In this document: positions 1 to 64,000 of the stretch, in pieces | How positions within the stretch are numbered: position 1 is the stretch's first letter | Layout of the letters: every line of letters starts with the position of its first letter | DNA from: Bradyrhizobium guangzhouense | GTDB lineage: Bacteria; Pseudomonadota; Alphaproteobacteria; Rhizobiales; Xanthobacteraceae | Direction: 5' to 3' | Assembly (NCBI RefSeq): GCF_004114955.1 | Contig: NZ_CP030053.1 | Span: 4,340,001-4,404,000, forward strand | Length of the DNA: 64,000 bases | Notes under the pieces: model-generated | Database searches by the model: none | Seen by the model: the letters and a program-made list of their open reading frames with translations, nothing else | Told to the model about the DNA's origin: nothing | Program-made: the position numbers and the translations under genes

Positions 1-2528
1 AACGGCGTCGCGCTCTGGTACAGCGCGTCGTAGTAGCGCTTGTCGAAGATGTTGTTGACGAACAGCTTGACCTGCCAGTTCTTGTTGATCTTGGCTTCGG
101 CGAACGCATCGAAGCGCCAGTAGCCGGGGATCGACGTGCCCTGGTTTGCCGCGAGCAAAGTGCCGCCGTAGATCTGCGAGCGGTACACCGCCTGCCCGCC
201 CAGCTCCCAGACGTCGGTGAGCTGGTACTTCGTCAGCAGGCTGAATGACTGATGCGCGATGTTGGCGAGCGGACGCCCAACATTGGTTGGGTAAAGCGAC
301 GGCTGAGCCGACGGTGCAAGCGACTTCGTCACCTCGGATTGCATCAGCACGAGACCACCGAACACGCTCCACTTGTCCGTGATCTTGCCGCCGACCCCGA
401 GGTCGATGCCGCGAATGCGATAGGCCGCGCCGGCCGTGATGCAGGACACGGTGCCGGACGCTCCCGCCGGATAAGGACAGGCCGCGGTGGCAGTTGCTTT
501 CGTGACATTCTGCGCCTCGCGCGCGTTCTCCTTCTCGGTCTGGAACAGCGCGGCCGTCAGCAGCAAATGGCGATCGAACAGCTCCCACTTGGTGCCGAGC
601 TCGATCGCCTTGTTCTGCTCGGGGCCGAAGATCTGGTTCGAGCCGCCGTTGAGGACCGGTGAAAGACCGCCATAGGCCGTGCTGGTGCCGTCGAACTCGG
701 AGCCCACCGGATTCGACGACGTCGCATAGGCTGCATAGACGCTGCCGTTCGGAAGCGGCTTCAGCGTGACACCGAGGTTGAAGTTCGGAAGCCCGAACTC
801 AGCACTCTGCGTGCCAAAAGTTTGCGTGCCGCCGACTGAACCGTAGCCGCTGGTATTGATGGTGTAGTTGTCGTAGCGGACGCCGCCATTGAGAATGACG
901 AGATCGCGGTAGTTGGCGCTATCCATCGCATAGACGCTCTTGGTGTCGACCGAAAGGTTGGTCGGCGCTCCCAGCATCCGCGGTGTATCGAACCCGTTGA
1001 GGAAGGTGTATTGCGGCGCGAACACGCTGACACCCGAGGTCGAGCCGCCGGACGTGAATGACGGGCCGGCCGTTAGTTCCGAGTCCAGCCCGGCGTACTT
1101 GTCGATGAACGACGTCTCGCGCGAGACTTCGACACCACCAAGTGCGGTGTGCCTGAACCCGCCAGTGTCGAATTTGTAGGTCGCCTCGCTCTGGTTCGCC
1201 AGCACGCCCGTAACTTGGTAGCGGCTCTGCGGATTGAGGGTCACCGTCGAAGCCGACAACGGAATTGTGGCGATGGGAGATTCCGCCAGCGTACCGATGT
1301 AATCGTTGACCGAGCGCGATGCACGGATCTTGTCGGTGAGGACGAGATCGGGCGTCACGTAGACTTCGGCACCGACGGTTCCGATGTCCTGCTTGACCTT
1401 GAAGAAGTCGCGGTTGACGAAGCCGTAGAAATTGTTGCGGTTCGAGCCAAAATCCGGGAACGGACCGCCCGCGGTGGTGCTGTAGACATTGCCCACTGTC
1501 GGAGATCCCGGCCGGTAATACGGCACGCCGAAATCCGGGATGCCATGCTGATACGTGTGGATGTAGTCCGTCGTCACTTTGACGGCATCGACGGGCTTCC
1601 ACGTGGTCGCAATGAAGGCGCCACTCCGATCATCCGTGACGAAGTCGCGACCGGCAACACCCGCGTCCTGGAACAGGCCACCGGCGCGCACCGCAAAGGT
1701 TGGATTGATCACCTGGTTGACGTCGAGCGTCACGCGTTTGGTCTTGTCGGTCCCAAACGAGGTGTCCATGTCGTAGAAGCTCTTCTCCGTGTTCGCCTGC
1801 TTGGTGACGATGTTGATCGCACCACCGGCGACCCCGCGGCCGGAGAAGGTAGAGCCGGGACCTCGCAGAATTTCGACCTGCTCGGTGAAGAAGTTTTCAC
1901 GGACGCTGACGCCGGGATCGCGCACGCCATCAATGAAGATGTCGTTGCGGGCGTCGAAGCCGCGAATGAAGAAGCGGTCGCCAAAGGCGTTACCGCCCTC
2001 ACCCGTGCCGAGCGTCACGCCGGCCGTGCTGAGAATGGCCTGCTTCAAATTGGTGGCGTTCTTGTCGGCAAGCACGTCCTTGCTGAGCACGGTGATCGAT
2101 TTCGGCGTGTCGACCAACTTCTCCGGAAACTTTCCGCCGGCCTGGACGTGATCGACCTTGTAGGGCGCGGCCGGATCCGCATAGGGATTGCGATCGGCGG
2201 CGGGCGCGTTGGCGGGCTCCACCGGCGTTTGAGCGGCCTGCTGACGCTGCTGGGCGGCACGACGCAACGCGTTGCGGGCGCGGACCTGATCAGGGGTCGG
2301 TTTCGCGGTGGAGGAGCGCGGCCGCTCCTTGGGGGCGTCGACGTTGACGGGCGGCAGACTTGTTTGCTGCGCCTGTGCTGCGCCCGATACGGACGCGACT
2401 GCGATCAGGCTTGCGACCGTGGAAACAGTCTTGCCGGCCGCACCATCGAAATTGCCGACCAATGCCTGCCGTGCCGCGGTCGAACGCAACGACCGCGGAG
2501 CCCTCGCCATTCCCATCCTACGCCCCAT
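1..2528 (-). CDS. TonB-dependent siderophore receptor (paralog 1), 3' end outside the window
   Basis: Outer-membrane gated beta-barrel that would import a ferric siderophore using TonB energy. The reading frame is open from an ATG at 2528 to the window edge, about 842 codons. Alignment with the neighbouring paralog, which ends about 20 residues later, shows that only the last strand and terminal aromatic residue are missing. A signal peptide ends at AQA|QQ, followed by a Pro/Ala/Gln-rich linker and a plug domain (DTPKSITVLSKDVLADKNAT, then FFIRGFDARND and EILRGPGSTFSGRG). The barrel carries typical SxxTKYQL and YRFDAF strands. ATGs at 2528 and 2516 are both possible; I chose 2528 because it gives the same N-terminus length as the paralog. 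A perfect 15-bp inverted repeat lies 11 bp upstream. The substrate cannot be told from sequence. Confidence 0.93.
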   Translation of the reverse strand, partial: MGRRMGMARAPRSLRSTAARQALVGNFDGAAGKTVSTVASLIAVASVSGAAQAQQTSLPPVNVDAPKERPRSSTAKPTPDQVRARNALRRAAQQRQQAAQTPVEPANAPAADRNPYADPAAPYKVDHVQAGGKFPEKLVDTPKSITVLSKDVLADKNATNLKQAILSTAGVTLGTGEGGNAFGDRFFIRGFDARNDIFIDGVRDPGVSVRENFFTEQVEILRGPGSTFSGRGVAGGAINIVTKQANTEKSFYDMDTSFGTDKTKRVTLDVNQVINPTFAVRAGGLFQDAGVAGRDFVTDDRSGAFIATTWKPVDAVKVTTDYIHTYQHGIPDFGVPYYRPGSPTVGNVYSTTAGGPFPDFGSNRNNFYGFVNRDFFKVKQDIGTVGAEVYVTPDLVLTDKIRASRSVNDYIGTLAESPIATIPLSASTVTLNPQSRYQVTGVLANQSEATYKFDTGGFRHTALGGVEVSRETSFIDKYAGLDSELTAGPSFTSGGSTSGVSVFAPQYTFLNGFDTPRMLGAPTNLSVDTKSVYAMDSANYRDLVILNGGVRYDNYTINTSGYGSVGGTQTFGTQSAEFGLPNFNLGVTLKPLPNGSVYAAYATSSNPVGSEFDGTSTAYGGLSPVLNGGSNQIFGPEQNKAIELGTKWELFDRHLLLTAALFQTEKENAREAQNVTKATATAACPYPAGASGTVSCITAGAAYRIRGIDLGVGGKITDKWSVFGGLVLMQSEVTKSLAPSAQPSLYPTNVGRPLANIAHQSFSLLTKYQLTDVWELGGQAVYRSQIYGGTLLAANQGTSIPGYWRFDAFAEAKINKNWQVKLFVNNIFDKRYYDALYQSATP

Positions 2529-2538
2529 TCCATTGCTG

Positions 2539-2571
2539 CAGTGTGTCGCACTGTGGCAGTGCGACACACTG
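2539..2571. promoter_or_regulatory. Perfect 15-bp inverted repeat just before the receptor 1 start
   Basis: CAGTGTGTCGCACTG (2539-2553), TGG, CAGTGCGACACACTG (2557-2571): perfect arms with a 3-base centre. It ends 11 bp before the receptor start codon, so it is either an operator or a 5' leader hairpin that could mask the ribosome-binding region. The inner TGTCGC/GCGACA words recur as a palindrome upstream of the paralog at 5353-5364. Confidence 0.6.
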
Positions 2572-2637
2572 GTCGTATCGAGCGGGGCAATGAGGGTCAA
2601 CGCAATCACAGCACGAGCAACCTTGAATCCATCCAGA

Positions 2638-2700
2638 TCAAAACGATTCTAAATTCGAGTTTGAAATCGTTCTAAACTCGAGTTTGTAAGCGTTCTAAAT
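2638..2700 (-). promoter_or_regulatory. Repeated TTCTAAA/TTTGAAA motifs, candidate iron-responsive (Irr/ICE-like) control region
   Basis: About 23-bp-spaced repeats of a gattctaaa / cgttctaaa word occur three times (around 2645, 2669 and 2692). One copy is an imperfect palindrome, TTTGAAATCGTTCTAAA (2660-2676). The 12-mer TCAAAACGATTC (2638-2649) is repeated exactly at 5313-5324 upstream of the second receptor, at the same distance (about 110 bp) from the start codon. The half-site resembles the A/T-rich iron control element described for Irr in Bradyrhizobium. That assignment is inference. Confidence 0.5.
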
Positions 2701-2718
2701 TGAGGCCGACGTTTGCGC

Positions 2719-2746
2719 TCGCGATGCACGATCTCGTGCATCGCGA
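2719..2746. terminator. 13-bp perfect palindrome after receptor 2, possible terminator
   Basis: TCGCGATGCACGA (2719-2731), TC, TCGTGCATCGCGA (2734-2746). It lies 25 bp past the stop codon of the minus-strand receptor 2 gene. As RNA it would fold into a strong hairpin, but no T-run follows on the minus strand. It may therefore be a stem that protects the 3' end, or a protein site, rather than a classical terminator. Confidence 0.4.
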
Positions 2747-2771
2747 TGATGGCGGCGCAATCGGACCTGCA

Positions 2772-5201
2772 TCAGAACTTGGCCGTCGTGACGATGTAGA
2801 ACGCTCGCCCCGGCGCAACCGCGACGAACGGCACGGCACTGCGATAGAGCGTGTCGTAATAGAGCTTGTTGGTCAGGTTCTGCGCGTAGAACTTCATGGT
2901 CCAGTTCTTGTCGATCTTCTTTTCGACGAACGCATCGAAGCGCCAGTAGCTCGGCAGCTCGTTGCCGGTGTTGGCCGCGAACGTGCCGCCATAGACCTTG
3001 GAGCGGTACACCGCCTGTCCGCCGATCTCCCAGTCGCCATCGAGCTTGTACTTGGTCAGCATGCTGAACGATTGATGCGCGACGTTGGCGAGCTGCAGGC
3101 CGATGTTGGACGCGATGTTGCTTTGTGTGACCTTCGATTGCATCAGCACCAGGCCGCCGAACACGCTCCAGCGATCGGTGATCTTGCCCTCGGCCTCGAT
3201 GTCGATGCCCTGGATGCGGTAGGCCGCATTCGAGGTGAGCACGCCGGATGCATTGGTCTCGCGCGCATTGTCCTTTGTGGTCTGGAACAGTGCCGCGGAG
3301 ACCAGCAGGTGACGATTGGCAAGCTCCCACTTGGTGCCGACTTCCGCCGCCTTGTTGCGCTCTGGCCCGAGCAGGACGGCCGTGTTGGCGGGAACGCCGC
3401 CGTAATCGGTGCCGGTAGCGTCGAGCTCGGAGCCGAACGGATTGGCGGAAGTCGCATAGGCCGCGTAGAGACTGCCGATCGGCGTCGGCTTGTAGACCAG
3501 GCCGACATTGTAGTTGAACAGATCGGAGTTCTGCTTGAGGTAGGCCGAGTTCGTGGACGAACTCTGGCTATAGCCGTCGTAGCGAATACCGCCGTTCAGG
3601 ATGATGGTGTCGCGCCAGTTTGCGGTGTCCATGGCGTAGACGCTGCTGGTGTTGACGCCATAGCGGGTCGGATTGCCCGTCAGCGACGCTGAGCCGAAAC
3701 CACCGAGATACGTGTACTGAGGGGAGTAGAGATTAACTCCCGAGATCGCCCCGTTGCTCGTAAATGGCGAGCCGGCGAGCTCCGACGTCAGACCCGCGTA
3801 ACGGTCGATCGAGACATTCTCGTTGGTGTATTCGACGCCGAACACCGCGGTGTGCTTGACCCCGCCGGTATCGAGCTTGAACGTGGCCTCGTTCTGGTTG
3901 GCCCAGACGTCCACGGCCTGGTAGCGGCTCTGCGCGCTCGCCGTCGTGGTCCAGAGCAGCGGATTGGAATTGGTCGTCACCGGGTTCTGCGGCAGCGTGC
4001 CGATGTAATTGAGCAGCGAATGCTCGCCGCGCACCTTGCTGCTCAGCGTGATGGCTTCGTTGACCTTGTACTCGGCCGTGGCCGTGCCGAAATCCTGCCG
4101 CGCGGTCTGGAAGTCGCGGTTGAGGAAGCCATACCAGTTGCCGCGTGGAATGCCGGCCGACGTCACCGGCATATTGCCCTGCTTGTAAAAGGGCACGCCG
4201 AAGTCAGGCAGGCCGCTGAGATCGGTATGGACGTAGTTGGTCGTGATCTTGATATCGTTGGTCGGGGTGTACTTGGTGGACAGGAAGGTGCCCCAGCGAT
4301 CATCGGTCACGTAGTTGCGCCCCGCCACATTGGCGTCTTGAAACAGGCCGCCCGTGCGTACCGAGAAGGTCGGGTCGACCACCTGATTGACGTCGAGCGT
4401 GACGCGCTTGGTCCTGTCGGTGCCGAACTCGGTATCCATCCGCTTGAAGTTGACGTCGCCGGCCTGCTTGGTGACGATGTTGATGGCGCCGCCGGCGGTG
4501 CCGCGCCCCGCGTAGGAAGATGCGGGTCCGCGCAAAATCTCGATCTGCTCGGTGAAGAAGTTCTCGCGGATCGACACCGCGGGATCGCGGATGCCGTCGA
4601 TGAAGACGTCGTTGCGGGCGTCAAAGCCGCGAATGAAGAAGCGGTCGCCGAAGGCGTTGCCGCCCTCGCCCGAGCCCAGCGTCACGCCGGCGGTCGAGCG
4701 CCCGATTTCCTTCAGCGTCGTCGCGTTCTTGTCCGCGAGCACTTCCTTGCTGAGCACCGTGATCGTCTTCGGCGTGTTCAGCATCGGCTCGGGAAACTTG
4801 CCGGAGGCCTGCACGTGATCGACCTTGTAGGGCGCGGCGGGATCGGCATAGGGATTGCGATCCACCGCTCCGGCCGGTGCCGGTGCAACAGCCGCAGCCT
4901 GCTGCTGCGCCTGCTGGCGCTGCGCGGCGCGGCGAAGCGCATTGCGCGCGCGGACTTGCTCGGACGACGGCTTCGAGGCCGCTGGGCGCGGACGCTCGAC
5001 GGGCGCATCGACATTCACCGGCGGCAGGGTCGATTGCTGCGCCTGCGCGCCGCTCGACACCGACGCCACGGCAATCAGGCCAGCAACGACTGATGCCGTC
5101 TTGCCCAAATTGCCATCGAGGTTCTCTTCAACTGAATTTCTTGCCGAGATCGCACGCAGCGATCGCGGAGCCACGGCGAGCCCCATTCCAACACACCCCA
5201 T
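2772..5201 (-). CDS. TonB-dependent siderophore receptor (paralog 2)
   Basis: Complete outer-membrane receptor of about 809 aa, closely related along its whole length to the receptor gene that follows it on the same strand. Signal peptide VVAGLIAVASVSSGAQA|QQ; plug domain with DTPKTITVLSKEVLADKNAT, FFIRGFDARNDVFIDG and EILRGPASSYAGRG; barrel ending in a terminal Phe (IVTTAKF), as outer-membrane barrels do. The frame opens further upstream to 5261, but the paralog alignment (APRSLRA/APRSLRS) supports the ATG at 5201, giving MGCVGMG. No strong Shine-Dalgarno precedes any of the candidate starts. The two genes are 243 bp apart, each with its own control elements, so they look separately transcribed duplicates and may differ in ligand. 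Which ferric siderophore is imported is not visible. Confidence 0.94.
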   Translation of the reverse strand: MGCVGMGLAVAPRSLRAISARNSVEENLDGNLGKTASVVAGLIAVASVSSGAQAQQSTLPPVNVDAPVERPRPAASKPSSEQVRARNALRRAAQRQQAQQQAAAVAPAPAGAVDRNPYADPAAPYKVDHVQASGKFPEPMLNTPKTITVLSKEVLADKNATTLKEIGRSTAGVTLGSGEGGNAFGDRFFIRGFDARNDVFIDGIRDPAVSIRENFFTEQIEILRGPASSYAGRGTAGGAINIVTKQAGDVNFKRMDTEFGTDRTKRVTLDVNQVVDPTFSVRTGGLFQDANVAGRNYVTDDRWGTFLSTKYTPTNDIKITTNYVHTDLSGLPDFGVPFYKQGNMPVTSAGIPRGNWYGFLNRDFQTARQDFGTATAEYKVNEAITLSSKVRGEHSLLNYIGTLPQNPVTTNSNPLLWTTTASAQSRYQAVDVWANQNEATFKLDTGGVKHTAVFGVEYTNENVSIDRYAGLTSELAGSPFTSNGAISGVNLYSPQYTYLGGFGSASLTGNPTRYGVNTSSVYAMDTANWRDTIILNGGIRYDGYSQSSSTNSAYLKQNSDLFNYNVGLVYKPTPIGSLYAAYATSANPFGSELDATGTDYGGVPANTAVLLGPERNKAAEVGTKWELANRHLLVSAALFQTTKDNARETNASGVLTSNAAYRIQGIDIEAEGKITDRWSVFGGLVLMQSKVTQSNIASNIGLQLANVAHQSFSMLTKYKLDGDWEIGGQAVYRSKVYGGTFAANTGNELPSYWRFDAFVEKKIDKNWTMKFYAQNLTNKLYYDTLYRSAVPFVAVAPGRAFYIVTTAKF

Positions 5202-5312
5202 TCCAATTTCGTCGATGCGCGGCATGCGCGACGAGCGATGAGGCGGTGCTATCGGCCGCAAAAAATCGGGTCAATGCAACGGGGCCCGCGAGAGCACTTG
5301 AATAGGTCTAGT

Positions 5313-5324
5313 TCAAAACGATTC
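5313..5324 (-). promoter_or_regulatory. 12-mer shared by both receptor promoters
   Basis: TCAAAACGATTC, identical to 2638-2649, 112 bp upstream of the receptor 2 start (110 bp for receptor 1). The bases that follow are also similar (ccaaaatttcga versus taaattcga). Conservation of both sequence and position in an otherwise diverged spacer suggests a shared regulator, most likely an iron regulator. Confidence 0.5.
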
Positions 5325-5352
5325 CAAAATTTCGATCTCGAAATTGCTGAAA

Positions 5353-5364
5353 TGTCGCGCGACA
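5353..5364. promoter_or_regulatory. TGTCGCGCGACA palindrome upstream of receptor 2
   Basis: A perfect 12-bp palindrome made of the same TGTCGC/GCGACA half-sites as the inverted repeat upstream of receptor 1. A further GCGACA half-site is at 5385-5390. It is a candidate binding site for a regulator common to both receptors; the function is inferred only from recurrence. Confidence 0.4.
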
Positions 5365-5420
5365 CATTGATGCATCGGGACATAGCGACACTTGCCTTCG
5401 CGCATCATCTCGCGCAGCCG

Positions 5421-5660
5421 TCAGTCGCTGCTCGGCGGCTTCATCAGCGAGAACAATTCATCGACGGTACGCTGCGCGGTGGCACGTACGCGGTCGGTAT
5501 CGTCCATGCCGGCGATGTTGACGCCGCCAACGACGGCTTTGATCTCGTCGCGGAAGTCGGTGAGGAAGCGCAAGGGATCGCGCTGCTCGTTGGCAACACG
5601 CGCAATCAGTCCCGTGATCAAGATCTGGCACGCGATCAGCTTGCCGTTCAATTCGTCCAT
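5421..5660 (-). CDS. Small hypothetical protein (79 aa)
   Basis: No recognised family. The start at 5660 is chosen because GGGAG lies about 7 bases before the ATG; the frame extends further upstream but with composition unlike a protein. The product has no signal peptide or membrane helix. It looks like a small soluble helical protein (MDELNGKLIA..., DFRDEIKAVVGGV, TAQRTVDELFSLM). It sits upstream of the receptor 2 promoter on the same strand but 200 bp away, so it is probably not in its operon. Confidence 0.6.
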   Translation of the reverse strand: MDELNGKLIACQILITGLIARVANEQRDPLRFLTDFRDEIKAVVGGVNIAGMDDTDRVRATAQRTVDELFSLMKPPSSD

Positions 5661-6049
5661 TCCGCACTCCCGATATGGCGGCGCCGATATGAACGACGCT
5701 GGTTTTGGTGACAACCGAAACGTGGCGCCAGCGTTTAGAACCGTTCTCGCTCGGGCAAGTGCGCCTTCCCCGCAGAGCGCGTTCACGTGCGTCTTCCGTC
5801 GCAGGCCCACGCCTTCAGCGAGCATTTCCTGCCTCCCGCACGCTCCTCGTTCGCGACAGGAAAATGCAGCACTGCACACGGGCGCGTCACCCGTTTGCCT
5901 ACGGGGTGCAAAGCTTTCCAATTGTTTAGGATTCTCAACTGATAGTGCTGTTTACACTGGAACTTGGCGTGTAATATACAAGCCTTGCTGGAACCCTTCG
6001 ATTGCCCCGCAATTCGTTGTTTTGGGCATACAAGCCGATACGCTCAGAT
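5661..6049. other. Intergenic stretch upstream of the efflux operon
   Basis: 389 bases without a supported gene. It becomes AT-richer toward 5910-6000, as expected for a promoter, and holds the inverted repeat at 5952-5974. Nothing else is recognised in it. Confidence 0.5.
5952..5974. promoter_or_regulatory. TTACAC-N11-GTGTAA inverted repeat, candidate efflux-pump operator
   Basis: TTACAC (5952-5957) and GTGTAA (5969-5974) are perfect arms, 75 bp upstream of the adaptor start. Repeats of this TTACA/TGTAA kind are typical of TetR-type repressor sites in front of RND pump operons. No TetR gene adjoins, so the regulator would have to be elsewhere. Confidence 0.4.
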
Positions 6050-7225
6050 ATGAAAAAGTCACGGCCGATCCTGTGGATTGTCATCATCGCAGCCGTGGCC
6101 GGTGGCGGCTATTACGGCTGGAAGCGATATCAGGCCGCGGAGGCCGGAAAAACCCAGACTGCACAGAAGGGTGCGCCGCACGCCCCCGCCGTGCCCGTCA
6201 GCATCACGCCGGTCCAGAAGGCCGACTTCCCGGTCTACTTGACGGGCCTCGGCACCGTTCAGGGCTTCAACACCGTACAAGTCCGGACCCGGGTGGACGG
6301 TCAGATCGACAAGATCGCCTTCACCGAGGGCCAGACGGTCAAACAAGGCGAGCTGCTGGTCGAGATCGATCCGCGCCCGTTCCAGGCCGCCCTCGACCAG
6401 GCCAAGGCCAAGAAGTCGCAGGACGAGGCCAACCTCGCCAACGCCAATCTGGACCTTCAGCGCTACACCAAGCTCGGTGAATTCGCGACGCGGCAGCAGA
6501 CCGATACGCAGCGCTCCACGGTTGCCCAGCTCACCGCGCAGATCGCCGCCGACGAAGCCGCGATCGCCAACGCCCAGACCCAGCTCGACTACACCAAGGT
6601 CAAGTCGCCGATCACCGGCGTCGCGAGCCTGCGCCAGGTCGACATCGGCAACATCGTCAACGCCTCGAGCCAGACCGGCATCGTCACCATCGCGCAGATC
6701 GAGCCCATCACGGTGATCTTCACGGCGCCGGAGGACCAGCTGCCCTATATCAGCGAGGGCCAGAAATCCGGCGAGCTCAAGGTGATCGCCTTCACCACCG
6801 ACGGCAAGAAGACGCTGGCCGAAGGCAAGCTTGCCGTCATCAACAACCAGGTCGATACGACCAGCGGGACTATCAGGCTCAAGGCGGTGTTCGACAACAA
6901 GGAGCACACGCTGTGGCCGGGGCAATCGGTGTCGACACGCCTCCTGGTCCGGACGCTGAAGGACGCGACCATCGTTCCCGACGACGCGGTCCAGCATTCG
7001 ACCAACGGCCTCTACGCCTACACGGTCAGCCCGGACAACAAGGCCGAGGTCCGCAAGATCAAGGTCAGCTACTCCATCGACGGACGTTCGGTGGTCGATG
7101 AGGGATTGAGCCCCGGTCAGCAGGTGATCACCGGCGGGCAGTACAAGGTTCAGCCCGGCAGCCTGGTCTCGACGACCGTCGCGAGTTCAGATTCGGTCCA
7201 GAAAAACAAGGTCCAGCAGGAATGA
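6050..7225 (+). CDS. RND efflux periplasmic adaptor subunit (MdtA/AcrA type)
   Basis: Membrane-fusion protein that links an inner-membrane RND pump to an outer-membrane channel. The start ATG at 6050 gives MKKSRPILWIVIIAAVAGGGYYGW, a short n-region and one N-terminal anchor helix. A start 48 bases upstream would only add a polar leader. Next come a half-motif of the barrel-sandwich domain (VRTRVDGQIDKIAFTEGQ), a Gln/Ala-rich helical hairpin at about residues 105-175, the second lipoyl half (VKSPITGVASLRQVDIGN), a beta-barrel and a membrane-proximal domain. 391 aa, normal for the family. The last codons overlap the pump gene by 4 bases (ATGA), so the two are translationally coupled. No outer-membrane channel gene follows. 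Substrate unknown. Confidence 0.93.
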   Translation: MKKSRPILWIVIIAAVAGGGYYGWKRYQAAEAGKTQTAQKGAPHAPAVPVSITPVQKADFPVYLTGLGTVQGFNTVQVRTRVDGQIDKIAFTEGQTVKQGELLVEIDPRPFQAALDQAKAKKSQDEANLANANLDLQRYTKLGEFATRQQTDTQRSTVAQLTAQIAADEAAIANAQTQLDYTKVKSPITGVASLRQVDIGNIVNASSQTGIVTIAQIEPITVIFTAPEDQLPYISEGQKSGELKVIAFTTDGKKTLAEGKLAVINNQVDTTSGTIRLKAVFDNKEHTLWPGQSVSTRLLVRTLKDATIVPDDAVQHSTNGLYAYTVSPDNKAEVRKIKVSYSIDGRSVVDEGLSPGQQVITGGQYKVQPGSLVSTTVASSDSVQKNKVQQE

Positions 7226-10200
7226 CCGAAGGCGGGATTTCGGCACCTTTCATCCGTTATCCCATCGGCACATCGCTGCTGATGGCCGGCATTCTTTTTG
7301 TCGGTCTCGTCGCCTATCCGCTGCTGCCGGTGGCGCCGCTGCCGCAGGTGGACTTCCCGACCATCCAGATCACGGCCAATTTGCCGGGCGGCAGCCCGGA
7401 GACGATGGCCTCGTCGGTCGCGCAGCCGCTGGAGCGCCAGTTCGCCCAGATTCCCGGCATCGCGCAGATGACCTCGACGAGCTATCTTGGCACCGCGTCG
7501 ATCACCATCCAATTCGATCTCAACCGCAGCATCGACGGCGCCGCCAACGACGTACAGGGCGCCATCAACGCCGCCGCCGGTCAATTGCCGAAGAACCTGC
7601 CCTCGCCGCCGACCTATCGCAAGGTCAATCCGGCGGACTCTCCGATCCTGCTTCTATCCGCCACTTCCGAGACGCTGCCTCTGACCAGCGTCAGCGATGC
7701 GGTCGACGCGCAGCTTGCCCAGCAGATCAGTCAGATATCCGGTGTCGCACAAGTCATCATCGGCGGTCAGCAGAAGCCGGCCATCCGGGTCCAGATCGAT
7801 CCCGCCAAGCTCGTCGCCAAGGGGTTGTCACTGGAGGACGTGCGGACCCAGATAGCGATCACGACCGTCGATAGTCCCAAAGGCAACATCGACGGCGAGA
7901 AGCGCGCCTATACGATCTACGCCAACGATCAGCTGACGCAGTCAAAGGACTGGAACGACGTCATCGTCGCGTATCGCAACGGCGGTCCGCTGCGTATCCG
8001 CGACATCGGCCAGGCCGTCACCGGCCCCGAGGACGCCAAACAGGCCGCCTGGGCGAACGGCAAACGCGGCGTCTTCCTGGTTGTGTTCAAGCAGCCGGGC
8101 GCGAACGTCATCGAAACCGTGGACAAGATCAAAGCGGCCTTGCCCCGCCTCGTTGCCGCGATCCCGCCTGCGATCAAGATCGAGCTGATGAGCGACCGAA
8201 CCCAGACCATTCGGGCCGCGGTCGAGGACGTGCAGTTCACCCTGCTTCTGACCATCTTCCTGGTAGTCATGGTCATCTTCGTCTTCCTGCGCAGCTTCTG
8301 GGCGACGGTCATTCCGACGATCACGGTGCCGCTGGCGCTGCTCGGCGCCTGCTCCCTGATGTGGGTATTCGGCTACACACTGGATAACCTGTCGCTGATG
8401 GCGCTGACGATCGCGGTCGGCTTCGTGGTCGACGACGCCATCGTCATGCTCGAGAACATCTCCCGCTACGTCGAGGAAGGTGAAGCCCCGATGGCCGCCG
8501 CCTTCAGAGGCGCGAAGGAAATCGGTTTCACCATCGTTTCGATCAGTATCTCGCTGGTCGCGGTGCTGATACCGCTGTTGCTGATGGGCGGCATCATCGG
8601 CCGCCTGTTCCGCGAGTTCGCCGTCGTGCTGGCGATGACCATCTTCGTCTCGATGATCGTCTCGCTGACACTCACCCCGATGATGGCGTCGCGCTTCCTG
8701 CGCGCCCATGGCGAGATCCAGCACGGCCGCTTCTACCAGTGGAGCGAACGCGCCTTTGACGCGATGCTGCGCGGCTATGAGCATATCCTCGACATCGCCT
8801 TGAGCTGGAAGCGCACGACGCTCGTCATTTTCTTCGCAACCCTTGCGCTGTCGGTCTATCTCTTCGTCTTGATCCCCAAAGGCTTCTTCCCGCAGCAGGA
8901 CAACGGCCTGATCACCGCGACCTCGGAAGCTTCGCAGGACATCTCCTTTGCGGCCATGAAGGAACGGCAGGAGGCGCTCGCCAAGATCATCCAGGCAGAT
9001 CCCGCCGTCGCCAGCGTCGCCATGGCCATCGGCGGCAGCGGAAGAGCCGGCAACAACGGCAACCTGTTCATCACCTTGAAACCCCGGGATCAGCGCGACG
9101 TTTCGGCGCAGCAGGTCATTGGACGCCTCCGTCCGCAGCTTGAGAAGGTGCCGGGCGCGCGGCTTTACATGCAGGCGGCCCAGGACGTCCGGCTCGGCGG
9201 CCGGCCGACACGCACCCAGTTCGAGTTCACGCTGCAGGATGCCGATCTCTCCGAGCTGAACGAATGGGCGCCGAAAATTCTCGCCAAGATGCAGACGCTG
9301 CCGGAGCTGCGCGACGTCGCGACCGACCAGCAGACCCAGGGCACCACGGTCCAGCTCAAGATCAATCGTGACACCGCCTCGCGCTACGGCATCCAGCCGC
9401 AGCTGATCGATGACACTCTCTATGATGCCTTCGGCCAGCGGCAGGTTACGCAGTATTTCACGCAGCTCAACACCTACAAGGTGATCCTGGAAATCCTGCC
9501 GGAGATGCAAGGCAACCTGGATTCGCTGAACAAGCTCTATCTGAAATCGCCGCTGACCGGGGATCAGGTGCCGCTGTCGACCTTTGCGACCTGGACCACC
9601 GATCCGGTTCGTCCGCTTTCGATCAGCCACCAGGGCCAATTCCCGGCGATCACGATCAGCTTCAACCTCGCCCAGGGCGTTGCGCTCGGCCAGGCCACCC
9701 AATCCGTTCAGAAGGCGATGGCCGATCTCGGTGCGCCGGCGACGCTGAATTCGAGCTTCCAGGGCACCGCGCAGGCGTTCCAGCAGTCGCTCGGCACCGT
9801 GCCGCTGCTGATCCTCGCGGCGCTGGTCGTGGTCTATCTGATCCTCGGCATCCTCTATGAAAGCTACATCCATCCGATCACGATTCTGTCGACCCTGCCC
9901 TCGGCCGGTGTCGGGGCGCTCATGATTCTGATGGCGGCTGGCTTCGACTTCAGCCTCATTGCCTTGATCGGAATCATCCTGCTGATCGGCATCGTGAAGA
10001 AGAACGGCATCATGATGGTCGACTTCGCCATCGCAGCCGAACGCGACGGCAAGACGCCGGAGGAATCGATCCGCCAAGCCGCGCTGTTGCGCTTCCGCCC
10101 GATCATGATGACGACGATGGCAGCACTGCTCGGCGGCGTGCCCTTGATGCTCGGCCACGGCACCGGCGCCGAGATCCGCCAGCCGCTCGGCTACGCGATG

Positions 10201-10359
10201 GTCGGCGGCCTCATCGTCAGCCAGGCGCTGACGCTGTTTACCACCCCGGTGGTCTATCTCTATCTCGACAAGTTCTCGAACCTGTTCAGGGGCAGCTCGA
10301 CCGACGAGGAAGGGCACCAGACGTCGGCACACGGCGCCGTCAAGGAAGCCGCCGAGTAA
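7222..10359 (+). CDS. RND multidrug efflux permease (MdtB/MdtC-like, HAE1 family)
   Basis: Inner-membrane proton-driven trimeric pump of 1045 aa, the usual length. It has an N-terminal helix (SLLMAGILFVGLVAYPLLPVAPLPQVDFP) and two six-helix bundles, each following a large periplasmic loop. The conserved proton-relay aspartates are visible in helix 4 (GFVVDDAIVMLENI, about residue 405). A second hydrophobic cluster spans about residues 860-1015 (LILAALVVVYLILGILYESY, GIVKKNGIMMVDFA). The PLPQVDFPTIQI opening and the single-permease arrangement favour the MdtBC/heavy-drug branch over AcrB. It is co-transcribed with the adaptor through a 4-base overlap. Substrate range cannot be read from the sequence. 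Confidence 0.95.
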   Translation: MTEGGISAPFIRYPIGTSLLMAGILFVGLVAYPLLPVAPLPQVDFPTIQITANLPGGSPETMASSVAQPLERQFAQIPGIAQMTSTSYLGTASITIQFDLNRSIDGAANDVQGAINAAAGQLPKNLPSPPTYRKVNPADSPILLLSATSETLPLTSVSDAVDAQLAQQISQISGVAQVIIGGQQKPAIRVQIDPAKLVAKGLSLEDVRTQIAITTVDSPKGNIDGEKRAYTIYANDQLTQSKDWNDVIVAYRNGGPLRIRDIGQAVTGPEDAKQAAWANGKRGVFLVVFKQPGANVIETVDKIKAALPRLVAAIPPAIKIELMSDRTQTIRAAVEDVQFTLLLTIFLVVMVIFVFLRSFWATVIPTITVPLALLGACSLMWVFGYTLDNLSLMALTIAVGFVVDDAIVMLENISRYVEEGEAPMAAAFRGAKEIGFTIVSISISLVAVLIPLLLMGGIIGRLFREFAVVLAMTIFVSMIVSLTLTPMMASRFLRAHGEIQHGRFYQWSERAFDAMLRGYEHILDIALSWKRTTLVIFFATLALSVYLFVLIPKGFFPQQDNGLITATSEASQDISFAAMKERQEALAKIIQADPAVASVAMAIGGSGRAGNNGNLFITLKPRDQRDVSAQQVIGRLRPQLEKVPGARLYMQAAQDVRLGGRPTRTQFEFTLQDADLSELNEWAPKILAKMQTLPELRDVATDQQTQGTTVQLKINRDTASRYGIQPQLIDDTLYDAFGQRQVTQYFTQLNTYKVILEILPEMQGNLDSLNKLYLKSPLTGDQVPLSTFATWTTDPVRPLSISHQGQFPAITISFNLAQGVALGQATQSVQKAMADLGAPATLNSSFQGTAQAFQQSLGTVPLLILAALVVVYLILGILYESYIHPITILSTLPSAGVGALMILMAAGFDFSLIALIGIILLIGIVKKNGIMMVDFAIAAERDGKTPEESIRQAALLRFRPIMMTTMAALLGGVPLMLGHGTGAEIRQPLGYAMVGGLIVSQALTLFTTPVVYLYLDKFSNLFRGSSTDEEGHQTSAHGAVKEAAE

Positions 10360-10423
10360 GCTTGCGTCGCGGCGTCCGCGACGCTACAGCCAAGCCCTCG
10401 CTTCACGCCAACGCGGTCACGCC

Positions 10424-10987
10424 ATGCCCATGCAATCCAGACTTGTCGCCCTTGCCGCCGCTGTCTTGCTGTCGACGGGCGCCGCGTCTGCCCAGCAGGG
10501 CGCCAAGAAGAACGCGGTTCCCCCTGCCCCCGCCGCCCAGCAGGCGCCGGCCCAGCCGCAAGCCGAGGGCACGCCGCCGCAGCCCGGCTGGATCGCACGC
10601 TGCACCAGCGCGAGCCGCGACGCTCCGCTCGAATGCGCGATCGAGCAGAACGCAGTGCTGACCAAAACCGGCCAGACCATCGTGCTCGTCAACATTCGCA
10701 TCGCGCCCGACACTCGCACGCCGGTTGCGCTGCTGCAGCTGCCGCTCGGCCTCAATCTTCCGCTTGGCGCCAAGCTTCAGGTCGACGAAGGCAAGACGAT
10801 CGATCTGCAGATCCAGACCTGCGAGAACCGCGGCTGCTACGCCTCGACGCCGATCGCGCCCGACCTGCTCGCCGCCTTGCGCTCGGGCAAGCAGCTGAAG
10901 GTTTCCTTCCAGAACATGGCCAAGGAGACGATCGCGATCCCGATGCCGCTGAACGATTTCGCGGCGGCCTACGACAAGATCAAATAA
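10424..10987 (+). CDS. Invasion-associated locus B (IalB) family protein
   Basis: Exported protein of 187 aa. The N-terminus (MPMQSRLVALAAAVLLSTGAASAQ) is a Sec signal peptide with an ASA|Q cleavage site. A Pro/Ala/Gln spacer follows, then an IalB domain: WIARCTSASRDAPLECAIEQ, an LPLGLNLPLGAKLQVD core and a second cysteine pair (CENRGCYAS). The four cysteines probably form two disulfides in the periplasm. IalB proteins are common in Rhizobiales, including non-pathogens, and their molecular role is not settled. It starts 64 bp after the pump gene on the same strand and may be read from the same transcript, though no clear Shine-Dalgarno is seen. Confidence 0.88.
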   Translation: MPMQSRLVALAAAVLLSTGAASAQQGAKKNAVPPAPAAQQAPAQPQAEGTPPQPGWIARCTSASRDAPLECAIEQNAVLTKTGQTIVLVNIRIAPDTRTPVALLQLPLGLNLPLGAKLQVDEGKTIDLQIQTCENRGCYASTPIAPDLLAALRSGKQLKVSFQNMAKETIAIPMPLNDFAAAYDKIK

Positions 10988-11002
10988 GGCGTCTCGCCCC
11001 TC

Positions 11003-13291
11003 CTACTGCCGCGCCATCTGTGCGTCGCCGACGGCCTCGCCGTCGAGCGTCTGGTCGTTGTGCATGGTGACGGTGACGCGGAGCAATCGCCCCTCGAATT
11101 CGAAGGGCGACTCGTAATGGGACACCGGGCTGCCGCGGTCGCGGCCGATATCGAGTCCCGACCACGAGATCAGCGTATGGAAGCCGAGCTGGGTCTGAAG
11201 CGAGCCGGCCGGCTCGCCGTCGATCAGCAGCGTGTAGCCGGTGAAGCCGGTGCGCGCGCCCTTGGCTGGCGGCTCCTTGCGCACGAGGCGCTCGACATGA
11301 ACGCCAAGCCGCCGCGCGCCTGAGAGCACCTTGCGGTCGGAACGCACGATCTGATGGCTACCGCCGATGTTGAGATCGTGCACGAGATGGCCGTCGCTTA
11401 CGTAGAGGCTGTAACCTGACGTCGCGTCGCCGTGCGAGATCAGCACACCGCTGGCGCCCGCTTCGTCGATCTCGACATACGCCTCGATCGTATAGCTACG
11501 ACTGCGCACGTCGGGCGCAACGTCGGTCGGCACATGGCCCATTCCGTGGTGAAAGACGAAATGGTGGCGCGCGCCATGGAAACGTGCGGCATTCTCCGCA
11601 AAGCGCGGACCGAAGCGATCGTCGAGCGGCAGCACATTGTGCTTTTCGGCCTCGCCCCACCACGTCGCGATCATCTGCGCAAGTCGCTCGGGCTCCTTCA
11701 CAGCGAGATCGTCGGTCTCGGAGAAATCCTTGTCGAGATGGAACAGCTCCCATTTGTCGTTCTCGAACGGCGTACCCGGCGGATGGTAGGCGACCGCCTT
11801 CCAGCCGCCCTGCCAGAGGCCGCGATGGCCGAACATCTCGAAATATTGGGGCGAGCTCTTTGACGGCACGGAGGCATCCGTGATCGAGCGCGCGAAGCTC
11901 TCCCCTTCGAGCGGCATTTGCGGCAAGCCGCCGATCTCAGACGGCACCTCGATCCCGATCAGGTCGAGCAGCGTCGGCGTCAGGTCGCAGGCGTGCACGA
12001 ACTGGTGACGCAGCTCGCCCCTGGCTGCGATCCGCTTCGGCCAGCTGATAACGAAGGGATCGCGGATGCCGCCGCCATGGGTGTTCTGCTTGTAGCGGCG
12101 CAGCGGCGTGTTGGACGCCATGGCCCAGCCGTGCGGGAAATTGCTGTGGGTGTCGGGGCCGCCGATATCGTCGATGCGGGCGAGCTTCTCCGCGATCGGC
12201 TCCGGCTTGAAGTTGAACGGCCCCATCGCGTTGACGAAGCCGAGCGGTCCGCCCTCCTGGCTCGCGCCATTGTCGGACATCACGATGATCATGGTGTTGC
12301 TGCGAATGTCAGCGGTCTCGAGAAATGAGATCAGGCGGGCAAGATGGCGATCGGAATGGTCGAGCATGCCGGCGAAGGCGGCTTGCAACCGTGTGAACAC
12401 GCGGCGCTCGTCGGTGGAATGATCCTCCCAGGCCTTCACGCCATCGTTGCGCGGAGGCATCCGCGTCTGCTGCGTCACCAGCCCCATCGCCTTTTGCCGC
12501 GCCAGCCGCCGTTCGCGCTCGACATCCCAGCCGTGCACGAACTCGGCGTCGTAGCTGCGGATGATGTCGGCCGGGGCTTGGTGCGGCGCGTGGCACGCGC
12601 CGAGCGCGACCCAGGTCAGCCAAGGAATATCGGGCCGATCGGCCTGGTGATCACCGATGAAGCGGATCGCCTGGTCGATCAGATCCTCGGTCAGATGATA
12701 GCCGCCGGCATAGGTGCCTGGAGGATCGATATGCGTGTTGTCGGAGACGAGCTCGGGCGCGTACTGATCGGTCTCGGCATCGAGGAAGCCGTAGAACCGG
12801 TCAAAGCCACGCCCCAGTGGCCAGCCGTCGAACGGGCCGGTCGCGCCGCTCTCGGTCAGCGGCGTGACATGCCACTTGCCGATCATGTAGTTGCGATAGC
12901 CGTGCACGCGCAACATCTCTGCAAGCGTGCCCGCCTCGCGCGCGATCTTGCCGCGATAGCCGGGGTATCCGGAATCGAAATTGGCAAGGCACCCGACGCC
13001 GACCGAATGGTGGTTGCGCCCGGTGAGCAGCGCGGCACGCGTCGTCGAGCACATCGCGGTGGTGTGGAATCCGGAATAGCGCACGCCCTCCGCGGCGAGC
13101 TTGTCGATGGTCGGCGTCCTGATCGCAGACCCGTAGCAGCCGAAATCGGAGAAGCCGACATCATCGAACAGGACGACGAGGATATTCGGCGCGCCCTCGG
13201 GCGGCTTTACGGCCTCCGGCCACCAGGGTTTTGATTCCGCGACCGTCTTGCCGACGGTACCGCGGAACATCGTGCCGCCGCCTGCGCTCAT
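11003..13291 (-). CDS. Arylsulfatase (sulfatase family)
   Basis: Hydrolase of sulfate esters, 762 aa. The start at 13291 follows AGGGAG with good spacing. Metal-binding residues appear in NILVVLFDDVGFSDFGCYGS. The signature that carries the formylglycine precursor is CSTTRAALLTGR, so the usual proline of CxPxR is threonine here. Further conserved segments are the GKWH motif (YMIGKWHVTP) and MSDNGASQEGG. The C-terminal 160 residues form a beta-rich, concanavalin-like region (YTIEAYVEIDEAG, GYSLYVSDGHLVHDLNIGG). There is no signal peptide, so it is predicted cytoplasmic. It is divergent from the TetR gene with the CATAAT-N4-ATTATG repeat between them, which suggests local repression. The convergent IalB gene is separate. 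Confidence 0.93.
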   Translation of the reverse strand: MSAGGGTMFRGTVGKTVAESKPWWPEAVKPPEGAPNILVVLFDDVGFSDFGCYGSAIRTPTIDKLAAEGVRYSGFHTTAMCSTTRAALLTGRNHHSVGVGCLANFDSGYPGYRGKIAREAGTLAEMLRVHGYRNYMIGKWHVTPLTESGATGPFDGWPLGRGFDRFYGFLDAETDQYAPELVSDNTHIDPPGTYAGGYHLTEDLIDQAIRFIGDHQADRPDIPWLTWVALGACHAPHQAPADIIRSYDAEFVHGWDVERERRLARQKAMGLVTQQTRMPPRNDGVKAWEDHSTDERRVFTRLQAAFAGMLDHSDRHLARLISFLETADIRSNTMIIVMSDNGASQEGGPLGFVNAMGPFNFKPEPIAEKLARIDDIGGPDTHSNFPHGWAMASNTPLRRYKQNTHGGGIRDPFVISWPKRIAARGELRHQFVHACDLTPTLLDLIGIEVPSEIGGLPQMPLEGESFARSITDASVPSKSSPQYFEMFGHRGLWQGGWKAVAYHPPGTPFENDKWELFHLDKDFSETDDLAVKEPERLAQMIATWWGEAEKHNVLPLDDRFGPRFAENAARFHGARHHFVFHHGMGHVPTDVAPDVRSRSYTIEAYVEIDEAGASGVLISHGDATSGYSLYVSDGHLVHDLNIGGSHQIVRSDRKVLSGARRLGVHVERLVRKEPPAKGARTGFTGYTLLIDGEPAGSLQTQLGFHTLISWSGLDIGRDRGSPVSHYESPFEFEGRLLRVTVTMHNDQTLDGEAVGDAQMARQ

Positions 13292-13346
13292 GCCTTGCTC
13301 CCTGTCCGGCGGCTGCGGTTGACCCACAGCTCGTCTCGCCTTAAAA

Positions 13347-13362
13347 CATAATCCGAATTATG
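13347..13362. promoter_or_regulatory. CATAAT-CCGA-ATTATG operator between sulfatase and TetR genes
   Basis: Perfect 6-bp arms with a 4-bp centre, plus an overlapping TAATC/GATTA pair (13349-13366), in the only AT-rich patch of the 88-bp divergent spacer. Its position suits autoregulation by the adjacent TetR protein and control of the sulfatase gene. Confidence 0.55.
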
Positions 13363-13379
13363 ATTACTGTTTGACACGG

Positions 13380-14075
13380 ATGCAAGCACGAACCCGGCGA
13401 TCTTCCGAGGAGTCCGGCGATATCGACCTGCCGGGCGTGGCCCCGTCGCGCCAGAAGCGAAGCCGTGAGACGACCCTGGCGCTGCTGCGCGCTGGAGCTG
13501 ACATGCTGCGGACACGAAGCCTCGCCGAGCTCTCGATCGAGACGCTTTGCACCGAGGTTGGCGTCACCGTCGGCGCCTTCTACAGCCGCTTCGAGAGCAA
13601 GGAAGCTTATTTCAATGCGCTCATGGCGCTGGCGGCACGCGATGGGGAGCAGCGGCTCGGCGAGATCAAGCGCCCTTCGACCGAGACCGATCTCGGCGGC
13701 CTCTGCCAACTCGTCGTCAGCGGCATCATCGCCTGGATGCGCCACCATGAGGGCGTGCTGCGCGCCGCACTCCAGCATGACAGCACCCGTCCGGACAAAT
13801 GGACGCCGTTCAAGGCGCTGGCCAAGGCGACCACCGAGCGTGCCACCCCTCTCCTGCTGCACGCCATGGGCAATGCTCGGGCAGCCGCGAAGACGCGCGC
13901 CATCGCGTTCGGCCTGCAGGTGGTGCTGGGCACCCTGGTGAACGCCCTTCTGAATGATCCCGGGCCGCTGTCGCTTCGATCGAAAGAGATGGAGACGCGA
14001 CTCGCGAGCTGCCTGCTGCTGCTGCTCCAGGCGGATATGGTCAGCTCATCTTCCCCGCCGACGACAGCATCGTAA
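13380..14075 (+). CDS. TetR/AcrR family transcriptional regulator
   Basis: 231 aa. N-terminal helix-turn-helix at about residues 22-68: an RSRETTLALLRAGADML helix, then LAELSIETLCTEVGVTVGAFYSRFESKEAYFNAL, the classic TetR recognition helix. The C-terminal ligand and dimer domain is variable. An ATG at 13380 is used; a TTG three codons upstream is possible. It is divergent from the arylsulfatase gene and probably represses it from the palindrome between them. The ligand is unknown; a sulfate ester or its alcohol is only a guess from context. Confidence 0.9.
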   Translation: MQARTRRSSEESGDIDLPGVAPSRQKRSRETTLALLRAGADMLRTRSLAELSIETLCTEVGVTVGAFYSRFESKEAYFNALMALAARDGEQRLGEIKRPSTETDLGGLCQLVVSGIIAWMRHHEGVLRAALQHDSTRPDKWTPFKALAKATTERATPLLLHAMGNARAAAKTRAIAFGLQVVLGTLVNALLNDPGPLSLRSKEMETRLASCLLLLLQADMVSSSSPPTTAS

Positions 14076-14266
14076 AACCACATCGATCATGGTTTGCCGT
14101 CGAACGGCATGGGGCAGCGCTTGAGCCGTGGATCCGCCATGGCCTGGCCCTGACGGCGTCGCAGCTCTTCGGCTTGCGGGTGACGATCGAGGAGAAACTC
14201 GACCTCGTCCTCGGTCGCCGCGAGCGCCTGCTTCAGACGGCCCGCGCCCTATCGCCAAAAAGCAAA

Positions 14267-14294
14267 AGCCCCCGGCGGTTTCCCGCCGGGGGCT
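14267..14294 (-). terminator. Rho-independent terminator of the porin gene
   Basis: AGCCCCCGGCGG (14267-14278), TTTC, CCGCCGGGGGCT (14283-14294): a perfect 12-bp GC stem with a 4-base loop. On the minus strand it is followed by a T-rich tract (ttttgctttttgg). It begins 23 bases after the porin stop codon. Confidence 0.9.
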
Positions 14295-14316
14295 CTCGGA
14301 TGATCGAAAAGATCGA

Positions 14317-15882
14317 TCAGAAGTTGCGCTGAGCGCGGAGGAGCAGCGTGAGCGAGTTCTGGTCCTTCAGCTCATAGGTAGCAGCCGGCTTGGCGAAAGC
14401 AGAAACCGCGGTCGCCGGGCCAGAGATGGTGCCCGAGTACTTCTGGTCCAGATGGGTCCAGCTCAGGTCGGCCGTGAACGCCAGGTTCTTGACCGGGGTC
14501 CAGACGGTGTTGACACCGACGACGCCGATCGCGAAGTCCGGATTACACGTTGCAGTGGCGGTACCATAAGCTGCGGCGAAGTTGGCGCAGATCAGGCCCT
14601 TGCTCATCGTGCCGTAGCTCATCTGAGCATAGCCACCGTAGATGGCGCTCACCCAGTTCGGGTTCCAGTTGTGGTTGTAACCACCGCGGAAGCCCCAAGC
14701 CTTGGTCGTCTCGATGCTGGTGCCAGCGCCGAAGACGCCGTCAGAGATACCGGCGAAACCGACGCTCTGGTAAGCACCGATGCCGCTACCGCTGTACATC
14801 GAGAAGTTCTGCGGCCACGAGATGTTGCCGAAGACGTAGTGAGCTGCACCGTCAGCGTACACGGCCTGCATGTTGATCGAGTCGCCCGCACCGGTCGGGA
14901 TGTTCTTGATCGACAAGACGCCCTGCACAGCCCAGCCCCACTTCATGTCGGGGTGACCCGTGGTCTCGTTCGCGCCGTAGTAAGCGCTATTGAGCTCATG
15001 TGCGAGGGCCGCGATCTGGAACAGACCCCAAGCCTGGTCAACACGAACCTGACCGAGGATGTCGGGAGAACGCGTACCACCCCAATCGGGGGAACCGTAG
15101 ATGCCCTGAATGAGGGCCGCACCAGCAGCCGTGCTGGCCGGAGTGAGCGTAATCGCGCCCGTCGTGCTGCTGATGGAAGCGCTGCCGGCGAAGCCGCTCG
15201 CATTCCACAGGTTCGACTGACCGCCGCCGTTGCCGGTGCCCTGATCCTGGATCGACACCGAACCGGACACGCCCTGGCCGAAGTCAGCCGTGTAGGTGGC
15301 CTGGTTCACGCCGGTGACGAAGTTCGAACCGCCCGGAATGGTATCGGGACCGCCAGCCGGATAGCCCGTCCACGGTGCATCGAAGATCGAGACGGTGCGG
15401 CCGAAGGTGAAGCCAGCGAACTGGATGAACGCATGGTAGAGGCCGAGACCGGCGGTACCGCCCGAAAGCGTGGACGGGGTGCTGCCCGAGGCCGTCTGGG
15501 AATCAACCGAGAAGACCATGTCGGCGAAGGTGCGGACCACGCCGTATTCGGTCGCGGTGCGGGTATCGACCGTGAGGTCCATACGAGCGCGGCCGTAATA
15601 GTAGCTCGTCAGACGGTTGTTCGAGCCGCCGTTAAAGGTCGCGTTGCTGTTGCGGAAACCGTAGTCGTTGGCGCCGCCGAGAACCATGTCAGCACGGACG
15701 TAGCCACCCAGCTTGATGCAGGTGTCGGTGCCCGGCATGTAGTAGAAACCTGCACCGTACAGGGAGCAGATCTTCACGTATTCGACCGCCTTCGCCTTCA
15801 AGGGGAGATCGGCTGCTTGAGCTCCGCCCGCGGCGATCAGACCCGCCGCTGAGCCGAGCAAAAGGCTCTTAACCAACTTCAT
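14317..15882 (-). CDS. Outer-membrane porin (Rhizobiales porin family 2, Omp2b-like)
   Basis: General diffusion porin, 521 aa. The start at 15882 has GGAGG six bases ahead. The signal peptide (MKLVKSLLLGSAAGLIAAGG-AQA|ADLP) is followed by the family hallmark: KAVEYVKIC, a second Cys in DTCIKLGGYVRAD, and long Gly/Ser/Thr/Asn-rich beta strands with low charge. The C-terminus ends in the terminal Phe (LTLLLRAQRNF) required for outer-membrane insertion. A strong terminator follows and a 0.9-kb non-coding stretch precedes it, as for a highly expressed single gene. Pore selectivity is unknown. Confidence 0.95.
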   Translation of the reverse strand: MKLVKSLLLGSAAGLIAAGGAQAADLPLKAKAVEYVKICSLYGAGFYYMPGTDTCIKLGGYVRADMVLGGANDYGFRNSNATFNGGSNNRLTSYYYGRARMDLTVDTRTATEYGVVRTFADMVFSVDSQTASGSTPSTLSGGTAGLGLYHAFIQFAGFTFGRTVSIFDAPWTGYPAGGPDTIPGGSNFVTGVNQATYTADFGQGVSGSVSIQDQGTGNGGGQSNLWNASGFAGSASISSTTGAITLTPASTAAGAALIQGIYGSPDWGGTRSPDILGQVRVDQAWGLFQIAALAHELNSAYYGANETTGHPDMKWGWAVQGVLSIKNIPTGAGDSINMQAVYADGAAHYVFGNISWPQNFSMYSGSGIGAYQSVGFAGISDGVFGAGTSIETTKAWGFRGGYNHNWNPNWVSAIYGGYAQMSYGTMSKGLICANFAAAYGTATATCNPDFAIGVVGVNTVWTPVKNLAFTADLSWTHLDQKYSGTISGPATAVSAFAKPAATYELKDQNSLTLLLRAQRNF

Positions 15883-16805
15883 GTTAAACCTCCAAGTTGC
15901 TCTTCAGGGAAGGTCACTGACCCGAACGGCCAATTCCCCAACCCCCTTTAAATCACCGCTTTGGCCGCCTTCGCGTCTTCGGACACACCCGCATGAACGC
16001 GAGGGACTTAAGCGAAAGACCTAAACGGGACGACCTTGGGATGCCCCCCTCCGTCGCCCGATCACCATGATCGATGGCCGATGCACACGCAACATCCGAA
16101 CGGCCCCAAACACCCCCCAACAATTCGAATCCGGGCAGGTGTTGCACAAAAATCACGCAGCATTTTCCGAGCGAAGCCCGAGCAACTGATTGATTCAACT
16201 GCCTAAATTATCGATCACAGCTGCGTGACGCTCAAGGCAGCCGATGGAACTCGTCTCCGTGGGATTGGCAAGCCGATCCACGGAGAGCGAATTTCGGGGC
16301 TTGGAAAGGTCGAATCGGGCCGCGAGAAAACGAACGCTCGAAAGGCACTCTTGGGAACGAGCAAGGCTGAAACAAAAGCAAAATCTCAGCCGCTTTCGGC
16401 TGCCGATCCAAGCCAAAACCGCCAAGATTCTTTCCCGCGGCGGGCCGTGCTCGTTCCCCGGATCCCGACGATCGCTGGAACAGAGGTTACGCGCCGCCGA
16501 CGATCTCGATGAACGGAACACGCTGCTCTTCAAATCATCCAAAATCCGAAATCAACCGCCCGGGTCGCTCGCCGGCCTCGCTACATCTCTTCACCGCGGC
16601 AACGAAGATGATCTTTCTGCCGCGTCATGAAAGCTTCTCATCCCGTTCGCGTCTCGCGGACAAAATCACCAGCCTTCAAACGAGCCGCACTCTGCGAGGC
16701 GGATCGAGATCGAAGAATCCTTCGACGGGTGAACAGTCACAACGACGATCGTTCACAACGCAATGCGCTGTTGAACAGTGTTTGAAGAGAATGCTGCGCG
16801 CCTGC
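15883..16805. other. Long non-coding stretch upstream of the porin gene
   Basis: About 0.9 kb with no reading frame that looks protein-like: the candidate frames are Arg/Ser-rich, lack ribosome-binding sites and show no domain. The porin promoter should lie in the first 150-250 bases. An imperfect stem, CTCCGTGG (16255-16262) with CCACGGAG (16278-16285), could be part of a small RNA or leader. The central part is AT-richer than its surroundings. Nothing else is recognised. Confidence 0.4.
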
Positions 16806-17120
16806 TCATCGCAACGTCGGAGCGCGAGCGCCCCGATGCGGCGCGCGCGCGGCACCTGATGTCGTCGACTGCGCCCAATAGGGGTTGTTGAGGCACATCG
16901 CCGGCAAGCCTACCGCTGCCAATCGGCACGCGTCCCAGGACTCGTAGCTGCAGTCGATTTTGCTACTACCTCCCCACTCCCATTGCTGGAGGCAGACAGG
17001 AGACCGCGGATCGTATCGCTGGCCATTAGCGGGTGGCACCGCAACCATTGTGATGGAAAGCGCAACAGCCGAGACGATCGATCTCGCTGTCGCTCCATTC
17101 ACGAGGGCAGGACTGCACAC
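16806..17120 (-). CDS. DUF3551-type small exported protein
   Basis: 104 aa from a GTG at 17120 preceded by GGAG at 8 bases. The first in-frame ATG lies far upstream and would add an Arg/Ser-rich leader. The N-terminus (ARSIVSAVALSITMVAVPPANGQ) looks like a signal peptide. The core follows the DUF3551 pattern: an R-Y-D-x(4)-C opening, an internal D-C-S-Y-E-S-W-D-A-C-R, and C-L-N-N-P-Y-W near the end, giving four cysteines ending with an NPYW motif. The C-terminal 20 residues are basic and Ala-rich. DUF3551 proteins are short, abundant in Bradyrhizobium and functionally uncharacterised. The family call rests on the cysteine and NPY spacing. Confidence 0.6.
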   Translation of the reverse strand: MCSPALVNGATARSIVSAVALSITMVAVPPANGQRYDPRSPVCLQQWEWGGSSKIDCSYESWDACRLAAVGLPAMCLNNPYWAQSTTSGAARAPHRGARAPTLR

Positions 17121-17289
17121 GTCAAGAACTCCAAAAACAACATCGTGACATGATAACGCGCGCGAACTGCGCGGGGCATCCGCATAGTACGCCCCGATTT
17201 GGTCCGAGTGGAGCAAAGGTGAGGATTCTGTCGGGGAGCGTGCCGCGATCGACGGATCAATTGGCGATCCCGGTCGTGGATCTGACGCT

Positions 17290-17363
17290 TGGCTGGGGAA
17301 CCTGGATTCGAACCAAGACAAACAGAGTCAGAGTCTGTTGTGCTACCGTTACACCATTCCCCA
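17290..17363 (-). tRNA. tRNA-Gln (anticodon CUG)
   Basis: Full cloverleaf on the minus strand. Acceptor TGGGGAA pairs with TTCCCCA; D arm GTG/CAC with AACGGTAG; anticodon stem ACAGA/TCTGT with loop CTCTGAC, so the anticodon is CTG; T arm CTTGG/CCAGG with loop TTCGAAT. Discriminator G73 and an encoded CCA end at 17290. U1 and the CUG anticodon identify glutamine. No repeated copy of the 3' end (attachment site) is seen nearby. Confidence 0.97.
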
Positions 17364-17611
17364 ACGGAATAGCCGAACAAATTCAATATCTTACTGATTC
17401 GTCCGGCTGTGGCCGGCAGCGCGGTTTGCGCAAATCGCGGCTCAGGCGTGCAGCCTTCTACCCGCTCAGCCATAGGCTGGCAAGCGCGGCTGTGCACGGA
17501 TACGCTTGCTCAGCCGCCTCTCCCGCCGGGCCGCCAAAATCTCTAGATGTGCGCATCAATCGGTGACCGTGCCGGCCCCCGAACTGACTGCGAGACACCC
17601 TGGAGATTCCG

Positions 17612-19105
17612 ATGCAGCGCGCGTCAGACGCCCCCGACCTAGATTACGGCTCAATCGGCACATTGCAGAGCGCTTTGGTCGCGCAAAAACTATCGGCATC
17701 GGAGCTGCTCGCACACACGATTGCGCGCATCGAGGCGCTGGACGGGGACATCAATGCGGTCGTCGTTCGCGACTTCGATCGCGCCAGAGAGGCCGCACGT
17801 GCTGCCGACGCCGCACTCGCCCGCGGCGAGCGAGGTCCCCTCCTCGGCATCCCCGTGACCCTGAAGGAACCCTTCAACGTCGCGGGCCTGCCGACAACGT
17901 GGGGCTTTCCGCATTTCCGGGATTTCCAACCGGCGGAGGATGCGCTGCTCGTCTCCCGATTGAAGGCGGCCGGCGCGATCATCATCGGCAAAACCAATAT
18001 CCCGATCGGGCTGCGGGATTTCCAGAGCTACAACGAGATCTACGGGACCACGAAGAACCCGTGGGACCTCGGCCGTTCTCCCGGCGGCTCCTCGGGCGGA
18101 TGCGCCGCGGCGCTGGCGGCGGGATTCGGGCCGCTCTCGATCGGCTCGGACATCGGCGGTTCGATCCGCGTGCCGGCACATTTCTGCGGCGTATTCGGAC
18201 ACAAGCCGAGCCTCGGCCTGGTCCCGCTGCGAGGCTACAGCCTTCCGCCGGCACCACCCGTCCCGGGCCAGGGCGATCTTGCCGTCGTCGGGCCCATGGC
18301 GCGCACCGCCTCCGACCTCGGGCTGGCGCTCGACGTGATTGCCGGGCCCGACGAGGCCCGCGACGGCATCGGCTATCGCCTCGCCTTGCCGGCCTCCCGG
18401 CACGACAGTCTCAGGGATTTCAGGATCCTCGTCATCGATACCCATCCGTTGATGCCAACGGGCGAGGCCGTGCGTACGGCGATCGTCGGACTGGCCGAGC
18501 GACTCGATAAGGCAGGCGCACGGGTCTCGCGATCGAGCACCGCGCTGCCCGATCTTGCGGACTCGGCACGCCTCTACATGAAGCTGTTGAACGCAGCGCG
18601 CAGTCCGCGCCTGACACCGGAAGCCCTGACCGAAGCCCAGGAATTGGCCGCTACGCTCGCGCCTGATGATCGCAGCCTGCAAGCCGAGCGCGCCCGCGGC
18701 TGGGGCATGATCCATCGCGACTGGCTCGCAGCCGATGCGATGCGCCTGCGACTGCAGGCGCAGTGGCACGGGCTATTCCGCGACTTCGACGCGGTGATCT
18801 ATCCGGCAGCGGCCGTACCGACCTTCCCGCATGATCATTCCGAGCCGTTCGATGCACGGCAGCTCGACATTGACGGCAAGGCCCATCCCTACGCCGACGC
18901 CTGCTTCGTCTGGGCTGATCCGGCATCGACCTGCGGATTGCCGGCGACCGCCGTTCCGATCGATCGGTCGCCGTCGGGCCTGCCGATCGGCGTTCAGATC
19001 ATCGGACCGCACCTGGAGGATCGCACGACGATCGCGCTTGCTGGATTGATCGAACGCGAGTTCGGCGGCTTCGTCCCGCCACCGTCGCTCGCCCGTCCAT
19101 CCTGA
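17612..19105 (+). CDS. Amidase signature family enzyme
   Basis: Hydrolyses a carboxamide C-N bond with a Ser-cisSer-Lys triad. All three parts are visible: Lys in GIPVTLKEPFNV (about residue 89), cis-Ser in RSPGGSSGGCAAAL (about 164) and the nucleophile Ser in SIGSDIGGSIRVPAHFCGVFGHKPS (about 188). 497 aa, normal for the family; GGAG eight bases before the ATG supports the start. The C-terminus has the usual GLPIGVQIIGPHLED segment. It is not GatA-like enough to be the glutamyl-tRNA amidotransferase subunit, since no GatB or GatC adjoins. It is convergent with the four-carbon acid operon; a shared pathway is possible but unproven. Confidence 0.92.
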   Translation: MQRASDAPDLDYGSIGTLQSALVAQKLSASELLAHTIARIEALDGDINAVVVRDFDRAREAARAADAALARGERGPLLGIPVTLKEPFNVAGLPTTWGFPHFRDFQPAEDALLVSRLKAAGAIIIGKTNIPIGLRDFQSYNEIYGTTKNPWDLGRSPGGSSGGCAAALAAGFGPLSIGSDIGGSIRVPAHFCGVFGHKPSLGLVPLRGYSLPPAPPVPGQGDLAVVGPMARTASDLGLALDVIAGPDEARDGIGYRLALPASRHDSLRDFRILVIDTHPLMPTGEAVRTAIVGLAERLDKAGARVSRSSTALPDLADSARLYMKLLNAARSPRLTPEALTEAQELAATLAPDDRSLQAERARGWGMIHRDWLAADAMRLRLQAQWHGLFRDFDAVIYPAAAVPTFPHDHSEPFDARQLDIDGKAHPYADACFVWADPASTCGLPATAVPIDRSPSGLPIGVQIIGPHLEDRTTIALAGLIEREFGGFVPPPSLARPS

Positions 19106-19116
19106 TGCGGAGACGC

Positions 19117-20247
19117 CTAGAACGCGACCTCGTACATGCCAAGGATCGCATCCCGGCTGAGGTCGCGCGGGTTGTTGTCGAGCAGGCGCCTGATAGCATG
19201 CGCCTCGTCGGCCATGACGCCAAGATCGTTCCTGGGCACGCCCAGCGCCGACAGCCGCATCTCGACGCCGAGATTCTTGCAGAATGCATAGGTGGCATCG
19301 AATGCGTGCTTCGGATCGTTCTGCTCGGGCAGACCTAGCGCGCGCAGCACCGCGACCGTCTTCTCTTCCGCCGCCGGCATGTTGAACGCGAGCGTGTGCG
19401 GGAAGATCATCGCGCAGGCAAGACCATGCGCGATGTGATGCCGAGTGCCGAGCGGATAGGCCACGGCATGACCGGCGGTAGTGTTCACCGGCCCGAGGCA
19501 ATAGCCGCCATACAGCGAGGCCAGCGAGAGACCGGCGCGCGCCTCGCGATCACCGCCATCGGCCACCGCGCGCTCGAGGTAGCGGCCGACCAGGCGCGCG
19601 CCTTCGAGCGCGTAGAGATCGATCGTCGGGTGCGCCTTACGGCTGGTATAGGCCTCGACGCAATGCGCCAACGCATCGACGCCGGTGGCGGCCGTGATCT
19701 CTTTCGGCACGGTCATCGTCAGATCGGGGTCGACGATGGCGATGTCGGCCAGCATGAAGCGGCTCTGCACCGCCAACTTGTTCTGGCTGACGGGATCAGT
19801 GACCAGCGCACGGGTGCCGGCCTCACTACCGGTGCCCGAGGTGGTCGGGATCTGCATCAGCGCGACGCTGCGGCCGGCGACCTTCTCCGGTCCGACGATA
19901 TCGGCAAAGGGCACATCCGACGTGCACATCACCGCGACCAGCTTGGCGAGATCCATCGCGCTGCCGCCGCCGAAGCCGACGACGAGATCGGGCCTGATCT
20001 CTTTCGCCATCGCCACGGCCTTCTCCAGATTGGGCAGGTCCGGCTCCGGCTCGACCTCGCCGAACACCTTCACTGTACCGGGCAGCGCCAGCGTGTCGAC
20101 GCGGCGCGCATTGAAGGGGTCGGAGATGACCAGTGGTCGCTTGGCCCCGATCCGCTCGGCGAAGCGCGCGGCCGCGGTGATCGTGCCATTGCCGAACTCC
20201 AGGATGGTTGGGCGGAGGATTTCGATGGGCGTGAAGGCGTTGGTCAT
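19117..20247 (-). CDS. Iron-containing alcohol dehydrogenase family protein
   Basis: 376 aa NAD(P)-dependent oxidoreductase of the Fe-ADH/maleylacetate reductase superfamily. It has a nucleotide-binding GGGSAMDLAK motif at about residue 95, IPTTSGTGSEA, and metal ligands in DALAHCVEAYTS and in HHIAHGLACAMIFPHTLAFN. The start at 20247 is taken because the frame upstream overlaps the previous gene's end. It lies 16 bp after the PdxA2 gene and is the last gene of the IclR-divergent operon. Its job is probably to reduce or oxidise a short-chain aldehyde, keto acid or hydroxy acid in that pathway. The exact substrate is not visible. Confidence 0.9.
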   Translation of the reverse strand: MTNAFTPIEILRPTILEFGNGTITAAARFAERIGAKRPLVISDPFNARRVDTLALPGTVKVFGEVEPEPDLPNLEKAVAMAKEIRPDLVVGFGGGSAMDLAKLVAVMCTSDVPFADIVGPEKVAGRSVALMQIPTTSGTGSEAGTRALVTDPVSQNKLAVQSRFMLADIAIVDPDLTMTVPKEITAATGVDALAHCVEAYTSRKAHPTIDLYALEGARLVGRYLERAVADGGDREARAGLSLASLYGGYCLGPVNTTAGHAVAYPLGTRHHIAHGLACAMIFPHTLAFNMPAAEEKTVAVLRALGLPEQNDPKHAFDATYAFCKNLGVEMRLSALGVPRNDLGVMADEAHAIRRLLDNNPRDLSRDAILGMYEVAF

Positions 20248-20263
20248 CTCAGGCTCGTTACAG

Positions 20264-21288
<1,025 letters not shown>

Positions 21289-21292
<4 letters not shown>

Positions 21293-22419
21293 GTCGGACT
21301 CTCCAAGTTGAGGAAATGATTGTCCCGCAGCAGGTCGCGCCACAGATCGCGCGCACCGAACGCCCCGGATTTCGAGATGACATCGACGCCGGACCAGCGG
21401 CCGCCTTGCAGCGTCGAGCGCGGCAAGCCCGGCACGATGCGACCCGTGACCTGGAGCGCACGCGCACCGAGGGCAAGGCATACGGCCTTCAACGTCTCGC
21501 CGCCAGCAACGATCAGGGTTCCCGGTGGATCGAGCGATGCGATCAGCGTCGTCAATTCATGCGCGATGCGCCGCGCCGCTTCGGAACGCGCGAGGCCCTC
21601 GGGGAGCGTGAATTTCACCAGGGCCACACCCTCATCCGTCAGTTTGCGCTGAACATCGGCGCCGCCCTCGCCTTCAGCCAACGCAATGGTAGCCTCGCCA
21701 CACGCCGCAAGCTGAGACGCTGACGTCGCTTGATCGGAACCGAACAAGCCCAGCACCGGTCGCTTCAGGATCGACGGTGCGACAGAAACATGATTGCGCG
21801 CGAGCGCACCGGCCAAACCGCCGCTGCCGCACCAGAGTACAGGTCCTGGCATGCGCCGGGCCATTTCGACGACGCGATCGAGATCGAAGTCGCTCTCGGC
21901 ATCGAACACCTGAACGCCGCCTTCCGACAGCGTGTCGGAGCTGCCTCGCCGTGCCGCGATGCCTTCCTGCCCGAGCTGATCCAGCAGATTTTCGCCGATC
22001 CGATGCCAGTCGCCCTGCACGGTGCGCGCATATTGCTGGCCCTCGATTGTGCGGCGTCCCTGATAATCGAAAGCAGGTGCGACGACGCAAGACGCCCAAT
22101 GGCCGGTGTTCAGGCAAGCGCCGAGCTCGGCCGCCCACGCGCCGCGAAGCAGGCTGTCGACTTTCTTGTAGGCGATCTCTCCGTCCTGAAGCAGTGGCGC
22201 CAGCCGGGTGACGATCTCGACGCTCGCGGCCTTCGAACGCTCGCGGGTGCCGCTGTCGATCGCAAGGCTCAGGGAGGTCGACGTCGCCGGCGGTTCTCCC
22301 CAGACGACGTCGAACGGGCCGCACAGGCCGACGAACTCCGCCGCGGTGTCGAGCGCACCGGTGAGATCGTCGGCAAGCATACGGACGCTGGTCAACGCAT
22401 CTCCGAAAGATTCGGACAT
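21289..22419 (-). CDS. Four-carbon acid sugar kinase (DUF1537 family)
   Basis: 376 aa. The N-terminal substrate domain begins with MLADDLTGALDTAAEF (about residues 14-29). The C-terminal nucleotide-binding domain carries LIVAGGETLKAVCLALG, a PGLPRST segment and the terminal SKSGAFG motif. The family phosphorylates the terminal hydroxyl of four-carbon sugar acids such as D-threonate, L-threonate or D-erythronate. It overlaps the PdxA2 gene by 4 bases and follows the DapA-like gene after 28 bp, so it sits in the middle of the operon. The start at 22419 (MSESFGDAL) is preferred over an Arg-rich upstream extension. Confidence 0.9.
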
Positions 22420-22447
22420 CGGATCGCCTCGTCGTGCGCGTCCGCCT

Positions 22448-23383
22448 CTAAGCCGCTTTTGCGGATGCCGCGGCACTCGCGAGCAACTCTTTCATTTGAG
22501 CGGCCGGCAGGGTCTCAAGCGGCGGCCGCAGGCGCTGCCAGCCGGCGTGACCGGTGCGCTCGGCCATCAGGGCCTTGAGCGAAGGCATCTGTGCGAAGCG
22601 CGAGACCAGCTCGCGCGCCTTCACGATGCGCGCCTGCGCTGCGGCAAGGTTTGCGTCGTCGTCGCTGTCGCGGAAATGTTTGAAGACATAGGCAAGATCG
22701 CGCGCGACGAGATTCGAGGTCGCGGTGATGCAGCCCGCGCCGCCCTTGCGTAGCAACGGCAGCAGCAGCGGGTCGGCCCCGGTCAGCACCGCAAAGCCGG
22801 GGAAACGCTCGACCATCGCGGTCATGTTGGCAAAATCACCCGAGGAATCCTTGATGCCGACTATGGTCGCCGGAAAGGCCTTGCGCAGCCGCTCGATCAG
22901 CGCGTGCGAAATCGGCTGCATCGACATCTGCGGGATGTGATAGAGTACGATCTTGAGCCGGGGATCGCCGATGCGCTGGATGATCTCGCTGTAGGCGGCA
23001 TAGACGCCGTCATCGCTGACGTTCTTGTAATAGAACGGCGGCAGCATCACCACGGTCTCGACGCCGACCGACAGCGCATGGCGCGTCAGCACGACGGTCT
23101 CGGTGAAGGCAGCGACGCCGGTGCCCGGCAGCAACTGGTTCGGCTTGACGCCGCCGACGACCACGGCCTCCAGCAGCGCAGTGCGCTCGGCGACCGAGAA
23201 AGAGTTGGCCTCCCCCGTCGTGCCCAGCATCGCGATGGCATCGCAGCCTTCGTCCAGCAGGTAGCGACAATGCGCGATGAAGCACGCGTGATCAGGCGCG
23301 AGCTCGGCGTCGAGCGGCGTCAGCGCGGCGGAGAACACGCCATGTGGGTGCAAGGATTGGGGATGCAGCGATGATGTCGACAA
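22448..23383 (-). CDS. Dihydrodipicolinate synthase (DapA) family aldolase/lyase
   Basis: 311 aa class I aldolase-fold enzyme. The Schiff-base lysine is in VGIKDSSGDFANM (about residue 170), the catalytic tyrosine in VLYHIPQMS and the carboxylate-binding loop in LGTTGEANSFSV. Members act on pyruvate-type substrates or dehydrate sugar acids. An extra copy in a sugar-acid operon is more likely a catabolic lyase than the lysine-pathway DapA. It is the first gene of the operon, starting about 120 bp from the divergent IclR gene with the TGTTCG-N5-CGAACA repeat between them. The substrate is unknown. Confidence 0.9.
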   Translation of the reverse strand: MSTSSLHPQSLHPHGVFSAALTPLDAELAPDHACFIAHCRYLLDEGCDAIAMLGTTGEANSFSVAERTALLEAVVVGGVKPNQLLPGTGVAAFTETVVLTRHALSVGVETVVMLPPFYYKNVSDDGVYAAYSEIIQRIGDPRLKIVLYHIPQMSMQPISHALIERLRKAFPATIVGIKDSSGDFANMTAMVERFPGFAVLTGADPLLLPLLRKGGAGCITATSNLVARDLAYVFKHFRDSDDDANLAAAQARIVKARELVSRFAQMPSLKALMAERTGHAGWQRLRPPLETLPAAQMKELLASAAASAKAA

Positions 23384-23410
23384 AGCTTCCTCCGATCATC
23401 AGATCTATGT

Positions 23411-23427
23411 TGTTCGGAATGCGAACA
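23411..23427. promoter_or_regulatory. TGTTCG-GAATG-CGAACA operator of the IclR-controlled operon
   Basis: Perfect 6-bp arms with a 5-bp centre, 27 bp before the DapA-like start and 62 bp before the IclR start. IclR-type regulators bind short palindromes of this kind in divergent promoters. Confidence 0.6.
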
Positions 23428-23489
23428 TTTGTTATAATCTGTCCTGTTGGTAAGAGCAGGCTGCCGCGGCGTCAAGGGCCGTAGCTGTC

Positions 23490-24380
23490 ATGACAGGGCA
23501 TTCAAGTATGGCCAAGGTCGAAAAGAAGGCGGCGAAGCGTGCAGCGGAAGCGGCTGCGAAAACGCCCGAGCCCAAGAATCCCAAAGACAATCCCAAGAAC
23601 AATCCAAAGAATTACGTCGCTTCCGTCGGCAAGGCCTTTGCCGTGCTCAGGAGTTTCACCAGCGAGGCCTTCGAGCTGACATTGAGCGAAGTTGCCGCGC
23701 GCGCCGATCTCGACCGCGGCACCGCGTTCCGGCTGATCCAGACCCTGATCGAGCTCGGCTATCTCCAGGCGGTGCCGCAGAGCCGCCGGTTCCGTCTCGG
23801 CGTTGCCTGCCTCGACCTCGGTTACACCGTGCTGTCGCACGGATCATTACGAAACATCGTCGAGCCGCTGCTGCGCGATCTCGTGCCCGAGGTCGGCGAT
23901 GCCGCCTCGCTCGGTATCCTCGATAACGGTGACGTGATTTATCTCGCACGGGTCAGTGCGGGCCTCGACCGCTACAAAATGGATCGCCGGCCGGGCACGC
24001 GCATCCCGGCCTACAGTGCGGCGCTGGGTCATGCCATGCTGGCGCACCTTCCGCGCGAGGAGCAGATCCGGCGGCTGGAGTCACGCCCCCGCGTCAAGCT
24101 GTCGGAGCGGACGCTGACCGATCTCGATGCCCTGCTCGCCCGGCTCGACCAGGTGAAGAAGAAAGGCCATGCCGTCTCCGACGGCGAGAACGCCTATGGT
24201 CTTCGTACGCTGGCGACGCCGATCCTGGACGCCCAGGGTTCTGTCATCGCCGGACTGAGTGTCACGGTGGATGCGATGCGCATGGACATGCCGACCTTCC
24301 GCGACCAGGCGCTGCCCAGGTTGATGCAGCTGACGGGCAAAGTGCAGGAGCTCGCGATCAAGTCGGGACTGTTGAGCTGA
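23490..24380 (+). CDS. IclR family transcriptional regulator
   Basis: 296 aa. A charged, repetitive Lys/Asn/Pro-rich leader (residues 1-40, including KNPKDNPKNNPKN) precedes the winged helix-turn-helix (VGKAFAVLRSF, LTLSEVAARADLDRGTAFRLIQTLIELGYL). The IclR effector-binding domain follows (LGILDNGDVIYLARV, PAYSAALGHAMLAHLP, SDGENAYGLRTLATPI). Start 23490, or 23508 (MAKVEKK), both plausible. It is divergent from the DapA/DUF1537/PdxA2/Fe-ADH operon and is its obvious local regulator. The effector is probably the pathway substrate or an intermediate. Confidence 0.92.
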   Translation: MTGHSSMAKVEKKAAKRAAEAAAKTPEPKNPKDNPKNNPKNYVASVGKAFAVLRSFTSEAFELTLSEVAARADLDRGTAFRLIQTLIELGYLQAVPQSRRFRLGVACLDLGYTVLSHGSLRNIVEPLLRDLVPEVGDAASLGILDNGDVIYLARVSAGLDRYKMDRRPGTRIPAYSAALGHAMLAHLPREEQIRRLESRPRVKLSERTLTDLDALLARLDQVKKKGHAVSDGENAYGLRTLATPILDAQGSVIAGLSVTVDAMRMDMPTFRDQALPRLMQLTGKVQELAIKSGLLS

Positions 24381-24415
24381 CCGCGTCTCCTGCCGAGACG
24401 CGATCTTGGCGGCGG

Positions 24416-24619
24416 CTATTCCGGGACGAGCGTCGCGAGACCGGCCTCGATGATGGTGATTTCCTCGCTGACCTGCGCGATGGCCTGCTTGGGGTCGACA
24501 CCGGTCACGGCCACCAATTGCCGCAGCAGGTCCTGGCGATGGGTCAAAATACCTTCCAGCGCGTCGCGATCGTTCAATCTCACATAGCCTTCAACGATCA
24601 ATTCAACGGAACGGGACAT
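24416..24619 (-). CDS. Small hypothetical protein (67 aa)
   Basis: No recognised family. The start at 24619 gives MSRSVELIVEGYVRLNDRDALEGILTHRQDLL; the frame extends upstream but with Arg/Ser-rich, non-protein-like sequence. The predicted product is soluble, largely helical and acidic (VSEEITIIEAG). It lies 118 bp downstream of the RNase Z gene on the same strand. In length and character it resembles the 79-residue protein at 5421-5660. Confidence 0.6.
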   Translation of the reverse strand: MSRSVELIVEGYVRLNDRDALEGILTHRQDLLRQLVAVTGVDPKQAIAQVSEEITIIEAGLATLVPE

Positions 24620-24737
24620 AAGTACTCTCAATACAAGCTGATTTCTGATCCCCGAAAATATCGCGCTGACGCGCGGTTGCGGCGATGAAGTCGCGTCAAC
24701 CTTGACAGGTAAGATTAATGGCCGTGCAACGCACTGC

Positions 24738-25643
24738 CTAAACAGCGATACGATCCAGGTCAGCAGCGATCCTGACGCTCGGAAAGATCGTTGCGGCCTC
24801 CGCCAGAATCTCGTCGTCCTCATAGCGACCCGAGAGATGGGTCAGCACGAGCTGCCGGACATTGTTGGCGGCTGCGAACCGGGCCGCCTCTGCTGCCGTG
24901 AGATGGCCGTAGTCTCGCGCCGTCGGCACATCGCGATCCAGGAACGTCGCCTCGATCACAAGTAGATCGGCATCCGCGACATGCCTCGAAAGTCCCTCGG
25001 TGGTCTCGGTGTCGCCGATCACGACCAGCTTTTTGCCGCCGCTCGGCGGCCCCAGAACGTCCTCCGGATCGATCGTCCGGCCGCCTTCAATGCTGATCGG
25101 CCGACCTGCAGCCAGCTCGCCGCGCAGCGGTCCATCGGGCACATCAAGCGCTGAGAGGCGATCGGACAACAGATGGCGGCGCGCCGGGCTTTGGAATGAG
25201 AACCCAAAGCTGTCGGTGTCGCGATGACGGACCGGAAAGCAGTCGATGGTGAAGTCGCCGGCGTCGACGGCCTGCCCTTCCGACAGCGGCGCGAACTGCA
25301 CGGAGATCGGCGCCCGCCCCTCGCCCCAGAGTCCGGCGAGCATGCGGATCACGATATCGAGCGTCCCCGGGCCGCCATGGATGGTCATCACGTCGGACGC
25401 CTGTCGCAGGCCCAGAGTCGAGAAGAGACCGGGAATGCCCAGCACGTGATCGAGATGACCATGCGTCAGCAGCATCCGATCGAGCCGCCGAAAGCCGGCG
25501 CCACTCCGCAGCAATTGGCGCTGCGTTCCTTCGCCACAATCGATCAGCATGCGCTTGCCCCCGGCCTCCAGCAGAAGCGCGGGGTGGTTGCGCTCAGCAG
25601 ACGGAACGCTTGCGGATGTGCCAAGGAACGTCAGGGCGAACAT
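24738..25643 (-). CDS. rnz: Ribonuclease Z (tRNA 3'-processing endonuclease)
   Basis: 301 aa metallo-beta-lactamase fold. It carries LIDCGEGTQRQLL and the zinc motif THGHLDH (about residues 60-66), then HRDTDSFGF, GDTETTEGL, an EATFLDRD segment and the later histidine in GHLTAAEAA / LTHLSGRY. These features, and the FLGTSASVPS start, are typical of ElaC/RNase Z rather than a generic hydrolase. It removes 3' trailers from tRNA precursors in the cytoplasm. The tRNA-Gln in this window encodes its CCA, so it would depend less on this enzyme. It is followed 48 bp away on the same strand by an unrelated ABM-domain gene. Confidence 0.92.
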   Translation of the reverse strand: MFALTFLGTSASVPSAERNHPALLLEAGGKRMLIDCGEGTQRQLLRSGAGFRRLDRMLLTHGHLDHVLGIPGLFSTLGLRQASDVMTIHGGPGTLDIVIRMLAGLWGEGRAPISVQFAPLSEGQAVDAGDFTIDCFPVRHRDTDSFGFSFQSPARRHLLSDRLSALDVPDGPLRGELAAGRPISIEGGRTIDPEDVLGPPSGGKKLVVIGDTETTEGLSRHVADADLLVIEATFLDRDVPTARDYGHLTAAEAARFAAANNVRQLVLTHLSGRYEDDEILAEAATIFPSVRIAADLDRIAV

Positions 25644-25691
25644 GGTGGTCGGTTGTCCAGCGGGTCGGCCGAGGCCTGCCCCCAGACGGCC

Positions 25692-26675
25692 TCACCGTCC
25701 CCAATGCCACGTGAGCAGCAGTGCGTATAGCCCCATTGACGCGGCGTAAAGCCCGACAAGCAGTGCATAGCCGGCGATCTGGCGACCAAACGTGGCCTTC
25801 GGCGTGACCCACCAATCGAGCGCCTTGAAGGCAGCTGGCACGAGCCACCAGCCGAGCAGCTGGGTGCTCACGAGATTGCCGACGAACAGCGACAGCCAGA
25901 TGGGCACACCGTGGCTATCGATCAATGGCCTGCTGATGAACGTGCCCCAGAGATAGACCACGGGATAAAGCACCAGGAGGACGATGAGATTGCTCTTCCA
26001 GATCAAGCCCGCACTTTGCTCCGGTGCCTGGGCCTTGCCGGCCGGGAACCAGAAATTGAAGCCATAGCTCGCACGCTTCACGTTCATGCCGGCGTTGAAG
26101 CGCGCGCCCTCCTTCAGCAGCTTCTGCCGCAAGGGCGAGTCGAGCCACGCATTGAGATTGGCATCGCTGTCGAACGAGAGGATGGCGATCCATTCGTCAT
26201 GCAGGCCGGGGATCGGCCGCTCGATCTTGTGACGCAAAAACCCTTTGAACTCGGCTTCGGCGGCCTGGATGCGTTGCTGCCATTTGAGGAAGGCATCCTC
26301 CAACCCGACAGGCACCTTGAAGGAGATGACGGCGGAAACGGCGCGGTCGCGCTCGACGCCGGTATCGGGCAGGATATGGACATCCTCCGAACCGACGAAA
26401 TGGCGCTGCACCTCCGCGATCAGCTTCGCCCGCACCTCGCTCTGGAGCCAGGCGCGCGCAGCGGCCGGACTTGCAAAGCGCACGATCGTCACCCAATCCA
26501 CATGCGCGGGCGGCTGCGGCGGCACCACTTCCTGGCCGAGGAAGCCGGGCCATGACTTGAGCACCTCGCCGACCTCGCCGTTCCAGCGCGCGAACGCGGC
26601 AAAGCCTTCGTCCGCAATCCGGCGCTGGATGACGAGGGCGACCGGCTGGCCGGCCTTATCGGATGTTCCGCTCAT
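25692..26675 (-). CDS. Antibiotic biosynthesis monooxygenase (ABM)-domain membrane protein
   Basis: 327 aa. Two ferredoxin-like ABM repeats are visible: residues about 10-95 (VALVIQRRIADEGFAAFARW, WPGFLGQEVVPP, WVTIVRFAS) and about 110-195 (SAVISFKVPVGLEDAFLKW, FKGFLRHKIERP, WIAILSFDSDANLNAWL). The C-terminal 110 residues form four hydrophobic helices (LIVLLVLYPVVYLWG, PIWLSLFVGNLVSTQLLGWW, GYALLVGLYAASMGLYALL). So it is a soluble ABM pair anchored in the inner membrane; the enzymatic activity is unknown. It lies between RNase Z and guanine deaminase on the same strand, 10 bp after the latter. Confidence 0.85.
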   Translation of the reverse strand: MSGTSDKAGQPVALVIQRRIADEGFAAFARWNGEVGEVLKSWPGFLGQEVVPPQPPAHVDWVTIVRFASPAAARAWLQSEVRAKLIAEVQRHFVGSEDVHILPDTGVERDRAVSAVISFKVPVGLEDAFLKWQQRIQAAEAEFKGFLRHKIERPIPGLHDEWIAILSFDSDANLNAWLDSPLRQKLLKEGARFNAGMNVKRASYGFNFWFPAGKAQAPEQSAGLIWKSNLIVLLVLYPVVYLWGTFISRPLIDSHGVPIWLSLFVGNLVSTQLLGWWLVPAAFKALDWWVTPKATFGRQIAGYALLVGLYAASMGLYALLLTWHWGR

Positions 26676-26685
26676 CGCGTCCGCA

Positions 26686-28083
26686 TTAGCTCTTCTTGTA
26701 GAGACGCTTGCCCATCACCCAGGTCTCGTCGACGCAGCGATCGTCGCCGACCATCATGACGGCGAACAGCATGCTCGCGGCCTCATCCATCGTGCGCGGA
26801 CCGGCGCCATCGGCGATCAGTGACTGGTGCCACGCTTGCGCGCTCTGGCCGCCATTCGGGTCGAGCGCGACGAAATCCGCCTCCTTGCCCGGCTCGAAAT
26901 TGCCGAGCTTGTCGTCGATATAGAGTCCTTCGGCGCCGCCCAGCGTGATCGACCAGAAGCCGCGATAGGGCGAGAGCTTGTTGCGTTCGGCTTCGGCGAG
27001 ATCCTTCCTCGTGGGATCGATGCTGCCGTCGAGCAGCGTGTTGTTGCACATGCCGACCTTGTAGGCATCGTCGAGCACGGAGATCATCGAGAAGCGGTTG
27101 CCGCCGCCGACGTCGGTGCCGAACGACATCTTCACGCGATGCTCCGGATCGGTGGCGCGGCCGAGGCGGAACAGGCCGCTACCGAGGAACAGGTTCGAGC
27201 ACGGACAGAACACCACCGCCGCGCCCTTCTTCGACATGCGGCGAAACTCGTTGTTGGAAAGGTAGACGCCGTGGCCGCCGGAGAATTTTGGACCGACCAG
27301 GTCGAACTTCTCATAGACGCCGAGATAGTCCTGGCAGTCGGGATGCTCGACCAGCACGCCGCTGCATTCGGCAGGGTTCTCGGAAATGTGGGTGTTGACC
27401 CAGCAGTCGGGATGTTCGTGCTTGAGACGCTGGCACGCCTTCAGCAGTTCCGGCGAGGCACCGAAGGCGAAGCGCGGCGTGATGGCATAGAGATTGCGGC
27501 CCTTGTTGTGATACTGCGCGATCAGCCGCTTGCTGTCGCGATAGAAATTCTCGGGCGTATCGATGAAATCGGCTGGCGCGTTGCGATCGATGCCGGTGAG
27601 GCCCGCGATGACGCGCATGTTGCGGCGGGCCGCTTCCTCGAACAGTTCTTCGGTCGAGACCGGCGAGGAGCTCGTGAACGCCTGGCACGTGGTGGTGCCG
27701 GAAGCGAGCAGCGCGTCGAGGAAACGCTTCACGCCCTCGCGCGCGTAGTTGCGATCGCGGTATTTGAGCTCTTCCGGATAGACCCACTTCTGCAGCCAGG
27801 GCAGCAGCTGCTCGCCATAGGCCCCTAGCACGCGGGTCTGCGGCAGATGGATGTGACCGTCGATGAAGCCCGGAACGACGATGCGGTCCTTGATGTGCGT
27901 GATCTCGACGCCCGGATGCGCGGCCGCGATCTTCTCGTAGGGACCGAACGCCTTGATGACGCCGTCGGTGACGACCATGAGGCCGTCCTGATGGAAGCGC
28001 GCTGCGGCCTGCTCGTTGCCGACGTGCTTCCAGGGATCGTCGACGAAGTCGAAGAACGTGCCGCGAATACCGACGGTGGTCAT
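26686..28083 (-). CDS. guaD: Guanine deaminase
   Basis: 465 aa amidohydrolase converting guanine to xanthine. Zinc and substrate residues are present: PGFIDGHIHLPQT, the arginine in FAFGAS context, THISENPAEC, the GGHGVYLS histidine and SFGTDVGGG. It begins GIRGTFFDF, typical of bacterial GuaD. The start at 28083 overlaps the MFS gene stop by 4 bases (ATGA), so the transporter and enzyme are translationally coupled; the frame open further upstream is inside the MFS gene. Together they suggest purine salvage or nitrogen scavenging. The cluster continues into the ABM-domain gene 10 bp later. Confidence 0.95.
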   Translation of the reverse strand: MTTVGIRGTFFDFVDDPWKHVGNEQAAARFHQDGLMVVTDGVIKAFGPYEKIAAAHPGVEITHIKDRIVVPGFIDGHIHLPQTRVLGAYGEQLLPWLQKWVYPEELKYRDRNYAREGVKRFLDALLASGTTTCQAFTSSSPVSTEELFEEAARRNMRVIAGLTGIDRNAPADFIDTPENFYRDSKRLIAQYHNKGRNLYAITPRFAFGASPELLKACQRLKHEHPDCWVNTHISENPAECSGVLVEHPDCQDYLGVYEKFDLVGPKFSGGHGVYLSNNEFRRMSKKGAAVVFCPCSNLFLGSGLFRLGRATDPEHRVKMSFGTDVGGGNRFSMISVLDDAYKVGMCNNTLLDGSIDPTRKDLAEAERNKLSPYRGFWSITLGGAEGLYIDDKLGNFEPGKEADFVALDPNGGQSAQAWHQSLIADGAGPRTMDEAASMLFAVMMVGDDRCVDETWVMGKRLYKKS

Positions 28084-29315
28084 GATGTGATTCCTTCTTG
28101 TGTCTGTGTGGCCTGGCGCGCTGCGGGCAACGAGATCGCGAGCAGCACGCCCGCGACGGCGCAGAGGCCGAGATAGAGCAATCCGATCGGCGCCTGTGTC
28201 TCTTCGGGCAGCACCGCGGCGATCGCCATGGCACCGCTGACCGCGAGATAGCAGAGCGCACTGATGAGGCCGCCGATCAGGCCGTGGTCGCGCTCGAACA
28301 GGCCGAGCCCCATGCCGTACATCATCGGGCACAGCACGCCGCAGCCGCCGAGCACCAGTGCGCCGCCTGATGTGATCGACACGAAGTCGAGGCCGAGCGT
28401 CATGCCTGTGACGGTCAGGACGCCGGCGCCGGCGAGAAACAGCGCGAAGGCGCCGAAACCGAGCATCCGGGCCGGCAAGAGCTGCGCGAAATGCGCGCAG
28501 CCGAGCTCGCCGGCGAGATTGACGCCGCCAAGGCCGAGCGCGACGAGACCGTAGATGGCCGCGGAGTAACCGAGGCCGCTCTGGTAGAAGAACGGCGCGA
28601 CGACGCCGAACGCCAGCTGCGCGCTCGCTGCCGCCGCGAAGACCAGCACGAAGGCGAGGAAGCCCGGACGCATCAGCGCGTCGCGCAGGATGCCGGCGGT
28701 GCGGCGCGGATCGAACGGCGCGCGCCGATCCGCAGGCAAGGTCTCGGGTAGGAGGCACACGACGATCGTGGCGACGATGGCCGCAGCGATGGCGATGATG
28801 ACGAAGACGCCGCGCCAGGATGTGAGGTCGACGATGAAGCCGCCGGCCGCCGGCGCAAGCACCGGTGCGAGGCCCCAGGCGGCGCCGAGCAGGCCGGAGA
28901 TCGCGGTCAGCTCGCGGCCGCGGTAGCAGTCGGCCGCAACCGCATAGGCAACCACGAGACAGGTGCAGCCGCCGATGCCTTGGAGGAACCGCAAGCCCAG
29001 CAGCAGCGAGGCGCTGGTGGCCATCGCACAGGCAACGCTCATGGCGATGAGCATTGCAAGACCCGCAAGCAGGACGTTGCGGCGGCCGAGCGTGTCGGAG
29101 GCGATGCCGACAGGCACCAGCGCGAGACTCATGCCGAGCATGTAGGCGGTGACGGTGTTCTGCATCGACGCCGCGTCGGTTGCCAGATCCACCACCATCT
29201 GCGGCAGGCCCGGCGTATAGGCATCAAGTGGAATCTGGCTGAACGGTACGACGCACAGCAGGATCGGCACGATCCCCCGCTTCGCGCAACCGGCGTCCGA
29301 AGCAAGTGCAGTCAT
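28080..29315 (-). CDS. MFS transporter of the Bcr/CflA drug-resistance type
   Basis: 411 aa, 12 predicted helices. It opens with the Bcr-like LDAYTPGLPQMVVDL loop after helix 1 and has motif A (GIASDTLGRRNVLLAGL) between helices 2 and 3, with the Bcr helix 4-5 region GLRFLQGIGGCTCLVVAYAV. The central loop (LLPETLPADRRAPFD) is typical. The start at 29315 (MTALASDAGC) avoids an Arg/His-rich extension. It overlaps guaD by 4 bases, so although Bcr proteins usually export drugs, this one may move a purine. That is inference from context only. Confidence 0.9.
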   Translation of the reverse strand: MTALASDAGCAKRGIVPILLCVVPFSQIPLDAYTPGLPQMVVDLATDAASMQNTVTAYMLGMSLALVPVGIASDTLGRRNVLLAGLAMLIAMSVACAMATSASLLLGLRFLQGIGGCTCLVVAYAVAADCYRGRELTAISGLLGAAWGLAPVLAPAAGGFIVDLTSWRGVFVIIAIAAAIVATIVVCLLPETLPADRRAPFDPRRTAGILRDALMRPGFLAFVLVFAAAASAQLAFGVVAPFFYQSGLGYSAAIYGLVALGLGGVNLAGELGCAHFAQLLPARMLGFGAFALFLAGAGVLTVTGMTLGLDFVSITSGGALVLGGCGVLCPMMYGMGLGLFERDHGLIGGLISALCYLAVSGAMAIAAVLPEETQAPIGLLYLGLCAVAGVLLAISLPAARQATQTQEGITS

Positions 29316-29699
29316 CGACAACGCCCCCACAGTGCCCGCGGGCCCCGTCTTTTCGTGCGCGCGATGAGACACGATGCGGGTTGCGGGTCTTGACGCGCGG
29401 GACCGTGCCACAACTGTGTGTAGAAATTCTTAGAGGTACCGTTTCAATGCGCACGGATGTTCTTCGAACGCCTCGCGGCGTGAGGACGCTCCGTCGAAAA
29501 CGCGAAAACAACCCCATGCACAGTAGAAATCACTGGTGAATTTCGCGCGTTCGCGCCACGTGCCCGGACGACACGGGAGGTTTGACACGTCGGGCAAAAC
29601 AGGCGCACGATGGCATGATCCCCCGTCGCGAATGCGCGATCGCGCCGAGCCATTAACTGTCCGGAAGCCATCGCCGTTGCGGGCGCGGCGCTCGCGCCA
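29316..29699. other. Intergenic stretch upstream of the MFS-guaD operon
   Basis: 384 bases with no supported gene; all frames are Arg/Ser-rich and lack start signals. It should contain the MFS promoter (minus strand). The part at 29430-29640 (around tagaaattcttagagg and cccgacgtgtcaaa on the minus strand) has the look of interspersed sequence seen in Bradyrhizobium genomes. I cannot confirm its copy number from this window. Confidence 0.35.
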
Positions 29700-30473
29700 T
29701 CAGAACACGAAGCCCTTGAGAGCATCGAGAAACTGCCGCGGCGATTGCAGCTGCGGCACGTGCGCGCAGCCCGGAATGATCTCGAGCCTGGCATGCGGCA
29801 ATCCGGCGGCGAGCTCGTGCGACATCGGCGGCGGGGTCGCTTCATCATGCTCACCGACCAGAACGAGGACCGGAACTTTCACCGTGGCGAGTTCAGCGCG
29901 GAGATCGAGGCCGGCCAATGCCTCGCACGCGGCACGGAAGACATCGGGATCCGTCCGCAGGAACGCTGCACGACGATCCTTCATCAGCTCAGGATGCTGC
30001 TCCTGAAACTCCGGCGCGAACAGGCGTCGCATGGCGACGTCGGTGATCGCCTCCAGCCCCTTCTCGCGCGACACCCTCGCCATGTTGCGAAACGCTTCGC
30101 GGCCGGGCTCGGAGAATGCAGCGCCGCTGTCGGCGAGAACGAGCCTGGCGGCGATTTGGGGATGCCGGATCGCCATCTGCAAGGCGACGAAGCCGCCATA
30201 GCCGTTGCCGAGTACGATCGCCGGCGCGCCGTTCGCAGCGTCCCGCACTGCCTCAGCCATCCGGTCCGCGACCGCAGCAAGACCGCCCTCGACCGTGCGT
30301 GAACGGCCGAACCCGGGCAGCTCCGGCACGATGGTCCGAAACGATGTCGCAAGCTCCGGCGCGATCGCGTCGAAGCTCGCACGATCCGACAATAGCGAGT
30401 GAAACAGAAACAGCGGCGGCCCCTCGCCCGACTGCGCGGCGTTGACGGTTCCAAAGGCAAGAAGCCTGTCCAT
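29700..30473 (-). CDS. Alpha/beta-hydrolase fold protein with the nucleophile serine missing
   Basis: 257 aa alpha/beta-hydrolase fold: LFLFHSLLSDRASFDAI, IVPELPGFGRSR, the nucleophile elbow VLGNGYGGFVALQMA, an acid in LVGEHDEATPP and the histidine in GCAHVPQLQSP. At the elbow the GxSxG pattern reads G-N-G-Y-G, so the catalytic serine is glycine (codon GGC). It is therefore probably not a normal esterase; it may be a lyase, a cofactor-free oxygenase-like enzyme or inactive. The start at 30473 gives MDRLLAFG with no leader. It is divergent from the GntR-ALDH-MFS operon and may share its regulator. Confidence 0.85.
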   Translation of the reverse strand: MDRLLAFGTVNAAQSGEGPPLFLFHSLLSDRASFDAIAPELATSFRTIVPELPGFGRSRTVEGGLAAVADRMAEAVRDAANGAPAIVLGNGYGGFVALQMAIRHPQIAARLVLADSGAAFSEPGREAFRNMARVSREKGLEAITDVAMRRLFAPEFQEQHPELMKDRRAAFLRTDPDVFRAACEALAGLDLRAELATVKVPVLVLVGEHDEATPPPMSHELAAGLPHARLEIIPGCAHVPQLQSPRQFLDALKGFVF

Positions 30474-30536
30474 GTCCGGTCTTTCCCAGCTTGCGTCGGT
30501 CGGAATACGCGCGACCCGCGTGCCTCATCGGCTCGA

Positions 30537-30548
30537 TTGATAAATCAA
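30537..30548. promoter_or_regulatory. TTGATAAATCAA palindrome, candidate GntR operator
   Basis: A perfect 12-bp palindrome in the 130-bp divergent spacer, 56 bp before the GntR start and 64 bp before the hydrolase-fold gene. FCD-type GntR regulators bind short A/T-containing palindromes in such positions. Confidence 0.45.
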
Positions 30549-30603
30549 ATCGCGGGGAATTCAAGCATTTGGCCTTGACGTGAAATATCAGGACTGAGAG
30601 ATT

Positions 30604-31278
30604 ATGGGCACGGAGGCCGTCCAGACCATGCTTTTGCGCGAGAATATCTACGATCTTCTGAGAGCTGATATTTTAGCGTGTCGCCTTGCACCAGGCGATG
30701 AAATGCGCGAGCAGGACCTCGCCGAGCGCTACGAGGTGAGCCGGCAGCCGGTGCGGGATGCCCTTTTGCGGCTGCAGCGCGAGCACCTCGTCACGGTGCA
30801 GCCGCGCCAGGGCTATCGGGTCACACCGATCTCGCTCTCGGATGCCCGCGACCTCCTGCGCTTCCGCCTTGCGCTGGAGCCGGCCTGCGTCGCCGAGGCG
30901 ATCGAAAGCGCGCCCGACAGCGTCTTGAAATCGCTCGACGAGTTTCGCCGCTTCTCGGGCAACCACGAGGACTTCATCGCCTACAACAGGGGCTTCCACA
31001 CCGCGCTGGCCCATGCCTCCGGCAATCGCCGCATGGCCACCGCGCTGTGCGATTTGATCGGCCAGGCCGATCGGCTGGTCCGCGTCAGTATCTCCAATTT
31101 GAAGGGGCACGACCCGGCAAAGCTCGTCGCCGAGCACGTCGCCCTGATCGACGCCATGCAGAGCCGCGAAACGCGAACCGCGGCACGCATCATCAAGGCC
31201 CATATCGGAGCCACCGAGAAGCGCGTCCTGCCGGCGCTCAAGCGCAACGCCGTCATCGTCGAAGAGAGGTCATCATGA
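30604..31278 (+). CDS. GntR family transcriptional regulator (FCD subfamily)
   Basis: 224 aa. N-terminal winged helix: YDLLRADILACRLAPGDEMREQDLAERYEVSRQPVRDALLRLQREHLVTVQPRQGYRV, the standard GntR pattern. The C-terminal FCD all-helical domain has metal-type residues (FHTALAHASGN, EHVALIDAM). Such proteins sense organic acids or related metabolites. Its stop overlaps the aldehyde dehydrogenase start by 4 bases, so the regulator is co-transcribed with, and probably regulates, ALDH and the MFS uptake carrier. Confidence 0.93.
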   Translation: MGTEAVQTMLLRENIYDLLRADILACRLAPGDEMREQDLAERYEVSRQPVRDALLRLQREHLVTVQPRQGYRVTPISLSDARDLLRFRLALEPACVAEAIESAPDSVLKSLDEFRRFSGNHEDFIAYNRGFHTALAHASGNRRMATALCDLIGQADRLVRVSISNLKGHDPAKLVAEHVALIDAMQSRETRTAARIIKAHIGATEKRVLPALKRNAVIVEERSS

Positions 31279-32804
31279 ACGTTCCGTCGAAACCCGCCTC
31301 GATCGGCGTCGAAATCCACGGCAATTTCATCGATGGCCGCGAGGTCGAAGCCGGCAATGGCGCGATGCTGGACGTCCGCAATCCCGCGACCGGCGATGTG
31401 ATCGCGCGTATTCCCAACTCGACCGCGGCGGACATCGACCGCGCCATGAAAAGCGCGCGCGCCGCGTTCGAAGGCAAGGCCTGGGGCGGCATGGACACGC
31501 GCGCACGCGCCCGACTGGTCAACAAGCTTGCCGATGCCTTCGAGGCCAATCTCGACAGTCTGTACCGGCTCGAGACCCTCAACAACGGCCGCCCGATCAA
31601 CGAGACCCGCGCCCAGCTCTCCCGCCTGCCCGATTTCTTCCGTTACTTTGCTGGCGTCGCGCTGTCGCGCCGCGATTCCGTGATCCCCGTCGAAGGCGCC
31701 TATCTCAACTACACGCTCCGTACCCCCATCGGCATCGTTGCCAATTGCACGCCGTTCAATCATCCTTTGATGATCCTGTGCAAATCGCTCGCCGTGGTGC
31801 TGGCGACCGGCTGCGTCACCGTGGTCAAGCCGTCCGAATACACGCCGCTGACGACCTTGAAGCTCGCGCAAATCTTCACCGAGGCCGGCCTGCCGCCGGG
31901 AGTCTTCAATATCGTTCTCGGTCTCGGCCAGAGCGCCGGCAAGATGCTCGCCGAGCATGGCGACATCAACAAGCTGGTTTTGACCGGCGGCACCGAGGCC
32001 GGCCGCATCGCCGGCAGCGCGGCCGCCAAGGTGTTTGCGCATCAGACCATGGAGCTCGGCGGCAAGACGCCGGTGATGGTGTTCGACGATTTCGACGTCG
32101 ACCGCGCCGTCAATTACGCAGCGTTCGGCGCCTTCATCGGCGCCGGACAAACCTGCGTCTGCGCCTCGCGCCACATCGTGCAGGCCTCGATCTACGACGA
32201 ATTCGTCGAGAAGCTGAAGGCCAAGACCCGCACCATCCGCATCGGCGATCCCTTCGATGCGAGCACCCAGCTCGGCCCCGTGATCTCGGCGCGGCAGCGC
32301 GACCGCGTTCTCACCTATTCCGGCTACGGTCACCAAGACGGCGCACGTCTCGTGACCGGCGGCGTGGCCGCCAAGGTGCCGGGGCACGAGAACGGCTATT
32401 TCGTCGAGCCGACGGTTTTCGCCGACGTCAGCTCCGACATGCGCATCTTCCAGGAGGAAGTGTTCGGTCCCTTCACCTCGGTGACGCCGTTCAAGGACGA
32501 AGCCGATGCGCTGCGGCTGGCCAACGACTCGCCCTTCGGCCTTGCTGCCGCGATCCGCACCCGCGACGTCGCGCGCGCCCACCGTGTCGCCGCCTCCGTC
32601 AAGGCCGGCATCGTCTGGGTCAACGATCACCACCGGCTCGATCCGGCCTCGCCCTGGGGCGGCGTCGATGATTCCGGCATCGGCCGCGAATGCGGCACGG
32701 AAAGTTTCGACGACCACTTCAACACCAAGAGCGTGATGGTCGCGACGCACGAGCAGCCGTTCGACTGGTATCGCGACACGGCCAGCCAGAAGCGGCTGAA
32801 CTAG
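31275..32804 (+). CDS. NAD(P)-dependent aldehyde dehydrogenase
   Basis: 509 aa. The catalytic cysteine is in GAGQTCVCASR (about residue 295), the general base Glu in MELGGKTPVMVFDDFD (about 260), cofactor-binding Lys in VVKPSEYTPL, and LTGGTEAGR for the dinucleotide turn. The usual PWNFP motif reads TPFNHPLM. It oxidises an aldehyde to an acid. The start at 31275 overlaps the GntR stop; longer upstream frames lie inside that gene. Followed after 73 bp by an aromatic-acid type MFS carrier, so the substrate may be an aromatic aldehyde. Confidence 0.93.
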   Translation: MNVPSKPASIGVEIHGNFIDGREVEAGNGAMLDVRNPATGDVIARIPNSTAADIDRAMKSARAAFEGKAWGGMDTRARARLVNKLADAFEANLDSLYRLETLNNGRPINETRAQLSRLPDFFRYFAGVALSRRDSVIPVEGAYLNYTLRTPIGIVANCTPFNHPLMILCKSLAVVLATGCVTVVKPSEYTPLTTLKLAQIFTEAGLPPGVFNIVLGLGQSAGKMLAEHGDINKLVLTGGTEAGRIAGSAAAKVFAHQTMELGGKTPVMVFDDFDVDRAVNYAAFGAFIGAGQTCVCASRHIVQASIYDEFVEKLKAKTRTIRIGDPFDASTQLGPVISARQRDRVLTYSGYGHQDGARLVTGGVAAKVPGHENGYFVEPTVFADVSSDMRIFQEEVFGPFTSVTPFKDEADALRLANDSPFGLAAAIRTRDVARAHRVAASVKAGIVWVNDHHRLDPASPWGGVDDSGIGRECGTESFDDHFNTKSVMVATHEQPFDWYRDTASQKRLN

Positions 32805-32877
32805 AGAACGACAGGCGGCCAATCGCTCAGAGAAGGCGGGCCGCGTCATCAAGAATAGCAGTCAAGGGAGAGCGTAT

Positions 32878-34245
32878 ATGTCGACATCGGTGAACGCGGG
32901 CGGCCGTCTGGATCGGCTGCCGATCGGGCCATTCCATCGTCGCATCATGATGCTGATCGGCATCGGCATGTTCTTCGACGGTTTCGACATCTATATCGCC
33001 GGGACCGTGCTGAGCGTGACGCTGAAGACGGGCTTTTCGACCCTCGCCCAGAACGCGGTTTTCATCTCCGCGACCTTCGTCGGCATGATGCTGGGATCAT
33101 TCGGCACCGGTTTTCTCGGTGACCGCTATGGACGCCGCTTCACCTATCAGTTCAATTTGCTGCTTTTCGGCATCGCGTCCCTGGCCGCCGCGTTCGCGCC
33201 AAACATGGCTTTCCTGATTGCCTGCCGCTTCGTGATGGGCGTCGGGCTCGGAGCGGAGAACGTCGTCGGCTATTCGACGATGACGGAATTCGTGCCCGCG
33301 CGCACGCGCGGCAAATGGCTCGGCTTCACCACCGTGTGCGTCGTCACCGGTCTGCCCGTCGCGCTGTTGGTCGCATCCGTGCTGGTGCCGCAGTTCGGCT
33401 GGCGCTCGATGTTCGTGCTCGGCGGCATCGGCGCGCTCGTCGTCTGGTACATGCGCAAGTCGCTGCCGGAATCGCCGCGCTGGCTGGAAGCGGTCGGACG
33501 GACCGCGGAGGCGGAAGCGCTGATGCAAGCCATCGAGAAGGAGGCGGCGCAAGGCCAGCCCTTGCCCGCGCCGGTGGCCATGGCATCGGCCCCGGTCGCG
33601 GCCGATCTCGGCACACTGTTCGCTGCCCCCTTACTGTCGCGGATGATCGTCGGTGCGGTCTGCCTCATCACCATCAACACCCTGCTCTACGGCTTCGTCA
33701 CCTGGCTCCCGGTGTTCTTCGTCAAGCAGGGTCTCTCGATCGCGACATCGTTCGGTTATTCCCTGCTGATGGCACTGGGTGCGCCGATCGGCTCGGCGAT
33801 CGGTGCGCTGACGGCCGACCGCTGGGGCCGCAAGCCGACCATCATCGGCGCGTCGCTGATCTCGGTGGCGCTGGGTATTCTCTATCCCATGATCTCGGAT
33901 CCGATCCTGCTGCCGGCCGTAGGCTTTGCGCTGACCGTGCCGATCTACGTCCTGGTCGCGCTGCTGTTCGGCATCTACATCCCCGAGCTGTTTCCGACCG
34001 AGGTTCGCCTGCGCGCCTCCGGCATCGTCAACACGCTGGGGCGCGGCGCCACCATCGTTACGCCGTTCCTCGTCGTGTCGCTGTTTGAATCGCGCGGCGT
34101 TGCCGGCGTCATGGCGCTGATGATCGGGCTGCTAGTGATTCAGATCATCACGGTCTGGGCTCTGGGCATCGAGCCCAGGCATCGCAGCCTCGAGGAGCTG
34201 AAGACGGAGGAAGCGGCGGCGCCGGTTCTGAGCGAGGTGTCTTGA
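32878..34245 (+). CDS. MFS transporter, aromatic acid:H+ symporter type
   Basis: 455 aa, 12 helices. The FFDGFDIYIAGTVL motif in helix 1 (DGFD) and the GDRYGRRF loop are typical of the aromatic acid:proton symporter and sugar-porter-like families. Long loop (SLPESPRWLEAVGRTAEAEAL), GALTADRWGRKPTIIG repeated motif and the IPELFPTEVRLRASGI segment near helix 10. GGGAG precedes the ATG. Placed after GntR and ALDH it most likely imports the compound that the dehydrogenase helps degrade. Confidence 0.9.
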   Translation: MSTSVNAGGRLDRLPIGPFHRRIMMLIGIGMFFDGFDIYIAGTVLSVTLKTGFSTLAQNAVFISATFVGMMLGSFGTGFLGDRYGRRFTYQFNLLLFGIASLAAAFAPNMAFLIACRFVMGVGLGAENVVGYSTMTEFVPARTRGKWLGFTTVCVVTGLPVALLVASVLVPQFGWRSMFVLGGIGALVVWYMRKSLPESPRWLEAVGRTAEAEALMQAIEKEAAQGQPLPAPVAMASAPVAADLGTLFAAPLLSRMIVGAVCLITINTLLYGFVTWLPVFFVKQGLSIATSFGYSLLMALGAPIGSAIGALTADRWGRKPTIIGASLISVALGILYPMISDPILLPAVGFALTVPIYVLVALLFGIYIPELFPTEVRLRASGIVNTLGRGATIVTPFLVVSLFESRGVAGVMALMIGLLVIQIITVWALGIEPRHRSLEELKTEEAAAPVLSEVS

Positions 34246-34488
34246 ATTACCCGCTACGCTCGACACGCGCGCATGACGCCCCGGTGGCATTCTTTTGGCT
34301 GCCGGGAGGAGGCTCGCGCCTCGTCTGCCGAACGTCCGCTCATCGCGCCCGAGCGGACCAGATTTGCTGAACCTGGACTCTTCGCATTTAACCCGAAGCG
34401 GGTTCCTGCGTGACGATGGTCACAGACCCGTCGCTTGCCTTCTCGAATGTTCCGACTAGTTTTGGACCACGTTGCAACAGGGGCGGCA

Positions 34489-36345
34489 ATGGGCGCGGTT
34501 CGACTACTCGCATTGATCTTTTGTTCCTTCTGGTTGGCCTGCACATCGGCTCAAGCCGAGCGCCGAGTTGCGCTGGTCATCGGCAATTCCGCTTACAAGA
34601 ATGTGCCCAAGCTAAGTAACCCGGTGAACGACGCCGCTCTGGTTGGTGGCATGTTGAAGAACGCCGGGTTAGAGGGGGTCTACATCAAGACCGACCTCAA
34701 CGGTATCGAGATGCGAAAGGCTCTGCGCGACTTTGGTGCGAGAGCGCGAGAAGCAGATGTCGCCATCATTTACTACGCTGGTCACGGCATCGAATTCGAC
34801 GGGACTAATTACCTCATCCCGACTGATGCAACTCTCGAAACCGACAGTGACGTACTCGATGAGACCGTGGCGCTTGACCGCGCTCTCTTCGCCGTTGAGC
34901 CTGCGAAGCAGCTGAGGCTCATCATTCTGGACGCCTGCCGCGACAATCCCTTCGCTAAGACCATGAAGCGAACAATCGCTGCTCGTGGAATCGGGCGCGG
35001 TCTTGCGAAAGTCGAGCCGACAAGCCCTAACACTATGATCGCGTTCGCAGCGAAGGCAGGGTCTACGGCTTCGGATGGCGATGCAAAAGATAGCCCCTTT
35101 GCCACGGCACTCGTTGATCGACTGCCGACGCCGGGTTTGGACTTGCGCAAGGCGTTCGGCTTCGTCCGCGACGATGTCCTGAAGAACACTGGCTACACGC
35201 AGGAACCATACATTTACGGCTCGCTAGGCGGCGATGATGTTGCCCTCGTTCCAGCAAAGCCAGTGGCTTCGCCGACGACGGATGACCGTGACGCCACGAT
35301 GCAGCGAAACTACGAGCTTGCGCTCCAGATCGGTACAAAGCCGGTGTGGGATGCCTTCATCGAGAAATATCCGTTCGGTTTCTACACCGCGCTCGCAAAA
35401 GCGCAGCGTGACAGGCTGGCGGCAGAAGAGGCGCGCGTCGCCGCCACCGAGAAAGCGAAGGCGGCGCAAGAGGAAAAGGCCAGGCTTGCAGCCGAGGGTG
35501 CAAAGCAGGTCGAGCAAGCCAAGGCGGCCCAGCAAGCCAAGGTGGCCGAACAAGAGAGGATTACCGCTGAACTCACCAAGAAGGCGCAAGAAGAAAAAGT
35601 AGCGGAGGCCGAACGCATTAAAGCGGCGGCTCAGGCCAAGGCCGCGGAGGAAGCGAAAGCCGCTGAGGCTCCAAAGGCGGCCAAAGGCGAGGCTGAGGCG
35701 GAGAGTTCCAGCGCGGCGAAGGCGGAAAAAACTGCCCCCGACGAAAAAACAGAGGCCGAACTGAAGGTGACCGAAGAGAAGGTCGCGGCCCTTGCACCGG
35801 CGGATGACAAACCGGCGTCGTTGTCGGTGCCCGATCTGTCGCGTGCTTTGCAGTCCGAACTGCGCCGGGTTGGTTGCAACACTGAGCCGGTGGATGGCAA
35901 CTGGAACGCGGCCTCGCAGCGAGCGCTCGAGCTGTTCAACAAACACGCGGGAACCAAGCTGGAGGTCAAGACCGCAAGCGCCGATGCGCTGGATGCCGTC
36001 AAGGCGAAGACCTCGCGGATCTGCCCGCTGGTTTGCGAACACGGTTTGCGGGCGGACGGCGAACGCTGCGTGAAGATTACCTGTCGCTCGGGTTATCGGA
36101 TCAATGACGACAACGATTGCGAAAAGATAGGGGAGAAAAGACCGCTGGCGAATCGTGAAGAGTCCAAGCCAAAGCGCGATGTAGAGCGGAAGGATGCGGA
36201 GTCTGCGCCGTCGAAGCCGCAAGCTTCGGGGCAAATGATTTGCGGCATGGCAGGATGTCGTCCGGTTGCAAAGGGCTGTAGGTTGGAAATTAAAGCCCGC
36301 TCTTACGGTACTTCCCAACCTGCCACTGTGGAAGTCTGCAACTGA
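34489..36345 (+). CDS. Exported caspase-fold (peptidase C14) protein with Lys/Glu/Ala coiled coil
   Basis: 618 aa from the ATG at 34489 (AGGGG five bases upstream; earlier ATGs at 34435 and 34447 would hide the signal peptide). Signal peptide MGAVRLLALIFCSFWLACTSAQA. Caspase-like domain with both catalytic residues: His in IIYYAGHGIEFDGTNYLIP and Cys in ILDACRDNPF (about residue 155). A very charged Ala/Lys/Glu helix spans about residues 295-440, and a Cys-containing C-terminal part (CPLVCEHGLRADGERC, CGMAGC). It is periplasmic or surface-attached; the target is unknown. Codons such as TTA and CTA are more frequent than in neighbouring genes, which suggests acquisition. Confidence 0.88.
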   Translation: MGAVRLLALIFCSFWLACTSAQAERRVALVIGNSAYKNVPKLSNPVNDAALVGGMLKNAGLEGVYIKTDLNGIEMRKALRDFGARAREADVAIIYYAGHGIEFDGTNYLIPTDATLETDSDVLDETVALDRALFAVEPAKQLRLIILDACRDNPFAKTMKRTIAARGIGRGLAKVEPTSPNTMIAFAAKAGSTASDGDAKDSPFATALVDRLPTPGLDLRKAFGFVRDDVLKNTGYTQEPYIYGSLGGDDVALVPAKPVASPTTDDRDATMQRNYELALQIGTKPVWDAFIEKYPFGFYTALAKAQRDRLAAEEARVAATEKAKAAQEEKARLAAEGAKQVEQAKAAQQAKVAEQERITAELTKKAQEEKVAEAERIKAAAQAKAAEEAKAAEAPKAAKGEAEAESSSAAKAEKTAPDEKTEAELKVTEEKVAALAPADDKPASLSVPDLSRALQSELRRVGCNTEPVDGNWNAASQRALELFNKHAGTKLEVKTASADALDAVKAKTSRICPLVCEHGLRADGERCVKITCRSGYRINDDNDCEKIGEKRPLANREESKPKRDVERKDAESAPSKPQASGQMICGMAGCRPVAKGCRLEIKARSYGTSQPATVEVCN

Positions 36346-36611
36346 CCGTACTGGTTCGTGGCAGCAGTACAGCTACAAACGGTGTCAGTGCCAAGGGCAG
36401 CCCATGACCTACACGATCCATCTCGTCAGGGGCAATTGACAGCAGGTTGCATCACGATCATTATTGCTTGAGGTGGATACGACCTGCCGCTTGCGCCCCA
36501 CTGGGGGTGGTGAACGTATCATCGATCTTTCTAAGCCCTTTGCCCGAACGAACGGGTCAGCAACGCAAGCGCCTGGCGCCTCGGCTTCGTTCAAGCAAAG
36601 GATGAAAGATC

Positions 36612-37307
36612 ATGCGCGACTATCGCGACGCAAAGACCATGGCCCACACGGCCCGGGTCTTCCTCGGCGATCACGGCCTGAAGATCACCAATAGCCAAAG
36701 CCTAGAACTGATCGCCAAGGCGTTTGGCGCTGCGGACTGGAACACGCTTGCTGCTACAATTCGCGACGAGGTCAGCACGCCTCGGGCCGAAGCGGCAACG
36801 CCATCACCCGCCACAATCGATGCAGGGATCAGGCCCCGGGTGCCTCGTTTCTCCAGCGAACTGGAACGCACCTTGCAGCGCGCTCTTGCTCATGGCGACG
36901 CGCGAAAGCATCAGTACACGACGTGTGAGCATCTGCTGCTCGCGCTGACGGATGATCCGAACGCGTCAAAGGTTATGCAGGCTTGCAGTGTCGATCTTAC
37001 GGCACTCAAGAAAGGCCTGACCGACTACATTGACAATGATTTGCGACCCATCGTTGTCAAAACTGGCAAATCGATCGGTGGATCTCGTCCCACCGCAGCG
37101 TTTCAGCGCGTAATGCAGCGCGCGGAGGCGCACGCCGAACAGATGGGACAGCAGGAGGTCACCGGCAATAATGTGCTGGTCGTCATCTTTGCCGAGCGGT
37201 TAAGCCCGGCGGTGCGGATGCTTTACGGTCAGGACATGTCGGCTGAGGATGCAGCAAACTTCATCGAGCGAGGTGTCGCCAAACGAAATGGCACCGCCGG
37301 GCCTTGA
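36612..37307 (+). CDS. Stand-alone Clp N-terminal domain protein
   Basis: 231 aa. The first 60 residues (YRDAKTMAHTARVFLGDHGLKITNSQSLELIAKAFGAADWNTLAATI) resemble the domain that precedes Clp-N modules in 'glyoxalase superfamily' annotated proteins. The rest is a double Clp repeat: PRFSSELERTLQRALAHGDARKHQYTTCEHLLLAL, then AFQRVMQRAEAHAEQMGQQEVTGNNVLVVIF. No AAA+ ATPase domain follows, so it cannot unfold substrates itself. It could bind substrates or compete for adaptors such as ClpS. A Met at codon 1 fits a weak AAGGATGAAAGATC leader. It lies 266 bp after the caspase-fold gene, on the same strand and with similar unusual codon use. Confidence 0.85.
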   Translation: MRDYRDAKTMAHTARVFLGDHGLKITNSQSLELIAKAFGAADWNTLAATIRDEVSTPRAEAATPSPATIDAGIRPRVPRFSSELERTLQRALAHGDARKHQYTTCEHLLLALTDDPNASKVMQACSVDLTALKKGLTDYIDNDLRPIVVKTGKSIGGSRPTAAFQRVMQRAEAHAEQMGQQEVTGNNVLVVIFAERLSPAVRMLYGQDMSAEDAANFIERGVAKRNGTAGP

Positions 37308-37451
37308 AACAGTACCGCCAGCACTCGCGGAAAGAGTCCTCTTGTGGATCCATTTGCGAAGTTGGGCCACCTCTGACGGAGGTGCGCTCACCACGCCAGA
37401 ACGCAATGGATTTGCGCGCGGCGGGGGCGGACGATCGGATCGCGTCTCGAT

Positions 37452-37949
37452 CTATTTCCGGTTCTCCTCGCAGAACTTCAGCGCTGCGAGCGCCTCGCCG
37501 GCGCGCGGGATCTGCATCTCGATGCTGTCGTCGTCATCGTCCTCGAAGTCCAGCGTCAGACGCTTGGCTTTCGACAGGCGGTCCATGATGGACTGGTCGA
37601 ATTCGAAGATGCCGCGCACCGTGGTCTTGTCCATGACCTCCCACTTCGCCTTCGACATGATGTCGGCATCATCGGTGCCGACGTCGGCGCGCAGGATCTC
37701 GCCGACCTTGTCCCACTCCCAGCCGTCATAGATCATCACGATCACGATGGCCTTGTCCGAATAGGTGATGACGATGACGTAGTCGCGGTTCTCGTCGTCC
37801 TTGTCCTTGTAGCCGCGGCTGGCGTTGCAATGGGTGTCCTGGCTGCGTTTCTCGATGGTCCAGTCACCGACCTTGGATTGTTGCGCGACCGCGGGTGCGG
37901 CACTCAAGGCGCCTGCGAAGAGTGCAGTGGCAAGAAAGATCCGTTTCAT
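37452..37949 (-). CDS. Exported hypothetical protein (165 aa)
   Basis: Start at 37949 with GGAGG five bases ahead. Signal peptide MKRIFLATALFAGALSAAPAVA|QQ. The mature part has a WTIEKRSQDTHCNASRGY opening, hydrophobic beta strands (YVIVITYSDKAIVIVMIYD) and a strongly acidic loop (FEDDDDDSIEMQ), with a final Cys. It has the layout of small periplasmic beta proteins related to IalB-type families, but I do not recognise a named family. It follows the MaoC gene by about 95 bp on the same strand. Confidence 0.85.
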   Translation of the reverse strand: MKRIFLATALFAGALSAAPAVAQQSKVGDWTIEKRSQDTHCNASRGYKDKDDENRDYVIVITYSDKAIVIVMIYDGWEWDKVGEILRADVGTDDADIMSKAKWEVMDKTTVRGIFEFDQSIMDRLSKAKRLTLDFEDDDDDSIEMQIPRAGEALAALKFCEENRK

Positions 37950-38044
37950 GTCAGCCTCCAGCGTTTTCCCCACGCCAAGCTGACCATCTCTCCCGGAAAG
38001 CCGCAAGGGCCGGCGCGACGCAGCCGTCGGCGAAGGCTCGCCCG

Positions 38045-38491
38045 CTACGCCTGCCGCGGCACGATCGCGATCGGGGTGAAGGTGTAAACCTCCTCGCCGT
38101 CCTGATTGAACATCGTCCATTTCACCAGCGCGATGCCTTGCGGCTTCGACTTTGACGGCGTCAGGCTCATGACCTCGCCGACCAGATGCAGCCGGTCGTT
38201 CGGCCGCACCGGAATGGTCCAGCGCAACCCGTCGACGCCGGCTCCGATCAGCGGGTGCGGCCCGAAGGGCCGGGTCTGGATCGCAAGGTTCATGGCGATC
38301 GCCGCGGTGTGCCAACCGGAGGCGGCCAGGCCCTTGAACAGGGTGTCCTTGGCGGCCTCGTGGTCGAGATGCATCGGCTGCGGGTCGAACTCGGCGGCAA
38401 ACCGCTTGATGTCGGCTTCGCTGACCACGACCTCGGGGGATTTGAAGCGCATACCGACGGTGAGATCGTCGAACCAGGCGACCTGGGCCAT
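38045..38491 (-). CDS. MaoC family dehydratase
   Basis: 148 aa hot-dog fold enzyme. The hydratase-2 catalytic pair is in FAAEFDPQPMHLDHEAA (Asp and His five residues apart), followed by ASGWHTAAIAMNL and a VGEVMSLTPSKSKP strand. R-specific enoyl-CoA hydratase activity or a related dehydration is likely. The start at 38491 (MAQVAWFDDLTVGMRF) matches the usual MaoC N-terminus. No fatty-acid or PHA gene adjoins; the monooxygenase and acyl-CoA ligase genes are 3-5 kb away. Confidence 0.9.
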   Translation of the reverse strand: MAQVAWFDDLTVGMRFKSPEVVVSEADIKRFAAEFDPQPMHLDHEAAKDTLFKGLAASGWHTAAIAMNLAIQTRPFGPHPLIGAGVDGLRWTIPVRPNDRLHLVGEVMSLTPSKSKPQGIALVKWTMFNQDGEEVYTFTPIAIVPRQA

Positions 38492-38688
38492 GATTTTGCC
38501 TCGAAATGTGACATGCCGCGCACGCAACGCGCGCGACCAAAGGGTGGATCGGTCGTGGGGATGTAGCGGTTCGGCCGCCCGCAGGCCAGCTCCCGGTTCC
38601 CCGCGAAACCCCTTTCCCGTCTCAACGAAACACGCCTGAAACAGTCGCTCGGTTATCTAACCGTCAAAATCATACAGGGACGTGCGTC

Positions 38689-38772
38689 ATGCAATTCTTC
38701 CTCGACCTGATTAGCGAATATGCCTGCTGCCAGCATCTCGTCGCCCAGCCGCTTGGGGAGGACGAGACATGA
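38689..38772 (+). CDS. Candidate 27-residue peptide, first of a micro-operon
   Basis: ATG at 38689 with AGGGA eight bases ahead. It encodes MQFFLDLISEYACCQHLVAQ plus seven polar residues and ends TGA at 38770-38772, overlapping the next tiny frame by 4 bases (ATGA). It may be a leader peptide whose translation delivers ribosomes to the second frame. The two cysteines (ACCQH) are notable. Supported only by ribosome-binding site and overlap. Confidence 0.4.
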   Translation: MQFFLDLISEYACCQHLVAQPLGEDET

Positions 38773-38861
38773 TCGAGATGATCTCCGTTCTCCTCGCTCT
38801 GTGCAGCATCGCCGTCTTCGCGGCGCATGCGCTGGACGCCTATCGCACCACCCATTCCTGA
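38769..38861 (+). CDS. Candidate 30-residue single-helix membrane peptide
   Basis: ATG at 38769 preceded by a strong GGGGAGG seven bases upstream, ending TGA at 38859. The product MIEMISVLLALCSIAVFAAH plus ten polar residues (ALDAYRTTHS) is one hydrophobic helix with a polar tail, the shape of bacterial small membrane proteins. It is coupled to the preceding 27-codon frame by a 4-base overlap. The spacer lies between the MaoC and hypothetical genes, which are both on the minus strand. No family is recognised. Confidence 0.5.
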   Translation: MIEMISVLLALCSIAVFAAHALDAYRTTHS

Positions 38862-38882
38862 CCGGAAGCGACGGCGGCGCGG

Positions 38883-39305
38883 CTAGAATGGCCGCCGGTA
38901 GAAGTGCTCCGAATGCGTTGCCGGCGGAAACCGGTTGGCGAGCGCCAGGGCCCCCTTCTCGTCCGTCTCCAGCGCGATCTTCTGCGCCAGCATCACGTCG
39001 CCGGGCACCAGGAAGCCCGACGGCACGAAGCACCACCCCATCGTTGCATTGCCCGACGCGTCGACCTCGTGGACATTGGCGGCCGTGCCGTAGTGGATGC
39101 GATAACGCTTGCCGCTGTCGCAGCCGATGACGTCGAAGTGCCGATGCTGCTCGAATTGAGCGCGCTGCTCCTCGGACAGCCATTCAGCCAATAGCCGCCT
39201 TCCCCGCGCCTCGGGCGTATTCTCGCCGAAGAAACGCCGGTAGAGCTCGCGGAGCGCGTGCAGACGCGCCCGCGCGGGCGCGCGAAGCCTGAAGACCGCG
39301 ATCAT
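38883..39305 (-). CDS. Hypothetical protein (140 aa)
   Basis: No named family recognised. Soluble, with an Arg/Ala-rich N-terminal helix (RLRAPARARLHALRELYRRFFGENTPEARG) and a compact C-terminal half with short beta strands (CDSGKRYRIHYGTAANVHEVDASGNATMGWCFVPSG). It overlaps nothing and starts 12 bp after the 73-residue gene on the same strand, so the two are probably co-transcribed. The GKRYRIHYG and GWCFVPSGFLVPGDVMLAQKI segments look conserved in character. Confidence 0.75.
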   Translation of the reverse strand: MIAVFRLRAPARARLHALRELYRRFFGENTPEARGRRLLAEWLSEEQRAQFEQHRHFDVIGCDSGKRYRIHYGTAANVHEVDASGNATMGWCFVPSGFLVPGDVMLAQKIALETDEKGALALANRFPPATHSEHFYRRPF

Positions 39306-39317
39306 GGGCCGTTCAGA

Positions 39318-39539
39318 TCAACCGCCGACCAGGCGGGGATAGAACAGCGTTTCGTGCGCGGTCGGATCGAACGATTTGATACGCGTGACTTCGCCGGGCC
39401 CGGTCCGGTACGCCGCGGTAAACCCCGCGCCGGTCAATTCCCGAAAGCGTTGTTCGGCCCGCGCCAACGCTTCGGCATTTTCGGGATCAAACTCGTGGCG
39501 TGTATCGCCGGTATGATCCATCACGATCTGGGTAGCCAT
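39318..39539 (-). CDS. Small hypothetical protein (73 aa)
   Basis: Start at 39539 with GAGGAG seven bases ahead (a TTG-type start further upstream is ignored). MATQIVMDHTGDTRHEFDPENAEALARAEQRFRELTGAGFTAAYRTG: soluble alpha-beta, no signal or membrane segment. It forms a two-gene unit with the 140-residue protein, 12 bp apart. The mix of AEQRF helix and HETLFYPRL tail gives no family assignment. Confidence 0.75.
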   Translation of the reverse strand: MATQIVMDHTGDTRHEFDPENAEALARAEQRFRELTGAGFTAAYRTGPGEVTRIKSFDPTAHETLFYPRLVGG

Positions 39540-39572
39540 GTTGAGTCTCCTCATGCCCAGCCCTGAACTTGA

Positions 39573-40469
39573 TCAAAGCAAACCTCGTGCCGTCAGTTCC
39601 CGAAAGCAACAACTTTCTCTCCAAGACGTCCAGTCACGCCTTGCGGAGCACTCAACGCACGGCCGCTGCCCCGCCACCCCGTCGATCTGCCGGCCCATCA
39701 GCGCGATGGCTTTCTGGTAGACGCCGGCCGCATTCCACGCCTGGATGGCGGCGAAATTCGGTTCGCCCGGCTGGTAACCGGCTCCCGCACGCCAGCCATT
39801 GGCCTTGAGGAAATTCGCAGTCGAGCTCAACGCGTTGGCGGCGACGTCGAGATTGCCGGTGCCATAGGCCAGGATGTTCTTGGGCATGAACTGGGTCTGC
39901 CCGACCTCGCCGTGCATGGAGCCGCGCGTCGATCCGGACAGCATGCCGCGGTCGACCAGCTTCAGCGCTGCATAGAGCTGCTCGGTAAAGAATTCGGGGC
40001 GACGGCAGTCGTAGGCGAGCGTTGCGATCGACGAGAGCATGTTCTGGTTGCCGCGCTGGCTGCCGAAACCGGTTTCCATGCCCCAGATTGCGATCAGCGG
40101 CCCCGGCGGCACGCCGTAACGCTGCTCGATCGAGGCAAACATCGCTGCCTGCGACTGCTTCAGCGAGCGGCCGCGCGCGACGATTGTGGTCGCGCCGCGC
40201 TTGGCCAGGAATTGGTCGAGCGACAGCGAAAAACTGTGCTGGCTGCGGTCGGCATTGATCGTCGCGCTGGCGTAATTGGTCTGCATCAGCGCCGAGATCG
40301 CGGTCTGGCCGATGCCCTTGCCCTGCGCCTCCGCGCTGAACTCGCGCTTCCAGGCCTCGAAGCCGCCGGGGCCGTTGCCGCATTGCGCAGCCATGGCCGA
40401 GGGAGCCAGGAACAACAGCAGCGCGGCCGCGCCGATCATCGCCGTCGCAACGGCCTTGCCCTCGATCAT
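39573..40469 (-). CDS. Lytic murein transglycosylase (MltB family)
   Basis: 298 aa. Start ATG at 40469; a TTG seven codons upstream is less likely. Signal peptide GAAALLLFLAPSAMA|AQ. The catalytic Glu is in IWGMETGFGSQRGN (about residue 125), with IATLAYDCRRPEFF and GEVGQTQFMPKNILAYG as in MltB-type enzymes that cleave peptidoglycan glycan strands in the periplasm. The last 35 residues (after ALMGRQIDG) are rich in Cys, Trp and Arg and unlike the family, whose proteins usually end near this point. A 3' frameshift or lost stop codon may have replaced the original end. Confidence 0.88.
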   Translation of the reverse strand: MIEGKAVATAMIGAAALLLFLAPSAMAAQCGNGPGGFEAWKREFSAEAQGKGIGQTAISALMQTNYASATINADRSQHSFSLSLDQFLAKRGATTIVARGRSLKQSQAAMFASIEQRYGVPPGPLIAIWGMETGFGSQRGNQNMLSSIATLAYDCRRPEFFTEQLYAALKLVDRGMLSGSTRGSMHGEVGQTQFMPKNILAYGTGNLDVAANALSSTANFLKANGWRAGAGYQPGEPNFAAIQAWNAAGVYQKAIALMGRQIDGVAGQRPCVECSARRDWTSWRESCCFRELTARGLL

Positions 40470-40597
40470 TCCTGCGTATCCTTTTCTCAAATTGCGCGAC
40501 CGGCTCGCGCACGGCCATGATCCTACGTCAGCCGTATCAGCTCAAGCCCCGACCGGTGCAATCAATGCAAGCAATGCGCTTGACATGAATCAAAGGC

Positions 40598-41413
40598 TTA
40601 TCGTCCGCCGTCGGTTCCGGGCAGGAAATCCACCATGATGCCCTGGTGCTGCCGGTACATGTCGGTGCCGGTCGCGGTGACGCAGCCGAGCTTGCGGGCT
40701 GCCGCGATGAAGGGCGAGATCTCCGGCTTGGTGATGACGCAGCCGCAATAGGCCGACGGCGCCAGCCTGATGACGTCGACCGGCAGCGGATCGCCAGCCT
40801 TCATGCCGGCCGGCGTGGCATTGGCGACGAAATCGAAGCCTGCGGGATCGGATGTACCCGCCCGCACGGGCGCTTTGCCGAGCCCGTTGAGCCGGTCGAT
40901 CAGTGCGTCGCGGCGCTCGCTTGCGCTGTCGTGAATCGCGAGCTCCCTGACGCCGGCCTCGACCAGGGCCAGCGCAATGGCCGAGCCTGCCCCACCCGCA
41001 CCGACGAGAAGTGCCCGCATGCCCCGGGGATCAATTCCATTCGCGCGCGCGGCGCCGACGAAGCCAAGACCGTCCACCATGTCGCCGTGCCACGAACCAT
41101 CGGTGCGGCGGCGCATCAGATTCGCAGTGCGCAGGAAGTGCGCACGATCGCTCGCGCTGGCGCAGGCCTGGTAGCAGGCAAATTTGTGCGGGATGGTCAC
41201 CACGATGCCGTCGAGATTTTTCAACCGGCTCGCCACTGAGAGAAAATCATGGAGATCGTCGGTCGCAACCTGAACCGGGACGAGGATGCCGTCATGGCCG
41301 CGCGCAGAGAATTCCGCGGAAACGCCCGCGGGCGAGCGCACCTGCGCGATGGGCTCGCCGACGATGACGTAAAGCCGGGTCGCCCCCGTCGGAGCCGGGA
41401 TCATGCCGTTCAT
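40598..41413 (-). CDS. Shikimate/quinate dehydrogenase-like protein (AroE paralog)
   Basis: 271 aa. Substrate-binding Lys in [11 protein letters not shown] and Asp in GDMVDGLGF, and a Rossmann motif ([16 protein letters not shown]) at about residue 135. The N-terminal substrate motif [10 protein letters not shown] lacks the usual S-x-S-P serine pair, so it may act on a shikimate-like compound rather than shikimate itself. The start ATG overlaps the monooxygenase gene stop by 4 bases, an unusual partner that argues for a catabolic or secondary role rather than the chorismate pathway. Confidence 0.88.
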
Positions 41414-43269
41414 GCCGAGAGCGGAGCCCCCTGGCTGTTCGCGTCGGCGCCATAGCTCAATTCCAGCCCGTCCAGATTGCCCTCCTTCCGCCAGGTGGCG
41501 AGCAGCCGGAGAAACGCCATCGGCCCCCGCCAGTACTGGCTGTTGCGCGCCGCGACCGGATCGAACACGCCCTCATTGTTGTAATAGCCGGGCGTGCATT
41601 CGGCGAGATAAGTCTGGCGGCCGACCGCGGCCTTCACCACCTCATCGACCCAGGCGTTCTCGGCCGCGAGCGTCGGCTCCAACGTCCTTGCGCCGCGCTT
41701 GCGCGCCTCTGCGATCACATAAGCGATGTGCTGCGATTGCTCGTCGATGATGTGCGGGAAATTCGCGCTCTGGCCGGCCTGCACCGTCACGATCAGGAAG
41801 CAGTTCGGGAAGCCGCGGCTGTAGAAGCCGTGCATCGTCTTGACGCCGTCGCGCCAGCGCTCGGACAGGCTGACACCGTCCCGCCCATAGACCTCGAAGC
41901 CCATGCGGCGCGCATAGTCGGTGCCCACCTCGAAACCGCTGGCGTAGATCAGGCAGTCGAGCTCATGGGCCTTGCCGCCAGCGACGACCGCATTCTCGGT
42001 GATGCGCTCGACGCCTCTGCCCTTGGTGTCGACGAGATGCACGTTGGGACGGTTGAACGTGTCGAGATATTCGTCGTGGAAACACGGCCGCTTGCAGAAC
42101 GCCTTGTACCAGGGTTTGAGCGCCGCTGCGGCCGCCTCATCCTTCACGATCGCATCGACGCGGGCGCGGATCTCCTCCATCTTGCGATAGTCGGCCTGCT
42201 CGATCACCTTCAACGCCTCTTCCATCGAGGTCACTGGTTGGGGCTGACGGCGCGGCGCCAGTAGGATCTCGCCGAGCAGGCCGGTCCAGCCGTCCTGCAC
42301 CAGATCCTGCTCGAACGGTTCGCCTGAGATCACCGCGGTGAAATTGTCCATGCGCTCGCGCTGCCAGCCCGGCTTCAGGCTTTCCGCCCAGGCGCGATCC
42401 GTCGGGCGGTCGGCGCGCACACCGATCGCGGACGGCGTGCGCTGGAACACGTAGAGCTCTTTCGCCGAACGGCCGAGATGCGGCACGCATTGCACTGACG
42501 TGGCGCCGGTGCCGATGATGCCGACGCGCTTGTCGGCGAGACCGTCGAGACCGCCCTCCGCACTGCCGCCGGTGTAAGCATAGTCCCATCGGCTGGTGTG
42601 GAAGCTGTGCCCCCTGAAGCTTTCGATGCCGGGAATGCCCGGCAGCTTCGGCCGGCTCAGCGGACCTCCAGCGAGAATGACGAAGCGCGCGCGGATGCGA
42701 TCGCCGCGATCGGTCTCGACCAGCCAGCGCCCCTCCTGCTCCTGCCATGTCATGCGCGAGATGACGGTCTGAAACAGCGCACGCTCGTACAGATCGAAGT
42801 GGCGGCCGATGCGGCGCGAGTGCTCGTAGATCTCCGGGGCTCGCGCATATTTGCGCACCGGCATGTAGCCGGTCTCTTCCAGCAGCGGCAGGTAGATGTA
42901 GCTCTCGGTATCGCAGGCAGCGCCGGGATAGCGATTCCAGTACCAGGTGCCGCCGAAATCGGCGGCCTTTTCCACGATGCGGAAATCGTTGATACCCGCC
43001 GACCGCAGACGCGCGCCACACAAAAGACCACCGAAGCCGCCGCCGACGACGAGCACTTCGGTCTCTTCGCTCAAGGGCTCGCGCGTAAACCCGGCATCGG
43101 CCCAGGGGTCGTCGAGATAGCGAGCGAAGTCGCCTGATGCCTCGACATATTGCGCCTTGCCTTCGGAGCGCAGGCGCAGGTCACGCTCGTCGCGATAGCG
43201 CGCACGCAGTGCCTGGATGTCGACCGTAGGTACGCCGGCTGCTCCGGTCTTGTGTCTTTCCGCTGACAT
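41410..43269 (-). CDS. Flavin-dependent monooxygenase of the Baeyer-Villiger type
   Basis: 619 aa FAD/NADPH enzyme. FAD-binding [14 protein letters not shown] (about residue 55), the [26 protein letters not shown] segment of type I Baeyer-Villiger monooxygenases, their fingerprint [12 protein letters not shown] (Phe-x-Gly-x3-His-x3-Trp-Asp), and the NADPH motif [15 protein letters not shown]. The start at 43269 is fixed by GGAGG five bases upstream. It inserts oxygen into ketones or cyclic ketones; the substrate is unknown. Translationally coupled to the AroE paralog, and divergent from an acyl-CoA ligase gene, so a shared degradation route is plausible. Confidence 0.92.
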
Positions 43270-43412
43270 CGATTCCTCCACCGCGGCCCGCTGCTTCGCC
43301 GGGAGCTGGTGCCACTTAGCCTCGAAAAAGTGACGCATGCAATCGCGCCGATCGCTTTTTGCGTGGACGTCGCGCGACGTTGCGCTAACCTTTCGCACAA
43401 ATCACAGCTTAT

Positions 43413-43430
43413 GCCACGCAACGACGTGGC
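43413..43430. promoter_or_regulatory. GCCACG-N6-CGTGGC inverted repeat before the acyl-CoA ligase
   Basis: Perfect 6-bp arms with spacer CAACGA, ending 16 bases before the ligase start and next to its Shine-Dalgarno (ggagg at about 43437). It could be an operator or a leader hairpin. No regulator gene adjoins. Confidence 0.35.
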
Positions 43431-43446
43431 TGCTACGGAGGGGACG

Positions 43447-45072
43447 ATGCAGGGATTGATGATGGACATGCCGCTCCTGATCAGCGGCCTGATCCAGTAT
43501 GCCGCCGACTATCACGGCGAAGCGGAAATCGTCGCGCGCGAGATCGAAGGCGACATCCATCGTTACACTTATGCCGATGCACATCCGCGCATCAAGCGCA
43601 TGGCGCTGGCGCTGACGCGGCTCGGCATGAAGCAAGGCGATCGCGTCGGCACGCTCGCCTGGAATACGCATCGCCATTTCGAGATGTTCTACGCCGCGCC
43701 GGGCATGGGCTATGTGCTGCACACGGTCAATCCGCGGCTATTCCCCGAGCAGCTCGTCTACATCGTCAACCACGCCGAAGATCGCCTGCTGTTCATCGAC
43801 CGTGCCACATTGCCGATCGTCGAGGCGATCTCGCCGCAACTGAAGACGGTCGAGGCGTTCGTCGTGATGTCCTCGCGCGAGCGGATGCCGGAGACCAAAC
43901 TCGCCAATGTGCATTGCTACGAGGAACTGCTCGAAAAGGAGAGCGATACCGGCTTTGCCTGGCCGGAGTTCGACGAAAAATCCGCCTCCACCATCTGCTA
44001 CACCTCGGGGACGACAGGCAATTCGAAGGGCGTGATCTATTCGCACCGCGCGGCGATCCTGCAGACCATGACCTGCTGCAATTTCGACTTCCTGCCCGGA
44101 CATGTCGAAGGCGTGCGCGAGGTAATGATGCCGATGGCCCCGCTGTTCCACGGCAACGGCTGGAATATGCCGTTCACCGCGCCCTATACCGGCTCGAAGC
44201 TGGTGCTTCCCGGCCGCAATTACGAGCCCGACAAGCTCTATGAACTGCTCGAAGGCGAGAAGGTGACGCTTTCGGCCGGCGTGCCGAGCTTCTGGTTGAT
44301 CCTGCTCGACTGGCTCGGCCGCACCGGCAACAAATTCTCGACGCTGCGCGCAACGTTGTCATCGGGCTCGGCGCCGCCGCGCGCGATGGTCGAGAAGCTC
44401 AAGCGCAACTACGCCGTCGATTACGTCCAGGCCTGGGGCATGACGGAGGCGCTGGGCTGCTCGATGCCCGGCTTGAGACCAGGATCGGAGCATCTCAGCG
44501 AAGCCGACTTCTTCGACCGGCGTCAGGTCTCCGGCCGCGCCTGCTTCGGCACGACCTTGCGCATCGTCGATGATGCCGGCGTCGAGCTGCCGCGTGACGG
44601 CAAGACCGTTGGGCACTTGCGCGCCCGTGGTCCATGGGTTGCCTCCGGCTACATGAAGTTAGAGGAGGGCCTCGATCGCGACGGCTGGTTGATCACCGGC
44701 GATATGGCCGTGATCGATCCGCAGGGCCACGTCACGCTGACCGACCGCTCCAAGGACGTGATCAAGTCGGGCGGCGAATGGATCTCCTCGATCCAGCTCG
44801 AGGACATCGCGCTGTCCCACCCCGACGTTCTGCAGGCCGCCGTCGTCGCCATTGCGCACGAGAAATGGCAGGAACGCCCTCTCCTTCTCGTCGTCCGCAA
44901 GAAGGGCGCGACCGTCGACGGCAAGACCCTGCTCGACCACATGCGCCCCAGGATCGCGAGCTGGTGGATGCCGGATGCGGTCGAATTCCTCGACGAATTC
45001 CCGATGACCGGGACCGGCAAGGTGCTCAAATCGGCGCTGCGCGAGAAGTTCAAAGCGTATCGCGTCGCGTAA
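43447..45072 (+). CDS. Acyl-CoA synthetase (AMP-dependent, fatty-acid/aromatic-acid-CoA ligase)
   Basis: 541 aa adenylate-forming enzyme. P-loop-like YTSGTTGNSKGVIYSHRA (about residue 180), the AMP motif WGMTEALGCS, GDMAVIDPQGHVTLTDRSKDVIKSGGEWIS hinge with its Asp, and the catalytic lysine in PMTGTGKVLKS. The ATG at 43447 has GGAGG five bases upstream; a longer upstream frame lacks this. It activates a carboxylic acid to its CoA thioester. Divergent from the monooxygenase-AroE operon. The chain length preference cannot be read off. Confidence 0.93.
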   Translation: MQGLMMDMPLLISGLIQYAADYHGEAEIVAREIEGDIHRYTYADAHPRIKRMALALTRLGMKQGDRVGTLAWNTHRHFEMFYAAPGMGYVLHTVNPRLFPEQLVYIVNHAEDRLLFIDRATLPIVEAISPQLKTVEAFVVMSSRERMPETKLANVHCYEELLEKESDTGFAWPEFDEKSASTICYTSGTTGNSKGVIYSHRAAILQTMTCCNFDFLPGHVEGVREVMMPMAPLFHGNGWNMPFTAPYTGSKLVLPGRNYEPDKLYELLEGEKVTLSAGVPSFWLILLDWLGRTGNKFSTLRATLSSGSAPPRAMVEKLKRNYAVDYVQAWGMTEALGCSMPGLRPGSEHLSEADFFDRRQVSGRACFGTTLRIVDDAGVELPRDGKTVGHLRARGPWVASGYMKLEEGLDRDGWLITGDMAVIDPQGHVTLTDRSKDVIKSGGEWISSIQLEDIALSHPDVLQAAVVAIAHEKWQERPLLLVVRKKGATVDGKTLLDHMRPRIASWWMPDAVEFLDEFPMTGTGKVLKSALREKFKAYRVA

Positions 45073-45142
45073 TCCATCTTCATCTTTTGGTAGATTCGGA
45101 AGCGATATATCCAGGGATCGCTAACTCCTGGTCGAGGACATC

Positions 45143-46252
45143 ATGGCGTTTTCCGGATTGGGCCTGCATCTCGGCAATCTCAGCCACCTGTCGAACGCGC
45201 AGACGCGGTCGATCAGCCCCGAGAATTTCACCGGTGAAAAAGGCAAGGGCGGCATGTCCGTCGACGGTCCGGCGGCGCGCCAGGCCCGCGACCTCGGGCA
45301 AGGCTGGAAGGTGTCTCCCTATGTCGTGATCGAGCCCGGCGCGACGTTCACGCTCGCGGACATCGAGGGCCGGGGCGCGATCCAGCAGATCTGGATGACG
45401 CTGGCGCGCGGGCGGCTGCGCCATTCCATCCTGCGCATGTATTGGGACGATCAGGCGCAGCCGAGCGTGGAGTGCCCGGCCGGCGATTTCTTCGCCTGCG
45501 GCTGGGAGGAATTTGCGCAGGTGTCGTCGCTCGCGGTCTGCGTCAATCCGGGACGGGCCTTCAACTGCTACTGGGAGATGCCGTTCCGCAAGCGCGCACG
45601 CCTCACGCTGGAAAACCGCAGCGAAGAGGCGCTGACCGTCTACTACCAGATCAACTACGCCCTGACCGAGGTACCCGAGGACTGCGCCTATTTCCATGCG
45701 CAGTTCCGCCGCACAAATCCGCTGCCCTACAAGGACGTCTACACCATCCTCGACGGCATCAGCGGCCGCGGCCACTATGTCGGCACCTACATGGCCTGGG
45801 GCGTCAACAACAACGGCTGGTGGGGTGAAGGCGAGATCAAGTTCTTCATCGATGGCGACGGCGAATTCCCGACGATCTGCGGCACCGGCACCGAGGATTA
45901 TTTCTGCGGGGCCTACAATTTCGATCCCTATGTCGCGCATGCCGGCCAAGGGCAATCCCGCTATGTGGAGTTCACCACGCCTTATGCCGGCCTGCCGCAG
46001 GTGATCAGGCCGGACGGCGTCTACAAATCGCAGCAGCGGTTCGGCCTGTACCGCTGGCACATCCCCGATCCGGTCCGCTTCCAGAGCGACCTCCGCGTGA
46101 CCATCCAGGCGCTGGGCTGGCTGCCCGGCGTCAAGGAATCGAAATATCTCCCGCTGCAGGACGACATCGCCTCGGTCGCGTTCTGGTACCAGACGCTGCC
46201 GACGGCGCCGTTCCCGAGACTGCCTGGTCCGGACTATCTGGAAATCGGGTAG
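45143..46252 (+). CDS. DUF2961 family protein (GH172-type glycoside hydrolase)
   Basis: 369 aa. DUF2961 is now placed in glycoside hydrolase family 172, whose members act on difructose dianhydrides or arabinofuranosides. Visible family features: IEGRGAIQQIWMTL, LRMYWDDQAQPSVECPAGDFFACGW, GEIKFFIDGDGEFPTICGTGTEDYFCGAYNF and FGLYRWHIPDPVRFQ. No signal peptide, so it would be cytoplasmic. An AGCGAT-N10-ATCGCT repeat (45101-45122) lies just upstream. Substrate undetermined; it stands alone among non-sugar genes. Confidence 0.85.
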   Translation: MAFSGLGLHLGNLSHLSNAQTRSISPENFTGEKGKGGMSVDGPAARQARDLGQGWKVSPYVVIEPGATFTLADIEGRGAIQQIWMTLARGRLRHSILRMYWDDQAQPSVECPAGDFFACGWEEFAQVSSLAVCVNPGRAFNCYWEMPFRKRARLTLENRSEEALTVYYQINYALTEVPEDCAYFHAQFRRTNPLPYKDVYTILDGISGRGHYVGTYMAWGVNNNGWWGEGEIKFFIDGDGEFPTICGTGTEDYFCGAYNFDPYVAHAGQGQSRYVEFTTPYAGLPQVIRPDGVYKSQQRFGLYRWHIPDPVRFQSDLRVTIQALGWLPGVKESKYLPLQDDIASVAFWYQTLPTAPFPRLPGPDYLEIG

Positions 46253-46306
46253 GTCCGATTAAATCATGGACCTCTGTCACCCATCCATCCACTGGGCAAT
46301 TCTCTT

Positions 46307-46400
46307 CCTTCTCCCCTTGCGGAAGAAGGTGGCGCGCAGCGCCGGATGAGGGGCATCTGTCAGCACGGTAAGCGCGGAGACTACCCCTCGCCCTGGCGAG
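46307..46400. repeat. Probable interspersed palindromic repeat
   Basis: CCTTCT (46307-46312) pairs with AGAAGG (46324-46329) around ccccttgcgga, followed by gtggcgcgcagcgccggatg. This layout matches short intergenic palindromic elements that recur across Bradyrhizobium genomes. No second copy is present in this window, so the repeat status is from recall of the family and not proven here. Confidence 0.35.
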
Positions 46401-46420
46401 TATGTGCCAACCAGCGAAGA

Positions 46421-46447
46421 TGCCCTCTCCCACAGGGGGAGAGGGCA
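46421..46447. terminator. Hairpin between convergent DUF2961 and HlyD genes
   Basis: TGCCCTCTCCC (46421-46431), ACAGG, GGGAGAGGGCA (46437-46447): a perfect 11-bp stem. It lies 24 bp past the stop of the minus-strand adaptor gene and 169 bp past that of the plus-strand gene. There is no T-run on either strand, so it is likely the end of both transcripts or part of the repeat beside it. Confidence 0.5.
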
Positions 46448-46471
46448 CAGCAACGAGCAACTCGCAGCGAG

Positions 46472-47338
46472 CTAGTTCAACACCTCGACCGTCGCCGAGC
46501 GGCCTGCGACCAGCGAGATTGCCTCAGGCACCGGATCGAGGGCGATGCGGACCGGCACGCGCTGGGCAAGCCGCACCCAGCTGAACGTCGGATTGACGTT
46601 GGCAAGCAGGCTCGCACCCTCGGCGCGGTCGCGGTCTTCGATACCGGCGGCGATGCTCTCGACATGGCCTGACAGGGTCGCCTTCTCGCCCATCAGACGG
46701 ACGCGAACCCTGTCACCGACGCGAATGCGCGCAAGCTTCGTCTCTTCGAAATAGCCTTCGACATGCAGCGTATCGCTGTCGACCAGCGCCATCACGCCCT
46801 TGCCGGCGGAGACGTAAGCGCCTGGGCGCAGATCCATATTGGTGATGACGCCATTCACGGACGCCCGCACCTCGCTGCGATCGAGATTGAGCTGGGCGAC
46901 CGCGCGATCGGCCACCGCCGCATCGAAGGCGGCCTTGGCCTGAAGCTGGGTCGCGAGCACCTGCTCCTGCTTCTGCTGCGACACTGCATCCGTCGTCAGC
47001 GCAGTATAGCGCTTCAGATCGGCGTTGGCCTGATCGAGCGTGGCCTGATGACCGGCGACAGCCGCATCGGCCTGCCGCAAAGCCAGCGCGAATCGTTCAC
47101 GATCGATCCTGAACAGTACGTCGCCGCGATGGACCTTCTGGTTGTCCTTGACGAGCACGTCGGTGACGAAGCCGGAGACGTCTGGTGCGACCTGCACCAC
47201 GTCGGCACGCACACGGCCATCGCGCGTCCATGGCGATTCCAAATAATAGACCCAGAGCGCGCGGCCGACGGCGAGCGCCGCGATGACCACGATGGCCGTC
47301 ACCGCAAGCCGGCCGAGCCAGGCAACATTTCCTTTCAT
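46472..47338 (-). CDS. HlyD-family efflux adaptor (AaeA-like)
   Basis: 288 aa. N-terminal anchor helix (LAVTAIVVIAALAVGRALWVYYL), then lipoyl half VAPDVSGFVTDVLVKDNQKVHRGDVLFRID, a long helical hairpin (about 80-150), the second half RSEVRASVNGVITNMDLRPGAYVS, and a beta-barrel with VEGYFEETKLARIRVGDRV. The layout and its partners identify it as the membrane-fusion subunit of an aromatic carboxylic acid efflux system. It starts 4 bases inside the end of the DUF1656 gene, so all three genes are translationally coupled. Confidence 0.92.
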   Translation of the reverse strand: MKGNVAWLGRLAVTAIVVIAALAVGRALWVYYLESPWTRDGRVRADVVQVAPDVSGFVTDVLVKDNQKVHRGDVLFRIDRERFALALRQADAAVAGHQATLDQANADLKRYTALTTDAVSQQKQEQVLATQLQAKAAFDAAVADRAVAQLNLDRSEVRASVNGVITNMDLRPGAYVSAGKGVMALVDSDTLHVEGYFEETKLARIRVGDRVRVRLMGEKATLSGHVESIAAGIEDRDRAEGASLLANVNPTFSWVRLAQRVPVRIALDPVPEAISLVAGRSATVEVLN

Positions 47339-47541
47339 GGGAGATACTCCGAGAGATAGACCACGCCGCCGAGCAGGCAGACGAAAACAGCGAAATCGAA
47401 CAGCGCGCGGTGCCAGACCAGACGGTAGAGGTCGAAGCGCTGCATGAGCCTACGCAAAATCGCGCTCAGCACATACGCGACGATGATCCAGAGCAGGAGC
47501 GCCGGCACGAGCACGCCGTAGATATCGATCACGTATCTCAT
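47335..47541 (-). CDS. DUF1656 small membrane protein (AaeX-like)
   Basis: 68 aa with two hydrophobic helices (YGVLVPALLLWIIVAYVLSAIL and ALFDFAVFVCLLGGVVYLS) separated by RRLMQRFDLYRLVWHR. The family is always found between an FUSC-type pump and its HlyD adaptor; its role is unknown, probably stabilising the pump. Overlaps both neighbours by 4 bases (47538-47541 and 47335-47338). Confidence 0.92.
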   Translation of the reverse strand: MRYVIDIYGVLVPALLLWIIVAYVLSAILRRLMQRFDLYRLVWHRALFDFAVFVCLLGGVVYLSEYLP

Positions 47542-49589
47542 GCCGCCACACTCGCATCTGCGCGCGGCCGGTACGCAGGCGCGTCCGGGAACAGGCCGCG
47601 CCTGATACCGACGAGGCCGATCAGGGCATCTTCGCGCGCGCTGTCATTGGGATCCTTCACCGCCTGGCCCAGCGCCCGGTCGACGCCAGCCAGAAGCTCG
47701 CGCGGCATTCCCCCGCCCGCATAGTTGCGGCAGGCAATGGCGAGCTGGTCGAGCATGTCGTCGATGACGGCGATAGTCGACGCCGCGAGCCCGTAGCGCG
47801 CGCGGCGCAGATCGATGATGTTGATGCCGATGCGGAGCTGCACCAGGCTGTCGGCGTCGCGGCGATCGCTCTCCGACAGGAAGGCGATGCGCTGCACCAG
47901 CAGCCCGAGACGGTGCAGCATGAGACCCGCGAACTCCGCGCGATCGCGTTTGCCGCGCCGTTCGGCCGCAATCGCGATCGTGGTCCAACTCGACAGCACC
48001 AGGCGGTTGGCGATCCACTCCGCCCCCACCCCGCGCGCAATCCGCGTCACGATCTCGGCGATCAGCACACCGACGAAGAATGCCACGGCGGAATTGGCAT
48101 AGGACGCGAAATCCGCGACGTAGGTCGATTGCAGCGCCAGCAGCGTCGCCGTGTTGGCGGCGAGCGCCATGCCGGTGCCCGCCGTGGCGGGCCGGCCGAT
48201 CAGGAAGCCGTAGAGCAGGAAAGTCGGTGCCAGCGCGACGATCAGAACCTCGATATGGGAGATCGCAGGCACCAGCGCGAACAAATAGATCGCGACGACC
48301 ACGATGGCGACCAGCGACCACAGGCCGAAGCTGCGGATAAATCGCGCCGGCTCGTCCTGCGCGGCGAAGAACGAGCAGGCCACGGCCGCCATCATCGGCG
48401 CCGAGGCGCCGTCCGGCCAGCCCGTGCCGATCCAGAACGCGCAGCAGATCAGGATGGCGGTCGCGGCGCCTGCCGCCGACCATAGCGCCAGGCCGCGATC
48501 CCTGTGGCGCACCGGCGCGGCGCCGGCTTCGGAATGGAAGGCGAGATCATCAGTGGAGATGCTGCGGCCCTCGCCAATGGCCTCGGTCAGCGCACGGCAG
48601 TCGCGCGAGAGGTCAACCAGATCGCGCAACCGCGACAGCAGGCTGGTGGTGATAATTCGCTCCCAGGAGGCATTGTCGTTCAGCCCCGCCTGCTGCTCAG
48701 CTATCTCGCCACGGATACGGTCGGCCGGCTGCCGCGCACCGACGTCACTCACGATCCATTGCGCAAGTTCTTCCAGCAAGCGCTTCAGCTCCGGCCGGCG
48801 CCCCAGGGCCTCCTCGCCCAATGCAGCCAGCCGATCCTCGATCGAGGCGATCACCGGCAGCAACGTCAACATCCGCAGCCGGATCTCGCCGAGGCTGGTC
48901 ACGGCATTGCGGTCGGTCAGGCGATCATAGGCAAGATGAGTGGAGAGCGTGTCGATCTCGACGATGTCGGTCGCGAGCTTGAGGCGCTTGCCGCGGCGGA
49001 TATCGCCCGTCGCGTCCCGCAACAGCACGGCCTGGCTGAGACGGCGTGCATCGGAAAGCCAGGTGTCGACGCGATGGGCCACGGCCGGTGCGACGCTGCG
49101 GGGGAACACGATGGTGGAGACGAGGCTGGCGCAGATGATTCCGAGCGAGATCTCCTCGAGCCTCGCCACCGCGGTGTCGAAAATCGCGCCGGGGTCGGAC
49201 ACCGAGGGGAAGCCGATCAGCGCCACCGTGTATCCGGCCAGCATGAAGACATAGCTGCGCGGCGTGCCGTCGAGCAACGACAGATAGAGGCACAGCCCGA
49301 CCCAGAGCGCGATCGCGAGGCACAGGAGTTCCGGCGCGTTGATCAGGTTCGGCACCAGCGCCACCGTCATGATCGCGCCGACCAGCGTGCCCATGACGCG
49401 GAAGAAGGCTTTCGAGCTGGTGGCGCCGGCCAGCGGCTGCGAGGTGATGTAGACGGTCGCCATCGCCCAATAGGGCCGCGGCAGGTCCATGGCGAGCGCA
49501 ATGATAAGCGCCAGCATCGACGCGGCAAACGTCTTCAACGCGAAAATCAAGTCCGCGTGGCGGACCAGAAACGGCTCATTTTCGCGCAT
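47538..49589 (-). CDS. FUSC-family aromatic acid exporter (AaeB-like)
   Basis: About 683 aa from the ATG at 49589 (MRENEPFLVRHADLIFALKTFAASMLALI). The frame stays open to 49793, but that leader is Arg-rich and overlaps a pseudogene relic. Two membrane halves: about residues 15-180 (PYWAMATVYITSQPLAGATSSKAFFRVMGTLVGA, the conserved FUSC motif) and about 375-530 (GLALWSAAGAATAILICCAFWIGTGWPDG through VLIAEIVTRIA), joined by a helical cytoplasmic segment. Exports aromatic acids or detergents with AaeA in related bacteria. First gene of the three-gene operon. Confidence 0.9.
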   Translation of the reverse strand: MRENEPFLVRHADLIFALKTFAASMLALIIALAMDLPRPYWAMATVYITSQPLAGATSSKAFFRVMGTLVGAIMTVALVPNLINAPELLCLAIALWVGLCLYLSLLDGTPRSYVFMLAGYTVALIGFPSVSDPGAIFDTAVARLEEISLGIICASLVSTIVFPRSVAPAVAHRVDTWLSDARRLSQAVLLRDATGDIRRGKRLKLATDIVEIDTLSTHLAYDRLTDRNAVTSLGEIRLRMLTLLPVIASIEDRLAALGEEALGRRPELKRLLEELAQWIVSDVGARQPADRIRGEIAEQQAGLNDNASWERIITTSLLSRLRDLVDLSRDCRALTEAIGEGRSISTDDLAFHSEAGAAPVRHRDRGLALWSAAGAATAILICCAFWIGTGWPDGASAPMMAAVACSFFAAQDEPARFIRSFGLWSLVAIVVVAIYLFALVPAISHIEVLIVALAPTFLLYGFLIGRPATAGTGMALAANTATLLALQSTYVADFASYANSAVAFFVGVLIAEIVTRIARGVGAEWIANRLVLSSWTTIAIAAERRGKRDRAEFAGLMLHRLGLLVQRIAFLSESDRRDADSLVQLRIGINIIDLRRARYGLAASTIAVIDDMLDQLAIACRNYAGGGMPRELLAGVDRALGQAVKDPNDSAREDALIGLVGIRRGLFPDAPAYRPRADASVAA

Positions 49590-49789
49590 GACTATTCGGC
49601 TCTGGATGCGCTGATGCGTCTCGCAGGTTATCGCAAGTTCGTCCGCACCGATATCCTTCAGCAAGGCTAGGGCGCGCCGGAGCACGCGGTTGGTCTCCTC
49701 GACCCTCGGCCTCGCCCCACTTTTGTCAAATGTAGCGTTTTGGCACGGCGGTCTTTTCCCGGCGATGAGAGGTGGAAGCCGCCCTCGCC

Positions 49790-49941
49790 TCACTTCACCC
49801 CATCCACGTCCGGATCGGCGCTCGAGCTCGGGGTCTTGAAGGCGGCTCGCAAGGCTGGCGACATCGGAACGTTGTAATTGATGCCGTTGGGCGGGTCGGC
49901 GATTCCAGCCACTTCCTGTAGAGCAGCTCGATCTCCGGGCT
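49790..49941 (-). pseudogene. 3' relic of an amino-acid ABC transporter binding protein (GltI-like), frameshifted
   Basis: On the minus strand one frame reads SPEIELLYRKWLESP, and one base out of frame it continues PPNGINYNVPMSPALRAAFK down to PDVDGVK and a stop at 49790-49792. Together they match the C-terminus of glutamate/aspartate-type periplasmic binding proteins (E-x-x-Y-x-KWF-x-x-PIPPKGIN-x-N-PMS-x-x-L-x-AAF). A single lost base in the SP(I)PP region explains the break. No further binding-protein sequence is visible upstream, so about 50 codons of a lost gene remain. Confidence 0.75.
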
Positions 49942-50067
49942 TGCGTCGTGCCGGCCGCCAGATCAGCTTGGGTCTACCAGCTATCGCGGCTTTCGATATG
50001 GCGGCAGGCCCGTCGCCTCCGCTACATTGCCACCATCCAGGAATCGCTTATCAGTCAGATCCCCTTC

Positions 50068-51309
50068 ATGACCGCCCAGACCGCCTTCGACCTGATCTTC
50101 CGCAACGCCCTGATGCGATCATCCCCGACGCCCGTCGATATTGGAGTGACGGGCGGACGCATCACCGCGATCGAACCCCACCTGGCCTGCGAGGCCGTCG
50201 AGATCGATGTCGGGGGACGGCTGGCCCTGCCCGGCTTCGTCGACACTCACATTCATCTCGACAAGGCCTGCCTGTTGGAGCGCTGCGGGCACATCCACGG
50301 CACGCTCGGCGATGCCATCCGCGCCGTCTCGGCGATGAAGCGGGATTTCAGCACGGACGATGTCTATGCGCGCGGCGCCAAAGTGCTCGAACGCGCCATC
50401 GTGCACGGCACGACGCGGATGCGCACCCATGTCGAGATTGACCCGCGCATCGGCCTGCGCAGCTTCGAGGCGGTCAAGGCGCTCAAGCGGGACTATGCCT
50501 GGGCGATTGACCTGTCGCTATGTGTGTTCCCGCAGGAGGGCCTGACCAACGACCCCGGCGCCGATGAGCTGCTGCTTCAGGCCTTGCGCGACGGCACCGA
50601 CGCGATCGGCGGCTGCCCCTATACCGACACCGATCCGAACGCGCATCTGAAGCGCATCTTCGATCTCGCCCAACAGTTCGACCTCGACGTCGACCTTCAT
50701 CTCGATTTCGATCTCGATCCCTCCTGGTCACATCTCGACGAAGTCATTGGGCAAACCGAGCAGCGCAATTACGGAGGCCGCGTCGCGATCGGGCATGTGA
50801 CAAAGCTCTCGGCCCTGCCTCCGGAGCGGCTGAAGGCCGCCACCGCACAGCTGGCCAAGGCCGGCGTCGCCATCACGGTGCTGCCGGCGACCGATCTGTA
50901 CCTAATGGGGCGCGAGGCCACCCATAACGCGCCGCGCGGACTGACGCTCGCACACAAGCTCGTAGCCGGCGGCATCGTCTGCTCGGTCGCCACCAACAAT
51001 GTGCTCAATCCCTTCACGCCGTTCGGCGATGCCTCGCTGCTGCGGATGGCGAACTTCTACGCCAATGTCGCTCAAGCCGCCGTCGGCGATTTCGACACCT
51101 GCCTCGATCTCGTCACCGAGCTGCCGGCGCGGCTGATGAATCTCAAAGACTATGGCATCGCGGTCGGCAAGCCCGCAGATCTCGTCGTCCTCGATATCAA
51201 GGACAGCCGCTTCGCCATTGCCGAGCTGCCTGAAATCCTGATGGGGTTTAAAAACGGACGGCAGACTTTTGAGCGGTCGCCGGCCAAGCTGCTTCATCCG
51301 CGAAACTGA
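50068..51309 (+). CDS. Amidohydrolase, cytosine deaminase (CodA)-like
   Basis: 413 aa. Metal-binding DTHIHLDKACLLERCGHIHGTL, HVEIDPRIGLRSFEAV and DLHLDFDLDPSW, GHVTKLSAL, and NNVLNPFTPFGDASLLRMA, the CodA active-site Asp loop with a missing D-N-V pattern (ATNNVLN). It removes an amino group or opens a ring of a nitrogen heterocycle. Start ATG 50068. Followed at 37 bp by a second amidohydrolase on the same strand; the pair is probably one unit. Confidence 0.88.
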   Translation: MTAQTAFDLIFRNALMRSSPTPVDIGVTGGRITAIEPHLACEAVEIDVGGRLALPGFVDTHIHLDKACLLERCGHIHGTLGDAIRAVSAMKRDFSTDDVYARGAKVLERAIVHGTTRMRTHVEIDPRIGLRSFEAVKALKRDYAWAIDLSLCVFPQEGLTNDPGADELLLQALRDGTDAIGGCPYTDTDPNAHLKRIFDLAQQFDLDVDLHLDFDLDPSWSHLDEVIGQTEQRNYGGRVAIGHVTKLSALPPERLKAATAQLAKAGVAITVLPATDLYLMGREATHNAPRGLTLAHKLVAGGIVCSVATNNVLNPFTPFGDASLLRMANFYANVAQAAVGDFDTCLDLVTELPARLMNLKDYGIAVGKPADLVVLDIKDSRFAIAELPEILMGFKNGRQTFERSPAKLLHPRN

Positions 51310-51346
51310 ACCGCGCGCGACACATCGACCCTACGGGAGCAACCGG

Positions 51347-52552
51347 ATGGCCTTCGACAAGATCTTCCTGAACGCCCGCTTCGACGGCGGGGCGCGGCAT
51401 CACATCGCGGTCAAGGACGGCCTGATCGCCGCGCTTCTGCCGACCGACACGCCCGCAAGCGGCGTCGAGACCGTCGACCTCGGCAACGCCCTCGTCGTTC
51501 CCGGCTTCGTCGAGGGCCACATCCATCTCGACACCAGCTTCTATGGCGATGCCTGGCGTCCGCACAAGCCGTGCACCGCCGGCTTCAACGTGCACGAACG
51601 CGTGGCCTTCCAGGCTCAGAACATGGCCGAGGCGGCGCCGATGGACGTGCGGGCGCGCAACCAGCTCGATCTCTGCATCGGTCATGGCTCCACGCAGATG
51701 CGCAGCCACGTCATGGTCGACGGCTCGGTCGGCCTGAAGTCGCTCGAGACGATCCTGCGCGTGCGCGAGGAATATCGCGGCCTGATCGACATCCAGCTCG
51801 TCGCCTTTCCCCAGAGCGGCATCTTGACGAGCCCGGGCACGCCGCAATTGCTCGACGAGGCGATCGGCGTCGGTGCGAACCTCGTCGGCGGGCTCGATCC
51901 CGCGAGCTTTGATCGTGATGTCGAGAAGCACCTCGACGTCGTGTTCGGCGTCGCCGAGAAGCATGGCGTGGATGTCGACATCCATCTGCACGACATGGGC
52001 ACGCTCGGCGCTTTCGAGATCGAGCAGATCGCGGTGCGCACGCGCGCGCTCGGCATGGAGGGCCATGTCGCCATCAGCCACGCTTACGGGCTCGGCGATA
52101 TCACGGCGGATCAACTCAAGGGCATCGCCGACATCCTCGCCCGCTCCGGTGTCGCGATCATGACCAACGCGCCGGGCGCCCGCGCCTTCCCGCCGATCCT
52201 CATCCTGCGCAGCGCCGGCGTCACCGTGTTCAGCGGCAACGACAACATCCGGGATTCCTGGTGGCCCTACGGCGACGGCGACATGCTGCGGCGGGCGACG
52301 ACGCTCGGCTATCGCTCGGGTTTCAACGTTGATGAGGAACTTCGCGTCGCGTTCGACGTCGTCACTGCGTCAGGCGCCAAGGCGCTACGGCTTGAAGGTT
52401 ACGGCCTGCATGTCGGCGCCAAGGCGGATTTCGTGACGCTGGACGCGAAGCATGTTCCGGAGGCCGTGGTCGCGGTGCCGCAGGGCCGCGCTGTGTACAA
52501 GGCAGGTATGCTCGTCGCGCTCGACGGTAGAATTGTCGGGAAACAGCGCTGA
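51347..52552 (+). CDS. Amidohydrolase, cytosine/isocytosine deaminase-like
   Basis: 401 aa. PGFVEGHIHLDTSFYGD (HxH plus the HLD that positions the ring), IGHGSTQMRSHVMVD, DIHLHDMGTLG, ISHAYGLGDI and SGNDNIRDSWWPYGDGDML, the CodA-type catalytic Asp loop. That loop is intact here, unlike in the preceding paralog, so this is the likelier deaminase. GGGAG precedes the start by nine bases. Substrate could be a pyrimidine or a related N-heterocycle. Confidence 0.9.
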   Translation: MAFDKIFLNARFDGGARHHIAVKDGLIAALLPTDTPASGVETVDLGNALVVPGFVEGHIHLDTSFYGDAWRPHKPCTAGFNVHERVAFQAQNMAEAAPMDVRARNQLDLCIGHGSTQMRSHVMVDGSVGLKSLETILRVREEYRGLIDIQLVAFPQSGILTSPGTPQLLDEAIGVGANLVGGLDPASFDRDVEKHLDVVFGVAEKHGVDVDIHLHDMGTLGAFEIEQIAVRTRALGMEGHVAISHAYGLGDITADQLKGIADILARSGVAIMTNAPGARAFPPILILRSAGVTVFSGNDNIRDSWWPYGDGDMLRRATTLGYRSGFNVDEELRVAFDVVTASGAKALRLEGYGLHVGAKADFVTLDAKHVPEAVVAVPQGRAVYKAGMLVALDGRIVGKQR

Positions 52553-52702
52553 TCCCAGACCTTTCTGGCCCGATTCACCGCCAATTCGCCTCGAAATCCG
52601 AGTCCGGTAGAATCCCGGACCGTAGCTCCACGAATTGCTCGAAAGGTGGTCCTAACCATAATTGGACGCGCGCACTGACCATCTGCGTTCTCTGGGGAAG
52701 TT

Positions 52703-53026
52703 ATGGATACGTTCAGCGCATTCAGCAGCATTGATTATCAATCGATCCGGGCCAAGACGCCCGCCGAGATGGCCATCAAGCGATTGAGCGGCATCGGCGA
52801 AGTGTTGTCGGGGCTCGATATCGCCACGATGAACTCGCAGGACGACAAGGCCCGCGCGCTGCGCACGCTCGATACGGCCGACAAGTGCATTCGCATGGTC
52901 TTGACCGACTTCAAGAGCGAGCGCACCAAGGACGTCACCCGCGAAGCCAATCGCCTGATTGACTCGATCGAACTCGCTCGCGATGAAATCTCGAGCCTGC
53001 ATCGCGCCAGCGGCGTCCCGAGCTGA
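52703..53026 (+). CDS. Hypothetical protein (107 aa)
   Basis: Start ATG at 52703 with GGGGAAG three to nine bases ahead. Soluble, almost entirely helical (FSSIDYQSIRAKTPAEMAIKRLSGIGEVLSGLDIAT, LRTLDTADKCIRMVLTDFK, TREANRLIDSIELARDEISSLH), with a coiled-coil appearance. No family recognised. It converges with the dehydrogenase gene (3-bp gap between stops). Confidence 0.75.
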   Translation: MDTFSAFSSIDYQSIRAKTPAEMAIKRLSGIGEVLSGLDIATMNSQDDKARALRTLDTADKCIRMVLTDFKSERTKDVTREANRLIDSIELARDEISSLHRASGVPS

Positions 53027-53029
53027 GCG

Positions 53030-53944
53030 CTACGGCTTGATCTTCGCCAGGATGCGGTCCGCCTCGGTGCGCCAATCGGCGCTGCGGGCGAACTCCTTCG
53101 TCCCCTTGGTGCCGAACAGGCCCTCGTCGGCGAGATCGGCAACCCAGGCCTGACGCTCGGCCGTGCCTTGCGCAGACCAGGGCGTCAGCCCGGCTTCGCG
53201 GACGGTCTCGGCGACCTCACGCACCTCTTCGGCGCGGCGGCGGCCATGCTCGATCACGCGCTGGAAGAAATAGGCGCCCTGCTTCTCCCAGTTGATCGCG
53301 GGAAAGGTTTCCGTCAGCGACGCCAGCACCGCATCCTCGACGCCATAGGCACGTGCAGTGGTGAAGCTTTCGATAACCATGGCCTCCAGGCCCTTGATCA
53401 TGATGCTGCGGCACATCTTCACCGCCGAGGATACGCCGAGCTTGTCGCTCGCAACCTTCGCCGCAAAGCCGATCGCATTCAGCAGCGGTTCGAGCTCTCT
53501 TGCGCCGGGGCCACCAAGCAGCAGCGGCACCTTGATCCGATAAGGCGGCACCGAGGTCATCACCGCGCCCTCGACATAACGACCGGCCGCGCCGTCGATC
53601 AGCGCGGCCGCGCGCTGCTTGGCGCCTGGAGAGGCCGAGTTGAAATCGAGGAACCAGGTGCCCTGGTTGATCGCATCAGCGCAGGCTCTTGCGACCGGCA
53701 CGGCCTGACTGGCGGTGACGGCCGAGATGATGAAATCGGACTTCGCGGTCAGCTCGGCATGCGACGCCGCCAGCATCACGCCGAATTTTGCGGCGTGCTC
53801 CTTCAACACGGCGCCCTGTTCGCCTCCAAGCTTGATGTCGTAAGCGGCGACCTTGATGTCCTGCCGCCGGAGATCCTCGGCCAGGATGCGGCCGACCTCG
53901 CCATAGCCCACCAGCCCGATCTGCCACCGCTTCGGATCCGCCAT
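53030..53944 (-). CDS. NAD(P)-dependent oxidoreductase, 6-phosphogluconate dehydrogenase-like (DUF1932)
   Basis: 304 aa. N-terminal Rossmann motif IGLVGYGEVGRILAEDLRRQ, SAVTASQAVPVARACADAI and FLDFNSASPGAKQ, followed by an all-helical C-terminal DUF1932-type domain (AVKMCRSIMIKGLEAMVIESFT). Members reduce or oxidise hydroxy acids. Last gene of the ring-cleavage operon, with its ATG overlapping the previous stop by one base (TGATG). Here it could act on a hydroxy or keto acid near the aldolase step. It is not LigC, which belongs to another family. Confidence 0.87.
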   Translation of the reverse strand: MADPKRWQIGLVGYGEVGRILAEDLRRQDIKVAAYDIKLGGEQGAVLKEHAAKFGVMLAASHAELTAKSDFIISAVTASQAVPVARACADAINQGTWFLDFNSASPGAKQRAAALIDGAAGRYVEGAVMTSVPPYRIKVPLLLGGPGARELEPLLNAIGFAAKVASDKLGVSSAVKMCRSIMIKGLEAMVIESFTTARAYGVEDAVLASLTETFPAINWEKQGAYFFQRVIEHGRRRAEEVREVAETVREAGLTPWSAQGTAERQAWVADLADEGLFGTKGTKEFARSADWRTEADRILAKIKP

Positions 53945-54813
53945 CAATTCAATCCTCGCGTCGTTGCGTCGAAGAGTTCCTCGACCGGATAGCGGCGCGG
54001 AATCAGCGCCTGCTGGAATGCATAGTCGATGATCAGCTCCAACGGTTTCCTGTTCGCCTCGATCCCGAAGGGCAAGAGGTCGGGTGTCGCCGCCGGCCCC
54101 GTCTGTTCCTTGTTGCGCTTGAGCAGATCATAGATGCCGGCCACCACGTCGGGACGCGATTTCGCAAGGCCTTCGGTCACGACCACGAGATGGTTGACCG
54201 GCACGACGCCACGGCGCGCATACCATTTGGCCGCTTCCGCGCCCGGATCGGGGAACAGCGACTTCACCTTGGGATCGTTTGAGGTCTCTCCAAGAACGGC
54301 ATCGACCTCGCCGTCGAGCAGCATCTGCAAGACCTTCTTGTCCTTCGGCGCGCGCTCGGTGGTGTCGACATATTCGGCGACGTGCGGATCTTCGAAGGTA
54401 ACCCAGCGGATCTTGTCGAGATTGACGCCGTAATCGTTGGCGAGAATGCCTCGGATCCAGGCCCCGGTCGTGGTCGTGAACGAGCGGATGCCGACGCGCT
54501 TGCCTTCGAGATCGCCGGGCCCGAGCGTCCCGTGCGCCGGATTGTACAGCGCATAGGCATGCTGGAAACGGCCGAGCATGGTCGCCGGCAGCAGCACCAG
54601 CGGCTTGCCGTGGGCCTTCGCCATCAGGTAGGTGACGATCGCCATCTCACAGACGTCGAAGGCCTGCTCACGCACCATCGGCTTGAATGCCGTGTTGGTC
54701 GGCTTGTACTCGATGAAGTCGAGATCGAACAGGTCGGAGCGGAGCTCGCCACTCTTCACCGCCTCGACGTGAGGGTGACTGCCGAGCACGGCCTTCAGCT
54801 TGAGACGATCCAT
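53944..54813 (-). CDS. 4,5-dihydroxyphthalate decarboxylase-like / periplasmic-binding-fold protein
   Basis: 289 aa without a signal peptide, so cytoplasmic. The binding-protein-like fold (LKLKAVLGSHPHVEAVKSGELRSD, FDVCEMAIVTYLMAKAHGKPLVLLPATML, GDLEGKRVGIRSFTTTTGAWIRGILAN) is the one annotated as 4,5-dihydroxyphthalate decarboxylase, which makes protocatechuate from phthalate breakdown. GAGAGGG precedes the start at 54813. Position in a protocatechuate-cleavage operon fits that role. A substrate-sensing or binding role is the alternative. Confidence 0.75.
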   Translation of the reverse strand: MDRLKLKAVLGSHPHVEAVKSGELRSDLFDLDFIEYKPTNTAFKPMVREQAFDVCEMAIVTYLMAKAHGKPLVLLPATMLGRFQHAYALYNPAHGTLGPGDLEGKRVGIRSFTTTTGAWIRGILANDYGVNLDKIRWVTFEDPHVAEYVDTTERAPKDKKVLQMLLDGEVDAVLGETSNDPKVKSLFPDPGAEAAKWYARRGVVPVNHLVVVTEGLAKSRPDVVAGIYDLLKRNKEQTGPAATPDLLPFGIEANRKPLELIIDYAFQQALIPRRYPVEELFDATTRGLN

Positions 54814-54835
54814 CCGCCCTCTCCGCTCCTCTTCC

Positions 54836-55519
54836 TCAGACGTCCTCGGGATTGTCGACGTAGACGAGCCCCGCTTTCGCCAGCGCCTCGCGCATGCCGT
54901 ACATGTCGAGGCCAAGCTCGCCCGAAGCAAGCCGCGTGCGCTTGCCGCCCTCATCGGCGTTGCGCTTCTTCGCTTTCTCGGCAACTTCAGCGGCGTAACG
55001 CTTCGGCACCACGACGACGCCGTCGTCATCCGCGACGATGATGTCGCCGGGATCGACGTTCACGCCGGCGCAGACCACGGGGACGTTGACCGAGCCGAGG
55101 GTCGCCTTCACAGTGCCCTTGGCCGAGACCGCCCGCGACCACACCGGAAAGTTCATCTCATGCAGCGCCTTGACGTCGCGGCAGCCGGCATCGATGATCA
55201 GCCCCTGCACGCCGCGCGCCCTCAGCGAGGTCGCGAGCAACTCGCCGAACATGCCGTCGGTGTTGTCGGTGGTGCAGCCGACGACGAGGACGTCACCCTT
55301 CCTGCACTGCTCGACCGCGACATGGATCATCCAGTTGTCGCCGGGCTGCGCCAGCACGGTGACGGCGGGACCGGCGATCGACGCGCCGGCCCAGACCGGC
55401 CGCAAGTATGGCTTCATCAGCCCGAGGCGGCCATAGGCTTCGTGCACGGTCGAGACGCCGTACTCCGCCATCCCGGCGGGGTCGGCTCGCTCGATGTTGC
55501 GAACGACGACAGGCTTCAT
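54836..55519 (-). CDS. ligK: 4-carboxy-4-hydroxy-2-oxoadipate aldolase (LigK/GalC), RraA-like fold
   Basis: 227 aa. Catalytic/metal residues of the class II aldolase are in [17 protein letters not shown] (Arg and Asp), with [21 protein letters not shown] and [29 protein letters not shown] is the metal-side helix. It splits 4-carboxy-4-hydroxy-2-oxoadipate into pyruvate and oxaloacetate, the last step of protocatechuate and gallate 4,5-cleavage. Its start overlaps galB's stop by 4 bases, and the preceding hydratase supplies its substrate. Confidence 0.9.
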
Positions 55520-56229
55520 GCCAACTCCTCCGCAACCGTCGGGAACAGGCGCTGATAGGCCTCGCCATAGGTCATGGGCACGCCGGTGTTGCGGCTGCCC
55601 TGGATACCGCGGTTAAGCGCAACGCGCTCGTAATAGCCCCAGAGATGCTTTTGCGCGGCGAGGATCTGGAACGCCTCGTACTTCTCCTTCCAGACCTCGT
55701 CGATCTTGAGCAACAGATCCGGCTTGTAATTGCATTGCTCGGGCTGGTGCGGCTCGAACAGGAACACCGGTGGGGCGGAATATTTATATTGCGCGCCGGG
55801 CTTGTGGCCCATCGCCTGCGCGACCACGCGGGTCTCCTGGGCGAAATGCGCCGCGTTCGGGTGGTCGAAATTATAGGGATCTTCCAAAGCGTGCGTCAGC
55901 ACGAAGCTCGGATTGAGCTCGCGGTAGATGTCGACCATGCGGTCGAAATGCGCTTCGGTGAGCTTGAGCGGATAGTCGCCACAGTCGAAGAACTCGATCT
56001 CGGCTCCTAACAGCTTGGCCGCCCGCTCCGCCTCGTCCTTGCGGCCGGCCTTGACCGATTCCAGCGTCGCGCCCTTTTCCTTCCAGGCGAACTGGCTCTC
56101 GCCGCGCTCGCCAAAGGACATGCAGACGATCTTCATGCGATAGCCCTTCTTCGCATGCAGCGCGATGGCGCCGCCGGCGCGCCAGACGAAGTCGCCGGGA
56201 TGGGCGGTGATCACGAGACCTGTTTTCAT
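55516..56229 (-). CDS. galB: 4-oxalomesaconate hydratase (GalB), PIG-L family
   Basis: 237 aa. The zinc motif is the GalB-type [18 protein letters not shown] (rather than HPDDE of sugar deacetylases) with the HPNAAHF histidine. [39 protein letters not shown] is the PIG-L helix pair. It hydrates 4-oxalomesaconate to 4-carboxy-4-hydroxy-2-oxoadipate. It overlaps ligK and starts 66 bp after dctA. The gene order hydratase-aldolase is the order of the pathway. Confidence 0.9.
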
Positions 56230-56295
56230 GGGAGAACTCCCCTCTTTCGTTCGTCAGCATCATAGGCTGCTCGCGTCATGCCGGCAGCAAGTTCA

Positions 56296-57597
56296 TCAGG
56301 CGGCGGCGGCCGCAGGTTCCTCACCGTCGAGTACGCGCGTCAGGCGCTCACCATCGAGCGCGCCTTCCCATTTGGCAATCGCGATGGTCGCAACCGCGTT
56401 TCCGATCAGATTGGTCGGCGTCAGCCCCTGCGACATCAGGCGATGGATGCCGAGCACCAGCGCGACGCTCGTCACCGGAATCGTGCCGGTGGCCGACAAT
56501 GTCGCCGCCAGCACGACAAAGGCCGCGCCCGCGATGCCCGCAGCACCCTTGGAGGTCACGAGCAAGATCAGCAGCAGCTCGATCTGCTCGGCGAGTCCGA
56601 GCGGCGTGTTGGTCGCCTGAGCCAGGAACACCGAGGCGGCAGCGAGATAAAGGCACGTGCCGTCGAGATTGAAGGAATAGCCGGTCGGAATCACCAGTCC
56701 GACCACACTCCTCTCGCAGCCGGCCTTCTCCAGCTTGGTCAGCATGCGAGGCAGCACTGTCTCCGACGACGTCGTGGCGATGCAGATCAAAAGCTCTTCC
56801 CAGATATAGCGGATCAGCTTGAGCAACGAGAAGCCGCAGAGCCGCGCGACGGGGCCAAGCGCCACGATGATGAAGATGACGCAAGTGAGATAGAAGCCGC
56901 CGAGCAGCTTGCCGAGCGAGGCCAGCGATCCCACGCCGAACTTGCCGACGGTGAAGGCAATCGCGCCGAACGCGCCGATCGGCGCCGCCCACATCACGAA
57001 GCCGACCACGGCGAATACCATCTTGGCGGCGATGTCGACCAGATGGACCAGCGGCGCGGCGCGCTCGCCGAGCTGCACCAGCGCAAACCCGCACAGCACT
57101 GAGATGAACAGGACCTGGAGGATGTTGCCCTCGGCAAAGGCGCCGATGAAGGTCGCCGGCACGATGTTCATCAGAAACGGCACGAAGCCGATCACGGTGG
57201 TCTGCTTGACATAGGGCTCGACCGCGCTGGCATTGATGCTGGCGGGATCGATGTTCATGCCGGCGCCGGGCTTGAGTACATTCACCGCGATGAGACCGAT
57301 GATCAGCGCGATCGTTGTCATGATCTCGAAATAGACGATGGCCTTGATCGCAACGCGCCCGACCCGCGCCATGTCCGCCATATGCGCGATGCCGTGGACG
57401 ACGGTGCAGAAGATGATCGGCGCGATCAGCATCCGGATCGCCTTGATGAAGGCGTCGCCAAGCGGCTGCATCTTGGCCCCTAGCTCGGGACTGGCGATCC
57501 CGAGCGCGATGCCGGCCGCCATGGCGATGAGCACCTGGATCCAGAGCTCCTTCCACCAGGCGCGCCCGCGCGGCTTGTCGATCGCCATCGCGGTCAT
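56296..57597 (-). CDS. dctA: Dicarboxylate:cation symporter (DctA type)
   Basis: 433 aa, eight helices plus two hairpin loops. Typical motifs are PLGDAFIKAIRMLIAPIIFCTVVHGIA, the serine-rich hairpin TTSSETVLPRMLTKLEKAGC, GYSFNLDGTCLYLAAASVFLAQ and TSKGAAGIAGAAFVVLAATL. Takes up C4-dicarboxylates with H+ or Na+. Placed inside the operon, it may carry a ring-cleavage dicarboxylate such as pyrone-dicarboxylate or a tricarboxylate. It overlaps the LigI stop by 4 bases. The Asn/Asp of NLDGT in helix 7 is conserved. Confidence 0.93.
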   Translation of the reverse strand: MTAMAIDKPRGRAWWKELWIQVLIAMAAGIALGIASPELGAKMQPLGDAFIKAIRMLIAPIIFCTVVHGIAHMADMARVGRVAIKAIVYFEIMTTIALIIGLIAVNVLKPGAGMNIDPASINASAVEPYVKQTTVIGFVPFLMNIVPATFIGAFAEGNILQVLFISVLCGFALVQLGERAAPLVHLVDIAAKMVFAVVGFVMWAAPIGAFGAIAFTVGKFGVGSLASLGKLLGGFYLTCVIFIIVALGPVARLCGFSLLKLIRYIWEELLICIATTSSETVLPRMLTKLEKAGCERSVVGLVIPTGYSFNLDGTCLYLAAASVFLAQATNTPLGLAEQIELLLILLVTSKGAAGIAGAAFVVLAATLSATGTIPVTSVALVLGIHRLMSQGLTPTNLIGNAVATIAIAKWEGALDGERLTRVLDGEEPAAAAA

Positions 57598-58472
57598 CGG
57601 TCGAACTCGAACAAGCGTGCGGGATTGTCGACCAGGATCTTCTGCTGGAATTCCAACTCCGGCGCGAACAGCGGGATCAGGTCGACGAGGTCGCCGTCGT
57701 TCGGCATCACCTTGACGTTGGGATGCGGCCAGTCGGTACCCCAGATGACGCGGTCCGGGGCGGTCTCGACAATCTTGCGTGCGAACGGCACGGCGTCAGT
57801 AAAAGGCGGGCCGGCCGACGAGACCCGCTCCGAGCCGCAGATTTTGACCCAGCACTTTTCGTCGCGCTGCATCAGCTCTATCAGGATCTTGAACGGAAGC
57901 TGGCCGAGGCCTTCCGATGCCTTCACGCGTCCCATATGGTCGATGGTGTAGCTCAGCGGCAGCCTGGTCAGCATGTCGGCATGGTCAGGCAGATCGATCG
58001 CATCGAAGTGCAGATCGATGTGCCAGCCGAGCGGTGCGACCATCGCGACGATGCGGTCGAACACACGCTTGTCGGGCACGCCGCCGAGATGGCGAACGAA
58101 ATTGAAGCGGCAGCCGCGGAAGCCGCCTTCGTGCAGCACGCGCAAGCCCCGCTCGCTGATGGTGTCGTCGATATTGGCGACCGCGCGATAGGCACCGTTG
58201 CTCTGCGCGATCGCATCGAGCGCCACCGTATTGTCGGTCCCGTGCACGCTGGCATTGACGATGACCGCGCGCTCGACGCCGAGCTTGGCGTGGAGCACCT
58301 TGAAGTCCTCGAGCGGCGCATCCGGCGGCGTGTAGGACCGGTCAGGCGCGTAAGGGTATTTCGCGCCGGGGCCGAAGATGTGGCAGTGCGCATCGCATGA
58401 CAGCTTTGGCAGCTTGAATTTTGGCGTGCGCGTGTTGGGATCGGGCGGCGGAATGGTGGGCGTGTACGTCAT
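57594..58472 (-). CDS. ligI: 2-pyrone-4,6-dicarboxylate lactonase (LigI), amidohydrolase family
   Basis: 292 aa cog3618-type amidohydrolase. Metal/active-site residues: CDAHCHIFGPGAKYPYAPDRSYTPPDAP, VNASVHGTDN, GCRFNFVRHLGG, SYTIDHMGRV and IWGTDWPHPNVKVMPNDGDLVDL with the catalytic Asp. It opens 2-pyrone-4,6-dicarboxylate to 4-oxalomesaconate/4-carboxy-2-hydroxymuconate. Cytoplasmic; 5 bp after its paralog and overlapping dctA by 4 bases. Confidence 0.9.
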   Translation of the reverse strand: MTYTPTIPPPDPNTRTPKFKLPKLSCDAHCHIFGPGAKYPYAPDRSYTPPDAPLEDFKVLHAKLGVERAVIVNASVHGTDNTVALDAIAQSNGAYRAVANIDDTISERGLRVLHEGGFRGCRFNFVRHLGGVPDKRVFDRIVAMVAPLGWHIDLHFDAIDLPDHADMLTRLPLSYTIDHMGRVKASEGLGQLPFKILIELMQRDEKCWVKICGSERVSSAGPPFTDAVPFARKIVETAPDRVIWGTDWPHPNVKVMPNDGDLVDLIPLFAPELEFQQKILVDNPARLFEFDR

Positions 58473-58477
58473 CTTGA

Positions 58478-59431
58478 TCAGCTGAATTTGAACAGGCGCG
58501 CGGGGTTGTCGACCAGCAGCTTCTGCCGGATCGCCTTGTCGGGCGCATAGAGGGGGATCAGGTCGACGATCTCGCCGTCATTGGGCATGATCTTGACGTT
58601 GGGATGGGGCCAGTCGGTGCCCCAGATGACGCGATCCGGCGCATTGTCGATCAGCGCCCTCGCGAACGGCACGGCGTCGTGGAACGGCTTTCCGCCCGCG
58701 GAAGCGCGCTCCAGACCTGTGATCTTGACCCAGCACTTCTCGTCGTTCTTCTGGAGATCGAGCAGCGCCGTGAAGCCTGGATCGCCGAGACCCTTCGCGG
58801 CTTGAACGGTCCCCATGTGATCGATCACGTAAGGCGTCGGCAGCGCAGTCAGGATCGGTGCGAAGTCGGCAATCGTACCGGGCTCGAAATAGACGTCGAT
58901 GTGCCAGCCCAGCTCGGCGACGCGGTGCACGATGCGCTGGAACTTGTTCATGTCCCCGACGCCGCCGAGGCGCTTGAGGAAGGCGAAGCGGCAGCCGCAG
59001 ATGCCGGCCTTGTCGAGCGCGGCAAGCTCCTTCTCGGTCATCTCATCGCTGACATTGGCGATGCCCTTGTAGGCACCCTCGCTCTGCGCGATGGCATCGG
59101 TGACGACGCGGTTGTCGGTGCCGTGCACGGTGGCATTGACGATCACGCAGCGCTCGACGCCGATCTTCTCGTGCACGCTGCGGAACGTCTCCAGCGGCGC
59201 GTCGGCCGTGTTGTACGGGCGCTTTTCCGAGAAGGGATAGCGGGACGCGGGTCCGAAGATATGCGTGTGGCTGTCGCAGGATTTCGGCGGCAATTTGAAC
59301 GACGGGGTCTTGGGATCGGGATCCGGCGGCTTGATCGTCGGAATCGCCCTCGGCTCTTCCGCACGCACTTTGCCTGCGAGCGCGGCGCCGGCCAGCCCGG
59401 TCAAGAGATGGAAGCACTCCCGCCTGTTCAT
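58478..59431 (-). CDS. LigI-like lactonase paralog with an N-terminal export signal
   Basis: 317 aa. The active-site set is the same as in the next gene (CDSHTHIFGPASRYPF, VNATVHGTDN, GCRFAFLKRLGG, IWGTDWPHPNVKIMPNDGEIVDL). The N-terminus adds MNRRECFHLLTGLAGAALAG and KVRA|EEP, a signal peptide with a twin-arginine (RRECF). So this copy is predicted to act in the periplasm, while its neighbour is cytoplasmic. Start ATG 59431. First structural gene of the operon, 74 bp after the TetR stop. Confidence 0.88.
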   Translation of the reverse strand: MNRRECFHLLTGLAGAALAGKVRAEEPRAIPTIKPPDPDPKTPSFKLPPKSCDSHTHIFGPASRYPFSEKRPYNTADAPLETFRSVHEKIGVERCVIVNATVHGTDNRVVTDAIAQSEGAYKGIANVSDEMTEKELAALDKAGICGCRFAFLKRLGGVGDMNKFQRIVHRVAELGWHIDVYFEPGTIADFAPILTALPTPYVIDHMGTVQAAKGLGDPGFTALLDLQKNDEKCWVKITGLERASAGGKPFHDAVPFARALIDNAPDRVIWGTDWPHPNVKIMPNDGEIVDLIPLYAPDKAIRQKLLVDNPARLFKFS

Positions 59432-59505
59432 TTCCCAAAACACCCCGTTACATGTCCGCTTGCGAGCGAAGGCGCCGTGACGCGCCTCCCCTCAGGCGGT
59501 TTCTT

Positions 59506-60216
59506 TCAAGTCTTGCTGCTTGCGATAGCCCGCCGCCGCGCCGGCGTCGCCTGATCCAGCGCGGGTGCCTGGAATGCTGCAACGGTGGCCTGCACCATCT
59601 GCTCGATGGCGTTGGCGGCATCATTGCCATCGGCCTCGCCGCGCGACAGGCGCGAGACACGGTCCGGCGTCACCAGCGAGTAGTACAGCGCGCCGAGCAG
59701 GAAGTGGCTGCGCCAGACGATGTCGGTGCGCGGAATGTGCGGCAGGCTCTCGTGGATCGCGTCGATGAAGGCGTGGCTGGTGTCGTCAAACGTCTGCGCG
59801 ATGATCTTTCGCGCCACTTCGTTGCCCTCGGCCGACATCACCGCGCGCAGCCGCGTGAAACGCGCGCCGCCGCCGGCGAGATCGCTGCCCGAGGTGAAGG
59901 CCGGCACCACATAGGCCCGCACGATGGCTTCCAGCCGGTCCTGGAGATCGCGCACGCGCTTGGCGGCGGCGAGCAGCTCGGAGCGGCGCAGGTTCATCGG
60001 GCCGCAATGCCGGCGGTAGATCTCCAGCAGCAGGCCGTCCTTGGTCTTGAAATGATAGGTGACGCTGCCAGGGTTGGCCCCAGCCGCGTGCGCGATATCG
60101 CGCACCGAGACGGCGTTGAAGCCGTTGGTGGCGAACAGCTCCTCGGCCGCGGCGAGGATCGCCTCGCGCATGTTCGGCTTGCGGGCCGTTTCCTTGCTGG
60201 TGGGCTTGCGTGCCAT
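59506..60216 (-). CDS. TetR/AcrR family regulator of the ring-cleavage operon
   Basis: 236 aa from the ATG at 60216 (MARKPTSKETARKPNMREAILAAAEELFATNGFNAVSVRDIAHAAGANPGSVTYHFKTKDGLLLEIY). Full TetR helix-turn-helix; the Lys/Arg leader binds DNA backbone. C-terminal ligand domain (LLGALYYSLVTPDR). It is the first gene of the minus-strand run and faces the binding protein gene across a TTTGTAC palindrome that starts 5 bp before its own ATG. Probably represses both sides until the aromatic acid or an intermediate binds. Confidence 0.93.
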   Translation of the reverse strand: MARKPTSKETARKPNMREAILAAAEELFATNGFNAVSVRDIAHAAGANPGSVTYHFKTKDGLLLEIYRRHCGPMNLRRSELLAAAKRVRDLQDRLEAIVRAYVVPAFTSGSDLAGGGARFTRLRAVMSAEGNEVARKIIAQTFDDTSHAFIDAIHESLPHIPRTDIVWRSHFLLGALYYSLVTPDRVSRLSRGEADGNDAANAIEQMVQATVAAFQAPALDQATPARRRAIASSKT

Positions 60217-60220
60217 GTGA

Positions 60221-60238
60221 TTTGTACTATCGTACAAA
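60221..60238. promoter_or_regulatory. TTTGTAC-TATC-GTACAAA operator
   Basis: Perfect 7-bp arms with a 4-bp centre, 5 bp before the TetR start codon and 94 bp before the binding-protein gene. Spacing and symmetry are typical of an autoregulating TetR repressor site. Confidence 0.7.
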
Positions 60239-60331
60239 AGATCAGGTCTCGTCAACAAAAACCACGGGCAATGTCCGGAGGCGGCTCGAAGACCACCGCG
60301 GGCGCGAAAAGCCCTTAGGGAGTGCTGAACC

Positions 60332-61312
60332 ATGCTTGGGTTGAAAATGACGATCGGCCGCCTGATGCTCGGCGCCGGTGTGCTGTTCGCCTGCGGCGCC
60401 GCGCGTGCCGCCGACAGCTATCCGAGCAAGCCGGTCCACATCCTGGTGCCCTACGCGGCCGGCGGGGCCGTCGACGTGCTCGCCCGCACGCTCGGCCAGG
60501 CACTCGCGAAAACCTGGGGCCAGCAGCCCGTGATCGACAACCGCCCCGGCGCCGGCGGCATCGTCGCCTCGCAGGCGCTGACGCAAGCCGCGCCCGACGG
60601 CTACACGCTGATCCTGGTCGCCAGCGGCCATCCGCTCAACCAGTTCATTTATCCGAGTGTGCCCTACGACACGTTCAAGGATTTTACGGCAATCACCGAA
60701 GTCGCCTCCTCGCCCCTCGCGATCGTGGTCGCAAAGGACAGCCCCTACAAGACGCTCGGCGATCTGCTCGCCGCGGCGAAGAAAGATCCCGACAAGCTCT
60801 CCTACGGCATGTCCGGCAACGGCACGTCAGCACATCTTGCCGGCGAGCTCCTGAAATACATGTCCGGCACCAGGATCGTCGCGATCCCCTACAAGGGCGG
60901 CGCGCCGGCGCTGACCGCGGTCATATCAGGCGAGATTCCGCTCAGCATCAATCCGCTGGCGGAGGCGATCGGCCAGCTCGACGGCGGCCCGGTGCGGGCA
61001 CTCGCCGTGACTTCGGCCGAGCGCTCCAAGGCGCTGCCGAACGTGCCGACGGTCGCCGAATCCGGCGTCCCAGGCTACGACGTCCCTGTCTGGTGGGGCG
61101 TGCTGGGACCCGCAAAGATGCCGCCCGAGATTGTCACGAAACTCGAGGCCGATCTGAAGGCGGCGCTGCAGGACCCGAACGTGATCTCCACGCTGAGCAA
61201 GATCGGCGCAACCCCGGTCGGCTCCTCGCCCGGGGAATTTGACGCCTACATCCATGCCGAAGCGACCAAATGGGAGCCCGTGCTGAAGGCCGCCGACATC
61301 CGCGCGCAGTGA
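60332..61312 (+). CDS. Tripartite tricarboxylate transporter substrate-binding protein (Bug/TctC family)
   Basis: 326 aa. Signal peptide RLMLGAGVLFACGAARA|AD, then the family pattern YPSKPVHILVPYAAGGAVDVLARTLGQALAK, VIDNRPGAGGIVASQALTQAAPDGYTLIL and PYKGGAPALTAVISGEI. AGGGAG lies nine bases before the ATG. It binds a carboxylate in the periplasm and delivers it to a TctAB membrane pair, which is not in the window. Divergent from the TetR gene. Confidence 0.93.
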   Translation: MLGLKMTIGRLMLGAGVLFACGAARAADSYPSKPVHILVPYAAGGAVDVLARTLGQALAKTWGQQPVIDNRPGAGGIVASQALTQAAPDGYTLILVASGHPLNQFIYPSVPYDTFKDFTAITEVASSPLAIVVAKDSPYKTLGDLLAAAKKDPDKLSYGMSGNGTSAHLAGELLKYMSGTRIVAIPYKGGAPALTAVISGEIPLSINPLAEAIGQLDGGPVRALAVTSAERSKALPNVPTVAESGVPGYDVPVWWGVLGPAKMPPEIVTKLEADLKAALQDPNVISTLSKIGATPVGSSPGEFDAYIHAEATKWEPVLKAADIRAQ

Positions 61313-61322
61313 GGGTCTCCTC

Positions 61323-62468
61323 CTAGTTGCGCGCGCTGGCCCGCATCTGCTCCGGCTCGGCCGGGCGCCGGAAGAATTCGGTATCACCGCCTCCTCCCGA
61401 CGGGATCAGGATGGCGCGCTCGCGCGGCAGGGCTTCCGGCATCTCGTCGCGAATGAAGGCAATCAGCTTCTCCCTGACCTCGCAGCGCAGGTCCCAGGAT
61501 TGCGGCGCATTGCGCGCGCTGACCAGTGCGCGTAGCTCGATGGTGCGCTGGTCCGCATCGATCACCTGAAGATTGACTACGGCGCCGTCCCATAGCTTGG
61601 ACTCCTTCACGGCACCCTCCAGCCAGCGCCGGATGCGCGGCACGTCGGCGCGATAGTCGACATGAAGCGCGATCACGCCGATCAGGGACGCCGTATCGCG
61701 GGTCCAATTCTGGAACGGCTTTTCGATGAAGTAGGACAGCGGCACCACCATGCGGCGCCAGTCCCACAGCCGGATCACGACATAGGTCGCGGCGATGTCC
61801 TCGACCCAGCCCCATTCGTTCTCGATGATGACGGCATCCTCGATGCGGATCGGCTGGGTGATGGCGATCTGCAGGCCCGCGATGAGATTGCTGAGCAGCG
61901 GCCGCGCGGCGAGACCGACGATTATACCGGCGGCACCGGCCGAGGCGAACAGGCTGACGCCGTATTGCCTGACCGAGTCGAACGTCATCAGCGCCGTCGA
62001 CACCGTGATGATGACGATGATGATGTCGGTCACGCGCTTGAACACGCGCACCTGCGTCACGTGCTTTCGCGCGACGAAATTTTCGGTGACGTCGCGAAAA
62101 TTCTGCAGATAGCGCGCCGCGCTCATGTCGACGATCCGGATCGAGATCCAGCCAATCAGCGCGATGAAGGCTACCACGAACAGGCTCGTGAGCGGAGCGC
62201 GGAACGCATCGTCCAGAGGGGCGAGCGGCAGAACCAGCGCGACGGCCGCCAGGCACAGCGCGAGCTGCGCCGGGCCGGACGTGCGTTCGATGAACACGCT
62301 CAGCAATGGAAGCCGGGTTCCGAAGGTGCGTTTGAGCAGCCATGTTGCGAGCCGATAGAACGACAGCGCAATCAGCATCGCCCCGGCCACCAGGCCGAGA
62401 CCGATAAACCATGATGGTATCCACCCGAACATCCTATCGATGTCAGTCATGATGGCTTGGCGATTCAT
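61323..62468 (-). CDS. MscS family mechanosensitive channel
   Basis: 381 aa. Several N-terminal helices, then the MscS pore helix SLFASAGAAGIIVGLAARPLLSNLIAGLQIAITQPIRIEDAVII with the Gly/Ala packing, followed by the beta domain (ENEWGWVEDIAATYVVIRLWDWRRMVVPLSYFIEKPF). Relieves turgor on osmotic downshock; small-conductance type. GGGGA precedes the ATG at 62468; a second ATG at 62450 is possible. Convergent with the binding-protein gene, 10 bp between the stops. Confidence 0.92.
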   Translation of the reverse strand: MNRQAIMTDIDRMFGWIPSWFIGLGLVAGAMLIALSFYRLATWLLKRTFGTRLPLLSVFIERTSGPAQLALCLAAVALVLPLAPLDDAFRAPLTSLFVVAFIALIGWISIRIVDMSAARYLQNFRDVTENFVARKHVTQVRVFKRVTDIIIVIITVSTALMTFDSVRQYGVSLFASAGAAGIIVGLAARPLLSNLIAGLQIAITQPIRIEDAVIIENEWGWVEDIAATYVVIRLWDWRRMVVPLSYFIEKPFQNWTRDTASLIGVIALHVDYRADVPRIRRWLEGAVKESKLWDGAVVNLQVIDADQRTIELRALVSARNAPQSWDLRCEVREKLIAFIRDEMPEALPRERAILIPSGGGGDTEFFRRPAEPEQMRASARN

Positions 62469-62589
62469 TCATGTCCCCGCAATTGCGTTCGCGGCCCAAC
62501 GCGTCTGCGGGAGCTTCGCTCCCACGCTCAGTGCAACGCAGCATCCCACTGGTGCAACCGTCGCCCAATTGCGCTATTCGTAGGCAATC

Positions 62590-63840
62590 ATGACTCGTCG
62601 AACCGGCAGCGCCGATCTTCCCTTGCACTCCGGACGAGTTCCGCCGTGGCTTGCAAGCCGTATGGCGTCGCTGGGTGCGATCGTCACGCAGGCGATCGTG
62701 CTGCATTATGGCCGCGATGCGTTCATGCAGCGGCTGTCGCATCCATTCTGGTTCCAGTCGTTCGGCGCCGTCATGGGCATGGACTGGCACTCCTCAGGCA
62801 TCACGACGTCGGTGATCGGCGCGCTGAAGCGCGGGCTCGGCCCGCTCCAGGACGAGCTCGGCATCTATGTCTGCGGCGGCCGCGGCCAGCATTCGCGCAA
62901 GACCCCGGACGAGCTCTTGCAGCTCGGCAACCGCGTCGGCTTCGACGGCGCAAAGCTCACACGCGCCAGCCGCCTCGTGGCCAAGGTCGACAGTGCCGCT
63001 GTGCAGGACGGTTTCGATCTCTATCTGCACGGCTTCTTCGTCACCTCAGATGCCAAGTGGACGGTGGTGCAACAGGGCATGAACGGCGACAAGCGCCAGG
63101 CCCGCCGCTACCACTGGCATTCCGAGGCGCTCAAGAGTTTTGTCGATGCGCCGCATAGTGCGATCGATGGCCCGCAGCAGGGCGAGATCGTCAATCTCAC
63201 CGACCATCGCGCCGAAATCTCGCGCAGCGCGCAGCTCGAGCTCCTCTCCGACCTCGGCCCTGATCGCATTCTCTCCGAACTCGAGCGGCTCACCGGCACG
63301 GCGCCCGAGCCGCTTCAGGCCACGCTGCCGCATCTGATCATGCCGGCGCATCACGATGTCAGGCCGAAGGACGTGTTCGCGCGCCGCCTGCACGGCACGC
63401 TCGCGGCCGCGGCCGAGCGCGGGCCGGTCGATTTCCCCGAGCTGTTGCTGACGCCCGGCGTCGGCGCCCGCACCGTGCGATCGCTGGCAATGGTCGCCGA
63501 GGTCGTGCACGGCGCGCCCTATCGCTTCAACGATCCCGCGCGCTTCTCGCTCGCCCATGGCGGCAAGGACCGGCATCCCTACCCCGTTCCGATCAAGGTC
63601 TATGACGAGACCATCCGCGTGCTGAAGGGCGCAATCCAGAGCGCAAAACTCGGCCGCGAGGAAGAGTTGCAGGCGATCAGGCGCCTCGACGACCAGGCGC
63701 GGCGGCTGGAACGCACCGCAAGCGGACCATCGGTCGAAGCCTATATCGCCGGTGAGCGTGAAGCCTCGCCGGATCTCGACGGTCGCTCGGTGTTCGGCTG
63801 GGAGCGCGATCGCGTCGCCTCGCGCAAATCGACGGGCTGA
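62590..63840 (+). CDS. DUF763 domain protein
   Basis: 416 aa. Family hallmarks are the opening GSADLPLHSGRVPPWLASRM, ATG-context IVLHYGRDAFMQRLSHPFWFQSFGAVMGMDWHSSGITTSVIGALKRGL, YVCGGRGQHSRKTPDEL, and LLTPGVGARTVRSLAMVAEVVHGAPYRFNDPARFSLAHGGKDRHPYPVP, a helix-hairpin-helix-like segment suggesting nucleic-acid binding. Function unknown. Its 3' end overlaps the convergent P450 gene by 100 bp. Confidence 0.9.
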   Translation: MTRRTGSADLPLHSGRVPPWLASRMASLGAIVTQAIVLHYGRDAFMQRLSHPFWFQSFGAVMGMDWHSSGITTSVIGALKRGLGPLQDELGIYVCGGRGQHSRKTPDELLQLGNRVGFDGAKLTRASRLVAKVDSAAVQDGFDLYLHGFFVTSDAKWTVVQQGMNGDKRQARRYHWHSEALKSFVDAPHSAIDGPQQGEIVNLTDHRAEISRSAQLELLSDLGPDRILSELERLTGTAPEPLQATLPHLIMPAHHDVRPKDVFARRLHGTLAAAAERGPVDFPELLLTPGVGARTVRSLAMVAEVVHGAPYRFNDPARFSLAHGGKDRHPYPVPIKVYDETIRVLKGAIQSAKLGREEELQAIRRLDDQARRLERTASGPSVEAYIAGEREASPDLDGRSVFGWERDRVASRKSTG

Positions 63841-64000
63841 CCATCGGACGCGATCACCGGCAATTTTGCGATCGCGCGGAGGCCCGGCCGCTTGCGCCAA
63901 CGGATCTGCGACGGATCGACTGCGAGACCGAGCCGCGGCCAGCGGGTGAACAGCGCCTGAAGCGCGCAGGCCCCTTCGATCCGCGCCAGCTGATGTCCCA
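63741..64000 (-). CDS. Cytochrome P450, C-terminal end only
   Basis: Frame open from the window edge to TAG at 63741-63743. The sequence GHQLARIEGACALQALFTRW continues PRLGLAVDPSQIRWRKRPGLRAIAKLPV. It matches the part after the heme-binding cysteine of bacterial P450s (LAR-x-E, F-x-R-x-P-x-L, R-x-x-PGLR-x-x-x-x-LPV). The heme Cys itself lies just outside. The last 30 residues (after LPVIAS) continue past the normal family end and run into the 3' end of the DUF763 gene. Confidence 0.8.
   Translation of the reverse strand, partial: GHQLARIEGACALQALFTRWPRLGLAVDPSQIRWRKRPGLRAIAKLPVIASDGQPVDLREATRSRSQPNTERPSRSGEASRSPAI

Follow-up and report, generated by a model that had tools for sequence, protein, structure and literature searches.

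Eight genes on the minus strand of the window (the whole stretch of DNA that was analyzed, 64,000 nucleotides) form an operon, and the gene for a Bug/TctC-type periplasmic binding protein (60332 to 61312; PF03401, 247 bits; PDB Bug27 2qpq) diverges from it on the plus strand. The operon begins with a TetR-family regulator (59506 to 60216; PF00440/PF17939), followed by two LigI-like lactonases (PF04909; PDB 4d8l), designated LigI-1 (58478 to 59431) and LigI-2 (57594 to 58472), and a DctA-type C4-dicarboxylate symporter (56296 to 57597; PF00375, 347 bits; NF002461, 595 over 513). Next are a GalB-type 4-oxalomesaconate (OMA) hydratase (55516 to 56229), which matches PDB 5cgz over its whole length (residues 1 to 237, 302 bits), and LigK (54836 to 55519), which passes the equivalog cutoff for the LigK/PcmE aldolase (TIGR02798, 359 over 304.5; NF006731, 375 over 179). 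The last two genes encode a 4,5-dihydroxyphthalate decarboxylase-like (DHPD-like) protein (53944 to 54813) and a DUF1932 NAD(P)-dependent oxidoreductase (53030 to 53944 from an ATG start, with a TTG at 53947 also possible; PF09130 and PF03446). When the genes were located again, order and coordinates agreed with an earlier sequence-only reading of this DNA. The overlaps of 1 to 4 bases that it described hold for three junctions out of seven if the DUF1932 gene is taken from its TTG start; at the remaining four, the genes are 5, 22, 66, and 74 bases apart.

The roles of the DHPD-like and DUF1932 proteins in the pathway are putative. The DHPD-like protein has a distant match to PDB 9jp7 (E 1e-25) and no NCBIfam match. 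It was considered as a substitute for OMA tautomerase and rejected because an OMA tautomerase scoring above the cutoff is encoded elsewhere in the genome.

An operator shared with a dioxygenase gene outside the window

The intergenic region between the TetR and Bug genes contains the operator TTTGTAC-TATC-GTACAAA (60221 to 60238), a perfect dyad with exactly matching arms, just as it had been described. The expected number of the exact motif is 2.5e-5 per 64 kb. For any perfect 7-bp dyad with a spacer of 0 to 10, 0.13 are expected per 115-bp gap, and a genome-wide search for the operator pattern found 3 sites versus 2 for a control pattern. Because a chance dyad in the gap is not rare and the genome-wide count is near that of the control, the support for the operator comes from its conservation. 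The pattern was found at 115 sites and the control pattern at none in the fetched loci, which total 2.8 Mb and in many cases overlap or were selected around operon genes. The arms are conserved at these loci while the spacers vary, with 20 spacer strings, or 14 with both orientations merged. At two loci (L074 and L075), a LigJ-LigK-LigI-LigAB-LigC cluster with the same operator begins with a TetR homologue, the two homologues being 85% and 80% identical.

The second copy of the operator in the genome lies upstream of a gene for a type I (VOC) extradiol dioxygenase, about 20 kb from the operon and beyond the window. TetR is a probable repressor of both the operon and the dioxygenase gene. A third operator-like site (C1:2444607) adjoins the gene for an ABC binding protein, with none of the operon genes within 14 kb.

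The dioxygenase belongs to the two-domain C23O family (TIGR03211, 373 over 320; PDB 9wgj, 410 bits), and its gene was found in 123 of 146 sampled Bradyrhizobium genomes. Among the best 30 of these 123 loci, which include that of the genome studied here, the upstream operator was exact in 29 and had one mismatch in the other. The dioxygenase accompanied LigI-2 in 101 of the 101 genomes with LigI-2 among the matches listed; the genomes are related and such counts are not independent. For the genus counts, only the score against LigI-1 was used, with 360 to 420 bits taken as LigI-2 and at least 490 bits as LigI-1; 31 rows show the residue pattern of LigI-2, and 30 of the 77 aligned show that of LigI-1. 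In nine distinct genomes, eight of them Bradyrhizobium, the dioxygenase gene lies within the LigI-2 operon, directly after the DHPD-like gene, and a DHPD-like homologue directly precedes the dioxygenase gene in 12 distinct loci. Counts of distinct genomes take into account places that carry two labels (L042=L083, L051=L091, L052=L097, L041=L010, L012=L087, and L015=L084).

Genomes with the dioxygenase but without LigI-2 among the matches listed numbered 22, of which 16 were searched for TetR. Stand-alone dioxygenase genes in such genomes had the exact operator in five of six cases, and those five genomes have TetR. Two others (G015 and G053) have neither TetR nor an operator at the dioxygenase locus, and the stand-alone gene of a LigA-bearing genome (L237 in G131) also lacks the operator, its best site having 5 mismatches. 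At another locus (L239), a dioxygenase that is 82% identical is near TetR and Bug genes, and the sole exact operator is at TetR. Among nine TetR loci from genomes that have no LigI-2 in the matches listed, six retain TetR and the DHPD-like gene, five of them with DUF1932, without GalB, LigK, or LigI alongside. Therefore, the dioxygenase and DHPD-like pair may serve another pathway.

Probable ring cleavage without a LigAB pair

No LigA match was found in the window's own genome with a search that finds LigA in 25 of the 146 genus genomes, or in 18 at E 1e-25 or better, when 7 weak, mostly partial matches above the family cutoff are dropped. Only one of the 101 genomes with LigI-2 among the matches listed has LigA (G101), or four if weak matches are included (adding G093, G127, and G128). 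The genome has two LigB-family genes but no LigA match, hence no LigAB pair of the protocatechuate 4,5-dioxygenase pathway. Both LigB-family genes were rejected as the missing dioxygenase. One (L001) encodes what we take to be a short YgiD/DODA-like protein, and the other (L002), on the second replicon, has LigJ- and LigK-like neighbors that are weak matches (37% and 32%).

The sequence-only reading had noted that the ring-cleavage dioxygenase and LigC are missing here and had suggested a scavenger of 2-pyrone-4,6-dicarboxylate (PDC) made by others, with LigI-1 opening it outside the cell and the product being imported. The lack of a LigA match in the genome would fit such a life, as would a TetR-LigI-Bug set elsewhere (L268 in G405), which has the same operator but no GalB or LigK alongside. 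Other bacteria do leak PDC; its secretion by wild-type Comamonas on 4-hydroxybenzoate has been described (PMC10154247). However, the operon shares its operator with a dioxygenase that was present in every LigI-2 genome among the matches listed, and that dioxygenase is encoded within the LigI-2 operon itself in eight other Bradyrhizobium genomes and one genome outside the genus. Scavenging is therefore unlikely, and this organism probably does cleave the ring, perhaps that of gallate.

The gallate dioxygenase GalA/DesB is a LigB-family protein with a LigA domain. A dioxygenase of that type was not recognized here, because the genome has no LigA-domain match and the candidate is a VOC-family protein. 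Published work assigns gallate dioxygenases to the LigB family (PMC4250580).

In five genomes of other families (L260, L263, L265, L266, and L267) a homologue of the dioxygenase gene is beside GalB, LigK, the tautomerase LigU, and DUF1932, with no match to LigC or LigI in the clusters. In one of these (L265), ring cleavage could instead be due to a LigB homologue (49%) that is also present. Five of the nine dioxygenase-bearing genomes outside the family also carry LigI, and in those five the pathway may have to pass through PDC.

One possibility is that the VOC enzyme cleaves protocatechuate and that DUF1932 replaces LigC, in which case PDC would be formed and LigI would be obligate. The five LigI-bearing genomes, the lack of a LigA match, and the frequent occurrence of DUF1932 in both kinds of cluster can be read in this way. 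However, a DUF1932 homologue that is 82% identical is located between LigI and LigK in a LigABC cluster (L047), where it occurs together with LigC (PF01408/PF19858), and homologues of that LigC accompany DUF1932 at three further loci (L067, L069, and L071). DUF1932 is thus no LigC substitute there, and it was rejected as a replacement for LigC. Furthermore, no DUF1932 match was found in the fetched flanks of the nine operons that combine the dioxygenase with LigI-2, and in one genome (G436) the dioxygenase gene has GalB, LigK, and LigU at distances of up to about 8 kb, without a LigI passing E 1e-60. Another genome (G157) gives the same picture but also has a LigB homologue. This explanation is improbable.

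Two types of LigI

The closest solved structure for both LigI copies is LigI 4d8l (228 and 222 bits), and in alignment with it both conserve HxH, H180, D248, and R124. R124, H180, and D248 are present in all 95 LigI rows aligned. LigI-1 retains the ligand residues of LigI, except for Ser77, which is Thr. LigI-1 has R130 and Y156, which we take to be substrate-binding positions, whereas in LigI-2 both are replaced by His in a coupled manner. The residue roles reportedly go back to Hobbs 2012. The earlier claim of catalytic motifs in both copies thus holds for the residues that they share but not for Arg130 and Tyr156 in LigI-2. Residues 130/156 in the 95 rows were RY in 30, HH in 56, HY in 5, RW in 3, DY in 1, and RH in none.

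LigI-2 was considered as a LigI broken by R130H and Y156H, and this was rejected because the HH type is the sole LigI at seven of the fetched loci that also have LigB and LigC matches (L099, L105, L116, L125, L131, L153, and L155). The RY type is the sole LigI at six such loci (L135, L137, L139, L144, L151, and L157), and one locus (L098) carries both types. These counts hold for the fetched flanks, and further LigI genes elsewhere in the genomes are possible.

Both LigI proteins might instead act on a lactone other than PDC, with the exported copy having a separate nutrient or detoxification role. LigI-1 departs from canonical LigI near the site, with the clade-specific changes N126A and HMGR to HMGT, LigI-2 has its two His substitutions, and the best NCBIfam model for both is 4-sulfomuconolactone hydrolase (NF042924). 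However, the scores for that model (297 and 287 bits) are far below its cutoff of 500 bits, and it is also the only match of the LigAB-linked LigI of L047. The loci with HH as the sole LigI also argue against another substrate, as do exported copies within the LigABC-type clusters of two genomes (G025 and G045), and we regard this explanation as quite unlikely.

A predicted exported lactonase

A twin-arginine signal peptide, MNRRECFHLLTGLAGAALAGKVRA (59360 to 59431, minus strand, with a putative cleavage site), is present in LigI-1 and absent from LigI-2, in agreement with the earlier description of an RR-type signal on one copy only. The N-terminal RR and hydrophobic stretch expected of a Tat substrate are kept in LigI-1 orthologues, and before position 30 only Met1, Arg3, and Arg4 are invariant among nine diverse copies. 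Variable sites in codons 1 to 19 numbered 9, 8, and 16 by codon position in 30 distinct 5' sequences. A Tat-like rule for signal recognition was passed by 13 of 94 LigI open reading frames from 80 loci; 12 of these are credible, none of them a Bradyrhizobium LigI-2. The signal suggests that LigI-1 is exported across the membrane.

The pairing of an exported with a cytoplasmic LigI and a transporter gene is real and was found again at other loci. LigI-1 and the L098/L115 pair form separate clades, and DctA adjoins exported copies in both. The export state changed at least twice on the LigI tree of 95 rows, a tree made with a quick method that gave long-branch warnings and whose counts do not distinguish gain from loss. 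This tree omits near duplicates (L078-L085, L087, L091, L097, and most genus rows) and does not settle the branching order of the LigI-2, LigI-1, and L098/L115 groups. Neither DctA nor Bug was found within the fetched flank beside another exported copy (L086) or beside a copy with an unassigned export state and one reported stop (L196). No exported LigI was met in the portions of the literature that were surveyed. To our knowledge, LigI enzymes described so far are cytoplasmic.

A proposed ring-cleavage regulon

The explanation that we favor, and in which our confidence is about even, is a TetR-controlled ring-cleavage regulon comprising the VOC dioxygenase, GalB, LigK, LigI-2, the exported LigI-1, and import of the product. 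The dioxygenase would open a trihydroxylated benzoate, most likely one such as gallate, to OMA, which GalB and then LigK would convert to pyruvate and oxaloacetate. PDC, the lactone of OMA, would be a side product or leak. PDC is known to exit cells (PMC10154247, PMC8091115). LigI-2 would reopen PDC in the cytoplasm, and Tat-exported LigI-1 would act outside it, on PDC or on a dicarboxylated lactone much like it; the exported enzyme probably reclaims pyrone-dicarboxylate.

DctA, a Bug-dependent system, or both would then return the opened product to the cell. The sequence-only reading had also suggested a TTT system as the importer. This now appears weak because no TctA gene is near the Bug gene and the three in the genome are all more than 0.4 Mb away, which leaves the Bug protein without a nearby membrane partner.

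Extended to the genus, the proposal becomes more tentative. We consider it possible, rather than probable, that Bradyrhizobium uses the VOC dioxygenase to cleave gallate or a closely similar trihydroxybenzoate, that in about a fifth of the sampled species (30 of 146, among the matches listed) LigI-1 acts as a second, Tat-exported PDC lactonase that recaptures leaked pyrone via DctA, that an exported lactonase arose at least twice, as the simplest reading, and, jointly with these, that a type I VOC dioxygenase had not earlier been tied to the gallate step.

The operon resembles the protocatechuate 4,5-cleavage (lig/pmd) operon in combining LigI, an OMA hydratase, and LigK, and two Bradyrhizobium genomes (G007 and G047) even have a LigJ-LigK-LigI-LigAB-LigC cluster that starts with a homologue of this TetR and has the same operator. 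Unlike lig/pmd, it lacks LigAB and LigC, has GalB instead of LigJ, and includes two LigI genes, one with an export signal, as well as DctA and DHPD-like genes. The gallate (gal) cluster of Pseudomonas putida KT2440 has a dioxygenase, the GalB hydratase, and the CHA aldolase, all of which have counterparts here, as does its tautomerase in the other-family clusters. However, the dioxygenase here is of the VOC type I and the LigI copies are extra. LigI 4d8l shares its fold family and catalytic residues with both copies, in contrast to the Tat-type signal of LigI-1 and the His residues of LigI-2.

If correct, the proposal would place one step outside the cytoplasm in a catabolic route that has been treated as cytoplasmic, and the VOC dioxygenase of most sampled Bradyrhizobium genomes would become a candidate for a second class of gallate-type ring-cleavage enzymes, unrelated to the first. 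It would also explain how tannin and lignin products may be used without LigAB by a genus that is dominant in soil. Since polymers are made from PDC as a platform chemical, an exported lactonase with a transporter could be useful or unwanted in producer strains.

A ring-cleavage dioxygenase probably co-regulated with the operon

The minus-strand operon encodes, in order, TetR, a LigI-like lactonase with a twin-arginine signal (LigI-1), a signal-less copy (LigI-2), DctA, GalB, LigK, a 4,5-dihydroxyphthalate decarboxylase-like (DHPD-like) protein and a DUF1932 protein. All of these genes, the divergent plus-strand Bug gene and the operator between TetR and Bug were present in the sequence, with the order and coordinates that the sequence-only reading had assigned. 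Three of the seven junctions overlap, and the remaining four are small gaps. No LigA was found in the whole genome by a search that was positive in 25 of 146 genus genomes.

The claim that ring cleavage is missing was not supported. A search of the genome for the operator pattern returned three sites (the operon site, C1:2444607 and C1:4421478), versus two for a control pattern. Some 105 bp downstream of the C1:4421478 site begins a gene for a VOC-family extradiol dioxygenase (C1:4420407-4421372, equivalent to positions 8408-9373 of locus L194). This probably co-regulated gene is past the window end, about 20 kb from the operon, with 21 kb from operator to operator. A 1171-aa molybdopterin/cytochrome c dehydrogenase-like ORF faces it in convergent orientation. 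The protein scored above the catechol 2,3-dioxygenase equivalog cut-off (373 over 320 bits) and matched 9wgj with 410 bits; it has the motifs expected to carry the iron ligands. Because a probably co-regulated dioxygenase exists, the argument that the operon serves a scavenger of 2-pyrone-4,6-dicarboxylate (PDC), which rested on the dioxygenase being missing, is weakened.

Of the 146 genus genomes, 123 have an orthologue of the dioxygenase (E 1e-120), among them every one of the 101 that carry LigI-2. LigA was found in 1 of those 101 at E 1e-25 or better (4 counting weaker matches); these are related genomes and not independent samples. Among the best-matching 30 of the 123 loci, own genome included, the upstream operator is exact in 29 and has one mismatch in the other. 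In nine distinct genomes the dioxygenase gene directly follows the DHPD-like gene within the LigI-2 operon (loci L048, L051=L091, L053, L092, L095, L197, L238, L240 and L242, only L197 being outside the genus), and it also follows that gene in three clusters with GalB and without LigI-2 (L229, L233 and L236). Where the dioxygenase stands alone in LigI-2-less genomes, an exact operator with varied spacers was present in five of six loci (L230, L231, L232, L234 and L235, with L237 the exception), and all five genomes with the operator carry a TetR homologue elsewhere (81-88% identical). A TetR homologue was found in 13 of the 16 LigI-2-less dioxygenase genomes searched, out of 22 that exist; in two of the three without it (G015 and G053, the third being G037) no operator was found in the 19 kb around the dioxygenase. 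The dioxygenase gene of L239 (82% identical) has TetR and Bug nearby, with no second exact operator site in that locus. The predicted regulon link between operon and dioxygenase is thus strong, though not universal.

Substrate of the dioxygenase

We infer the substrates of these enzymes from sequence and gene neighborhood. Eight neighborhoods from other families contain dioxygenase homologues that are 61-66% identical; in five of them (L260, L263, L265, L266 and L267) the homologue occurs with GalB, LigK, the 4-oxalomesaconate (OMA) tautomerase LigU and DUF1932. At L261 and L262 GalB, LigK and LigU lie about 6-8 kb from the homologue, and the L264 stretch has none of the three. No LigC or LigI match was found in any of the eight stretches, and L265 additionally holds a LigB homologue (49%). 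If the product passes straight to tautomerase, hydratase and aldolase, the dioxygenase should form OMA, and it would therefore be expected to cleave gallate. However, LigI is present elsewhere in five of nine other-family dioxygenase genomes. It also counts against cleavage of gallate that, among nine TetR loci of LigI-2-less genomes, six (L289, L290, L291, L292, L295 and L296) have TetR followed by the DHPD-like gene only, plus DUF1932 in five; no LigI, GalB or LigK match was found in these stretches, and the dioxygenase gene is located elsewhere in the same genomes. The accessible parts of the AromaDeg description assign gallate dioxygenases to the LigB family and list no gallate enzyme among named VOC substrates (PMC4250580). 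A literature search, with subscription papers largely outside it, returned neither an exported LigI nor a VOC gallate dioxygenase.

Active sites of the two LigI copies

The catalytic motifs that had been noted in both copies are there, and H31, H33, Y49, R124, H180, D248 and N253 (numbering via 4d8l alignments) are kept in LigI-1 and LigI-2. We take these positions, together with 130 and 156, to bind substrate, with R124 and R130 holding carboxylates and D248 acting as base, roles that reportedly go back to Hobbs 2012. At position 77 LigI-2 has Ser, and LigI-1 has Thr, as does the LigAB-linked LigI of Bradyrhizobium. R130 and Y156 are retained in LigI-1 and both replaced by His in LigI-2. Over 95 rows these two positions read RY in 30, HH in 56, HY in 5, RW in 3, DY in 1 and RH in 0, with a minimum of two switches between RY and HH (86 rows). 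This family-wide covariation is a predicted coupled active-site switch in LigI. Enzymes of the HH type very likely also hydrolyze PDC, because HH is the sole LigI type in seven fetched loci with LigB and LigC matches (RY in six).

Export signal and recurrence of LigI-1

LigI-1 begins MNRRECFHLLTGLAGAALAGKVRA-EE. Every LigI-1 with its N-terminus displayed has RR and a hydrophobic stretch, and no LigI-2 examined has these after its likely start, which bears out the claim that one copy alone carries an export signal. Among nine diverse copies (the window's and eight others, 68-94% identical to it), the first 29 residues include just three invariant ones, M1, R3 and R4. A Tat-like rule, not SignalP, was passed by 13 of 94 LigI ORFs from 80 named loci, 12 of them credibly; the thirteenth (L102) was rejected because its signal precedes the likely start codon. 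Comparison of 30 distinct 5' ends from the LigI-1 clade gave 9/8/16 variable sites by codon position in codons 1-19 and, in codons 2-19, 1603 synonymous versus 1253 nonsynonymous pairwise codon differences; Arg4 uses three different codons. This pattern is that of a region which is translated but under loose constraint. The reading of LigI-1 as an exported lactonase is well supported by conservation.

Among the matches listed, LigI-1 occurs in 30 of 146 genus genomes and LigI-2 in 101. LigI-2 accompanies LigI-1 in 24 of the 30, a LigAB-linked LigI takes its place in five (G025, G045, G064, G097 and G145), and no partner LigI was seen in G016. LigI-1 adjoins DctA or LigI-2-DctA in the window and at L041-L046, L078-L085, L087 and L198 (some handles denoting one place twice), adjoins LigI-2 and Bug at L048, and lies inside LigABC-type clusters at L047 and L072. 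No transporter was visible in the fetched flanks of L086, which has an exported LigI, and L196. The LigI of L196 has one reported internal stop, and LigI-1 of G077 (L043:9471-10419) gives matches in two overlapping frames.

L098 (Rhodocyclales) and L115 each have, in this order, a cytoplasmic LigI of the LigAB type, a LigI with an RR signal, and DctA. These exported copies are separate from the LigI-1 clade in a 95-row tree, in which the larger group holding LigI-1 also contains signal-less rows. The minimum is two export changes, with the order of groups unsettled and gain indistinguishable from loss; most simply, these would be two gains.

Possible benefit of export

Wild-type Comamonas testosteroni KF-1 on 4-hydroxybenzoate releases PDC into its surroundings, at a rate of 0.46 mmol per g dry weight per hour (PMC10154247), and a Novosphingobium strain lacking ligI, desC and desD forms PDC from vanillate with a yield, as determined in the medium, of about 96% (PMC8091115). 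If a cell opened PDC outside the cytoplasm and had a dicarboxylate carrier in that operon, it could recover its own PDC leak and that of neighbors. In genome G405 (L268:7346-11934) a TetR-LigI-Bug set has the same operator as the operon, with no GalB or LigK alongside. This is consistent with a separable module for PDC use, in which TetR may sense PDC or a later intermediate. The set adjoins a phenol-hydroxylase-type FAD monooxygenase gene. A TetR homologue and the operator are also found at the head of LigJ-LigK-LigI-LigAB-LigC clusters, in genomes G007 and G047.

Gene families and surroundings

LigI-1 and LigI-2 are PF04909 amidohydrolases, the best solved relative of both being LigI 4d8l. 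GalB matches 5cgz over its full length, LigK scores above the cut-offs of TIGR02798 and NF006731, and DctA above that of NF002461. The divergent binding protein is TctC/Bug, the decarboxylase-like protein is distantly related to 9jp7, and the last gene encodes a DUF1932 NAD-binding protein. DUF1932 genes adjoin LigI at L047, L067, L069, L071, L072 and L077 (the last five 80-92% identical to that of L047), and four of these six stretches also contain LigC. Judged by its neighbors, the putative DUF1932 oxidoreductase is a common, hitherto unrecognized member of OMA pathways.

The genome holding the window (G000:C1:4340001-4404000) is 8.14 Mb in two contigs with a completeness rating of 100%, and the operon is also present in named relatives, for example B. 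zhengyangense, B. liaoningense, B. iriomotense and B. japonicum strains. A few kilobases from the operon, window positions 46472-49793 hold HlyD-type and FUSC/aromatic-acid-exporter-type genes, possibly for aromatic acid efflux. Positions 49948-52552 hold two PF07969 amidohydrolase genes in tandem, one or both of which adjoin the operon at the same position in many Bradyrhizobium loci. The second replicon carries a distant LigI-like gene (33-36%) beside a LigK-like gene (39%), at G000:C2:872416-873231 and following (L039).
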